Below, piece after piece: positions 1 to 64,000 of a stretch of DNA of 64,000 bases. The DNA lies in the NCBI GenBank assembly GCA_026874595.1, contig CM049317.1, forward strand, positions 69,771,618 to 69,835,617, read 5' to 3'. The translations under genes were made by a program, and so were the position numbers. A model generated the notes under the pieces. That model searched no databases. It was given only the letters and a program-made list of their open reading frames with translations, and was not told where the DNA came from. The stretch comes from Sipunculus nudus (Eukaryota; Annelida; Sipuncula; Golfingiida; Sipunculidae). Numbering within the stretch: the first letter of the stretch is position 1; every line of letters starts with the position of its first letter.

Positions 1-1461
1 TAAATTTTGTAATTCTCCCCTTTATTAAAACTTTGTTGGCTACAAATTTGTGGTGTTATAATTTCAAGATTTTTATGTTTTCTGAGTTTCACAAGGATTT
101 CATTGTTTTTCAAGACGAATTTGACACAGTGAGAAAAAAAAATCTAATGCTTATATTGGTGAACATCCAACATTTCAGGTATCGTTAACAACCTGAGAGA
201 GCTTTCTTTGAGCATCATTTTCCACGAAGGTTATGTCCAAAAAGCAGACATCTTTTTTTTTATTTCATGCTGTTAATTTAATGTAAATATTGCTAATTTG
301 AAATCATCTTGAACAAAAAAGCCACCAACAGTACTCCAGCCATCAAGGATACAATACCATAGGGACAGGTTAAAAACACATCTCCTGTAGAATACAATTA
401 CCATGTAATGAAAATCTGAATGTGAGATTTAAGATAACAAGAATAAGATGTCAAATTCAGGAATCAGCCTATCATTTATTCTAACTTGGATCATTAATAT
501 AACTTGAATATTGTCCTATGAATCCATAGATGCATATTTGCTTGAAAATCATTAAAGCAGTAATTTTCATGAACATAGAGATACCCAGTCAAAAGACTTC
601 ATTCTAACATCTCTTTGCAGGAAAGACAGGCAAAATCCACTACACATAATACTGTTACTGTCAGTTCATAATATAAAGTACTATTGGTGTGCCAATTAAT
701 TTATTGACTTGATGATTGGTCGTTTTCTTTCCAATTTGATAACATTGATTGCATTTTTGCATAATTGATTAAAAAATATTATGTATGCACATGCAAAACA
801 ATCTAATCCTGTCAGAGATAAACAAACGCAAAGTAACGAACAGCATCAAAAGGGAACCTTGGGCAGCCAACAATCATCTGACGTCACATCACCCTTTGAT
901 ACAGGCGAATTGGTGGTTACATTATGAATACCAATGTACACATCACACTATTTACTTGGGTCAATATTTTAGGTACTAGTATGCAGCAAATTTCATGGTA
1001 TTACAGAAAGTACATTATATAATCAATTAATAATTGATCATCCGTCATTTTTATTTTCCTCAATTATGATTTTTAAAACATATTCCTTCTACTATACAGT
1101 ACATACACTGACATTGGTTCATAACTTATGACAGGGCTATCAACAAGGCAACTTTTTTGAAAGGTCTGGGACTCTTGGGTCAACATTTTGGAGAGTCTGA
1201 CTGGATGTAGATAATTGGTACATGTCAGTAACTTGGACAAGAGCCTGCTTTGACCACTGCTTAGTAAGTGTAGTCAGATACCACACATCTGCTTGGATGC
1301 TAAGAGCCCCAGAACCAAGCGTCCCAAACAGGTATCAGGAGTCTCTGACACATACTCCCACACTGCATGTTCAAGCCCTGCTCATCAGTATGTTTTCTTG
1401 AATATATACATATACATGAACACAGAAACACAGCTCTACACCAAGACACCATGACACTTAC
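1..1461. other. Intron of the PKNOX gene (no exon recognised)
   Basis: No frame here encodes the expected FINARRR recognition-helix end or the PREP C-terminus. The stretch is AT-rich with no strong repeat. A lone CRE-type TGACGTCA palindrome lies at 879-886, with no other promoter sign. Most simply this is the next intron of the homeobox gene. Confidence 0.55.
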
Positions 1462-1538
1462 CAGTTATTGACCTGGAGAAGGGTCAGGTTGGTCTGCTGT
1501 GCTATCTGCCATTTCTCGTCTTCAGAAGGATAAGGATG
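1462..1538 (-). CDS. PKNOX: PKNOX exon: TALE loop and helix 2/start of helix 3 of the homeodomain
   Basis: This 77-bp exon has acceptor CATTTACAG and donor GTAAGT. The translation [20 protein letters not shown] then LQVNN plus two bases of Trp is the diagnostic TALE loop (PYP), helix 2 and the start of the recognition helix. The expected next exon (FINARRR...) is not visible between 1 and 1461, so the gene continues off the left edge. Confidence 0.93.
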
Positions 1539-4500
1539 CTGTAAATGAAAAAGCAGACATAATAAATTGAGACTGGGTTTTCATACACATATAGCGATGT
1601 ACTTAAACTAATTCTTTTATGCAGAAGCCTCATGTCCTTTTTTTCAACTTACTTACTGAGGCATCTTTTTTCCCCAAGGGTTTCATATTTGGGGTTATCT
1701 CCCATTTGCAAATATCAAATAAAAAACCCTTACAAACAAAAAGGCAACCACAGTATTAAAACGCTACAGAAAACTATCTTAAATAATCTGAGTAAAATCT
1801 GAATAATTTATTATGATACTCACATCTAGGGTTGAAATAACTATCTGTGACTGATATGCTTAATAGTAATTACTTCAGCTTTCTGTACCTTGACCAAACA
1901 TCACTGAATAGGAACCATTCAAATAAACTTTAGAGCCTGTTTCTGGGATAATTTTGGTGAAATATAAAACAATTTGGCTTGACAGTTTCCAGTTTTAGAG
2001 TAGATTTTAAACTTTTACCCTGCAAAATGTATGTCAAAGAAGATGGGAGCATAAGAAGCTCAAACCAATCTTTAATATGCGAGAGATTTTTGCAAAAAAA
2101 ATTGATGATGATAGCTCTAGCCATATTTGAGATAGTATGTTGTTACATATAGACAACGGACCACGTTGCCCGGCATCACAGAAGTTCACAGGTTCACTTA
2201 AAACAAAGTTAATCCCTGTTATGTCATCAACTCTACTCACAACTATATGTTGGAAGAGCCATGACCTCATGACCTGTGTCGCTGATTTTGGAAGAACACC
2301 TCGTTTGTTTTGCCGTTTACCTCCGATGTCATCGTCTTCATCTCCAGATCCCATCATTAACGGCGTGGAAGAAAGGGATGGCAATGAACCTGTAACAGAC
2401 ACAGGTACACCAATATTTATTGTTTACATATTATAAATGTTACAATTGTTAAGGGCATGGAAGAAAGGGATGGCAATGAACCTGTAACAGACACAGGCAC
2501 ACCAATATTTATTGTTTACATATTATAAATGTTACAATTGTTAAGGGCATGGAAGAAAGGGGTGGCAATGAACCTGTAACAGACACAGGTACACCAATAT
2601 TTATTGTTTACATATTATAATGTTACAATTGTTAAGGGCATGGAAGAAAGGGATGGCAATGAACCTGTAACAGACACAGGTACACCAATATTTATTGTTT
2701 ACATATTATAAATGTTACAACTGTTAAGGGCATGGAAGAAAGGGGTGGCAATGAACCTGTAACAAACACAGGTACACCAATATTTATTGTTTACATATTA
2801 TAAATGTTACAATTGTTAAGGGCATGGAAGAAAGGGATGGCAATGAACCTGTAACAGACACAGGTACACCAATATTTATTGTTTACATATTATAAATGTC
2901 ACAATGTTAAGGGCATGAAAGAAAGGGATGGCAATGAACCTGTAACAGACACTGGTAAACCAATATTTATTGTTTACATATATAAATGTTACAATTGTTA
3001 AGGGCATGGAAGAAAGGGATGGCAATGAACCTGTAACAGACACAGGTACCCCAATATTTATTGTTTACATATTATAAATGTCACAATTGTCGAGGGCATG
3101 GAAGAAAGGGATGGCAATGAACCTGTAACAGACACAGGCAAACCAATATTTATTGTTTACATATTATAAATGTTACACCGACCATGGGTACCAAGTGACC
3201 TTCAGGCCATGACACACAGAAGGTAAATATAACATATGACACATGTGTGATAATTATTAAGATTTCGAGATGAGAAAGTGAATAAGTCTGGTCTAAACTA
3301 ACTAAAATAGGAAAAGATGGCACTTCAGTGCCTAAATTTAGGAAACCTGGGACCCCAGCCCCGGCGCTAATTTCAGCAATGATAAACATAATATCTGAGT
3401 GTATGTTTAACTATGCGGCCCATAGATAAGGAAACATTCAGAGGAGATAAAGATGAATAGATAAAATCCATTAATTTTTATTGATGCTACACCATATCCA
3501 GCTCACCTACAAGTCTGCTGATGTGGATGTGATATTAGGTCTCATTCTATATAGGAATTGGTAGGACTATAAGGGAAACAGATTCGTTTTTTGTTATTGT
3601 ATACTTGTGTTCCTTTGGTTAGATTTGTAATAAATTCACATTTTCTGCTGTAAGTGCTGGTAGATTGTTCTATCATGTTGTCTGCAATGGTCAGTATGCT
3701 TATGTGTACTCGAAGTTCTGATGTTTTAGTCTGGTTGTTGAAGACAAATTTTTGGATGTACATGAGGAACAATACATCCCCATGTCATGATGCCCAATTA
3801 ACAGGCAATAGCTATAAAATTTATTATGTTGTAACTAAGCATTTACATTCAACAAATTTGCTCAGATACTCCCTAATTTAAAAACGTATCATCTCTTTGG
3901 GCAAGCATTTGGTAATTAATATGCATCTTTTTTTTGGTCAGGCACAGGGATTAAATTTCCATGAAATTGTATGTGGTTATGTGTGTGTAAGCGTGATTTG
4001 CACTGTGAGTCCCACTATCGGTGAATTGGCGTTATATAATTTCTATATATTATATTTATTAATCATATTTTGCATTAAGTAGGTTAATAAAAATAAAACA
4101 GAAAGGTGACAGGTGTAACCTTTGAGGGGGTATAACAGTATATGAACCTGAAGGATGTTTCATACCTTGATTCTGTACAGGTGTGGTGGGGACACCGATC
4201 TGGGATAACGGTGTGCTGCCCTGAACTGCAACATTTCCTGGTGTCTGTGCTGTAGCCACACTGCTGCCACCTGTCTGGATCTTGAAAAACAAACATAGAA
4301 TGCTAAATTATCGAAAAACCTGCATTGACACTCCCATGTAAATGCTCTACTAGAAATAAAGTGAATATGGTTATTTCATGTTGACTGAAAGGATATTCAA
4401 GTGTCATTGTGAAAATTGGTATGTACAACATAGAGCTGTCAGATAGTTGTTGCTTCAGGAAGGCCATGCAGTAATTTACACCTATGCCAGGTTGAAGGTA

Positions 4501-7500
4501 TTATATATTCCACTTGGTTGGATGGTTTGTCAGTTACCCTAAAAGATTTTGTGCAAGAATAGGGTAATATCCAAGGAACAACCCATTTAACTTTGAATGT
4601 ATTCCAGATCAAATTCAAATGATTATATACCTTTGTGACACAGAGTCATTAATTATTATTTAGGGGTGGTTTATCTAGTGGGCCTGTGATCCTTGCTAGT
4701 CAGATATAACAATAAAGAAGCGAGTAGTTTAAAACAAATATATATGGACATAATAAGGCCAAAAAAATTAATATGTTTCTCAGGCACTTTTTTCCTGAAA
4801 ATGATGCTGGTGGGCCGCTTTTTATTTGATTTTTTTATTGTTAAAATAAGAGTAAAATATCATTAATCATTTCTCAGGCATTGGCATGGAAATGACAAGT
4901 TATTATTGAAAAAAGGGGTAAATAATAAATGATTTATGGGTCGAGCTTTCAAAATTTGAAAGGATCTTTAAAATATGTGATATTTTTATTTATTTTACGT
5001 GAGGCCTTTCATGATGAGCCCTACCCATAATTATAAACATCATCTGTATGACTGCAGTAATAAATGAATATATAAGTAAGAACTAGTCTTTTCCATAATT
5101 GTCAATTTCAATGTAGACTGTTGTACCTACCTGTATGGGCTGAGCCAAGAGACCTTGAGGAGTCTGAACCATTTGGTATACACTGTAAAAAAATAAGGTT
5201 TTCCAAAGGGTGATAAAAAGGTTTTTATCGTGTCCAAATACAGAAACCCTTAAATGTTTTTTTTTTGGAAAACCCATTTCCGAAGAACCTATAATAGGTT
5301 TTTTTTTAAACCCTTAAAAGGTTTTATTAAAAATACATCAAACCAAATAACCTTTATAAGGCCATGAAGAAACCCTTTTGAAGGATTTTGTTTATAGGAA
5401 AAACAAGAAATGTATAGGTCATATCACGCAGTGCAAATTGTCTTCAAGGGTAACTGTGCATAATCTGTAAAATAAAACAAGGAAACAATAATTTTGCAGA
5501 AATCAAGATCTATTTATTTGATATTAAACTTCACATGAGTATAACAGAAACAATTGGCGCTCATCCTTATTCGACTTAAAAACTACATTCTCAGAAGTCC
5601 TACAAGATGCTGTTTTGAAATATTAAAAATCTTGCCAGACTTAACTGAAACACAAAAACCCCTATACAAACAACTACAAAATTTTTGCACATAAAATTAA
5701 ATCAAAAGAAAACATAAGCGATATATAGATATCACAACTGAGAATTACGCTTATAAGAAAGCCCATAAAATATATCAGCACTTCATGTCACAGGATATCC
5801 ATTAAAAATTGTCTGAAAATGTAAGAAATTCCTCATAACTGGTATTATTTAGGGAGGTGGGGGATTGAATTAGACACTGCTTGAGTTAAAACTATAATAA
5901 TTTATAAACATATAGTGCCATCAAAACTTTCTTGTATTAAAATGACATCAAAACACATATGTCCAACATGAAATGATATATAATTTGCAGAATAGCTCGT
6001 TTTGTTATCCACTTTCTTAGCTTTTTAAGTTGCAAGCCACTTTGCACATATGATAAGCCTTTTCTGCCAGATAATAAATCAAATCTTTTATTTATGCTTG
6101 ACCTATATTAGAAAATGATAATAGGTGTAAAACTGTACATATAAAAACCAGGTTCTTGTTTCTGAATATTAGAATTTAAGAAATGTTGTTCAAAATATTT
6201 TATACTTTTAATAATGTGAAGACAATGCTAAAATGTAAAAAAACATATAATTCATTATGTTCTTCATGTGAAATAATGTGAAATAAGTTATCTAATAACT
6301 CTATCTTTGGAAACATATTTTTTTAGAATGGCTTTAAACTTTGACCCCTGGGTCAATGTGCTCAGCTGAAGTTGAGGAGGGGGGGGGGTATGGGGAGTAA
6401 CAACTTTCATTGAATATACTTCATACAGGATATGGAATTTAATTCAACTGTGCTTACAGAAAAAAGGTTATTTATAATTATTAAATATTTAAAAGCAGGC
6501 AAAAAATGGAAAGAGAAACAAATTATTTTAATTCCCATTCTATTGAAGCAGGAAAATAATGAACAAATGTTTGCACTAGCTAGATCTTCATCTTTTAAAT
6601 AACATCAATTTTTTTTTAAGTTTATAAATTTTACTATATATATGTAACATATATATCTGAATATCTAAGTTGATTCACAATTCACAAACTGCACCACAGT
6701 ATGTACACAGATGTATTTATTTATTTATTTTTTTTTATATTTTATTTGAAAAATTTAAAAAACAATAAAAATTTGAAAATAACACTTGATTTAGAATTCA
6801 CAATTTTAGGTTGCACCTTGACTTATCCATGATTTTGCTCACATATTATCCAAATTATGCCTACTGATGGGTTTAATTATATTTTAATTCACTTAAATTA
6901 TTTAAAAGGAGATGCTACATTACCACAACATGGCATCAACTGGATTACTCTTTGATTTATTATTTAAAAAAAGTTTTGTACACTGCAGTGTCAACAGCTC
7001 CACAATTAAAGAAATACAGTTATTGCAATACACTTGGAGAGGGGGAGGGAGAAGTGCCATAAGAATAAATGTACACCTGTGACATCAGGGGTGATCGACA
7101 AGTGTTGCATCACTGATAAGGTTACCCAAGCAGGGCTGTAGTGACCAGAAGTGGATCTTGACAATGCAAATCATTACAAAAGAGCCTCTGAGGAAAACTT
7201 CAATAACTAGTCTAATTTTTTAAGACTTTACATTCAGATTTCAGAACATAACAGGCTAAATTCTAATGTGTACCTGCTGTGAAAATTAAATCAAATGTAA
7301 AAAAAATGCAATGGTCAAAGTTGGCCAAAATTTAAGGTACTAATTTTGTTTTTATGCCAATAACATAAAAATAAAAAAAACAGATCTAATTTTAGGTATA
7401 CAATTAAATTTTTATTGAATAAAGCCATATAACTGAAAAAAGGCTTTAGCTTCAACAATTATCATGTGAAGTGATTCAGTTTTCTTTCCCTAACTTTTTT

Positions 7501-9371
7501 ACAAAAGTGCATGATGTTTTGGCCCATAACTTTTACAAATTACGTATTATTGACATAATATCTGGCATGTACATAGGAACTATTGTGGACAAAATCGGGC
7601 ATTCAGTGTTGTTGGCCCGAAACTGTGGAATGACCTACCAGATACTCTAAGAGAAGCCACCAGTCTCTCAGAATTTAAAAGTAAATTAAAAACATATTTG
7701 TTTTTATTTACAATAATATAAGTGATATTATGCAGTCCCAAAAGTGTTTAATAATAGGTTTTTACTGGAAAATTCAGGTTTTACCTTAATTTCTCGAAGG
7801 AACAAACCCTTAAGACCCAGTGTTCGGTTTGGTAGGGGGTCTTGGGAATCTCTAACAGTATGCTGAATTTTTGATTCGTTGGTCTGATGGTTTCAAAACA
7901 TGCCAGTCTAAAAGAACAGGCTGACGGACATAGGACCATTACTGTAGCTCAGATTACTTGTAGTCAGCTGAGCTAAAAATGTAATATAAAATATGGTTAC
8001 TTAATGCAGTTGAAAATCTAAATTGTAAACTTTGTTATTTAACATAAATTACTATTCCACTTTTAAAATAAAATATCTCATTGGTACACTCAAATGAACA
8101 ACAAGCTAAAATTTAACAAGCATTGTAAATTAATATTTGGTTCCCGAAGTCTTTGCAAACAAAATGGTCTTAAATCCCAATATGAAATGTTAAGTTTGAT
8201 GCCCAGGTGTTGACTGTAGTGGGCACTTTTGCATCATCTTTGCCAATGACATACTTTTCTATAAACAAACATGTCTTTTGCTGAGTGTAATTGATGGCAA
8301 ATACCCAAAGGTTGTGAACCATGCTGCCATGATCTGTGAGAACTACATTTCTGCCCCTTCAAAAACAAGTTGCCCATCCACTTTCAGCTGGAACTGGCCC
8401 TTGCCGTCTTCCTTGATGGTGGAGAAAGGTGATGTGACATCCTGTAATGGAAATACCATAGAAATACTCAAGAGAATCATCAAAATAGACAATATGTGAT
8501 TGAAATTGATGCTCTTATAGCTGTAATTGCATGCTGCTTTATAATGTTTATTGTCAGTAACTTTAAATTACAATACAGCTTTAGACTGTACAGAACAGAC
8601 AAGGGACCTTGGGGTCCCAGAGCTCAGCTGAATTTGACTCTGAGAATAGTGGCATAATTTCCAAGTGGTTGTGCTGACTGTGTACTTTTATGGACTGTAT
8701 GAAAGTTGTGGGAGACTCATAATCACATATTTGAAAGAGTTTCAGTATTTATACTAAGTGATTGGAATATGCAGGTAAAAATACCCAGAGAACTTATAAA
8801 ACCCTGTAAAGTATAGAATACTTGACATGGATCAAAATATAATAATAAACATTAATTCATTAGCTGGTAAAAAATGCTGTAAAAAATTAAATGAGCATAA
8901 AATAAATTTGACAAGCATGTTAAAACCATGAAATAAGGTATAAATTGCATTTGCACTGTGTCATAAATGACACTTTTGGCGTCAAATCCAAATCTGGACG
9001 TGTCCTACATCACTTAAACTGTATACATTGCAGCTTTAGCAGGTCCACCACCCTATTTGTCACAACAGGTCACGTACAAGCTGCTTTGTTTACCTTTAAA
9101 ATGCACCATTGCATAAATTACTCATTATATAAATACATCCTTATTCATAGCAGCCTTCAGTGATGAAAACGTCTTCCAAAGATAACTAAGGACTGTCACT
9201 CAGATTTATTTTTAACATCTTAGTCACCCTTGGTGTCTACCTTATTCACTGAAGACATCAAATCTGAGTTTGTTCACAAAACTGGGGACCAATGGGTCTT
9301 GATGCTCAGCTCAATTTGTCTATAAAAATATGATTATGAGCTTATCAAAATATAGGTCCCAGATATATATA

Positions 9372-9433
<62 letters not shown>

Positions 9434-12400
9434 CATGTGTGTGTAACTGTGATCAGTTGAAGCCAACCTGTCTACCCATATGTCAGTTATCATACATAAA
9501 CTAATATATGAATGGATGAGTCCTGTGACCTTGAACTTTTACCCAGAGACCCAAAAACCAAGAGAAAACTTTCCCTTTTGGCAGGTGCACCACATGTTGA
9601 AATGGAAAGTTTGGATTAAAATACATCCACAATCTTTTTAAAAGTATGGGTCATGTAACCTTGACTTCATGCGTTAGAGGTGGGTGAACTATAGGTCAAA
9701 TTTGAAATCTATATCCAAACTGGAGTAATCACCAGGAAACTTTGACAGACATACAGAAAGATGAACAGAATTGGACTGACAGTGTGATTAATATAGGGCA
9801 TCTCCTTTTTCAAGCAGGGCCCTCATAAATACACAAGAACACAGTTGAAACCACAGTTGCGAATCTGATAGTATCAACATAATTTAGCATTCTGAAAATA
9901 AAGGAAGAAATGCATAAAAAAATTACAGGGGGCACCATCAGTCTAAGGGAACTGAAGAAACATTCCATTACCAATAAGCATGCAAATAATCATGGAGACC
10001 AATGCATTAATTAATTAATTAGTTATTCAGAAATTGGAGCTTTTGTATCAAATTTTTCATTATTCTTGGGGGTATGTATGAGTCCCATTGTTCAAAGGAT
10101 ATGGGTAACAGAGACCTAATTTCAGGTTTCAATGGATTTTCCATGGACCTCCCTGGATGTCAAATATAAGATTCTAGGTCCAGCAGTTACGATTTGTGCC
10201 TTGTTAACGGACGGACAGACGGACAAAGAGTGTTTGTTATAGTTCAGATGACTTTTAGTCAGCTGAGCTTAAAAAATTGTAGAAATTAAGAAAAAAAACA
10301 GGTTGTGCCACCAGTTTTAGGGAACTGACAAATCTTGTTGTTGTTAATATTCAAGGCAAGATTCATGGCAATCCATGCATAAATTATCAATATACTGGAG
10401 GTTTTCTATCAAATTTTCTATTATTGTGGGGGGGGGGGGGGTAACTGCTTGAAGGATATAGGTTTATGCAGTGATTTATTTTCAGGTTTCCAATGATATT
10501 TTTTATGCACCTACAAGGATTTTAAATAACAAGTTTCCAGGATTAGCGGTTACAATTTATGCCCTGCTAATGTTAGGCTGGACTGACGATAGACAATGTG
10601 CCATTCTTATACCTGAGATGACTCTCAGTCAGCTGAGCTAAAACCTGACCTGACTTGTCGGTCTTGTGCTTTTTGGCGGTGTTTCCTCATCTTTACCGGT
10701 CAAGTTCTTCCTCTTTCGCCCATTCTTTCCTCGTCTCCCATATTTTTGTGTGGGCAGCATCTGGAGTGTCAGTAAGTGGTATTCTTATTGCTTTCATCAT
10801 GCTCGGAAGGTGTTCTTTCCAGAAATATAAATACTACACAGAAATCACTCATATTAATAATAATACTTGAACTGACTCTTCTTAATCTAGCTTTTGCTAA
10901 CATTTGTTTACCCTGCAGGTAATAATTCTAAATAATAACAATTAACAAGTGAAAACAAAAACCATTCTAGTGTACCATCAGAAGTATATGTGTAATTGCT
11001 TACAGTTATTATTTTCACCAACATCACTTATTTCAGGTATCAGACTGTCATATTTCTTTTTTTTATATGTTTTAAAATTAAATTTAAAATAATGCTAAAG
11101 TATTGTACAGGCTACAACCCGCTGGTCTTAACAGAAAGTACTTACATATTTTCCTATATGAGGATACTGATGCAACAGGGCAGTCAATATTCTTTTGTAT
11201 CCTTCCCTGGATGGGCGCCTGAAAAGATTAATATTTGATCAATAAAACATGCAACTCCAACAAAGAGGCAGTGTCTCCTGGTTCCTCCCTCCTTTTCGAG
11301 GTGAGCACCTTTATTCTTGACTGTACCACTTCTGTTTCCAGTAAAATTCTGAATCTGCCTATATATGATACACCACATATATTACACTGGTAAGTAATTA
11401 AAATCAAGGGACCTATGGGTCACTGTCCTCTGCTGAAGTTGAACTGAAGTAAAAATCTATAATAATATCAAATGGAGGAAAAGGTAATATAGTCAGTGAT
11501 GGGTTTGTATTTATGTTATGTGGTAAGAGGTGTTAATATCTATTATAAATAATTACTGATTTTAACGCAATATTTTGGTACACATAAGATCAGTTACCAG
11601 TTCAGCAGATGGAAAGACAGATGAGCGACAGAGAGAAATGATAATAGCCTAAATTGGTGTACCAATGCATTGTCTACCATTGTAAGACAGGTGTTTGGAT
11701 TCCGATCTCCATATGTCGGTTAGCATATAGGTTTAGAAAAGAAGCTGATAAATGAGTATTTTAATGGACATAAATTCTGAATGCAGATCGACAACCAGTG
11801 ATTACTATAGACTGGTATAATTGTTATAGCCATGTGAATGTAAACTTAATCAAGTAAGCCAAAATAGATTCTGTTATTATAGGCATCAGCAGAAGCCAGG
11901 TTTAGATCTGGATGACAGTGTAAAATGATATAAAAGTCAAAGGTACGGTAAATACCGGCCTGCGCATGAGGCAGTAATTTAGGACAGGAAAACTGTACCA
12001 AAAGTGAGTCAGTAAGTAGCTGGGTCACACAGAATTGATCAGGAGACAAATATATACCCTGAATATATTAATATCAGGAATATAATGATATTACATGAGT
12101 TTTAGGTAAAACAAGGAAAAAGTTTGTGCGTAGGCGAAAGCCGAAGCCATATATGGTTATCTAAACATTCAGGTGCGTCATAATGATACATATCCAATAT
12201 CCAATAGAAAAAGTGTAAGATGATGTAAAGGTTTGTGACGTAGTAATACTGATACAAAATCCTGTGTTGGGCTGGGAACTGGCAGACAGACCCACGCCAT
12301 CATCAACATGTAAACCAAGACAACTGGAAATAAAACAGCACAATATCCAACTTGGACTGTCTCAGTTATTCACCAGACGCGCCGTGTGACTGTGTTATGG

Positions 12401-15400
12401 CCAGGGAAGAACTCCCCTAATTCCCCGTTGTAACATTTATAAGTAAGAAATTGTTGCAAATAATGCTCTGTGACCAAACCATGCATTTCCTAATGTTAAA
12501 ATTGAAGCATATGAGCAGTTTGTGAACATAAGATGTGTATTATTACCATGATTGTTGGTTGGCTTTTTGATACACTGTTGAATGTTCAGTAGTTTTCACT
12601 TTTGTTCAATTAGATTTTTTTTTAAATATATATTATTAATATATTGGAGTAACAAAATCTCTGTATTATTATATTGTATATACCAGGGTTGGAACCAGGT
12701 ACTTTTACTTCTACCTAGGTACATTCTAAGGTACCTGTACCTGTACCTAAGCACTTTACAAAACTGCTGTACCGGTCTGTACCTGAACCTGACCATTTTT
12801 CAAGTACCTGTTCTTGTACCTAGGTACTGTCACATGTACCTGGACCCAACCCTTGTGTATATACATTGGATTTTCACTTAATTCTACAAAAGTTCATTCA
12901 CAATTACTTAATATTTAAAATAGGACAGAAAGACTGGTAGACACACAAAGCTGATAACAAAGAAGTTTTATTTAGTCTCAGTGACCCAGTTTGGTGGGAG
13001 ATGATCTGATCTTGGGGACATCTAAAAGTATGCTGAATTTTTTATTTGTAGGTCAAACGGTTTCAAAATGTGCAAGTCTAACGGAATGTAAGACGGAAAG
13101 ACAGACAACGGATAATGGGCCACGACTATAGCTCAGATGACTATTATAGTCAGGTGTTGGACAGTACTCTCTGTCAAATGGAGGGGGATGGTAGGGGAGG
13201 GGGTTTGAGATGTTGGACAGTACTCTCTGTTAAATGTGACTGGCCTCACACACTATCCTCACACACATAGGTGTGTGTACCTGTTTTCACTCAACATCAT
13301 ATACATGGAGTGTGTGTGTGTGTGTTGGGGGGGGGGGTTGAAGTGTTGGACAGTACTCTCTGTCAAATGGAGGGGGATGGTGGGGGAGGGGGGTTTGAGA
13401 TGTTGCACAGTACTCTCTTTCAAATGTGACTGGCCTCACACACATAGGTGTGTGTACCTGTCTTCACTCAACATCAAATACATGGAGTGTGGGGGGGGGG
13501 GGGGGAGTGAGGTGTTGGACAGTACTCTCTGACAAATGGAGGGGAATGGTGGGGGAGGAGGGTTTGAGATGTTGGACAGTACTCTCTGTCAAATGTGACT
13601 GGCCTCACACACATAGGTGTGTGTACCTATACATGCTGTCTTCACTCGACATCAAATACATGGAGTGTGGGGGGGGGGGGGGGAGTGAGGTGTTGGACAG
13701 TACTCTCTGACAAATGGAGGGGAATGGTGGGGAGGGGGTTTGAGATGTTGGACAGTACTCTCTGTTAAATGTGACTGGCCTCACACACATAGGTGTGTGT
13801 ACCTGTTTTCACTCAACATCATATACATGGAGTGTGTGTGTGTGTGTTGGGGGGGGGGGGGTTGAAGTGTTGGACAGTACTCTCTGACAAATGGAGGGGA
13901 ATGGTGGGGGAGGGGGGTTTGAGATGTTGGACAGTACTCTCTGTCAAATGTACGTGACTGGCCTCATACACAGAGGTGTGTGTACCTGTCTTCACTCGAC
14001 ATTAAATACATGGATCGAGTGGGGGGTTTGGGGTGTTGGACAGTTCTCTCTGTCAAATGTGACTGGCCTCACACACATAGGTGTGTGTACCTGTCTTCAG
14101 TCGACATCAAATATATGGAGTGTGGGGGGTGGGGGTTGGGGTGGGGGTGATGGACATTACTCTCTATCAAATGTGACTGGCCTCATACTCATAGGTGTGT
14201 GTACCTGTCTTCACTCAACATCAAATACATGGAGTGTGGGGGGGGGGGGGGGAGTGAGGTGTTGGACAGTACTCTCTGACAAATGGAGGGGAATGGTGGG
14301 GGAGGGATGTTTGAGACGTTGGACAGTACTCTGTCAAATCTGACTGGCCTCATACACAGAAGTGTGTGTACCTGTCTTCACTCGACATTAAATACATGGA
14401 TCAAGTGGGGGGTTTGGGGTGTTGGACAGTTCTCTCTGTCAAATGTGACTGGCCTCACACACATAGGTGTGTGTACCTGTCTTAACTCGACAGCAAATAT
14501 CTGGGGGGGGGGGGGTTGAAGTGTTGGACATGCAGTGCTTTCTGCTTATGTGACTTTCTTCACACAGGAATGTGTATATCCTGTCTTTTCCCACTAATAT
14601 TAGTACTTTGGGGATGGCGAGATAGTACTGTCTGTCAGATATGACTTTATTACTTCAAACATGTATGCATGTGCTAGTACTTGGAATGAGAGTGGTGGGT
14701 TGGACATTCAATATTACTCTCTCACAGATAGATAAATTTATACATAAAGATAGTTACTATTCCAAACTCACAACAAGGCCCATATAGATGTGTATCAAAT
14801 GGAATTAATTTTTTTATTAAAATGATACCTTAAAAATGCTTATTTTAGTTACTGTACATATTCTGTGATAGATAATTGATTATATAATTGAAGAACTAAC
14901 AAACTGTTGAATTAGCAGGATCGAGGCACATAACAGGTGTAATTTCAAATTCAAGAAGTTGTCAAAGATAAAAGGAATGGATGTTCTGTTTTATTTTACT
15001 GTTTATGCTTAAGTTGATCATTGTTCCAAGTATGTGAAATATTAATAAAGGTTGCTGTCTGGCCTTTATAAATTCTGTAAACTGTTGTAAGCTTTTAATC
15101 ATATCATTTATGTACAGAGGCTATATAATAATGACATTGTTTATGTGTATGGAAGAGTTAGTGAGAAATCACCATTGCATACTAATTTTTTTTTTATTAA
15201 CGCATTATGAAACACACTGCTGTCACAAGGCTCTATAATGGTTACTGCTTCTAAAAATCAGCTGGGTATCATTTAAAAACAAAGTGAGCTGACAATGTAA
15301 ATCCTAATTTAAAAAAAAATTGAGTTTACCAGCACATGCAATGGAATATATGTATAAAAGTAATTTTTGTATTTTTTGTCTATTTTAAAGGTTAAATCAT

Positions 15401-18400
15401 TTTTTAATTTGTTGTCCTATAGCACCACTTAATATAATCCAATAGAACATAAAATAATTTATCATTGACATGAACATTCATTAATTTTACTCTTCCTATG
15501 TAAGGACTCAGCATTTTATTTATTATTTTTGTTAACTGTAGTCTGTAACTATATAAATACAAAATATATGTGGCCTGGATGACATCCCAGGCATCTGATT
15601 TGGACTGAACAATATTGTCAATAATAATAATACAATCAAAAATATAATCTGTACATAGCGAAAATGCCCAGTTAATCGAGTTATGTAATAAGTAAATATA
15701 CATGCATGTGTCTGCTGGAAATACCTTGTACCCAGTATAAGTATAACTTGGACACAACACGTTTGGGGATGCAAATGTCGTTTGTTTATATGCCGGGGAT
15801 GTGGGGGGGGGCTGGTAGCGCTGTTAAAGACCGGCTGAGTAATGCATCGTGTTGCTCCTTGCTAGCAATACTATGCAGATATTTACATCTGGCAGACCAT
15901 ATAGGAATCGTCCTTTGAAGGTGAAACGCGAAAAACATACCAAGCCAATCGTTAATGTCTTACCGGGCCGCCATCTTGAAAATCCCACTGCACTATAGAA
16001 CATTCCAGCACGCCTGTCCACCTGTTTTTTCGTGATTATTTTTTTGATAATCAAAGAATGTCCAAACTTTTTAATCTTAGGGCAGAAAGAGGAAATAGCG
16101 TAATTAACTACTATGGAAATAATAGCGTACCTTATGTCATTTTCCTGTAAACAATTTAAAAGCATTTTATGAGTAATAAGTCTATTCTGTAGCGACATCT
16201 TGCAACTAATCTGTGAAATATATAGGCATATCAGGAATTAGTGATGACGTCATAATAGCCGTGACGTACTAAAGAGGCGCCCATATTCATGGGACCAATA
16301 ATCAAGAGTTGCCTACCCCTTTTTCAGCGAGACTTGTATTCTCCGCGTGCACGCGCTTCACTGTTACGTCACATTACTTTATATCCATATCCAAGGTGGA
16401 TAAACAATGGCCACTTATTAGGGACGCCATGAACCACTGATATATATGAGATATGTCAACCAGGCCGTAAAGTGAATAATATTTATATTTTGAATAGGTA
16501 AGGTACCAAAAATTACGCTTTGGCCTCTTTATGCCATTGGTGCAAATATTATTTTGCAAGTTGGTCTTATGTAGAGATAATCGCAAAAAAACAGGTGGAC
16601 AGGGGTGCTGGAACGGACTATGCCGCCATGGGCCTAACATTCCACGGCGTAAAACTAAATGTAGATGTACCAAGTTGTTTCACCTGTCTACAAGCAATTG
16701 CAAAGTTTATCATGAATCAAAACTGACTTACCTGTAAGCTTGAATTTCTGGGAGTGACGGATTCTCTGCATAAAAATAGTGATTTGCTGTTGGTCTTTCT
16801 GGCACCTCATGTCACTGCTGGAGCCGCCAAGAAGATACACGTCACACGTGACATGTTCAGTCAAACGCCCGCAGTGCACCCTCGCGTTAATATAAGGAAT
16901 TAATGACACTCACGCGGGAAAAGGGGTTTTTACGGGAAATACATAAAACAAAACCCATTTACAAGAGGCTACGGGTGAGGAAAGAAAGAACAACCCATTT
17001 ATCTAGAAAGAACCATTTTATAAAACTCTTCTTCTAACAGTGTACAGTTCCACCGGAAACAATTTGATCTTGACTTAATGTTGCCATGGAAACAGAAGGC
17101 TGTGCAACATTTTGCTGTATGACAACATTGCTGCCGCTAATGGTTGCTAGGAGACCAGGTTGTTGTTGGACACCTACTGGACTGGTCTGTGCACTGGGTG
17201 GACTAGATATTGAAAAATCATCGTCTAAACCAAGTTCATTGCGCAACAGGTTTTCACTATGTAGCTTACCCTTAAGACAGGCAATGTAGCGATTACAGAA
17301 GTCTTTGCATAGTTCATTTACTTTCTCCAGTTCCAATAAATGGATCTGTAATACTTGTATTGCTTTCAACATCTGAAAAGAAAATATGATTAAGTAGTAA
17401 CAATTTTAAATGAAAAAGAATGATGGTTTAAAACAAAATGCCCTGCAGGTCTGGCTAACAGGCTTATCAGAACCTTTTAATTTCATTTTAAAGTGCACAT
17501 TAAAGCACCTTTTCAGGGTTTTCAAGGACCATGACCATCAGTTTTTATGAAACAACTTCTGATTTAGTCATAATTTTGTATGAATGGGAACAATTGCTGT
17601 TTCCACTTTGTGTTAACCAAGATTTAAGGACATGCACAATTTCAGCTGAATACAATGAGTCAGTCACTAGGACTTACAGATGGCATATGCATGAATGGAC
17701 ACCCCGTGGAAATAATTGAAGGTGGCACCACCAGTCTAGAGTATGAGATGAAGATATCAAAGATCTACGGACATGCAAAATTTCAGCTCAATACATTTAA
17801 ACAATCCTGAGATATCGACTTTTATCAAAAAGACACCCAGATCATACCGCACAACAAGAACTGTAGGTGGTGCCACCAGTCTTTGTTACACACACTAAGT
17901 GAGTGAATAACTATGCCAGGTTTCAGAAAAATCAGTCCAAGGGTCTCACAGGTGCTCTCTGGAAACAAATGTGACGGCAGTGGTGGAACTCTAATTAAAA
18001 CATAGTATCCACAAAACTGTTTAAGTGGGTACAATAACTAATTATAAAAGAAAACGACCAATCATCAGTATAATAAATTAATTGGCAATTAATGTTTATC
18101 CCCTTTTTCACAATTCTTCACAGGTCCTGGTTCTACCTTTTGCAAAAAAAAAATCACAGAAATTGCTTTGGTAGTTCTTGCTAATCCTGCTTTCAAATAA
18201 ACTTCCCACCCAACAAACAAACAGACAAACAAGATGACCAGAGGTCACGCGCTTGCCGGAAATGGAAATAATACAGACAGACAGACAGAGAGTGCATGTA
18301 GAAACAGTCATATGAATGAGCAACGTTGTGGGGGCAGCAGAAACGAATAATACGTTTATGTATGTAGAAACAGTCATATGAATGAGCAATGTTGTGGGGG

Positions 18401-19796
18401 CAGCAGAAACAGAAATACGTTTATGTATGCATGCTGACCTTGAATAGCTGCATACCTTTCTAGTGTAAAAGGGATCAAGTTCAAACATTTCCATGAAATC
18501 CTGTTAATCTTGTTTGACAAGAAGCAGTGAGAAGTTTTCAGATTTGTCATGTCAAGCTGGCCAAATGTTATGAAATGCCAAAAACTAGACCTGTCTAGCT
18601 GTAAAAGTCGCCAAGTTATTAGCATTTCTGTGAAATCTCGTTTTTTTATCGTTTGAGGAGATATGGTGCAAGATTTGGCCAGTCTTGCAGGTTTGTCATG
18701 TCAAGCCGTCCAAATGTTATGAAATGCCAAAAACTAGACCTGTCTGGCTGTAAAAGTCGATGACTTGTATGCATTTCTGTGAAATCTGGTTTTTCCACAT
18801 TTGACCAGATATAGTGCGAGATTTGGCCAGTCTCGCATTTTTACTATGTCAAATTGGCCAAATGTTACCAAATGCCGAAAACTAGACCTGAGTAGCTGTA
18901 AAAGTCGCCTAGTTATAAGCGTTTCCATGATATCTCGTTTTTTCTCCCTAGACGAGATATGGCGCAAGATTTTGCCTGATTTCTTTTCTGGCGTGTCAAG
19001 TTGGTCATATGTTATGAATGCCGAAAACTAGGCCTGTGTAGCTGTAAAAGTCACTGAGTTATAAGCATTTCCGTGAAATCTCGTTTTTTTCACGTTTGAC
19101 CAGATCTAGTGCGAGATTTGGTGAGACTTTCAGTTTTATCATGTTTATAAGCTACATAATGACCAAAACCAGACTTCTGTAGCTTAAAAATTGACAAAGA
19201 TAGAAAACGTAGCATGACTATTTTCAATTTATCAAGTTTTAACCCAAAAATTCGTAACCATGGTAACGGCAGATTTGAGTCAGGTACCCATCATATAAAA
19301 GGCCATGGAATGACAAATAAAACAAGTAATGGTTTAAGTGGCTACAACCATTTGTTACAAAGTTATGGAGCAAAAACTGTATTGCATACTTTCCATGATC
19401 TTGACCTTCACCATGATGCGATGTTGACCAAAAACAACAGGGTTCCAGGACTTTGGGTTGTCAATCATACCTGTAAGTCTCAAGTCGATTGCTGCAAAAT
19501 TGTGGCCAGGAGAGCGCAGAGAAACAAACAAAAAGACAGACAAATGGACATACGGAACTGACCAACATGCTTGCCGAAATCGAAGATTGAAAGAGTGAAA
19601 ACATATCCTCCTTTAGGAGAATCACACTCACCAGGGCATCAAGGTCAGTGTCCTCACTAAAGAACGGTCGCTGGTCTTGCTCCTGATGAGGAATAAAAGA
19701 CTGGATGTTGTTGTCGAAACTATCGCATGGCGGACAGTCCGGGGTCTGAGTGGCTTGTTCACATTTCTCAAACAGCAGTGGGAACAGGGGGTATAC
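1462..19796 (-). CDS. PKNOX: PKNOX/PREP-class TALE homeobox gene, partial (gene span, six exon pieces)
   Basis: The gene is read on the minus strand from 19796 down to 1462. PKNOX/PREP proteins are nuclear transcription factors that pair with PBX through an N-terminal MEIS/PREP domain and bind DNA through a three-amino-acid-loop (TALE) homeodomain. Seen here in order are [15 protein letters not shown] and then [20 protein letters not shown] (both PBX-interaction domain), a Gln/Thr/Ser/Val-rich linker with SGGTVYQ split across an insertion, a DEDDD acidic stretch, [20 protein letters not shown] (homeodomain start) and [20 protein letters not shown] to LLQVNNW. Splice sites are canonical and phases agree at four of the five junctions. 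The exception is 17043/5180, where an 11.86 kb element sits inside coding sequence. The 5' exons before the PLFPLL exon and the exon that would carry FINARRR were not found in the window. Family assignment is very secure; whether this is a PKNOX1- or PKNOX2-type gene is not meaningful for an invertebrate single-copy gene. Confidence 0.93.
2241..2389 (-). CDS. PKNOX: PKNOX exon: acidic linker and N-terminal half of the TALE homeodomain
   Basis: This 149-bp exon has acceptor TGTCTGTTACAG and a strong GTGAGT donor. The translation runs from [20 protein letters not shown] into the homeodomain arm and helix 1 ([20 protein letters not shown], then HIV). The last residue before the donor is Val, where vertebrate PREP has Gly or Met next to HPYP. 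The first 19 bp of coding sequence and the acceptor are also the repeating part of the 92-bp minisatellite just upstream, so the exon boundary itself is the ninth unit of that array. Confidence 0.93.
2391..3176 (-). repeat. 92-bp minisatellite carrying duplicated PKNOX 3' splice sites
   Basis: Nine units are anchored by the GAAAGG motif at 2371, 2463, 2555, 2646, 2738, 2830, 2921, 3012 and 3104, a period of 91-92 bp. The first unit overlaps the start of the homeobox exon (2241-2389); the other eight lie in the upstream intron. On the coding strand every unit holds a T/A-rich stretch, TGTCTGTTACAG and then GTTCATTGCCATCC, meaning the true acceptor plus the first coding bases. Units differ by only a few substitutions, so the amplification is recent. 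Confidence 0.95.
3177..4165. other. Remainder of PKNOX intron
   Basis: AT-rich intronic sequence between the minisatellite and the 4166 exon. No coding similarity, no clear repeat boundary and no RNA gene is visible. Confidence 0.5.
4166..4280 (-). CDS. PKNOX: PKNOX exon: Gln/Thr/Val-rich linker
   Basis: This 115-bp exon has acceptor TTTTTCAAG and donor GTATGA. The translation [20 protein letters not shown] continues to TTPVQNQ plus one base. The entering phase 0 matches the end of the 5131 exon (CCC ATA CAG), and the leaving phase 1 matches the homeobox exon (G + GT). The composition resembles the low-complexity glutamine/valine linker between the PBX-interaction domain and the homeodomain in PREP proteins. 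It has no catalytic or DNA-binding motif of its own. Confidence 0.85.
4281..5130. other. PKNOX intron between linker exons
   Basis: 850 bp bounded by the GTAGGT donor (5130) and the CAAG acceptor (4281). It is AT-rich, with no other feature seen. Confidence 0.6.
5131..5180 (-). CDS. PKNOX: PKNOX exon, 3' part: linker segment on the far side of the insertion
   Basis: The reading is [17 protein letters not shown], followed by a GTAGGT donor at 5130. Vertebrate PREP1 has GGTVYQPV followed by a TPQG run, so this piece continues the SGGT at the end of the 17043-17372 piece. A polypyrimidine tract plus CAG (TTATTTTTTTACAG) immediately precedes it, but that tract belongs to the terminus of the inserted element. 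Using it as an acceptor gives one base (T) before the GTA codon, for which the upstream half offers no phase-2 GT donor. Confidence 0.85.
5181..5420 (+). repeat. Left terminal/subterminal region of the CACTGT element
   Basis: CACTGTAAAAAAATAAGG is followed by repeated AAACCCTT / AAGGTTT motifs in both orientations (for example near 5249, 5310 and 5375), giving a foldback-prone subterminal zone. On the minus strand the very end is a good-looking 3' splice acceptor. Confidence 0.6.
6310..7580 (+). repeat. Interspersed repeat copy related to 34910-36850
   Basis: Shared stretches with the 35-36.6 kb region include a G-run after a GAGG-rich lead (6375-6390 versus 34937), a TTATAATTATTAAATATTTA block (near 6473 versus 35180), ATTTTAATTCCCATTCTA, and a GAAAATTAAATCAAATGTA block (near 7283 versus 35290). 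It is non-coding, AT-rich and diverged. Confidence 0.6.
7587..7721 (+). pseudogene. 3' end of a CR1/L2-like LINE reverse-transcriptase ORF
   Basis: The frame reads [20 protein letters not shown], then [19 protein letters not shown], then a stop at 7719. This is the very common C-terminal signature of CR1/L2-group LINE proteins (R-FS---P-LWN-LP ... F---LKT-L). No upstream reverse transcriptase is visible, so it is a 5'-truncated remnant inside the larger element. Confidence 0.8.
7780..7980 (+). repeat. Interspersed repeat tail ending TCAGCTGAGCTAAAA-type
   Basis: It contains the segment with TTTCTCGAAGGAACAAACC, then 'ACCCAGTGTTCGG...GGTCTTGGGAATCTCTAA', and ends TAGTCAGCTGAGCTAAAAA at 7961-7979. 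The same end recurs at 10275, 10643, 27868, 31446 and 37692. Confidence 0.65.
8170..8442 (-). pseudogene. Decayed coding remnant inside the CACTGT element (family not recognised)
   Basis: After a consensus acceptor (TTACAG at 8443-8448) the minus strand reads [20 protein letters not shown], then [12 protein letters not shown] and a stop. After one frameshift it continues [20 protein letters not shown], then [20 protein letters not shown] and a stop at 8170. The two halves look like one protein C-terminus with one frameshift. The composition is protein-like rather than repeat-like. I do not recognise the domain; a transposon accessory ORF or a captured host fragment are both possible. Confidence 0.55.
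8602..8640 (+). repeat. Head of a head-to-tail element
   Basis: ACAAGGGACC...GGTCCCAGAGC followed by TCAGCTGA at about 8633, matching the heads at 21111, 28845, 34091 and 46139. Confidence 0.6.
9284..10275 (+). mobile_element. Head-to-tail element, about 1.0 kb
   Basis: The head GGGACCAATGGGTCTTGATG is followed by CTCAGCT. The body contains a satellite-like monomer (9927-10240: GGGGCACCATCAGTCT ... GGTAACAGAGACCTAATTTC ... ACGGACGGACAGACGGAC). The tail is AGTCAGCTGAGCTTAAAAAA at 10258-10275. This is a nonautonomous element with no coding sequence. Confidence 0.6.
9366..9433. repeat. (TA)n microsatellite
   Basis: About 68 bp of nearly pure TA dinucleotides with two TTA interruptions. Simple sequence. 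Confidence 0.98.
10276..10643 (+). repeat. Diverged second monomer of the same element family
   Basis: It repeats the body found at 9927-10275 (GGTTGTGCCACCAGTTTTAG ... poly-G of about 13 at 10429 ... ACTCTCAGTCAGCTGAGCTAAAA) with heavy divergence. It looks like a tandem or adjacent copy. Confidence 0.6.
10655..10790. other. Less AT-rich patch with weak coding character
   Basis: On the minus strand a short frame reads [20 protein letters not shown] before a stop. On the plus strand there is a donor-like CA|GTAAGT at 10769-10776. Either could be a relic exon of the enclosing element; neither is convincing alone. Confidence 0.25.
11405..13157 (+). mobile_element. Possible degenerate head-to-tail element
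   Basis: Head-like AAGGGACCTATGGGTCACTG is followed by CTCTGCTGAAG at 11405-11440. A tail-like GCTCAGATGACTATTATAGT then CAG lies at 13131-13153 and is cut into by the G-rich minisatellite. The body 13000-13090 matches the 7790-7920 repeat. The boundaries are weak. Confidence 0.35.
12685..12852. repeat. GGTACCT/AGGTACC palindromic low-complexity repeat
   Basis: Reiterated TACCT, GTACC and CCTAGGTAC words in both orientations, able to fold on themselves. No coding meaning. Confidence 0.85.
13157..14545. repeat. G-run-rich compound minisatellite
   Basis: Modules alternate: TGTTGGACAGTACTCTCTG, then AATGTGACTGGCCTCACACA, then CATAGGTGTGTGTACCTG, then CACTC(A/G)ACATCAAATACATG, then a run of roughly 8-15 G. 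Longer units also carry AAATGGAGGGG-ATGGTGGGGGAGGG. Six or more G-runs point the same way. The open frames across it are products of the repeat. Confidence 0.95.
14546..15780. other. Non-repetitive AT-rich interior of the CACTGT element
   Basis: No protein similarity, RNA gene or tandem repeat is seen on either strand. Confidence 0.5.
15962..15978 (-). promoter_or_regulatory. YY1-like AAGATGGCGGC motif with start codon and splice donor
   Basis: The minus strand reads CAAGATGGCGGCCCGGTAAG: a YY1-type AAGATGGCGGC, an ATG at 15974-15972 in good context, and a GTAAG donor four codons later. In animals this arrangement marks the 5' end of many genes and of some transposons. It could be the first exon of a transposon gene read leftward. 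No confirmed downstream exon is seen. Confidence 0.4.
15985..16680. repeat. Inverted pair of about 80-bp motifs
   Basis: AAAACAGGTGGACAGG-GTGCTGGAA occurs on the plus strand at about 16588-16613 and inverted at about 16002-16027. In both copies a GCCGCC/GGCGGC motif follows. The intervening DNA is CpG-richer than its surroundings and contains TGACGTCA at 16245-16252. Confidence 0.6.
16245..16252. promoter_or_regulatory. CRE-type palindrome TGACGTCA
   Basis: A perfect CREB/ATF palindrome, followed 9 bp later by the half site GTGACGTA, within the CpG-richer block near the right end of the CACTGT element. It could belong to the element's promoter. Confidence 0.35.
16920..17042 (-). repeat. Right terminal/subterminal region of the CACTGT element
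   Basis: Read on the minus strand it begins CACTGTTAGAAGAAGAG and then has AATGGGTT- and AACCCATTT-type motifs resembling the left end. The match is imperfect beyond the first 6 bases, with A/G-rich positions conserved only in character. Confidence 0.55.
17043..17372 (-). CDS. PKNOX: PKNOX exon, 5' part: second half of PBX-interaction domain and linker; cut by an insertion
   Basis: The acceptor CTTTTCAG precedes ATGTTGAAAGC, in phase with the upstream exon ([12 protein letters not shown]). The protein shows [20 protein letters not shown], then [20 protein letters not shown], then a Ser/Pro/Gln/Val-rich linker ending VSGGT. Coding similarity stops exactly at the CAGTG end of the large element at 17042. 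The in-frame continuation into the element reads V-H-C and then stops. The missing continuation (VYQ...) is found at 5180 on the far side of the element, so this is the 5' half of one interrupted exon rather than a normal exon end. The bases 17043-17044 (TA) are one copy of the proposed target duplication. Confidence 0.9.
17720..18030 (+). repeat. GGTGGCACCACCAGTCT-type interspersed repeat
   Basis: Related to the 53936-54240 sequence (GGCACCACCAGTCT...GAGATG, then GATCTAAG...ATGC..., then ...TCTCTGGAAAC...GGTGGAACT...ACATAGTATCCACAAAAC). Non-coding. Confidence 0.6.
18297..18429. repeat. Two tandem copies of a 65-bp unit
   Basis: GAAACAGTCATATGAATGAG starts at 18301 and again at 18366; the copies are nearly identical. 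Confidence 0.95.
18481..19200. repeat. Tandem repeat of about 148 bp, about five units
   Basis: AAAACTAGACCTG recurs at 18581, 18730, about 18878 and about 19022, together with GTGAAATCTCGTTTTTT and GCGAGATTTGGCCAG motifs. Diverged, non-coding. Confidence 0.9.
19632..19796 (-). CDS. PKNOX: PKNOX exon: first half of the PBX-interaction (MEIS/PREP N-terminal) domain
   Basis: This exon is 165 bp (55 codons, phase 0 at both ends). It has a clear acceptor (TTTTTGTGCAG before GTATAC) and a GTGAGT donor after GCCCTG. The translation starts [17 protein letters not shown] and ends [11 protein letters not shown], matching the known PREP pattern in which an acidic LD-L run leads into the next exon. Compared with vertebrate PREP as I remember it (PLFPLLALLFEKC), three residues are missing between PLFPLL and FEKC. 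I do not know whether that is lineage-specific. The 5' neighbour exon is not recognisable within the next several kilobases. Confidence 0.92.
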
Positions 19797-20792
19797 CTGC
19801 ACAAAAATACACAATGAGGAGTGGCAGAACATGAAGACAGTAATATTGAGCTTAGTGAAGCATGTCTTTGTGGATTGGAGGATAAACCAGTAATTATATA
19901 TAAGTTATAACACTTGGTTAAATTTTTGCAATTTTCACTTTCACAGCGTTTCGCAAGAATTCAAGTTTTGTGGCATCATAAGAGAGTTACCTAAATTGGA
20001 GCATGTATTATTTTATGAATCATCTAACAAGGCACATAGAACAAGTGTAAACTTGCGTGAAATTTAAACCATCAAGAACAAAAAGCCAACCAAATTGTCA
20101 CATTCGTCGTCACACCGCGGGCCTTCCCAGGGGGTTTTACTTTCAGCTATAAATCACAGCATCCAGTGAGTTTGAACTTCACTGAAAGGGAATGTTACCT
20201 GCACTACAAGAAGTGGTAGTGGGAACTTGTAGCCTGACAACTATGCACGTAAGTTTATTTTTGGATATGACTTTTAAATGACATTCCATTGGTTATTATA
20301 TACTTATCTGTTGTGAGCTGGGGACTATCCAGACTCAGAGGGCTCTAAAAAATTTTCTCCCTATTTCTCTCTTCAAAACGCCACCTCCACTTATGAGCGG
20401 GGTCTACGTATATGCGGAAATTTACGGTATTTATGCAGGGAAGATTGTAATCAGATGATATGATACTCATATGTGGGTGCTTATATTTTGTTGACCACAA
20501 AAGATGGCGCTACACAGCGGCAATGTCGACTCTGCACTTTGAATTCTTTATATTTTTTATATTTGATTTATGTCTGGCATTATACTAGATGAAGCACACC
20601 CTCTTCAGCTTAAAAGATGTATCTTTCAAAGTATGTACTTTTAGTCTGTATGATTATCACCTTTATTGTGTTTACTGGAATTGGAATGCTGCTTATGGGC
20701 AATAATGGAGTACATATTCGTAACTCATGCAGCTAGTGACCTTCCATCAACTTCACAACAAGCTCTTGCATTCAGACATTAATAAAAAGATT
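19797..20792. other. Region upstream of the PLFPLL exon, no PKNOX exon recognised
   Basis: No KRAIYRH-type coding is found. The right part (from about 20100) may be the 5' region of the Rex1-like LINE that starts coding at 20793, but that cannot be shown without a consensus. Confidence 0.4.
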
Positions 20793-20960
20793 AGAAGAAC
20801 ACGTGGCAGGAGAGGTCGAGTAAGAGCCAGGTTAAGGAGAAGATGCAGCACTTAACCGTTTGTGCCCACAATTAACTTTTGGTAACGTCCGTTCACTCAG
20901 CTCAAAGATTGACAAACTCCGTGCAAACTGACGATTTCTTCATCAATATTGTTACGGGAT
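20793..20960 (+). pseudogene. Rex1/CR1-like LINE fragment 1: start of the endonuclease domain
   Basis: The frame first reads RRTRGRRGRVRARLRRR. After a frameshift it reads CPQLTFGNVRSLSSKIDKLR, then AN, a stop, and RFLHQY. The basic RGRR..VRARLRRR stretch followed by F-NVRSL--K-D-L is the usual beginning of the APE-type endonuclease of Rex1/CR1-like LINEs. The catalytic part is missing here, and similarity resumes at about 28165. Confidence 0.65.
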
Positions 20961-21108
20961 GACATAAAAGCGGACCAAACTGTCTCGCTAGAGAAGCTTG
21001 CTTTGCTAGCGAAGCAGTTGATACGCCAGACTTGTGCGCCAGCAACATGGGTTCGAAACCTGGACCGGCCTTGTCTTTTCCCCTTGAGCAATTTATCTGT
21101 GTAAAGAA
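20955..21108 (+). mobile_element. tRNA-derived SINE-like copy 1
   Basis: It has an A-box-like TAGCGAAGCAGTTGAT and a B-box GGTTCGAAACC about 34 bp later, followed by GGACCGGCCTTGTCTTTTCC. A second copy lies at 27975-28125. It is a SINE head rather than a functional tRNA, because the acceptor and anticodon arms do not fold convincingly. Confidence 0.55.
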
Positions 21109-21424
21109 CAAGTGACCCATGGGTCATGACGCTCAGCTGACTGGGAAGAGATTCGCAAAAGGAAATTTTATCATCAGAATGGTAGTATATACCCATTCAA
21201 CTGAAGCATCAAACAGATTAACCAACAGGCCAAGATTTAGTCTGTATTTATATATCTCAAAAATAGAGAAAAATGTGTAAACTTTTAAAACTAGAATACG
21301 GGTAACCGACAAGTGACTACATGTATCTGCCAAAATCGGATAGTGAGGCATGGATTGAGTGGCAAGGGGAAATAGAGTGAGGTATGTTGCATATTAGCAT
21401 GGATGTCTGCAGCCTAAATGTGTA

Positions 21425-22462
21425 TGTAGGTTGTGCCACCTACCACAAATCCAGAAAGCTGTCCAAGTTGTATACACCTGCAAAATTTTAGGCAGAAAAG
21501 TCAAACCACTACATGTATATGAGCGATTTTTGCCCATGGCAGACAAACAGACAAACACTGTGCAAAAATCTTTGCAGGTAACCCCTCCAGTTTTGTGTAT
21601 GATAAAGACCTATGTGAGATCTAAACACATGCACAATTTTGGCCCAATCGGTCAAATGGTTCCTGAGATATGAGCTTGGATGTGTCCAGCGTTAACTAGA
21701 ATGTAGGTGGCGCCACCTGTCATAAAATCAAGAAAGCTGTCCACGATGTATAAACCTGCAAAATTTTAGGCAGTTATGTCGAACCACTACAGAGAAATGA
21801 GTAATTTTAGGCCACGGCAGACTAACAGACAGACACTGTGCAAACATTGTTACAGGTGGCACCACCATATTTTGTGTATGTTACAGAGCTATCAAAGGGC
21901 TACATTTGTATAAATTTTATTTCCTGATCGGTCAAACGGTTCCCGAGATATAAGCTTGGATGTCATCAGCATGAACGTGAATGTAGGTGGCGCCACCTGT
22001 CATAAAATCAAGAAAGCTATCCTGGATGTATTCACATGACGAATTTCAGGTGAATTAGTCAATTCACTGCAGAGATATGAGTGATTTTAACCCAAGGCAG
22101 ATGAACAGATGGACACTGTGCAAACATGGTTACAGGTGGCGCCACCATTTTTTGTGTATGTTATAAAGCAATCCAAGGGCTACATTTGTATCAATTTTAT
22201 TTCCTGATTGGTCAAACGGTTCCCGAGATATGAGGGTTTATGAGTGGAAACAGACCCACAAATGGACACTGAATAGAGAGGAAAGGTCAGAGGTCAATGC
22301 AAATTGGTTAGGCACCAGTTCACATGTGACCCGATAATAGGTGTAAGTTTGGGAAAAATCGGTCCATTAGTCTCCGAGGAGCTCTCTGGAAACTAACGCC
22401 CCTGCGGCGGAGGAACTTGGTCAAAAACATAGTATCCGCAAAACTTCGTTTTGGTGGATACA
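21425..22462 (+). repeat. GTAGGTGGCGCCACCTGTCAT-type repeat, about 260-bp units
   Basis: Units start ATGTAGGT(G/T)G-GCCACCT at about 21422, 21702 and 21982, and half-units carry GGTGGCGCCACC at 21706-21717, 21986-21997 and 22135-22146. Recurring text includes GCAGACAAACAGAC and GGTTCCCGAGATATGAG. Related blocks are at 32855-33640, 37850-38500 and 53500-54230. Confidence 0.85.
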
Positions 22463-22464
22463 AA

Positions 22465-25400
22465 AATACAGGTGGCTCCACCAGTCTGAAGAAACTAATA
22501 AAAACACTTAATGGTCAATATCCATGCAAAAAATCATGGTGATCTCTGCATTAGTTGTTCAGATACTTCAGTTTTTGTATTAAATTGTCCATTATTCTGA
22601 GGGATACTTCGGAGTCCTAAAGCTTGAAGGATATGGGTAACAGAGACCTAATTTCAAGTTTCCACAGGCACCTTTCATGGGCCTCCTTGCATGACAAGAA
22701 TGAAGATTCTAGGTCCAGTTGTTGCGATTTGTACCCTGTTGACAGATAACCACATTTTTAAAGGTCTCAAAAAAAAGAAAAAAATTCGTAAAAATTTGAA
22801 AAAAAAATAGAGGTGGCACACCCAGTCTGCAGAAACTGATGGAACAGCTCATGATCAATATGTATGCCGAAAATCATGACCATCAGTGTTGTAGTTATTG
22901 AAATACTGCAGTTTTTGTATCAAATTTTCCATTATTCTGGGGGGGGGGGGTATTTTGGACCCATACAGCTTAAAGAATATGGGTAACAGAGACCTAATTT
23001 CAAGTTTCCATGGAGACTTTTCATGGGTCTCCCTGTGTGTCAAGAATGAAGATTCTTGGTCCAGTTTTTATGATTTGTGCCCTGTTAACAGATGTTCATA
23101 TCTTTAAAGGTCTCAAAAATACAGAAAAATTTCGTAAAAAAAAACGAACAAATACAGGTGGTGCCACCAGTCTGCAGAAACTTATGAAACACTCCATGAT
23201 CAATATCCATGCAAACAATTATGGTTATCTCTGCATTAGTTGTTCAGTTACTTTAGCTTTTGTATCAAATTTTCCATTATTCTGAGCTGTACTTTGGAGT
23301 GCCATAGCTCAAAGGATATGGGTAACAGAGACCAAATTTCAGGTTTCCATGGAGACTTATCATGGGTCTCCCTGTGTGTCAAGAACGAAGATTCCAGGTC
23401 CAGTCGTTACGATTTGTACCCTGTTGACAGATAACTACATCCTTAAAGGTCTCAAAAATGGAGAAAACAATTCGTGAACATTGAAAAATACAGGTGGCGC
23501 CACCAGTCTGCACAAACTGATGAAACATCTCATGATCAATATGTATGTCGAAAATCATGACCATCAGTGATGTAGTTAATGAGGTATTGAAGTTTTTGTA
23601 TGAAATTTTTGACTATTCTGGGGGGTAATTTTGGGCCCCATAGCTCGAAGGATATGGGTAACAGAGACCTAATTTCTGGTTTCCATGGAGACTTCATAGG
23701 TCTCTCAGTGTGTCGAAAATGAAGATTCTAGATCCAGTCGCTACGATTTGTGCCACGCTAACAGATGACAGCATCCTCAAAGGTCTCAAAAATAGAGGAA
23801 AAAATCTTAAAAAATCAAACAGTACAGGTGGCGCCACCAGTCTGCAGGAACTGAGTGAACATCTCATGATCAATATGTATGCCAAAAATGAAGACCATCA
23901 GTGATGTAGTTATTGAGATATTGAAGTTTTTGTATGAAATTTTTTACTATTCTGGGGGGTACTTTGGGGCCCCATAGCTCAAAGGATATGGGTAACAGAG
24001 ACCTAATTTCTGGTTTCCATGGAGACTTATCATGGGTCTCCCTGTGTGTCAAGAATGAAGATTCTAGGTCCAGTCGTTACGATTTGTACCCTGTTGACAG
24101 ATAACTACATCCTTAAAGGTCTCAAAAATGGAGAAAACAATTCGTGAACATTGAAAAATACAGGTGGCGCCACCAGTCTGCACAAACTGATGAAACATCT
24201 CATGATCAATATGTATGTCGAAAATCATGACCATCAGTGATGTAGTTAATGAGATACTGAAGTTTTTGTATGAAATTTTTGACTATTCTGGGGGGTAATT
24301 TTGGGCCCCATAGCTCGAAGGATATGGGTAACAGAGACCTAATTTCTGGTTCCCATGGAGACTTTTCATAGGTCTCTCAGTGTGTCGAAAATGAAGATTC
24401 TAGGTCCAGTCATTACGATTTGTGCCACGCTAACAGATGACAGCATCCTCAAAGGTCTCAAAAATAGAGGAAAAAATCGTAAAAAATCAAACAGTACAGG
24501 TGGCGCCACCAGTCTGCAGGAACTGATCTAACATCTCATGATCAATATGTATGCCAAAAATGAAGACCATCAGTGATGTAGTTATTGAGATATTGAAATT
24601 TTTGTATGAAATTTTTTACTATTCTGGGGGGTACTTTGGGGCCTCATAGCTCAAAGGATATGGGTAACAGAGACCTAATTTCTGGTTTCCAAGGAGATTT
24701 TTCATGGACCTCTAAGTGTGTCAAGAATTAAGATTCTAAGTCCAGTCTTTTTGATTTGTGCCTTGTTAACAGATGTTCACATTTTTAAAGGTCTCAAAAA
24801 TAGAGAAAAAAATTCGTGAACATTGAAAAATACAGGTGGCGCCACCAGTCTGCACAAACTGATGAAACATCTCATGATCAATATGTATGTCGAAAATCAT
24901 GACCATCAGTGATGTAGTTAATGAGATATTGAAGTTTTTGTATGAAATTTTTGACTATTCTGGGGGGTAATTTTGGGCCCCATAGCTCGAAGGATATGTG
25001 TAACAGAGACCTAATTTCTGGTTTCCATGGAGACTTTTCATAGGTCTCTCAGTGTGTCGAAAATGAAGATTCTAGGTCCAGTCGCTACGATTTGTGCCAC
25101 GCTAACAGATGACAGCATCCTCAAAGGTCTCAAAAATAGAGGAAAAAATCTTAAAAAATCAAACAGTACAGGTGGCGCCACCAGTCTGCAGGAACTGATC
25201 TAACATCTCATGATCAATATGTATGCCAAAAATGAAGACCATCAGTGATGTAGTTATTGAGATATTGAAGTTTTTGTATGAAATTTTTTACTATTCTGGG
25301 GGGTACTTTGGGGCCCCATAGCTCGAAGGATATGGGTAACAGAGACCTAATTTCTGTTTTCCATGGAGACTTATCATGGGTCTCCCTGTGTGTCAAGAAT

Positions 25401-27780
25401 GAAGATTCTAGGTCCAGTCGTTACGATTTGTACCCTGTTGACAGATAACTACATCCTTAAAGGTCTCAAAAATGGAGAAAACAATTCGTGAACATTGAAA
25501 AATACAGGTGGCGCCACCAGTCTGCACAAACTGATGAAACATCTCATGATCAATATGTATGTCGAAAATCATGACCATCAGTGATGTAGTTAATGAGATA
25601 TTGAAGTTTTTGTATGAAATTTTTGACTATTCTGGGGGGTAATTTTGGGCCCCATAGCTCGAAGGATATGGGTAACAGAGACCTAATTTCTGGTTTCCAT
25701 GGAGACTTTTCATAGGTCTCTCAGTGTGTCGAAAATGAAGATTCTAGGTCCAGTCATTACGATTTGTGCCACGCTAACAGATGACAGCATCCTCAAAGGT
25801 CTCAAAAATAGAGGAAAAAATCGTAAAAAATCAAACAGTACAGGTGGCGCCACCAGTCTGCAGGAACTGATCTAACATCTCATGATCAATATGTATGCCA
25901 AAAATGAAGACCATCAGTGATGTAGTTATTGAGATATTGAAGTTTTTGTATGAAATTTTTTACTATTCTGGGTGGTATTTTGGGGCCCCATAGCTCAAAG
26001 GATATGGGTAACAGAGACCTAATTTCTGGTTTCCATGGAGACTTATCATGGGTCTCCCTGTGTGTCAAGAACAAAGATTCTAGGTCCAGTCGTTACGATT
26101 TGTACCCTGTTGACAGATAACTACATCCTTAAAGGTCTTAAAAATGGAGAAAACAATTCGTGAACATTGAAAAATACAGGTGGCGCCACCAGTCTGCACA
26201 AACTGATGAAACATCTCATGATCAATATGTATGTCGAAAATCATGACCATCAGTGATGTAGTTAATGAGATATTGAAGTTTTTGTATGAAATTTTTGACT
26301 ATTCTGGGGGGTAATTTTGGGCCCCATAGCTCAAAGGATATGGGTAACAGAGACCTAATTTCTGGTTTCCATGGAGACTTTTCATAGGTCTCTCAGTGTG
26401 TCGAAAATGAAGATTCTAGGTCCAGTCATTACGATTTGTGCCACGCTAACAGATGACAGCATCCTCAAAGGTCTCAAAAATAGAGGAAAAAATCGTAAAA
26501 AATCAAACAGTACAGGTGGCGCCACCAGTCTGCAGGAACTGATCTAACATCTCATGATCAATATGTATGCCAAAAATGAAGACCATCAGTGATGTAGTTA
26601 TTGAGATATTGAAGTTTTTGTATGAAATTTTTTACTATTCTGGGTGGTATTTTGGGGCCCCATAGCTCAAAGGATATGGGTAACAGAGACCTAATTTCTG
26701 GTTTCCATGGAGACTTATCATGGGTCTCCCTGTGTGTCAAGAACAAAGATTCTAGGTCTAGTCGTTACGATTTGTACCCTGTTGACAGATAACTACATCC
26801 TTAAAGGTCTCAAAAATGGAGAAAACAATTCGTGAACATTGAAAAATACAGGTGGCGCCACCAGTCTGCACAAACTGATGAAACATCTCATGATCAATAT
26901 GTATGTCGAAAATCATGACCATCAGTGATGTAGTTAATGAGATATTGAAGTTATTGTATGAAATTTTTGACTATTCTGGGGGGTAATTTTGGGCCCCATA
27001 GCTCGAAGGATATGGGTAACAGAGACCTAATTTCTGGTTTCCATGGAGACTTTTCATAGGTCTCTCAGTGTGTCGAAAATGAAGATTCTAGGTCCAGTCG
27101 TTACGATTTGTGCCACGCTAACAGATGACAGTATCCTCAAAGGTCTCAAAAATAGAGGAAAAAATCGTAAAAAATCAAACAGTACAGGTGGCGCCACCAG
27201 TCTGCAGGAACTGATCGAACATCTCATGATCAATATGTATGCCAAAAATGAAGACCATCAGTGATGTAGTTATTGAGATATTGAAATTTTTGTATGAAAT
27301 TTTTTACTATTCTGGGGGGTACTTTGGGGCCTCATAGCTCAAAGGATATGGGTAACAGAGACCTAATTTCTGGTTTCCAAGGAGATTTTTCATGGACCTC
27401 TCAGTGTGTCAAGAATTAAGATTCTAAGTCCAGTCTTTTTGATTTGTGCCTTGTTAACAGATGTTCACATTTTTAAAGGTCTCAAAAATAGAGAAAAAAA
27501 TTCGTAAAAAATCGAAAAATACAGGTGGCGCCACCAGTCTGCAGGAAGTGATGTAACATCTCATGATCAATATGTATGCCAAAAATCATGACCATCAGTC
27601 AAGTAGTTAATGAGATATCGAAGTTTTTGTATGAAATTTTTGACTTTTCTGGGGGGTACTTTGGGGCCACATAGCTCAAAGGATATGGGTAACAGAGACC
27701 TAATTTCTGGTTTCCAAGGAGATTTTTTATGGACCTCTCAGAATCCCAAGTTACAAGGTTCTAGGTCCAGCGGTTACGAT
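22465..27780 (+). repeat. 336-bp satellite organised as 672-bp dimers
   Basis: Each monomer starts with ACAGGTGGCGCCACCAGTCT and runs through ATGATCAATATGTATG, GATGTAGTTA, GGTAACAGAGACCTAATTTC, GGTCCAGTCGTTACGATTTG and GGTCTCAAAAAT. Two alternating monomer types ('gttaatgag' and 'gttattgag') make a 672-bp dimer. The same landmark recurs at 23870, 25214, 25886 and 26558, all multiples of 672 apart. The older monomers at the left end are more diverged. Confidence 0.95.
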
Positions 27781-27974
27781 TTGTGCCTGGTTAACGGACG
27801 GACAGACGGACGACAGACAAAGAGTGATCGCTATAGCTCAGATGACTTTCAGTCAGCTGAGCTAAAAAGGGGGCTTGTCCTGGATGATGGTAAAGTTTGT
27901 GGCCCAGGGAATAAGCTCACCAAAAAGTGACTCCTTGGATAATTAGTCTTGCTCTGATAGTAGAATGCTCTTAA

Positions 27975-28125
27975 GAGGGGGTGTGTTATGAGGAAACATG
28001 AAAGCAGACCGAACTGTCTTGCTGGAGAAACTTGCTTTGCTAGCGAGCAGTTGGTACGCCTGACTTGTGCCCCACCATCATGGTTCGAATCCCGGATCGG
28101 CCCAGTCTTTTCCCCTCGAGCAACA
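27975..28125 (+). mobile_element. tRNA-derived SINE-like copy 2
   Basis: Parallel to 20955-21108: GAACTGTCTTGCTGGAGAAA, a TAGCGAGCAGTTGGTA A-box-like motif (one base shorter), the B-box GGTTCGAATCC, and GGATCGGCCCAGTCTTTTCC. Confidence 0.55.
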
Positions 28126-28164
28126 GATGGTGTCAGAATATTACCAATAAGTCTAGTATATGTT

Positions 28165-28844
28165 CACCACACCATGAAGCCCTATCAGTGAGCCTACATC
28201 CTTCATAACTACCTAGAGAGTTTACCAATATATCTCTCACAGTCGTTTACATTCCCCCTAGTGCTAATAAAGACAGTACATTGCATCAAAGAAGATACAG
28301 GATATTGTTGCCCAATTAGAAGAAAAGAAATCGCAAGCTCTGCATACTGTACTCGGAGATATGAACCACTGTGATCTTGATCAACCACAGTACATAAACT
28401 GTAACACAAGAGGTCACCAGAAACTGGACTTATTCTATTGTAATATTAAATCTGCTTATAAATGTGTTCAAGGTCCTCCACTGAAAAATAGTGACCATAA
28501 TATGATCTATATGCAACCTACTTACAAACGTAAACTTCAAATGCAGAAACCACGTGAAATTAATATTAAAGTGAACTCAAAGGAAGCCTATGAGACCCTA
28601 CAAACATGTTTTGATCTAACAGACTGGCAAATGTTCATTGACACTTCATTATGATCTAGATGAATTTACTTAAACTGTGTCTAGTTATATATCTATTTTG
28701 GAAGACATGCTGGTACCCACTAAAACCATTAAGATTTACCCTAATAATAAACCTTGGATCAACAGTGATCTACAGAAACTTACCATATGTAAGCACCAAG
28801 CCTTCACAAGCAATTCAGATTACTGATATAACTTACAAAAACAA
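28165..28844 (+). pseudogene. Rex1/CR1-like LINE fragment 2: C-terminal endonuclease and linker
   Basis: Across frameshifts the reading is REFTNISLTVVYIPPSANKD, then ALHTVLGDMNHCDLDQPQYI, then RGHQKLDLFYCNIKSAYKCV, then GPPLKNSDHNMIYMQPTYKR, and later ILEDMLVPTKTIKIYPNNKP then WINSDLQ. The VVYIPPSA, GD-N and SDH motifs identify an APE-type endonuclease (GD-N and SDH being catalytic motifs), and NNKPW-N-DL is typical of the linker before the reverse transcriptase. The fragment stops exactly where the next head-to-tail element starts. Confidence 0.85.
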
Positions 28845-29339
28845 GTGGACCATGGGCCATGACACTCAGCTGAAATCAAGGAGACTTGAACAATGGGCAA
28901 AAAGACTCCCGGAGTCAAAATCATGTATTTTGCCAATAGCCCTTAGATATAGGTTACAGTGACCTTAATCTACATGCAGCTGCTACCATTTATGCCCTCC
29001 TGATCGATTTAGTGTTAAAATCAAGTTCTTTCACACAGCTTGTAGAAAATGGGTCAGAGTGACATATCAGGTTTCCAAGGAGATTTTTAGGAACCTCTCT
29101 GAAAGTCATGTATGAGGATTTTAGGCCAAATTGATACAATTTGTGCCCCACCTGACTCACTTGGTGCTCATGTTTTCTCCCCTAATTTACAAAATATAGT
29201 TAACCATGACCTAATTTAAATTTTCCAAGGATATTTTTAATGGAACTCTTAGGATATCAGTTAGAAGATTCTAGGTCCAACACTCATGATTTGTGCCCTG
29301 TTAATGGACAACTGCTTCATTTGATGTTCTCAAAAACAG

Positions 29340-30480
29340 ACAAAAATGAGTAAAAAAAGTCAAATCTAGAATGGCTCTGTTTTTGCAGTGCATAACAGTT
29401 ATATGTCTCCCTGTGATTCATCCCAAAACATTATGGGTAAAATATGCAATATCTCAAAACAATGAATCTAGATCACAGTAGATTAGAATTGGAAGGTCAA
29501 GGTCACTGCTTTTCAAACTCTGATGACATTTTGGCAGAAAAACTGCTGTGTCAAATATGAAGAAAAATCTTCAGTACTTGCAAAGTTATTGAGGTCACAA
29601 TAAGCTTAGAATTGCATATGTTTTGACCTTTTGAACCATCAAGATTCAAGGTCACAGGATTTCTATGACATCCAAGATTTTGGTAGGAACAATGATTGTT
29701 TCAAATTTGGAGGAAAATATGCAGCCCTTGAAAAGTTATCTTGTCCACAAGACAAAAACTATAATTCCACTGATTTGACCTTGAAGATCCTGGTCAAGGT
29801 CACCAGGTTTCAAACTTGTCTGAGAGCTTTGTAGTAATAATTGTTGTACCAAATTTGAGGACAAAATTGGAAATACTACAAAAGTGATGGGATTCATAAA
29901 AATGTAACATTTCAAAAATTTTTACATTGAAGAGAAAAGTCAAGTTCACCAGGTTTTGAACCTGTCTGAAAACACGGTAGGATCAATTGGTGTACCAAAC
30001 TTGAGGACAAAATGTGGAATACTTCAAAAGTTTTTGGGTTCACAATCTGCAGATTTGATCTTCAAGATGAAAGTCAAGGTCATTTTTTTTTTATCTTGTC
30101 GTTGATTTTAGTAGGAACAATTGCTGTACCTGTTTGAGGAGAAAATGTTTAAAACTTCAAAAGTTATGGGGTTAAAAAAAATTATATTTGGCAGATTTGA
30201 CCTTGAAGATGATGGTCAAGGTCACCGTTTTTTCAAAATTTTCTAGGAACTTGGCAGGAACAATATGTGTACCAAATTTGAGGAAAAAATGTAGAATACT
30301 TCAAAAGTTATGGGGTTCACAAAAATTTCACATTTCGGCAGATTTTACATTGAATATGAAGGCCAAGGTCACTGGTTTTTAAACTCCTCTGTATGAACAA
30401 TTGAGTGTTTCAAATTTTGGCAGAAAATATGCAGACCTTAAAAAGTTAAAGCGTTTACAAGATATCCTACAGATGAGGAC
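29340..30480 (+). repeat. TCAAGGTCA-rich diverged tandem repeat, about 160-170 bp units
   Basis: Around six units contain GACCTTGAAGATG-TGGTCAA, GGTCACC-GTTT, GGAACAATTG-TGTACCAAAT and TTGAGGA-AAAATG. Non-coding. Confidence 0.8.
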
Positions 30481-30734
30481 GACAATGACAAAAGATGGCA
30501 CTGAAAACAATTGCCTCATTTGGGGGGGGGGGGGGGGTTAGCCACGAGTCTACAGTAACTGCTGAGGCACTAAATGATCAAATAGCATGCAAAGAATCAG
30601 AGCAATCAAAGGAAATTTTTTATGGACCTCTCAGGATGCCAAAATAGAAGATTCCAGGTCCAGCGGTTAAAATTTGTGGCCTGTTAACGGCCAGATGGAC
30701 GACAGACAAAGAGTGATTGCAGATGATTTTCACC

Positions 30735-31330
30735 ACTAGTTTGCAGGAGGTGATGGACCGCCCCATGATGAATGTTCATGCACAGAATCATGGTGATCAA
30801 TGCAGTAGTTATTCAGATACTTGAGCTTTTGTATCAAAATTTTGATTATTCTGGGGGCGTACTTCACAGCCCCATAGCTCAAAGAATATTGGTAACAGAG
30901 ACATAATTTCTGGTTTCCAATAAGATTATTCATGGATCTACCTTGCAGGTCTCAAAAAAGAGAAAAAGATTCATGAAAATTGAAAAAAATACAATTGGTG
31001 CCACCAGTCTGCAGGAAATGATGGAACATCCAATGATCAATATTCATGCAAAGAAACATGGTGATCAATGCAGTAGTTATTCAGATACTTGAGCTTTTGT
31101 ATCAAATTTTCTATTATTCTGGGGGGTATTATGGAGCCCCATAGCTCAGAGGTTATGGGTAACAGAGACCTAATTTCAGGTTTCCAAGGAGACTTTTCAT
31201 GGGCCTCTCTGCATGTCAAGAGAAAAGATTCTAGGTCCAGTCATTATGATATGTGCCCTGATGACCGCATCTTACGAGGTCTCAAAAATAGAGAAAAAAA
31301 ATCATAAAAAATAAAAAAAATACAGGTGGC
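30735..31330 (+). repeat. Two diverged monomers of the 336-bp satellite family
   Basis: CACCAGTCTGCAGGAAATGATGGAACATCC..., GGTAACAGAGACCTAATTTC and TTCTAGGTCCAG, as in the 22.5-27.8 kb array. Copies begin near 30735 and 31000. Confidence 0.8.
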
Positions 31331-31446
31331 GCCACCAGTTTCCAGGTCCAGTGGTTACTATTTGTACCCTGTTAAAGGCCGGACAGACGACGGACAAAGA
31401 GTGATCACTACAGTTCAGATGACTTTCAGTTAGCGGAGCTAAAAAC

Positions 31447-32355
31447 TGATTCTTCCATTGAGAAAGCCAAACAACAATATTCAAAGAATGTAAAAAAACT
31501 GTTCCATAGCCAGGAATCAAAAGATACTTGGAAGGGTTTTTAGGAATTAACTGATATAATTAATAGCAAAAAAGAATTTCCACTGCTTGCTGAAAATGGC
31601 CATGCTGACAAATTAATACATTCTATGCATGTTTTGATGAAAGTGACTTCTCAAAAGAAACATTCTGAGCAGTCTGAGAGCAAATTTAGAATCATGCAAT
31701 GATGGCATCCTTACTGATCTAACTGATAAACAAAGTGTTATTAGTAAGATTATTGTAAAGAAAGCCTGTGGACCCGACAAAATCAGTGGCAGATTCATTG
31801 AAACCTGTAGAAATAATTTGTCCTTCATCAAACATCATATTTATTAACTGTCTCTCTCCATGTGTAAACTACCAAAATTATGGAAGACCGAGGAAATAAT
31901 TCCATTCGCCAAAAATAACTCTCCTAAAGCAAGGAACAATCTCAGGCCTGTTGCATGTACATCTATTCTTGCAAAATCATTGGAGTGTATAGTTCTTAAC
32001 AAATTACTTCCAATTGTTAAACCAATTTCAGATCAATATCAGTTTGCAGATTCATCAAACAGAGGCACAAGTGAAGCAATTGCTACATTAACTCATATGT
32101 ATCAACACTTAGGCAGGGACCCCAGAAAATTATGCAAGATCACTTTTCATTGATTATTCTTCAGCCTTCAACACAATACAGCCACACATCATGATCAATC
32201 AGCTCTGTAGGTATAACATTTCTCCTTCCTACTGTCTATGGATTCTAGATTTTCTCTCTGATAGAAGACAACATGTTAGAACAAGCAAAGAAACTTCTTT
32301 AGATATGATCATAAATACTGGTGCTCTACAAGGCTGTGTTCTGTCAGCCATCTCC
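31447..32355 (+). pseudogene. Rex1/CR1-like LINE fragment 3: reverse transcriptase N-terminal half
   Basis: The reading is TDSSIEKAKQQYSKNVKKLF, then KKACGPDKISGRFIETCR, then KLPKLWKTEEIIPFAKNNSP, then KARNNLRPVACTSILAKSLE, then SLIDYSSAFNTIQPHIM-type sequence, then SPSYCLWILDFLSD and NTGALQGCVLSAI. The K-CGPD, LRPV--TSI-AK--E, DYSSAFNTI and GA-QGCVLS blocks are reverse-transcriptase motifs of Rex1-like LINEs. Several stops and frameshifts make it non-functional. Confidence 0.9.
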
Positions 32356-32850
32356 TAACAAATTTCTTCCAATTGTTAAACCAATTCTAGATTAACATCA
32401 TTTTGCATATTCATCAAACAGATGCACAAGTGAAGCAAAGCCACATTAACTCATTATATGTATCAACACTTAGACAGGGACCCCAGAAAATTATGCGAGA
32501 TCACTTTTCATTGATTATTCTTCAGCCTTCAACACAATACAGCCACACATCATGATCAATCAGCTCTGTAGGTATAACATTTCTCCTCCCTACTGTCTGT
32601 GGATTCTAGATTTTCTTTCAGATGGAAAACAACATGTTAGAACAAGCAAAGAAACTTCTTCAGATATAATCATAAATACTGGTGCTCTACAAGGCTGTGT
32701 TCTGTCAGCCATCTTCTATCCTATACATGTATACAAATATTTTTTCTGTGATCTTTTCAGATTGTAAAATTATCAAATATGCAGACAACACTGTCATTCT
32801 AGGCCTGATACACAAAAATGAAGAATAGCTCTACAGGAAAACCATTCCAT
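32356..32850 (+). pseudogene. Rex1-like LINE: tandemly duplicated RT segment and continuation
   Basis: The first 360 bp repeat 31998-32355 (DQYQF ... GALQGCVLSAI). The second copy then continues to IIKYADNTVILGLIHKNEE, the YAD-type catalytic block with N in place of the second D. The duplication occurred inside the element, before or after it died. Confidence 0.85.
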
Positions 32851-33640
32851 ATGTGATTGGTTGGTGCCATGGCAGACAAACAGACGGATGCTGTGCAAAA
32901 ATCGTTGCAGGTGGTACCACCAGTTTTGCCTATAATAAAGAGCTATACACATGCAAAATTTTGGGACAATCAGTCAAATGGTTCCCGAGATATGAGCTTG
33001 GATGTCTGCAGCATTAACAACGAATGTAGGTGGTGCCATCTTCATAAAATCAAGAAAACTGTCAAGGATGTATAAACCTGCAAAATTACAGGGGAATAAT
33101 TCTAACCACTGCCTTATATGAGTGATTTTATCCAAAGGCAGATGAATAGATGGACGCTGTGCAAAAATGGTTTCATGTGGCGCTTCAAGTTTTGTGTATG
33201 ATGAAGTGCTATGTGATTTCTATACACATGCGAAAATTTCAGGTGGATAAAGCCTACCAATGCAGAGATATGAGTGATTTTATCCCAAGGCAGATGAACA
33301 GATGGACGCTGTGCAAAAATGGTTGCAGGTGGTGCCACCATTTTTTGGTATATGTATTAAGCTATCCAAGGGCTTCATTTGTGCGAAATTTTTAGCTTGA
33401 ACGGTCAAACGCTTCCTGAGACATGAGGGTTTATATGTGGAAACAGACGCACAAATGGACACTGGGCAGACAGAAAAGGTCAGAGGTCCATCAAAAATGA
33501 GGGCGCAGCAGTTCACATGTAACCCAATCATAATTCTGAATTCAAAAAAAATTCTGCCCAGTGGTTAGAGAGGAGTTCCTGGAAACCTATGCGGCGGTGG
33601 CCGACTGAAAACAGAGTATCCACAAAACTCTGTTCTGGTG
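32851..33640 (+). repeat. GGTGGCGCCACC-type repeat block inserted in the LINE
   Basis: It contains GGCAGACAAACAGACGGATG, GGTGGTACCACCAGTTTTG, GAATGTAGGTGGTGCCATCT and GGTCAAACGCTTCCTGAGAC. It is the same family as 21425-22462. LINE coding resumes right after it. Confidence 0.8.
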
Positions 33641-34088
33641 GATACAATTATAAATACTTAGGATGTATTATTGACAGAAATCTGAATTGGAAAGAACGTG
33701 TTAAAGCAATCCAAGAAAGCAAACAAAAGATTATATTACCTTGATTACCTTTTTATTATCTAAGAAAGCTAAATATTGACAAAACCATATTTACCATATT
33801 TTATCATTCAGTAATATCCAGTGTCTTTACTTATGCACTGGAGTGCTGGTTCACAAATATATCTGATAAGTTAATGAAACAGTTAAATATTACCAGGAAG
33901 AGAAGTTGTAGAATAATTAGTACTTCTCTTGCCACTGTGACACACTAGGAAATCTGTGAAACCAAAACAATGGCCTTCATATCAAAGGTCATGAAGGACA
34001 CAATACATCCCCTACATTAAGAGTTCAGATTTTTACCTGTAGGTAAACGCCTAGTTCCAAATATTCTGCAGGACAACTCGTTTTAAAC
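33641..34088 (+). pseudogene. Rex1-like LINE fragment 4: RT C-terminal part
   Basis: The reading is YKYLGCIIDRNLNWKERVKA, then YLRKLNIDKTIFTIFYHSVI, then SSVFTYALECWFTNISDK, then RKRSCRIISTSLATVTH and LPVGKRLVPNILQDNSF. YLG-IID--L-W, L-K and FY-S-I-SV--Y are the usual downstream RT and C-terminal blocks. Internal stops are present. It ends where the next head (34091) begins. Confidence 0.85.
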
Positions 34089-35279
34089 AAGGGACCCATG
34101 GGTCATGGCCCTCAGCTGATTGTGATTGGACTATAAATGTATCACCATTGTGATACTATATCCAGTCAGTTAAGCATATGAATATCATTGACATGATGGG
34201 CTATTATAAAGGAATATGATGTAATATGTGAGTAAATTATGTATGAAATTACCTGAATGATGGATTAATATGGAGTAAAATATATTTATATAATTTATTT
34301 TTTATTTATTAGGGAGGGGTTGGAAATAGCAATATATTTGAGCAAATATGAATGCCATGACAGTACACTAAGCAGTGGTGGGATGATGAGAAGATTTTTA
34401 CAGATATAATATTATGATTAACTTGGCTGATGAGGGGATTTATGAGTTTGTGACTGTGTGACATGATATCTCTTCAGTCTTGACAAGATACATTATTTTG
34501 ATGCCCACCACATCTACATATTACATAGGTACCTATGGACAAATATTCATACAAAATATAAAAATATGAATACATCTTATTCATCTTGTTCTTGTTTACT
34601 GAGGCTGACACAGCAATGAGGGGTGGATGTAGAGAGAAAAGGAGAGGAAAGAAAGGGGACGGAGCATTCAACAGTACTTAAACAACTGGAAGGATAAAAT
34701 CTAAAATATTATGAAATGTAGATAAAGTCTGAGAGCAAAAGTAAACCTAGGCCATGGTTGGTTGATATGATTGAAGAAATTTAATAATATTTTGAGATCT
34801 GACCATGAGTTTCCATCGGTTACTTTTCTGATAAGCTGTTGACGGTTCATCAGTTTACAAATTTGTCTTATTCTTTTTTATGATAGGTATACAGTTACCA
34901 TGACATCACCACTCCACAGGTGGAAGGACTTCATGGGGGGGGGGGGGGGGGGGGGGGGAGGAAGGGGGGTTATGATGGGAGTTACAACGCCTCTGTCTCT
35001 CTGTATATATTTTCTTTAATTATTAAATTTTATGCTGTAGCAACAGAACTATTATTTACAGTGCCAAAAGCAAGGACTTAGTGGGTGGGGTGAGGGGATG
35101 GTAGGAGTTACAACACCTTTGCATATACATACATTATATGAAATTTAATTCAACAGTGTTTACAGGAAAAAAAGTTTATTCATAATTATTAAATATTTAA
35201 AACAGGCAGAAAAATGGAGAAACAAATCAAATCATTTTAATTCCCATTCTACTGAGTCAGGAAATTAAAGCCATATGTC

Positions 35280-36840
35280 TCCTGGCTCTGAAAATTAAAT
35301 CAAATGTACTTAATAGAAAAAAAAATGCCAAGGTCAAATTTGGGCAAAATTTAAGGTTCCATTTGCATAATTTTGCCAATAATTAAAAAAAAATTAAAAT
35401 GGTGACCTTATTTTTGGGTATACAATTATATTTTAATAAAATAATCTTATATTACTGAAAAAAAAGTCCCCAGCTTTAAAATTTATTGTGTTAACTGATC
35501 AATTATCTTTCCTGCTTTTTATACAAAGTGCTTATGTTGGGGCCAATTAACTTTTTTAATTATACAGTACTGACCTAATTACAGGCATGTACATAGGTTA
35601 TATATAAACAAATTTTTATGGAAAATATGAAGAACATAAGTGAGTGGTTTCGATATTAGGCATTTCTTAAGTGTAAAAATGATTTTAATAAAAAAATTGA
35701 GGTTTTCCTTAATTTCTCAAAGGAAAAAGGTCGCAGAGACCCAGTTTTTGGCTTGGAAGGAGATCTTAGGGACATCTAACATTATGCCAATTTTTGGATT
35801 ACCAGGAAGAGCTGTAGTAAACAAAAGTAGGGTCATGATGCTAGAAAATACAAATACATTAAGGCCTCTAAAAAACTTCAATAGCTAGATATTTTCTAAG
35901 CTTATACTTTCAAATTTCAAAATTTTTCAGATTAAATCCATATGTAAACTGGCTGTGAAAATTAAATCAAATGTACTTGCAAGAAAAAAATGTGCCATGG
36001 TCAAATTTTGGCAAAATTTAAAAGTGGTTATGTTTGGGCCCATAACTTTTTAAAATTATATAGTACTGACCTAATTACAGGCATGTACATAGGTTATATA
36101 TAGACAATTATTTATGGAAAATATGAAGAAAAAAGTGAGTGGTTTTGATATTAGGCATTCCTGAAGTGTAAAAATGATTTTAATAAAAAAATTGAGGTTT
36201 TCCTTCAAACATCAATAGCTAGACTATTTTTTAAGCTTATACTTTCAAATTTCAAAATTCATCAGATTAATTCCATAAGAAAACTGACTGTGAAAATTAA
36301 ATCAAATGTACTTACAAGAGAAAAAATGTGCCAAGGTAAAAGTTTGGCCAAATTTAAGGTACCAAATTTTTTTTTTTGCTAATATTTAAAAAAAAAATTA
36401 AAAGATTTTAATCTAATTTTGGGTATACAATTTAATTTTGATTAATTAAAGTTATATTACTCGAAAAAAGGTCCTTAGCTTTAACAAGTTTTGTGTTAAG
36501 TGATCAAATATATTTCCTGATTTTTTTACAAAAGCATTATGTTTGGGCCCATAACTTTTCAAATTATATAATACAGACCTTATTTCTGGCATGTATTTAG
36601 GAACTATACAGAGGAATATTTATGGTAAATATGAGGAAAAACAGATGAATGGTTTTTATATTAGGCAGTCCTGAAGTGTGAAAATAGGTTTTTAATAACA
36701 AATTGAGGTTTTTCCTTAATTTCTCAAAGGAACGATGTCGCAAAGACCCAGTTTTCAGGTTGGTAGGAGATCTGGGGACATCTAACATTATGACGAATTT
36801 TGGATTCCTAGGTCATACAGTTTCAAAACATGTATGGTAG
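35280..36840 (+). repeat. Repeat of about 520 bp, about three diverged units
   Basis: GAAAATTAAATCAAATGTAC recurs at about 35289, 35957 and 36294. GGGCC-ATAACTTTT then AATTATATA recurs at about 35539, 36037 and 36546. AT-rich and non-coding. Confidence 0.8.
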
Positions 36841-37344
36841 AGCTTAATTAAGTGATGCTAATTAATTGTTTATGTTCAAGCTGTACTATTAACTTTATAT
36901 GTGAAGAACCATGCTGTGGGCCAGTCTGTTCCCTAGTGTGTCACACCATGTGGTCAACCCACTGGACAGTAACCCTCAGTACGTGTGTTTGTTGGGCCAT
37001 AATAATTCTTCACTCAGTGTTATACATATTAGCTTCATATTTAGAACACTGCTAGATTCCTATAACTTTAAGTAACTCTGTTTTCATCCTTGTATATTTA
37101 TTTAGTGGTGCTGCAATTATGATTTAAGTGGATATTCTGTGTCTGTTGAAGTTCTAAACTTTGTGATAACCTATACAGTAAGTTATGGCTATATGTTAGT
37201 TTGATACTATTTTCTACATGTATAATCTTTGGGTCACATTTCATGTGGATGTAAAGTTTCTGTTAATTTGATAAAGTAGTTTTTGTATAATGTGTCAGTA
37301 ACATGAGGAAACACAGATTTAATTAATTGCTGTAACAGAATGTA

Positions 37345-37600
37345 AATTTATGTATCTTGGCATGATCCTATCAGTGTTACTTAATGAGAAGCCCATCAGT
37401 GTCACCCTGGTAGCGTCAGGGTCAAGGTATAATGATGCTGCCAGAAGTCTGGCTAGCAAGAGCAGATTTGAATTGACCACTGAGCTGGACACACAAAAAC
37501 AGACCAGCATGCTGTATACACTGAATACACCGTCTCTACCACTTGAGGACTTATTATTATTTTTTGTGTTTACTAATTTCCCCATAAACACAAGATCCCG
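37345..37600 (+). pseudogene. Possible LINE RT thumb fragment
   Basis: The reading MYLGMILSVLLNEKPISVTL, then VASGSRYNDAARSLASKSRF, resembles the YLG-(I/V)L--L------V-----S-A-RAL block that follows the polymerase core in CR1-like LINEs. It is short and unaccompanied. Confidence 0.35.
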
Positions 37601-37849
37601 CTAGCGTGACAATACATGCCACATCTATGGACAGACGGATGGACAATGGACCATGACTACAGCTGAGCTGACTTATAGTCAGCTGAGCTATAAAGTCTCT
37701 AGCTTCAGCAATTCTCAAGTTAAGGGAGTAAATATATTTCCTGAATGTTTACAAAGTGCATTATGTTCGGGCTCATAACTTCCGGAATTAAAAAAAAATA
37801 TTGAACTAATTTCTGGTTTGTACATAGGAAATATATAGAGGAATTAATA

Positions 37850-38690
37850 TATTAAAAACTAGAATACAGGTAGTCAAGAAGCGACCTCATGTATCCGCCA
37901 AAATCAAAGAGGAATGGGTAAAGTGAGGCATGGATTGAATGGCAGGGGGAATTAGGTTGAGGTGTGTTGCATAATAGCCTGGATGTCTGCAGCCGAAATG
38001 TGTATGTCGGTTGCAGCACCTACCACAAAATCCATAAAGCTATCCAAGTTGTATACATATGCAACATTTTAGGCAGATAAGTCAAACAACTACATGTATG
38101 TGAGTGATTTCATCCAACAGCAGACAAACAGAGGGACTTGTGCAAAAATGGTGGCAGGTGGCGCCATCAATTTTGTGTATGATTGAGAGCTGTGTGAGAT
38201 CTATACACATGCACAATTTCAGGGGGTTATGGCCAACCAGTCCTGAGATATAAGCCTGAATGTGTGCAGCATTAACATAAATGTAGGTGGTGCCACCTGC
38301 CAAAAAAATCGAGAAAGCTATCCAAGATGTATAAACACGCAAAATTTTAGGCAGATAAGTCAAACCACTACAGATATATGAGAGATTTTAGACCACGTAG
38401 GACAAACAGACAGACACTGTGCAAAAATGGTTGCAGGTGGCCCCTCCAGTTTTGTGTATGATAAGGAGCTATGTGAGATGAAAAATGATAAAAATAGGTA
38501 AAGGTCACCCATATTCGACCGTGACCGAGATTTTGCCGATATATATCTTTACCGAGGAAATAAAATTCTTACGGTGAATCCTGTTCAAGATATCCGGCTC
38601 ACAAGGTAAGAGTTAACGGACGCCGGACGGACGGACAGCTTGGGTGACAACAATAGCCCATCAGCCTAAGGTGAGGGCTAAAAAAGTCTG
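37850..38690 (+). repeat. GGTGGCGCCATC/GGTGGTGCCACC-type repeat block
   Basis: Same family as 21425-22462. It ends with ACGGACGCCGGACGGACGGA and then a CATCAGCCTAAGGTGAGGGC tail, which differs from the TCAGCTGAGCTAAAA tail. Confidence 0.75.
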
Positions 38691-38744
38691 TACATGTGCA
38701 TTTATCATGAAAATTCAAATTTTTCATGAAATTTTCTATGTTCA

Positions 38745-38930
38745 GAGGCCTTCATACAGTCAAAAGTAGGTCAACCAGGAAAAAACGTGAACTCGATCTG
38801 TAAGTGGTCATTTTCTACGTTCCGGAGCCGTCATACAGTCAAAAGTTAGTCAACTGAGACGAAATGCAAACTAGAACTGAAACTGGTCATTATCTGCCCA
38901 CACACCAAGAATCAGGCCATTATCTGCAGG
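38745..38930. repeat. Two diverged copies of about 88 bp
   Basis: CTTCATACAGTCAAAAGTAG at 38750 and CGTCATACAGTCAAAAGTTA at 38830, each followed by a related GTGGTCATTTTCT / CTGGTCATTATCT. Confidence 0.7.
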
Positions 38931-39925
38931 CATTGCGAAAAAAAGTCTGTACAACTGTTTCATTGAGGAATGACGAATTTGGGTAAAACTATATGCCGCG
39001 GCCACTTTGTGGCGGGGACATAAAAATTTAAATCAATAGATTAAACTTATCCAAGAAACTGACAGAATTCACTAATGGTGAATCACAGAAACAAAAATAC
39101 AATGCAGGGCTTCACTTTTACTTCTGAATGTCACAATTTCATTGATCCTGGCAACAACCTGTAAGATACTACAGGCCCACTTAACCTCTCATCTATATTA
39201 ATACTGACCCATTAATAAGCCACCCCTATTGTAAATTAGGCTGGCCTACAGACAAAAATCTACAAGCCTCCCCATTCCTCCGCTGGTACTTAAAGGATCC
39301 AGACATGGGACAGTGGCCTACGTCTGGTCAGCATTTGGTTAAGTCATTTAGAGGTGTTCAGGGGCTAAATGTTAAATTGACATATAGTGAAGTTCAGTAA
39401 CTGCCGTGATTTGTTCTAGCCTCCCTGTTTACCACATTTAACTATTAGACTGGCAGTATATCTATGTTCAGGACAGATCTTTGGCCATTTGGTGATTTTA
39501 AACTTATATTCCTGAGATGTTTTCTATTATCTGTGGGAAAAATCCTTCAAAACAATAAATATGTACAGATGTTTGTGTGTTAATAACATTAATCAGAAGT
39601 ATTTGCACAGATATACATACAGATTATTTAAAATCAAATACATACAGATTATTTAAAATCAAGGTATTTTTTTTTAATAATAAAGTTTAGATGAGTCAAG
39701 ATTCAGGCCTTTGTTTAGAGTTTTATCTTGGACACACTTGATAAGTGGAGCAAGGAGGAGCCAAAGTTTGTTTGCCCTGTCAACATTTCCTGGAACTTTT
39801 ACTTTCCCTGGGCAAGTGGCTAACTGTTAATGACAAGCCCTGCAAAGAATATGAAATTTCTGTAACTCACATTTTTTACCTACCTCAATGCTTTCATAGC
39901 CTGGTCTTGTTCCACCTCCAAATCT
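38931..39925. other. Non-repetitive stretch, nothing recognised
   Basis: No coding similarity, tandem repeat or RNA gene is visible on either strand. Confidence 0.5.
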
Positions 39926-40075
39926 CTCTTACTGGAGGTCAGAAATGCTGCACAGGAGCTCTCTCTTACTGGAGGTCAGAATTGCTGCACAGGAGCTCTC
40001 TCTAACTGGAGATCAGAAATGCTTCACAGGAGCTCTCTCTAACTGGAGGTCAGAAATGCTGCTCAGGAGCCACTG
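39926..40075. repeat. 37-bp tandem repeat, four units
   Basis: CTTACTGGAGGTCAGAAATG, then CTGCACAGGAGCTCTCT, repeated with 1-3 changes per copy. Confidence 0.95.
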
Positions 40076-40999
40076 CTGAAATACAGGAAACACATTGACT
40101 TTCATTTGATTAACAGGCAGAATTACTTAGATCTGCACTAAAACTGCTTAAAAAGACTTGTGTTCACAATTTTGTTTTTTTTTTCAGCATACTTTATTCA
40201 ACACAATTGTCTGTTGATCAAAGTACAATAAAATTATACAAATGTAAGCCAGCCTTCATTGACTGATAAAAATTGTCAATGATCAATAGGAAGAACAAAT
40301 GTCAGGAAAATAATTCACCATTGCGAAACTAATTTTAATTTTTGTTATTTAAAAGGCGAGTATGGATGCTTTAATAATAAAAATAAAGATAATTAACACC
40401 ACAAGTTCAGTTATGCTGATAAAACTAAACTAACTTAGATAAATAAGCTGACCAAGGAAATACAAGGTACCACCTTGACTAGTGTGATAGTGATACAGTA
40501 GCTGTACATGTGAAATGTTTTTATAAATCCCTTGAAGCAAAAAGCCAGAAATTGAGCTGATCACTCCTGTGCAGTTGTAATCATTCAGCAGACCACTAGG
40601 TATATTCTCTCCACACAACAGATATGAGCTGGTCAATGGAACCCATTTTGTATCATCACAGAGCTGATCACTGTAACCCCTGTACAGACACCATGGAGTT
40701 GATCACTGGACAGATGATACACTGCCAAAAAACTGGTCCCTGTATCTCCTGCAAAGATAATCATAGAATTTTTTTTTATAAAAGGATATATTTACATACC
40801 AAGTGTGTTGAAAATACATTAATAGTATCCTGTTGTCTTAATTCTTAAAAATAATGGTTTCAGGCATCATTTCACTATGAAACCATTTCTTCTGTACACA
40901 AGTGGAAATAAACTTGCATTGGGAGCAAAAAGTACTCAACAAACACAAAAAAAAATATTTTCCAAGCACCTAACCAGTGTTTCTTCTTGTAAAAGGACT
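40076..40999. other. AT-rich spacer, nothing recognised
   Basis: Short GAGCTGATCACTG-type words near 40550-40700 may be early degenerate relatives of the 30-bp array to the right. No gene. Confidence 0.4.
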
Positions 41000-41887
41000 G
41001 AACTGTAAGTAGATCAGAGATGATTGCTTACCTGTTAGTATGTTCAGAGGTAATCACTCACCTGTAAAGATAATCAGAGATGATAAGTCACCTGTAAGCA
41101 TAATCAGAGATGATCACTTTCCTGTGAGCATACTTAGTGATGATCACTCACCTGCAAGTATGTTCAGAGGTAATCACTAACCTGTAATGATGATCAGAGA
41201 TGATCTTTCACCTGTAATCATAATCAGAGATGATCCCTTACCTGTAAGCATAATCAGAGATGATCACTTTCCTGTGAGCATACTCAGTGATGATCACTCA
41301 CCTATAAATATAATTAGAGATAATCACTCACGTGTAAATATAATCAGAGATGATCTCTTACCTGTACAGAGATGATCACTTACATGAAAACATAATCAGA
41401 GATAATCACTCACATGTAAATATAATCAGAGATGATCTCTTACCTGAACAGAGATGATCACTTACAAGTAAGCATAATCAGAGATAATCACTCACATGTA
41501 AACATCATAAATCAGAGATGATCTCTTACCTGTACAGAGATTATCACTTACAAATAAGCATAAACAGAGATAATCACTCACATGTAAAAATAATCAGAGA
41601 TGATCACTCACCTGTAAGCATGATCAGAGATAATCACTCACATGAAAACATAATCAGAGATGATCACTTACAAGTAAGCATAATCAGAGATAATCACTCA
41701 CATGTAAAGTTGTAAACATAATCAGAGATGATCTCTTACCTGTACAGAGATGATCACTTACATGTAAACATAATCAGAGATAATCACTCACATGTAAACA
41801 TAATCAGAGATGATCTCTTACCTGCATGCATAATCAAACATGATAACTTTCCTGTGAGCATACACAGTGATGATCACTCACCTGTAA
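41000..41887. repeat. 30-bp minisatellite (left part)
   Basis: The consensus is GATGATCACTCACCTGTAAG plus CATAATCAGA, about 28 degenerate copies, some shortened. The array continues at 45880-46018 on the far side of the LINE insertion. Confidence 0.95.
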
Positions 41888-42419
41888 CAGAACAGAAAAC
41901 AGAAAACAGTTCATTCAGGAAAACAAGGCCTCAAGCCCAAAGTTCCAACATTCATGTGGACATATGTACCATTCAATTTCAAACAACAATTGTGTTACCA
42001 ATACGAATGAAGCAGTTAAAATAAACTATGAATAGTAATAACGTAATTAAAAGGAGAGAAAGAAGTGGAAAAATATTAAATAAATAATCAAATAGAATAA
42101 AGAAAAAAAATATATAAAAGATACAAACAAGCAAAACAAAATTATACAAACAGAAAAAAAAAAACAAAAAAAAAAATTAATAATTTCGAAAATAATATGG
42201 ATACTTATATGCCTAAAAATTCATACAATATACTCACATATGGTATTCTGGTGGCTGAAACATTAAGTTAAAGTAGTATTACAAACATTATAAGATACAT
42301 AATACACAAAATGCTAATTGATCAGTCTCCTACTGTTGATTTTCTTAAGCTGAAAGCATGATATTCATAAGCAGCTAGTTTGGTTATTTCACATGTATTT
42401 TCTGATTTCAATATCTTTT
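41888..42419 (-). other. LINE 3' UTR
   Basis: A/T-rich sequence after the last coding similarity. On the minus strand it ends in repeated TTTTCTG units rather than a poly-A tail, adjacent to the TGTAA target duplication. Confidence 0.6.
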
Positions 42420-42960
42420 TAAAATTAAATTCTGTTGACTCTTGAACTCTGTTGACTCTCAACATGGATTTGAAAATACTGTAACTTATTACTTGACTTT
42501 ACATCACTACTCCAGTTCTGTCGCGCCATATCTATCAATCTGTCTTTAAAACATCTTTTTAAACCAGTTACGATCACCGACTTCTTGAGCCATCCATATA
42601 AAACCAAAACTAGTCTGAAAAAGTAAAGATTTCACTTCTGTTACCCATGTTAATTTACCATTTTCATCAAGTTTCCTTAATAAAATATATAAACGTCTTG
42701 TATATCTTGCCTCTTCCATATGCAGCAACCTTAACCAGTATTTAATGCACTGAACTGAATTTGTCACAAATAAAGGAAAATGTCCACAATCTCCTAAGAC
42801 AGCTGCATTTGGAGTAGTGCTTCCAACATTTAATATATATTTGCAAAATTTATAATGAACCCTTTCTATTATTTCTGATTTACTATGTCCCCATAGCTCG
42901 CTCCCATACATTAATATTGGTGCTACCACGCTATCAAATAGCTTAAAAACTTGCTTTTTA
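42420..42960 (-). pseudogene. LINE ORF2: C-terminal region
   Basis: The reading is MVAPILMYGSELWGHSKSEI, then VHYKFCKYILNVGSTTPNAA, then VLGDCGHFPLFV, then KYWLRLLHM. In another frame it reads WLKKSVIVTGLKRCFKDRLI, then DMARQNWSS. PI--YG-E-WG and V-GE-G--P are typical of the region downstream of the RT. One frameshift at about 42590. Confidence 0.85.
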
Positions 42961-43170
42961 TGTTGATTAAAGTTCTTGATTACTTGTACTGCTTTAACTG
43001 CCTGCTGAGCTTGCTGTTGTTGTGTCCTATGCCATGACAGTTTAGAAGTAAAGGTAATGCCTAAATATTTATACTGAGAAACAAAGATTTATTTGTTTAC
43101 CTTTAAAATACCATTTTTCTGTTTTCTTAGTAATACCTCCTCTCCTAAAAACCATGATTTTAGTTTTGTC

Positions 43171-44546
43171 TTAATTAATTTTCATAACATATCTGCAGCA
43201 AAATATTTGTAACTGGTTAATCTGTTTTTGTAGTCTTCCTACTGTATCTCCAAAATTAACAATGTCATCTGCAAATAGCAATCTCATAACATTAGGTAGA
43301 ATGTGGTCAATGTAAATTCCTTCTTGCTTTGATATTGATAACATGTTATAAAATTCATTAATATAAAGAGAAAATAACAATGGACTGAGTACACACCCCT
43401 GTCTGGTACCAACTGCACAATTAAAGTAATCTGTTATTCCGGAGTCATTTTTTACACAAGACTTCATTTTTTAATACATTGATTTTAAAACTTTCAGAAT
43501 TTTACCATTTATCCCTGATTTCAACAATATAAACCACAAGCTGTCATGTTGTACAGAAAAATCTATATATAAACAATAAAATCTACCTTTTGGTTTTGTC
43601 AGATATTTTTGTGCTAAAGCCTGTAAAACAAATGCATTATATATTGTACTGTGGTTTTTCCAATACCCTGCTTGTGCTTCTGGTAATAAGTCAGAATCAT
43701 CTGCATATTTCCATAGCCTGGTGTGAAGAATTTTCGTGAAAGTTTTACCCAAAATGCTTAATGATGATAATCCCAGATAGTTTCCAGGATCATTTACATT
43801 ACCTTTTTTGTGTAATGGTAGAATTATTGCTTTGCACCACTCCTCTGGAAAAGAACCTGTGTGTAATATGTTATTATACAATGACTGCAAAGAAGGTAAA
43901 ATGTATTTTAAGATATATACTATTATTTCTAATGGAATTCCATCAGGACCAGGAGCTTTACCTTTTTTCATCTGTTGCACAGCTTGCTGGATTTCATTAA
44001 CACTAATATCAGTGTTAAGGACACCACCTGCATTTTCATTATATGAATCTCCTGTGTACTTTTTACCATACTCTTAAAATCTTTGTCAATATCAGTCTTG
44101 TTACCATTAAGTAGTCCATTAAAGTACTCAAACCATTGTCTAGCATCTATATTGGATATTTTAGAATTCTGTTTAAATTTTTTAAGGTTTTTCCAAAGTT
44201 CATGGTTTCCTTTAACATTAAATACCTTCATTACTTTCTCCTGCTGCTTTATGTTCTTTTTATGATCACACATATACCTGAATCTCTTTTTTTCATTTTT
44301 ATATAATATCAGATCCTGAGTGCTACCTGTACTTCTGTATTTATTTAATGCCTTGTTTTTTACTGATTTAACACAGCTGCATTCCTGGTCCCACCAATCA
44401 GGCTGACTTGTAGGATAGTGATTATTTTTATGTTCTATAGAGACAGTATGTATTACTTTATATAAACAATGAAGGGCTTTTTCAATATCATAATCAATAA
44501 ATGTGTTAAACTCTTGAAAAAGTTTTTTTACTATATTCCTGATCAA
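43171..44546 (-). pseudogene. LINE ORF2: reverse transcriptase domain
   Basis: The reading runs QPDWWDQECSCVKSVKNKAL, then QQMKKGKAPGPDGIPLEII, then FPEEWCKAIILPLHKKGNVN, then GLSSLSILGKTFTKILHTRL, then EAQAGYWKNHSTIYNAFVLQ, then GRFYCLYIDFS, then, after a frameshift near 43470, GTRQGCVLSPLLFSLYINEF and MRLLFADDIVNFGDTVGRLQ. These are the RT core motifs; the catalytic pair is FADD. At the first Asp motif the text reads YIDFSVQHDS, so the usual KAFDS segment is deleted. Confidence 0.92.
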
Positions 44547-45419
44547 GTAAATTAGCCAACCCTTCAGGTTCCTTTGATTTCACAATGTATTTTCTCCATT
44601 GTGATGACTTCATGGAGGTTTTCTTTTGAGATGATTTTACAGTAGAATGAAGAGTACATCTTATTGGAAAATGGTCAGACAGATCTGTTGTTAACACTGA
44701 AAATGATGCTACTGTATGAAAAAGATCAGAACTTCGTCATTGTCAATAAAATCATGCATATTGCCTATTCTTGCATTAAAATCTCCCATAAGGATAAAAT
44801 TTACTTCCCCATATTTTGATACCATTTGAAATAGTTTATTTTCTAATCTAAGTATACCATCAGTTTCTTCCATACTGTTGTACAAGGGTGAATTTCCAGG
44901 AGCAACATATGCACATATTATCATTACATTTTTATTGGAGTTTAAAGCCTCTCCATCTAATAGCAAAGCAATCCTATCAATAAACCTGTGAACCTCAATA
45001 ATTTTAAAATTACAAGTTTTTCTTATACAAAATAATACACCTCCCTGTTTCATGTTTTCCCTTGCAGTTCCAAAGCAATTAAAGTCAGTAAAAAAGCTTA
45101 CAAAGTCATCAGAGTTATTAGCCCAGGTTTCCACAATACACATAACATGACAATCTATTAAGAGCTGTTTAAAATCTGTTGAGAAAAGCTTAGATTTCAG
45201 ACCTCCTGCATTCCAGGATATAAAATTCACATTATCTGTATTGTCATTAGTATCTGTGCACGTGTTAGTTATTTGATCTGTGCTTACCTCCATATTTTGT
45301 GCAAGTGCTGAGTGAATGTTAGTATCCTGTTGACAAGGTGCTGTTAATTCATTGGTTGGGCTAAACCTGTTACTTGAATGCTCTGCATCTGAAAAGGAAA
45401 TAAACATATGGTTTATCAT
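44506..45419 (-). pseudogene. LINE ORF2: APE-type endonuclease domain
   Basis: The reading NVNFISWNAGGLKSKLFSTD continues through IVETWA (catalytic E), VNFILMGDFNARIGN (GDFNAR) and, after a frameshift at about 44700, LTTDLSDHFPIRCTL (SDH). These are the catalytic motifs of apurinic-endonuclease-like LINE nucleases, which nick target DNA to prime reverse transcription. The frameshift at the SDH block would inactivate it. Confidence 0.9.
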
Positions 45420-45464
45420 GATCTCATTTTCATGTGTATAAGATTTTGGACCCTGGCATAACCC

Positions 45465-45860
45465 CTATTTATTTCTATTGGCTCTTCCCAATGTTACTTT
45501 ACTTTGAGTATAAAAATCCCATTTGAACCAAGTCCCATCAATACACAGTTTATCAAAAGTAAGAAAGGATTCTAGATTGTCTTCTCTGGCCTTAATCATG
45601 TGTGGGACCAAATTGCGCCGTGCCTCTCTTACTTGATCACTAAAGTCATTTGTAATCTTGATATTACTGTCTCTCAATTTCTCTCTTGCCTGTGATAATA
45701 CGTTTTCTTTGTCTTTGTATCTTGTGAATTTGACAATAACAGGTCTTGGTTTCCCATTTCTGTTTCTGACTGGTAGTCTATGCACTCTATCAATACCCAG
45801 ATCATGGTCACTATCGCACTCGAGCTCCAGTTTGTCCTTCAACACACCTCGGACCTTTTC
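45465..45860 (-). pseudogene. LINE ORF1 protein, C-terminal RRM-like part
   Basis: The reading is LELECDSDHDLGIDRVHRLP, then RPVIVKFTRYKDKENVLSQA, then REKLRDSNIKITNDFSDQVR, then EARRNLVPHMIKARED. The pattern ...RVHRLG/P ... RP-IVKF--YKDKE-VL--AR is the RNA-binding ORF1p signature of L1/I-like LINEs. The N-terminus is missing because the element is 5' truncated. The stop at 45462 is followed closely by ORF2. Confidence 0.85.
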
Positions 45861-45863
45861 CTC

Positions 45864-45882
45864 ACACTCCTGCCAGGAGTGT
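45864..45882. repeat. 19-bp perfect inverted repeat at the LINE 5' junction
   Basis: ACACTCCTG-C-CAGGAGTGT, spanning the insertion edge. It may be chance or a junction scar. Confidence 0.7.
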
Positions 45883-46018
45883 AAGCATACTCAGTGATGA
45901 TCACTTTCCTATAAACATTATCAGAGATGATCACTCCCCTGTAAATATAATCAAAGATTATTAATAACCTTTAAACATAATCAGAGATGATCACTGACCT
46001 ACAAGCATAAAGAGATGA
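45880..46018. repeat. 30-bp minisatellite (right part)
   Basis: GATGATCACTTTCCTATAAA and further copies continue the 41000-41887 array. Confidence 0.9.
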
Positions 46019-46138
46019 TTATAACAATATTTATTTAGTTACCTTTAAACAATGGTAACCCTTGAATAAATTATCGAGATACTTCACCTTGTATCTGCTC
46101 ATAATTTCTGCATATTAGAACAGCATAAACATAACAAG

Positions 46139-46585
46139 TGACCCATGGGTCATGATGGTCAGCTGACTAGGAAGAGATTCGCAAAAGGAAATTTTATCAT
46201 CTGAATGGTAGTATATACCCATTCAACTGTAGCATCAAACAGATTAACCAACATACAAAGATTGTGTCTGTATTTATATATCTCAAAAATAGAGAAAAAA
46301 TGCGAAAACTTTAAAGAGAAATACACGTGGCTCCACCAGTCTGCAGGAACAATTAAAAACACTTAATGGTCAATATCCATGCAAAGAATCATGGTGATCT
46401 CTGCATCAGTTGTTTAGATACTTCAGCTTTTGTATCAAATTTTCCATTATTCTGAGGGGTACTTCGGAGTCCTATAGCTTAAAAAGGATATGGGTAACAG
46501 AGACCTAATTTCAGGTTTCCACAGACTCTTTTCATGGGCCTCCTAGCATGACAAAAATGAAGATTCTAGGTCGGCTGAGCTAATT
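46139..46585 (+). mobile_element. Short head-to-tail element (0.45 kb)
   Basis: The head TGACCCATGGGTCATGATGG is followed by TCAGCTGA. The body is a single satellite-like monomer with CACGTGGCTCCACCAGTCTG and GGTAACAGAGACCTAATTTC. It ends in a shortened tail GGTCGGCTGAGCTAA. 46147-46300 is nearly identical to 21125-21280 of the 6.8 kb element. Confidence 0.7.
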
Positions 46586-46667
46586 AAACTCACTCAGCAT
46601 AAACACAAATTTACTTGATCAGCATAAACACACAAAATTCAATTAGCATAATCTGAACAATATTTCA
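46586..46667. repeat. Start of the CATAAACACAACAAAATTC-type A-rich repeat
   Basis: CAGCATAAACACAAATTTAC and CAGCATAAACACACAAAATT. The array resumes after the Penelope-like element. Confidence 0.8.
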
Positions 46668-47017
46668 TCAGCCCAAACACAACAAACTTACATCAGCATA
46701 AAGATGACAAAATTCAAGCTATATACATTGGATCATGTCCCTGGAGATTCCATAAAGGTTAGTAACATTCTAAACTGAGGGACTTACATTGTACATAGCT
46801 GTAGCTTTCGACCATATCACATGGTCATCCTTGGCAGACTGACATGCTTGACAATGCTAAGGTGTTGTCACATGACTCCAGAGATCATGTGACAACAAGT
46901 GGTTGTAAATCTGTTGAAGCTACAGGCCCAGGTCCTGGTCTAGGGCAGGTCTGTGGTGTTTGATGTTGAGAGCCTCCTTCACCCTTCTCCCTACATCAAA
47001 TGAAGCTGAATCTGGGA

Positions 47018-47600
47018 TCTCAATAGTCAAGAACTGGACTGTTTGTGATCTTTAGTTGTAATCTGATGTTTATCTTGCCCAATCACAGTACAACACCAAA
47101 ATGCCACTTCCTGGGAGTTCAGTGGAGATTCCCACTGAAAGGCTGTAGCTACTGTGACAGGCCAACACGTGATGAAACTCTGACTCAGTCTTATCAAATA
47201 AGTTGTTATTTGCCTCTCTGTATTGAATCAAGTACTGATAAATCCATATATTTTACCAATTCCCTAATATATTTTCCTAACGCATCTGACTACCAGTTAA
47301 GACATCGGCTTACAGGATATATTAGCTCATGAGGATAATTTTGAAAATATAAGGATATATCCATATTGGGAGATGTGGATTCGATGCTGAGAGGTAAATA
47401 ACAACTCAGATGATAAGACTGGGTCAGTATTTCATCACGTTTTGGCCTGTCATAGGAGCTACAGCTTTTCAGTGGGATTCTCCACTGGACTTCCAGGATC
47501 TTGTGGCATTATGGTGCTGGACTGTGACAGGGCAACAAAGACATCAGATTATAAAGAGGCCCCAGACAGTCCAGTTCTGGACTAGGATCTCAACTGCATC
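47018..47600. repeat. Inner inverted repeat within the left Penelope arm
   Basis: Arms 47018-47200 and 47416-47600 (GTGGAGATTCCCACTGAAAG versus its inverted relative CTTTTCAGTGGGATTCTCCA) are separated by about 215 bp of unrelated sequence. Confidence 0.85.
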
Positions 47601-47627
47601 TGGTGTCTGGCATTCCTCTGGTGTTCA

Positions 47628-47897
47628 TTAACAGCTTAAGTGGTTTGTGTTTGATGCTTTGGGTTTTATTTTCCAAGTAAGACATGTGGTCTCCCCAGTG
47701 CAGTGCTTTCCACAGTCACCATGCTGGATATCATAGACGGCACCTGTATTCTCGTCAAGATTCATCTTGTCCTTCGGTCTTACCAGGATTGATCTCAATG
47801 TGCTGGCCGGTTTGTGGAACACTTGGATGTCGTATTTCCGGAAGATTCCCTGGAGTTCCTCTGAGGTGTTCTTTACCAATAGTAAGCCTATCATCAT
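47628..47897 (-). pseudogene. Penelope-like linker and GIY-YIG endonuclease start
   Basis: The reading is RKYDIQVFHKPASTLRSILV, then RPKDKMN, then GAVYDIQHGDCGKHCTGETT. 'FHKP--TLRS-LVRPKDK' and 'G-VY-I-C-DCGK-Y-GET' are the standard junction and GIY-YIG start of Penelope elements; the GIY-equivalent is AVY. The ORF degenerates afterwards. Confidence 0.9.
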
Positions 47898-48169
47898 GTC
47901 TGTTTTCCCTGGTGGTAGATATTTCTTTTGTAGCTTTTATCATCTTTCCTGATGGTGCCTTCATTATCCAGTTGGCGATACCAGTGGCTCTTTATGCTTG
48001 ACGTGCTTCCTTTCCCTAAGTGGTCTTCTTCTTTGGACACTGAAAAATCTGGGTGTCGACCACAGAATTTTTGTGCTCAAAAGGTTGATGAGACTAAGGT
48101 CTATTATTGATTAGTATATACGGCCTACCTGTAGACACTTCTTTTTATAGTCCTTTCCTCCTGTAGGTG

Positions 48170-48553
48170 AATTATGGTGTCTAAAAAACAATAATTTACT
48201 TTCCTCCTCCAACTCCCTCGTAAACTGGATATTGGGGTCCCTGTTGTTTAGATGGTCAGTAAATACCGGTGGAGCACTGTGAATGTATCATCGACATACC
48301 ATAGCCAGATCTTTGGGGGTGATGTTGTGGAGACAATGGCTTCTTGTTCCAAGGTTTCCATGTAGATGTTGGCAAGGATGGGTGATACTGGTGACCTCAT
48401 GGCTGCTTCCTTGATCTGCATGATGAATGTCCCCTTGTTCACAAAATATGTGGTCGACAAACATATCTCTAACAGCTGTGTGACTTCATCCATGTCAAGC
48501 ATTGTATGAGTCTTCAAGGCATCATCACTCTCCCTGTGTTTCCAAAGTTGCAA
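48170..48553 (-). pseudogene. Penelope-like reverse transcriptase fragment
   Basis: The reading is LDMDEVTQLLEICLSTTYFV, then KEAAMRSPVSPILANIYMET, then LEQEAIVSTTSPPKIWLWYV, then DDTFTVLH, then FTDHLNNRDPNIQFTRELEE in another frame. The G/RSPVSPI-AN-YME, WYVDDTF and HLN--DPNI-FT blocks are specific to Penelope-like RTs. The 5' half is missing. Confidence 0.92.
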
Positions 48554-48624
48554 CTTTCCAAACTCTAAACTGTTCTTTGTGGTGCTTTGTCTTCCCCACT
48601 AGAGGGCGGTGCAAGGATGTCTGC

Positions 48625-48890
48625 CTGATGGGTCCACAGAAAGTAGGTGCTATCTATAACATCCAGTGTGCTGACTGTGGAAAGCTTGTTACATTGGGGA
48701 GACCACTCGTGTGCTGGAAAAACGAATCTAGGGATAACAAAAACAAACCATGTCCACCATTTATGAACACCAGAGGGATGCTAGATACTATGCAGTGGGA
48801 CCCTGTTCAGATCCTAGATTCAGGTTCAGTTGATGTCAGGAGAAAGGTAAAGAGTGTCCTCAACATCAACACCACAGACCTGCCCTAAAC
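48625..48890 (+). pseudogene. Inverted second copy of the Penelope-like C-terminal coding end
   Basis: On the plus strand: GPQKVGAIYNIQCADCGKLV, then TLGRPLVCWKNESRDNKNKP, and later VQILDSGSVDVRRKVKSVLN and a stop at 48885. It matches the minus-strand copy (47628-47770 and 46930-47040) in reverse orientation. Confidence 0.88.
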
Positions 48891-49163
48891 TGTAACCGGA
48901 GCCTGAAACTTCCATAGATTTACAGCCACTTGTTGTCACATGATCTCTGTGGTCATGTGACAACACCTGAGCATTGTCAAGCATGTCAGTCTGCTAAGGA
49001 TGACCATGTGATATGGTCAAAAGCTACAGCTATGTACAATGTAAGTCCCACAGTTGAGAACCTCACTAACCTTTACATAATCTTCAGGGACATGATCCAA
49101 GGTATATAGTTTGAATTTTGTTATCTTTATGCTGATGTTAGTTTGTTGTATTTGGGCTGCTGA

Positions 49164-50189
49164 ATTTAATCAGCCTAAAACACAACAAACACAAAAACAT
49201 CAACACAAAGTTCAATCTGCATAAAAACAATATTCCATCAGCTTAAACACAACAAAATCCAATTAGCATAAACACAACAAAATTCAATCGGCATTAACAA
49301 CAACATTTCGTTAGATAAAACACAAGTGAATTCCCTGGGGATAAACACAAACTTCCATTAGTCTAAACACAAAATTCTATCAGAATAAACACCAAAAAAA
49401 TCCATTCAGCCAAAACCAAATCAAAATTCAATCAGCATCAACACAACAAAGTTCAATCTGCATAAATAAAACAAAATTCCATCAACCACACACAACAAAA
49501 TTCCTCTAAAATAAATACTACAAAATTCAACAATCTAAAAGCATAAAAACAACAAAATTCACTCAACATAAACACAAATTTCATAAGCTAAAATTTAACA
49601 AAATTCAACCATCATCAACAAAACAAATACCATCAGATTAAACTTTACAAAATTCATTCAGTGTAAATACAAAATAGTCCATCTTAAAACATACAACATA
49701 ATTAATTCAGTAAAACACAACAAACTTAACTCACTCTATTCACCTACAACAACTGACATCCTATCACTTCTGAAAGAAAGAAAACTTCTTTTTAATCTGA
49801 ACTAAATTATTTTCACATATAACATGCGAACTACAAAACAACAAAATATTACAACATTTTATCTGTCTAAAATCAACAAAATTCCAAAAGCATGGACACA
49901 AACTTCCATCTGAATAAACACGACAACATTTCATCTTTTGAAAATCAATAAAATTCAATCAGCATCAACAACAAAATTCATTCAGCATAAACACAATAAT
50001 ATTTCATTAGATAAAATACAACATTGACATTCATTCAGCCCACACACAACGAACACAAGCATCAACCAAACAAAGTTCAACCTGCATTATACAACAATAT
50101 TCCATCAGCCTAAACACAACAAAATTCCATCAAAATAAACACAAAATTTCATCTGTCTAAAAACAATAAAATTGGAACAGCATAAACAA
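49164..50189. repeat. A-rich degenerate minisatellite of about 28 bp, left block
   Basis: Words such as CAGCATAAACACAACAAAAT, TTCAATCTGCATAAATACAA and ATTCCATCAGCCTAAACACA recur with many variants. Confidence 0.9.
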
Positions 50190-50945
50190 CAAGTCAATCA
50201 GTATCAGCGTAGCGTAGTAAGAGAGGACGGGTGCTAAGGCTAGTTCCGAATATGACGACAACATTTGCGTGCATAACAGTGAGCCAATAAAAATACATGC
50301 AGGCGATACTTCTTCCGAATATTGCCGATAGTTGAACATATATGTTAGCGTTAGTAAGCGTCACAGTATATTATATTAGGAAAATTATTTCTTTATAATC
50401 TCCAAATATAGCTGACATGATGAATGACGAACGAACCGTGTCTCGTCTCACCGCCCCGTCAGGGATTTCAGGCGCCACATGTGGATACCGCCTAGATTAA
50501 AAAAAAAATTTAAAACCTTCATGTGGACGGTCCCGTTTCATTTTTCCTCCGGTCAAGTGATGGTTTACGTTTTCTGTGAACGTGGTGTGATCGGGTGTTT
50601 TACTGATAGCCGATGTATCGGGTGTTACAACTAGCAGCCGATGTATCGCCCGGCACGTGTCGGTCACGGCTGATTAATTCTTTGTTAGGCACGGGTCGGG
50701 CGGAGCATGTTTGTTCAACACTGACCCGACTGACCGCGGTACAGGCGCACCTTGTGATAAGCATCAAAGCCGAACCACCTGGGCACATCGGGCTCGTCTT
50801 CCTTGCGCACATGGAGGTATTAATAAACATAATTTCCTAAAGTTTTCTTTGTCTGTCCACGAATTAAAATACCCCACGATATGCGGTTTGTACAAAAACC
50901 ACGAAATTTTAAGCCCACGATATTATCTGAATCTACAGTATATCA
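50190..50945. other. CpG-rich block inside the A-rich minisatellite
   Basis: An abrupt change in composition: many CpGs (for example ACCGCCCCGTCAGGGATTTC, CGGGCGGAGCATG, CCGCGGTACAGGCGCACC) surrounded by A-rich repeat. There is a short repeated word CCGATGTATCG (50610, 50639). The right end (ACCCCACGATATGCGG ... ACGAAATTTTAAGCCCACGA ... CTACAGTATA) resembles the end of a common mollusc interspersed repeat. No recognisable protein. It could be a young mobile insertion or a CpG island. Confidence 0.5.
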
Positions 50946-53390
50946 GAACAAAATTCCAAAAGCATAAACACAAACATCCATCAGAATAAACAAAAAAACC
51001 CAAATAATCAAATAGCATTTACATAACAAAGTTCCATCTGCAAAAATACAACATTTTTTTCAGCTGAAACAAAACAAAATTCCATCAGTCTAAATCCAAT
51101 AAAATTTGATCAAAATAAAGACAACAAAATTTCATCTTTCCAAAATCCATAAAATTCATTCAGCATAAACAGAACGGAAATCAATCAGCATCAACAACAA
51201 AATTCACTCAGCATAAACACAACAATATTTCTTTAGATAAAACACAAACATTCATTCAGCCCACACATGACAAACACAAACATCAACCAAACAAAGTTCA
51301 ATCTGCATAAATACTACAATATTCCATCAGTCTAAACACAACAAAATTCAATAAAAAACAACAAAATTCCAAAACCATAAACACAAACTTCCATCAGAAT
51401 AAACACAAAATCCATTCAGCCAAAACCCGATAAAATTCAAATAGCATTAAGACAACAAAATTCCAGCGGCATAAACACAACAATATTTTCCTAAGCCCAA
51501 ACGCAACTAAATTTCATCTTTCCAAATTCAATAAAATTCAAACAGCTTAAACAGAACTAAAATCAATCAGCATCAGCAACAAAGTTCACTCAACATAAAC
51601 ACAATAACATTTCATTAGATAAAACACAACAACATTCATTCAGCCCACACATAACAAGCATAAACATAAGAAAACAAAGTGCAATCTGCATAAATACAAG
51701 AATATTCCATCAGTCTAAACACAACAAAATAAACACAACAAAATTTCATCTGTCTAAAAACAATAAAATTGGAACAGCATTAACAACAAAAGTCAATCAG
51801 CATCAACAACAAAGATCAATCAACATAAACACAACAACATTTCATTACATAAATCACAACAACATTCCAAAAGCATAAACACAAACTTCCATCAGAATAA
51901 TATACAAATTCCATCAGCCATAACCAAATAAAATTTAATTAGCATCAACATAACAAAGTCAATCTGAAAAAAATACAACAATATTCCCTTTGCCCAAACA
52001 AAAAAAATTCAACATGTCTGAACACAATAAAATTCAATAAAAAAAAACATAACAAAATTTCATGTCTAAAATCAACAAAATTCAACCAGCAATAACAACA
52101 AAAGTCAATCAGCATAAACAACAAAGTTCAATCAGTATAAACACAAATATATTTCATTAGATAAAACAGAACAACATTCACTGAGCCCACACACAACAAA
52201 CAAGAACGTCAACAAAACAAAGTTCAATCTGCATAAATACAACAATATTCCATCAGTATAAACACAACAAAATTAGATCAAAATAAACACAACAAAATTT
52301 CATCCGTCTAAAAACAATAAAATTCAAACAGCATTAAAAACAGAGGTCAGTCAGCACCAACAACAAATTTCAATCAGCATAAACACAACATTTCATTATA
52401 TATATCACAACAAAATTCCAATAGCATAAACACAAACATCCATCAGAATACACAACAAACCCCAAAAAATCAAATAGCATTAACATAACAAAGTTCAATC
52501 TGCAAAAATACAACTATTTTTTCAGCTGAAACAAAACAAAATTCCATCAGTCTAAACCCAATAAAATTTGATCAAAATAATGACAACAAAATTTCATCTT
52601 TCCAAAATCCATAAAATTCATTCAGCATAAACAGAACAGAAATCAATCAACATCAACAACAAATTCACTCGGCATAAACACAACAATATTTCATTAGATA
52701 AAACACAAACATTCATTCAGCCCACACACAACAAACACAAAAATCAACAAAACAAGTTCAATCTGCATTAATACAACCATATTCCATCAGCCTAAACACA
52801 AAAAAATTTCATCCATCTAAAAACAATAAAAGCCAAACAGCATTAACAACAAAAGTCAGTTAGCATCAACAACAAAGTTCAATCAGCATAAACACAACAA
52901 CATTTCATTATATAAAGCACAACAAAATTCCAAAAGCATAAACACAAACTTCCATCAGAATAAACACAGCAAAATCCGTTCAGCCAAAACCAAATAAAGT
53001 CAAATAGCATCAACATAACAAAGTTCAATCTGCATAAACACAACAACATTTCATTATATAAAAACACAACAAAATTCAAAAAGCATAAACACAAACTTCC
53101 ATTAGAAAAAAACACAACAAAATCCATTCAGCCAAAACCCAATAAAATCAAATAGCATCAACATGACAAAGTTCAATCTGCATAAATACTACAACAGTTC
53201 ATTATATAAAACACAACAAAATTCAAAAAGCATAAACACAAACTTCCATCAGAATAAACACAGCAAAATCCATTCAGCCAACCCCCCTGCCCAAAAAAAA
53301 AAATAAAAATAGCATCAACACAACAAAATGCCATCATGATAAACAACCCTATTCATTCTGCCAAACACAACAAACTTTAAATCAGTACTC
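50946..53390. repeat. A-rich degenerate minisatellite of about 28 bp, right block
   Basis: Continues the same words as 49164-50189. Longer blocks (for example 51000-51250 and 52430-52720, with CAGCTGAAACAAAACAAAAT and AAATTTCATCTTTCCAAA) are repeated almost whole, indicating a higher-order structure of about 1.4 kb. Confidence 0.9.
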
Positions 53391-53459
53391 TATTCACCTA
53401 CAACAAAGAAAGAGGACTTTTAAATCTGAACTTAAATTATTTTCACATATAAAATGCGA

Positions 53460-54240
53460 AATTTCAGGCCGAGACACCAAACCTCAACTGAGAAAAAGTA
53501 CATTGATGCAATCTCCAAAAATGTAATGGCAGGGGGCACCACCTGTCTGGTCTACATCAAATATAGGCATATAAACATACACAATTTTAGGCTGATACAT
53601 CCATCAACTACTGAGATATGAGCAATTTTTACCCAAAGCAAACAGATCAACAGATGCCATGGGAAAACAATGGCAGATGATGTGATTATAGGTATCTAAG
53701 ATCTAAGGATATGCCCATTTCAGTTCAATCAAGCAAACAGCTCCTAAGAAAAGGGCATGTGTTCCACAAAAAGGGAAGGTAGGTGGTGCTACCTGTCTGG
53801 TCTACAAGAAGACAAGATTGGTGGAAATTCCTAATTTTAGACCAATACATTGAATCATTCCCGAGATATGAGCGATTTTTATCCAAAGCAAATGGACGGA
53901 TGGGCACATGTACTGATGCCACACAAATATGATTACAGATGGCACCACCAGTCTTGAGCACGAGATGGAGGTTTATCCAAGATCTAAATCATGCACAGTT
54001 ACACTCCAATACATTGAACCACTCTTGATATATATGCTGTGGTCAATAATGCACAAAAAGGATTGCAGACGATGTCACCAGACTTTGTCAGGCACCAGTT
54101 GATATGTAACCCCATAAATGTGATGGGTTTTGTTAAGATCAGTCTAAGGGTCTCGTAGACATTCTCTTACCCCCACTGTGGTAGTAAATATATCCACGTG
54201 AAAACAGTACTGTAAACCTCTATTTTGGCAGATGTAATTT
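53460..54240 (+). repeat. GGTGGTGCTACCTGTCTGG-type repeat block
   Basis: Three diverged units with GGCACCACCTGTCTGG (53533), GGTGGTGCTACCTGTCTGG (53781) and GGCACCACCAGTCTTGAG (53940). Related to 17720-18030 and 21425-22462. Confidence 0.8.
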
Positions 54241-55175
54241 GGAGGGCTACACTTTTTTTTTCATTCACGCTTATAGGACCCTGAAGGTCAAGGTCACTGG
54301 TAATCAAATCCATCTTAGATACATGTAAAATAATTCAAATGTCAAATTTCATTAAACAAGACAATTGTGTTTTTGAGTTCTTTAGAAAAACAGACAAATA
54401 CCATATGCATATCTCCCACATGGGAGGGGAGACGAAGTGAACATCAATTTTTTTTGCTATTTTTTTTTCAATAAAAGGCACCAAAGAATACAAAAGTATT
54501 TTTTTCCATAAGCCTTTTTTATAAAACAGGACTGTACATATCATCTACACCTGTATGTTGTCATTAGAACAATATTACAAAATGTGTGAACTGTCTAATG
54601 GTACAAAACATGTGACACAGATACATATATACAAGATGACAAGTACACCTCAATAAATAGCAAATTTAAAACAAATATTTCTGAAAAGCAAAGAACCTTT
54701 TTTATAGCAATTTGAATTTTATTTTAATTTTTTTTTTACTTTTTTTTTATAAACTTAAAACACAACAAATGAACAAAACAATGCATTTCAAACTTCAGAT
54801 ACAAACATCAAAATGATCAGGAAAATTCAAACATATTAAATTAAAATATGACACATGCAAATGATACAAAACATTATAGGTGGCAGCACCTGTCTTTGGT
54901 CATGATAAAGTCATCTGATTTTGGAAATAAATACAAAATTTCAGGATGAGAGATCAAACAATCCTGAGTTAAAATGCAGCTATAATATAAAATGGTGACT
55001 AGGATGTTAAATCAACTGTAGGGTGGTACCAGCAGTCTCATGTAGAAGATCTATCAGTGATCCTCATATATGCCAACACTTCAAGTCAATATCTCAAACC
55101 GATCATGAAATACATATATCAATTTTATATGAAATAATAATAACGACATGAAAGCAATTGTACTTGGCATCACCA
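54241..55175. other. AT-rich spacer with remnants of GGTGGCACC-type repeat
   Basis: Contains AGGTCAAGGTCACTGG (54287) and weak repeat remnants near 54880-55060. No gene recognised. Confidence 0.4.
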
Positions 55176-58100
55176 ATACTGTGTACAAGATAAAGCTATC
55201 AAATATTATCTACACTCATTACCCAAGACCAATACATCACACTACACTGTTCCGTACAAAATAAAGCTATCAAAACTTTGTGGACACTCATAATCTCAGA
55301 CCAATAAATCACGTTACCACTAAAAGGTACACAAAACACTGTTGTGTACAAGATAAAGCTATTTAAGCTTTGTGGACTCTCATAATCTCAGGCCAATACA
55401 TCAAGCTGCCACTGAGTGGTACACAAAACACTGTTGTGTACAAGATAAAGCTATTAAAGCTTTGTTGACACTCATAATCTCAGGCCAATACATCAAGCTG
55501 CCACTGAGTGGTACACAAAACACTGTTGTGTACAAGAAGCTAATAAAGCTTTGTGGACACTCATAATCTCAGGCCAATACATCACCCTACCACTGTGTGG
55601 TACACAAAATAGTGTTGTGTGCAAGACAAAGCTATCAAAACTGTGTGGACAATCTTAATCTCGGGCAAATACATCACTCTACCACTGAATGGTACACAAC
55701 ACACTGTTGTGTACAAGATAAAGCTATTATAGCTTTGTTGACAGTTATAATCTCAGGCCAATACATCACACCACTACTGTGTGGTACACAAAACACTGTT
55801 GTGTACAAGATAAAGCTATTAAAGCTTTGTGGACACTCATAATCTCAGGCCAATACATCACACTACCACTGAGTGGTACACAAAACACTTGTGTACAAGA
55901 TAAAGCTATTAAAGCTTTGTTGACCGTCATAATCCCAGGCCAATACATCACACCACTACTGTGTGGAACACAAAACAGTGTTGTGTACAAAATAAAGCTA
56001 TTAAAGCTTTGTGGACACTCATAATCTCAGGCCAATACATCACAAAACCAAAGAGTGGTACACAAAACTTTTGTGTACAAGATAAAGCTATTAAAGCTTT
56101 GTGGACTCATAATCTCAGGCCAATACATCACCGTGACACCACTACTGTGAGGTACACAAAACACTCTTGTGTACAAGATAAAGCTATTAAAGCTTTGTTG
56201 ACAGTCATAATCTCAGGCCAATACATCACACTACCACTGTGTGGAACACAAATCAGTGTTGTGTACAAGATAAAGCTATTAAGACTTTGTTGACTGTCAT
56301 AATCTCAGGCCAATACATCACATCACTTCGGTGTGGTACACAAAACAGTGTTGTGTACAAGATAAAGCTATTAAAGCTTTGTTGACTGTCATAATCTCAG
56401 GCCAATACATCACACTACCACTGAGTGGTACACAAAACTTTTGTGTACAATATAAAGCTATTAAAGCTTTGTGGGCACTCATAATCTCAGGCCAATACAT
56501 CACACTACCACTAAGTGGTACACAAAGTGTTTGTGTACAATATAAAGCTATTAAAGCTTTGTGGACACTCATAATCTCAGGCAAATACATCACACTACCA
56601 CTAAGTGGTACACAAAACCTGATGTGTACAAGATAAAGCTATTAAAGCTTTGTGGACACTCATAATCTCAGGCCAATACATCACATAACCACTGAGTGGT
56701 ACACAAAACACTGTTGTGTACAAGATAAAGCTATTAAAGCTTTGTGGACACTCATAATCTCAGACCAATACATCACACCACTACTCTGAGGTACACAAAA
56801 CAGTGTTGTGTACAAGATAAAGCTATTAAAGCTTTGTTGACTGTCATAATCTCAGGCCAATACATCACACTACCACTGAGTGGTACACAAAACTTTTGTG
56901 TACAATATAAAGCTATTAAAGTTTTGTGGACACTCATAATCTCAGGCCAATACATCACACTACCACTGAGTGGTACACAAAGCGTTTGTGTACAATATAA
57001 AGCTATAAAAGCTTTGTGGACACTCATAATCTCAGGCAAATACATCACACTACCACTGTGTGGTACACAAAACCTGTTGTGTACAAGATAAAGCTATTAA
57101 AGCTTTGTGGACACTCATAATCTCAGGCCAATACATCACATAACCACTGAGTGGTACACAAAACACTGTTGTGTACAAGATATAAAGCTATTAAAGCTTT
57201 GTGGACACTCATAATCTCAGGCCAATACATCAAACCACTACTGTGAGGTACACAAAGCCTGTTGTGTACACGATAAAGCTATTAAAGCTTTGTGGACACT
57301 CATAATCTCAGGCCAATACATCACATAACCACTGAGTGGTACACAAAACACTGTTGTGTACAAGATGAAGCTTTTAAAGCTTTGTGGACACTCATAATCT
57401 CAGGCCAATACATCACACCACTACTGTGTGGTACACAAAACACTGTTGTGTACAAGATGAAGCTATTAAAGCTTTGTGGACACTCATAATCTCAGGCCAA
57501 TACATCACACCACTACTGTGTGGAACACAAAACACTGTTGTGTACATGATATAGCTATTAAAGCTTTGTTGACAGTCATAATCTCAGGCCAATACATCAC
57601 ACCACTACTGTGTGGTACACAAAACACTGTTGTGTACAAGATAAAGCTATTAAAGCTTTGTGGACACTCATAATCTCAGGCCAATACATCACACTACCAC
57701 TGTGTGGTACACAAAACACTGTTGTGTACAAGATATTAAAGCTTTGTTGACAGTCATAATCTCAGGCCAATACATCACACTACCACTGTGTGGAACACAA
57801 AACAGTGTTGTGTACAAGATAAAGCTATAAAAGCTTTGTTGACCTTCATAATCACAGGCCAATACATCACAAAACCAATGAGTGGTACACAAAACTTTTG
57901 TGTACAAGATAAAGCTATTAAAGCTTTGTTGACAATCATAATCTCAGGCCAATACATTTCACTACCACTCTGTGGAACACAAAACACTGTTGTGTACAAG
58001 AAAAAGCAATTAAAGCTTTGTTGACAGTCAAAATCTCATGCCAATACATCAGACTACCACTGAGTGGTACACAAAAATGTTGTGTACAAGGTTAGGCTAT

Positions 58101-58290
58101 TAAAGCTTTGTTGACAGTCATAATCTCAGGCCAATACATCGCATTACCACTTGTGTGGTACAAAAAACAGTGTTGTGTATAAGATAAAGCTATTAAAGCT
58201 TTGTTGACATTCATAATCTTAGGCCAATACATCTCACCATTACTCAGTAGTTCACAAAATGTTGTTTACGAGGTTAAGCTATCAAAGCAT
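55176..58290. repeat. 92-bp hairpin satellite, about 34 copies
   Basis: The unit is ACAAGATAAAGCTATTAAAG, CTTTGTGGACACTCATAATC, TCAGGCCAATACATCACACT, ACCACTGAGTGGTACACAAA, ACACTGTTGTGT. GTACACAA...TTGTGTAC forms an 8-bp stem with a short loop in most copies, and CCACTGAGTGG adds a second small palindrome. Units near both ends are more diverged. The apparent proteins in both strands are products of the repeat. Confidence 0.97.
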
Positions 58291-58690
58291 TTATATGATC
58301 TATCCAATATAACATACTGTAACATGATTTCATTGAATAATAAGACCTATTAACCTGTTTTGTAATACAATGTTCAAAGACAGATAAATGGAGGTAACTT
58401 AAGCTTGCCATTGCACATGAATCATTTCCAATGTTACCATGCAGCAGATTTAGTACCACAAGGATTGACATAATGTTTATTAAGAGTAAACATCACCAGC
58501 CTGCACAAAGTACTTAGTAGTTCTTAACAATATTTTATTACTTACTCATGTTATAAACTTAATTAGACTGGCAATGTTGGTATGCATATATTGCTGCTTA
58601 AACCTTATGATGTTGGATAGGCACTGTCATCCGAAGGTAATTTATTTAACTAATTCATAGCACTGAACAGGTTTTTAATTTAATAGCGTT
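58291..58690. other. Spacer between two satellites
   Basis: Non-repetitive AT-rich DNA; nothing recognised. Confidence 0.5.
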
Positions 58691-59660
58691 GATGCTATCA
58701 AAGGCACTAATTATCCCTATGATGTTGGGAAAGATCTATCCAATTCTTTTTGGAATGCTGTGTGTGAAAGAAAATTAATGCTTTCACTGTGATGGCCCTA
58801 TTGAATATAGGACAGGCCTGAAATTGGACAGGGCTAGCCTTGTCATAGACACCAATCATCCCTCTGAATTTGATAAAGATCACAGGTAATGTTTCATATA
58901 CTGCACATGAAAGAAAATCAAATGTGCACCAGCAGCAGTTAATTTGAGAAAGAACAAACAAATCCTCTTTGTGATACTGTGTCCAAAATATAATCACAGA
59001 TGGGGCTCTTGAGGCCAGATTAGCATTTGGGCAGGTTCATATTTCACCTTGAAGGCACAAATCATCCCCATGAATTTGAGAGAGATCAAAGATATTTATA
59101 TAAATTCACTTTGACAGACTTTGTCCGAAATATAATCACGGACTGTGCTCTAGTGACCATACTGGCATTTGGACAGGTCTGTAATTCAACTTGTAGGTAC
59201 AGATCTTCCCCATGCAACAGAGAAAGATGAAACATATCCTCTTTGCGATACTGTGTCCAAAATATAATCATGGATGGGGCTCTTGAGGCCATATAAGCAT
59301 TTGGACAGGTCATCCCCATGCAATAGAGAAAGATGAAACATATCCTCTTTGAGATACTGTGTCCAAAATATAATCATGGATGGGGCTCCTGAGGCTATTT
59401 TAGCATTTGGACAGGACGTAATTCATCTTGTAGGCACAAATCATCCCATGAATTTGAGAAAGGTCAAACATATATACAGTGAAACCTCATTTTGTTGAAG
59501 TCGACAGGACTCTCAGAAAACTTTGACACATCCGAAGTTTGACACAAGCTGGTTTTATTTGGTAATAATTTTACTAGAGTTGTCCTGAATAAAGAGTCTG
59601 TAATTTCGACATATGTGAGTAATTTAACTTTAGCGAGTTTCACTCTCACATTATATCCAA
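58691..59660. repeat. Diverged flank of the 131-bp satellite
   Basis: Irregular, older units (GGCACAAATCATCCCCATGA, GACTTTGTCCGAAATATAAT, GATACTGTGTCCAAAATATA). A 97-bp segment duplicated near 59219-59380 and an insert at 59470-59640 break the period. Confidence 0.85.
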
Positions 59661-62060
59661 TTTGAGAGACTTTGTCTAAAATAGAATCATGGATTGTGCA
59701 CTAGTGGCCATATTGGCATTTGGACAGGTCTAATATCCACCTTGTAGGCACAAATCATCCCCATGAAATTGAGAAAGATCAAACAAATCCTCTTTGAGAT
59801 ACTTTGCTGAAATATAATCATGGATTGTGCTCTAGTGGCCATATTGTCATTTGGACAGGTCTATAATCCACCTTGTAGGCACAAATCATCGCATGAAATT
59901 GAGAAAGATCAAATAAATCCTCTTTGAGATACTTTGTCTGAAATATAATCATGGATTGTGCTCTAGTGGCCATATTGTCATTTGGACAGGTCTCTAATCC
60001 ACCTTGTAGGCACAAATCATCCCATGAAATTGAGAAAGATCATATAAATCCTCTTTGAGATACTTTGTCTGAAATATAATCACGGATTGTGCGCTAGTGG
60101 CCATATTGTCATTTGGACAGGTCTCTAATCCACCTTGTAGGCACAAATCATCCCCATGAAATTGAGATTGACCAAACAAATCCTCTTTGAGATACTGTCT
60201 GAAATATAATCACGGATTGTGCTCTAGTGGCCATAATGTCATTTGGACAGGTCTCTAATCCACCTTGTAGGCACAAATCATCCGCATGATTTGAGAAAGA
60301 TCAAACAAATCCTCTTTGAGATACTCTGTCTGAAATATAATCACGGATTGTGCTCTAGTGGCCATATTGTCATTTGGACAGGTCTCTAATCCATCTTGTA
60401 GGCACAAATCATCCCCATGAAATTGAGAAAGATCAAACAAATCCTCTTTGAGATACTGTCTGAAATATAATCACGGATTGTGCTCTAGTGGCCATATTGT
60501 CATTTGGACAGGTCTAATATCCACCTTGTAGGCACAAATCATCCCCATGAAATTGAGATTGACCATACAAATCCTCTTTGAGATACTGTCTGAAATATAA
60601 TCACGGATTGTGCTCTAGTGGCCATATTGTCATTTGGACAGGTCTAATATCCACCTTGTAGGCACAAATCATCCCCATGAAATTGAGAATGATCAAACAA
60701 ATCCTCTTTGAGATACTTTGTCTGAAATATAATCAAGGACTGTGCTCTAGTGGCCATATTGTCATTTGGACAGGTCTCTAATCCACCTTGTAGGGACAAA
60801 TCATCCCCATGAAATTGAGAAAGATCAAACAAATCCTCTTAGTGATACTGTCTGAAATATAATCACGGATTGTGCTCTAGTGGCCATATTGTAATTTGGA
60901 CAGGTCTAATATCCACCTTGTAGGCACAAATCATCCCCATGAAATTGAGATTGACCAAACAAATCCTCTTTGAGATACTGTCTGAAATATAATCACGGAT
61001 TGTGCTCTAGTGGCCATATTGTCATTTGGACAGGTCTATAATCCACCTTGTAGGCACAAATCATCCCCATGAAATTGAGAATGATCAAACAAATCCTCTT
61101 TGAGATACTTTGTCTGAAATATAATCACGGATTGTGCGCTAGTGGCCATATTGTCATTTGGACAGGTCTCTAATCCACCTTGTAGGCACAAATCATCCCC
61201 ATGAAATTGAGATTGACCAAACAAATCCTCTTTGAGATACTGTCTGAAATATAATCACGGATTGTGCTCAAGTGGCCATAATGTCATTTGGACAGGTCTA
61301 ATATCCACCTTGTAGGCACAAATCATCCGCATGATTTGGGAAAGATCAAACAAATCCTCTTTGAGATACTTTGTCTGAAATATAATCACGGATTGTGCTC
61401 TAGTGGCCATATTGTCATTTGGACAGGTCTCTAATCCACCTTGTAGGCACAAATCATCCCCATGAAATTGAGAAAGATCAAACAAATCCTCTTTGAGATA
61501 CTGTCTGAAATATAATCACGGATTGTGCTCTAGTGGCCATATTGTCATTTGGACAGGTCTAATATCCACCTTGTAGGCACAAATCATCCTCATGAAATTG
61601 AGATTGACCAAACAAATCCTCTTTGAGATACTGTCTGAAATATAATCACGGATTGTGCTCTAGTGGCCATATTGTCATTTGGACAGGTCTCTAATCCACC
61701 TTGTAGGCACAAATCATCCCCATGAAATTGAGATTGACCAAACAAATCCTCTTTGAGATACTGTCTGAAATATAATCACGGATCGTGCTCTAGTGGCCAT
61801 ATTGTCATTTGGACAGGTCTAATATCCACCTTGTAGGCACAAATCATCCCCATGAAATTGAGAATGATCAAACAAATCCTCTTTGAGATACTTTGTCTGA
61901 AATATAATCACGGATTGTGCTCTATAGTGGTTATATTGTCATTTGGACAGGTCTATAATCCACCTTGTAGGCACAAATCATCTACATGAAACTGAGAAAG
62001 GTCAAACAAATCCTCTTTGAGATACATTGCCTGAAATAAAATACAGGTTGTCTTCTGGTG
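59661..62060. repeat. 131-bp satellite, about 18 copies, with an 8-monomer higher-order period
   Basis: The unit is AAATCCTCTTTGAGATACTT, TGTCTGAAATATAATCACGG, ATTGTGCTCTAGTGGCCATA, TTGTCATTTGGACAGGTCTC, TAATCCACCTTGTAGGCACA, AATCATCCCCATGAAATTGA, GAAAGATCAAAC. Variant sites (GCGCTAG, GATTGACC, GCATGATTT, TCTAATATCC) recur in the same order about 1045 bp apart (GCGCTAG at 60091 and 61136). Confidence 0.96.
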
Positions 62061-64000
62061 GCCACTTATGAATATGGCCAGATCAGTAATTGAGAGGGCA
62101 GTAGCCCTGACTGTTAAACCAATAATCCCTATAAATCTGAGATGGATCAAACATATTCTTTCTGAGACACTGCATGTGAAAGAAAGTTCCATTAATGAAT
62201 TGAAGGGCAGCCCAACAGAACAACAAGGTGATCACTATGGGGCACTACTTTTCAAGTGGGTCCCTGTTAATAACTTGCCCATCATATTTGATTCTGTTTA
62301 TGAACACCATAAATTCTTGATCTGTTATTTAGCATAATTATTACTGGTGCAACGTCTGTTGTATGGGTTATGAGGAACTTAACTGAGAACAGAGAGATAA
62401 GAAACAATTAAATATGTATATAAAACAGACTATACTGTCAAAAAAGATAATTTTAAATTAAGAGCAAATGTTATAATTTCTGTTTGATTGTTGGAAGTGG
62501 AGGCTTTGAGGGTAAATAGTTTTGCATTTCTGTTAACACTGGCCAACAATCTTTATTACATACAGTATATGTAAAAAAATTCTGTGACATACTAATAATA
62601 CTAGGACAATAACTCATGATGTCTCAGAGTTTAGCCTTTTGATTTGGCATTTATTCATCACTGACATCATATGGTGGTGAGTTTTTGGTATATTTAGTGA
62701 AATTGTTAAAAATGGCCTGGTCAAAAAATGAAGTCAGCATGTTCTGACAGATTCTTTCAAACTTTTGCACACTGGTTCATACCTGATGTAGGAACACATG
62801 ATTAAAGACTTTAATAACATGTGCCCTTGTCTTGTAACAATAAATCATCCTGTAATATTTTCATATATGGGCCCATGAGGTCCAATATCACATACTGTCA
62901 TATGAAATCACTGAATGAGCTAAAAATAGTATACTGGAAAGGCTAAAAGATATGTCCAGAGATGTTTAAATGATGTTCAATGTACATGTGCTCTGTTAAA
63001 GTAATTCATAAGAGGAGTGTGACTCATGATGTCTCAGGTTAAGACCTTTCAAACTCTGACATAGCAGTTTGCTCATCATTGACATCATATGGTGAGATTT
63101 GTATTGGTATGTACATGTACAAACCAATTATTTAAATTAGCGATGTCACAAATGTTCTAGAGAGAAACCTGACAGTAAATTAAGATTGGTCACTTCTGTT
63201 CAGTTTTGAAATATCATGGAAATCATAAAGAAAAATTAAGGGATGGCAGGTATGTTGAAAACTACTAATTTCAAAAGTGTTGAGGGATAAGGTTGCAAGA
63301 TGACAAACCATGGCTGAATTCTTTCAAATGAGACTAAGATTACATTATCAAAACATCACCTGTTCTTTCTGCACTGTTCTCCAGCAGTTTAAGGACTTAA
63401 TTAATCCAGCTGGAACATAACTCACAAGTGCTCTAGAAAGTCAGGTGTAAACCCTATTAAACAAGAGCCAAGTTTTGCCAACCTGTTCCCTTACACCAGA
63501 TTTATAAAGAAGGCAAATTCCTCTAAGACAATGACTGAACCCCCACCCCCACTCCACCAGAAGAAGTTTCAAACCACTGATTAATATAACTGAGATGTGA
63601 CCATCCTGATAGTTTTATGAGGAGCTAATGTACCAACAAGACAATGTGGCAACAATACACAATGTGCCAACAAGAACAAATGTGGCACAGAACTAATGTG
63701 GCACCATGAGCTTATAAGGCATCAAGAACTAATATGACAACAAGATCTTATGATGGGCCAGAAGACAATGTGACAAAATAAAATAAACATGCAACTGCAC
63801 CATGAATTGTAAAAAGTGATTTGAGTATAACCCCTTGTCATTACTGAATTTAAAACAACATGTCACTGATATTATAAAACTGACTATTAAATATATATAA
63901 ATTTTGTTAAATTTAGGTAGGAATCCTAGAAACTACTTAGTCCAAGATTTTGGGCAAGGTTGCAAAATGACAATACATGGCTAGAATTCTTTCAAGTAAG
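62061..64000. other. Mostly low-repeat sequence at the right edge
   Basis: No coding similarity. Two diverged segments resemble each other: ACTCATGATGTCTCAG...GACATCATATGGT at 62610-62680 and 63022-63090. AAGGTTGCAAGATGACAA at 63290 resembles 63956 onward. Short runs of 'AATGTGGCAACAA' words occur at 63640-63780. Confidence 0.45.

Follow-up and report, generated by a model that had tools for sequence, protein, structure and literature searches.

DNA transposons of the CMC(T) group (EnSpm/CACTA, Mirage, Chapaev; ESTA) are described as having mostly CA..TG termini and target duplications of 2 to 5 bp, with EnSpm itself described with 3-bp duplications (PMC12730594), and for SmTRC1, a relative of CACTA, 2-bp repeats are given for 7 of 14 copies (PMC1636069). 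In the account of introners in PMC9860276, a DNA transposon that has inverted ends lies within coding sequence, with a target duplication; introners recruit splice sites, mRNA length is unchanged in most families, and family median lengths run from 30 to 654 nt. Here we analyze a 64,000-nucleotide stretch of the Sipunculus nudus genome (G000:C12:69771618-69835617, hereafter the window), in which an 11,862-bp element lies inside a coding exon of a PKNOX (PREP) gene, against a 1.43-Gb assembly of 153 contigs.

The PKNOX gene lies on the minus strand, and exons A to E were located in the window. Exon B is in two parts. Its 5′ part (17043..17372; MLKAIQVL...SGGT) is preceded by a TTTTCAG acceptor and matches Pfam PF16493 (E 1e-16), and its 3′ part (5131..5180) terminates at a CAG|GTAGGT donor. 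Exon C (4166..4280), exon D with the start of the homeodomain (2241..2389) and exon E with further homeodomain sequence, ...LLQVNN (1461..1537), follow. Between the parts of exon B the coding strand reads ...TCC GGT GGA ACT GTA, CACTGTTAG...TTTTACAGTG, TA TAC CAA ATG.... The insert (5181..17042) has CACTGT as its left terminal inverted repeat (5181..5186, plus strand) and the same motif on the minus strand as its right one (17037..17042, ACAGTG on the plus strand), and it is flanked by TA at 5179..5180 and 17043..17044. Taking out 5181-17042 and one TA leaves a single open frame of 126 codons. The original prediction of a transposon-like element with CACTGT ends and TA flanks, whose removal exactly restores the PKNOX frame, is therefore confirmed. 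Among 24 aligned homologues (drawn from 120 listed of 2,269 found), the restored 14-residue junction segment is found letter-for-letter in 8, including two scallops, Tegillarca, Lingula and Strigamia, and with internal differences in 12, including both vertebrate rows; four rows, all oyster, are without its first part, GQIVSGGT. A set of oyster and tick rows (P0041, P0043, P0050, P0071, P0080, P0096) comprises oyster PKNOX proteins in which GQIVSGGT is absent directly before VYQ and three tick isoforms in which a block ending at PIQ is missing as a unit.

The left 280 bp of the element gave 40 scored matches among 47 candidates in the genome, of which 38 begin at base 1 and the other two at bases 2 and 43, and the right 300 bp gave 40 among 51, three of them just 66-67% alike. 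Pairing left and right ends by position and strand yielded 33 pairs including the window copy, with seven rows per side unpaired, so that the search for more CACTGT-ended copies proposed with the prediction added 32. An equal 2-bp target duplication flanks every one of the 33 (28 TA, 3 CA, 1 AT, 1 TT); CACTGT is present at 31 left ends and ACAGTG at 32 right ends. A genome family with paired ends and matching 2-bp duplications excludes a chance resemblance of the ends. The 11,862-bp insert is a genuine cut-and-paste DNA transposon. Copies range from 9.5 to 23.6 kb, with 24 of 33 between 10 and 13 kb, and the ends of 26 lie within 1.5% of the consensus, so that these large elements form a family with recent activity; the two copies scanned contain no recognised coding domain. 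The ends of the window copy are 6.2% from a consensus built on the other 32. The end divergences of two copies are probably inflated (C15a has a left match over 1-152 only, and the right end of C16b is in two pieces), and for C15a divergence was taken from the long-alignment comparison instead. Enrichment of AACCCWTT was dropped as proof that the element's two ends are related because the motif was picked after looking and unbiased k-mer sharing between the ends is modest, being reached by 0.5 to 29% of randomly chosen window pairs depending on word and window size.

Going by its termini, the element fits CMC/EnSpm-like transposons, with no transposase in the two copies scanned. A transposase of the DDE type, with C(2)C and H(3-4)H motifs, was looked for in six frames of the window copy and of a young copy (L028) without any transposase match at E up to 1, and the sole listed domain match, PF10562 (E 0.21), fell below its cut-off. 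Animal EnSpm elements often begin CACTGTAAAAA. A literature search for this string did not find it among the matches listed. Two short frames of the element (7554-7718 and 11187-11419), without a Pfam hit, resemble by eye what we take to be retrotransposon debris, and a distant relative of the family (L099) has just two frames of at least 130 aa, by eye like retrotransposon pieces. Gains and losses apart, the window copy is colinear with four other full copies and one reference copy. Three stretches (7584-7719, 11516-12434 and 15996-16621) are unmatched in the copies compared and are probably later insertions, and a G-rich tandem array of 57/114/169-bp periods (13148-14530) takes a variable form among them. 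Satellite arrays elsewhere in the window occupy 22462-27795 (336-bp units), 55244-58288 (92-bp) and 59673-62064 (130/262-bp), the 336-bp array being about 68-77% similar to a stretch within the element.

A protein search of the genome returned three matches from five candidates, namely the window copy, a distant one on contig C3 and one on contig C17 that covers all 126 residues at 94% in a single open frame. Exon B of the C17 gene is one open 378-nt frame; the DNA across the site (GGAACAGTATACCAAATG) has one TA and no intron, and the empty site itself, TCCGGTGGAACAGTATACCAAATG, has no insert. With this empty site and the 33 matching duplications, the view that a mobile element occupies a PKNOX/PREP coding exon holds. 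No empty-site version of the window gene (C12) was seen among the three protein matches in the assembly. Six syntenic blocks of C12 and C17, exons included, align at 84 to 92%, and their introns give a K80 of 0.117 over 4,863 sites, from which we read the two genes as duplicates. The acceptor and start of exon D, single in the C17 stretch, are repeated in C12 within a 92-bp tandem array of about nine units (2357..3177).

The C12 gene carries a frame-breaking lesion besides the insert. The 5′ edge of exon A (19632..19796, minus strand) has two extra and nine missing bases relative to C17, a net loss of 7 nt that puts the exon out of frame provided that the acceptor is unchanged; the deviations L1V and F2Y stem from this lesion and not from substitutions. 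Over 342 codons (exon A minus its 5′ edge and exons B to F), C12 and C17 differ by a dS of 0.139 and a dN of 0.0203 (dN/dS 0.146). There are 15 amino-acid differences, of which 11 were judged C12-derived, two C17-derived and two unclear when polarised by whichever state was more frequent among 29 outgroup proteins from the 120 homologues listed, several sites varying widely. Among the differences are changes of R to Q and of R to W, at positions where 29 and 27 of the 29 outgroups, respectively, have R. In a tree of 26 rows, the C12 branch is 0.061 and the C17 branch 0, and together with the count of derived changes this points to relaxed constraint on C12. The evolution of C12 was not neutral over its whole history. 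The introns contain 66 indels in 4,863 sites, and for 1,027 coding bases on the C12 branch about 7 indels are predicted if the gene was neutral since duplication (P of none 0.0009), 3.9 if neutrality covered 56% of that time and 1.5 if it covered 22%. The 342 codons, the insert apart, have neither indel nor stop. This absence and the dN/dS of 0.146 suggest that selection held for much of C12 history, and we read the gene as decaying later. C12 looks like the losing duplicate, which may retain residual function. The original prediction had offered two outcomes, a haplotype-specific disruption or removal of the element from RNA; given an uninterrupted second copy, a frameshift in exon A and an asymmetric protein change, that pair is not supported.

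The age of the insertion was approached by comparing the window copy with a young consensus built from five young copies. The window copy differs from it by 6.55% over 8,050 sites, most of the differences being private, and has internal gains and losses too. At 7,628 sites aligned with C15a as the third copy, private changes number 401 in the window copy, 81 in the young consensus and 113 in C15a, with 13 three-state sites; using C6a, C9b or C3e as the third copy gives 381, 394 and 382 window-only changes. Under one clock for all lineages, simple arithmetic gives the split of the window lineage a depth of about 3.3% per lineage, and of up to 5.3% if the source sequence stood still; half the divergence of the C12/C17 duplicates, at 5.8%, exceeds the 3.3%. 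These values are an upper bound on the date of insertion, since further moves of the lineage may have followed the split. With a still source, the 5.3% private change would imply an insertion not long after the duplication, and the long survival of the frame would then be harder to explain. The clean C17 site and the smaller element divergence lead us to infer that the insertion came after the duplication; the less likely course is an earlier insertion that C17 later lost perfectly.

Exact removal can be drawn as five equivalent cuts, with boundaries TG-AG, GT-GT, TA-TG, AC-GT and CA-TA, and none of the five is a GT-AG, GC-AG or AT-AC intron. The part of the original prediction that had the species remove the element from its RNA would thus need a non-canonical intron for exact excision. 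Splice-site scores are -1.0 for the junction donor vs 5.9 to 10.5 for six donors of the PKNOX gene and 10.7 for a strong acceptor, TTATTTTTTTACAG, at the end of the element; a GT-AG intron joining the junction donor to this acceptor causes a +1 frameshift. We scanned donors in a range that starts 200 nt upstream of the element and reaches 9 nt into it, against acceptors in its last 400 nt and in the 50-nt exon part, and the frame-keeping GT-AG pairs lose or add residues, with a best combined score of 6.0. By reading the sequence in the sense of the gene, a strong donor-like ACAG|GTAAGT is also predicted inside the element (GT at 16730..16731, minus strand). Read through from exon B, the element gives an in-frame stop, SGGTVHC*, upstream of the homeodomain. 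Splicing-out of the element in C12 is not supported by these site predictions.

The best account of the locus is, with high probability, an insertion after duplication into a redundant, decaying PKNOX copy. A cut-and-paste transposon would have entered exon B in one member of the PKNOX pair, putting a stop before the homeodomain, with no canonical intron to take the insert out exactly; C17 would have kept the gene's role, so that the decay of its duplicate C12 was tolerated. What this comparison of sequences suggests is that C12 lost its function and that C17 compensates. That the element is instead a newly gained intron, spliced from the RNA of a functional gene, we consider very unlikely. 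The strong terminal acceptor, the open, conserved flanking coding sequence and a dN/dS well below 1 speak for it, as does an arithmetic estimate, assuming a dN/dS of 0.05 before, by which an insertion at the 3.3% bound with instant gene death would have left about 27 amino-acid changes in C12, against the 11 to 13 seen. However, the only exact boundary that uses the terminal acceptor requires a TG donor, the GT-AG options shift the frame or change residues as given above, and exon A has an independent frameshift. Even less probable is a compromise in which the element was present while the C12 protein was still selected and was removed by TG-AG splicing with its own acceptor, C12 decaying later. 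Since a second copy of the gene exists and C12 is seemingly decaying, there is no support for the idea that a transposon has made an intron in a conserved regulator.

The predicted read-through product would suit a C12 gene that yields a truncated PREP without the homeodomain, and homeodomain-less isoforms are described for the relative Hth (PMC7392893), but exon A, upstream of the stop, is frameshifted, and the part of C12 upstream of the insert has not collected fewer derived changes (7 in 157 codons) than the part downstream (4 in 185), so that we give this reading little credence. A recent, haplotype-specific insertion is improbable in our judgment. The assembly represents one haplotype only and the element's differences could predate this insertion, yet the window copy stands 6.2% (ends) to 6.55% (8,050 sites) from consensus, mostly by private changes, and has had internal gains and losses. 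Prompted by the protein isoforms, we also considered whether SGGT|VYQ could be the site of an ordinary phase-0 intron of ancestral origin, with an extra base at the acceptor and ends that resemble those of a transposon by chance. The presence of a GT like a donor and an AG like an acceptor, out of phase by one base, the oyster proteins lacking GQIVSGGT right before VYQ, and old interior repeats that resemble others in the window could be cited for it. It is refuted by the continuous C17 exon, and the ends are those of a repeat family that makes target duplications, with an interior common to other copies; the chance that it is right is negligible.

What had the appearance of a transposon-made intron becomes, under insertion into a decaying duplicate, a case of duplicate-gene decay that can be dated and whose empty site survives elsewhere in this genome, and C12 and C17 together allow an internal test of the time for which selection lasts near a large exonic insertion. 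Compared with described systems, the family resembles CMC(T) transposons in its CA..TG (CACTG-type) inverted termini and 2-bp duplications, and it differs from canonical EnSpm in that the window copy, flanked by ATA and TAC, does not have a 3-bp duplication, the duplications of the other 32 copies having been scored at 2 bp only. Like introners, the element has inverted ends, a target duplication and a coding location; unlike them, it is 11.9 kb long, has no canonical splice-site pair that restores the mRNA, and sits in a host copy that is seemingly decaying. In comparison with a transposon-disrupted duplicate gene, the frame of C12 is mostly open besides the exon A edge and the insert, whereas the uninterrupted C17, the disrupted C12 and the asymmetric substitution between them are shared with that system.
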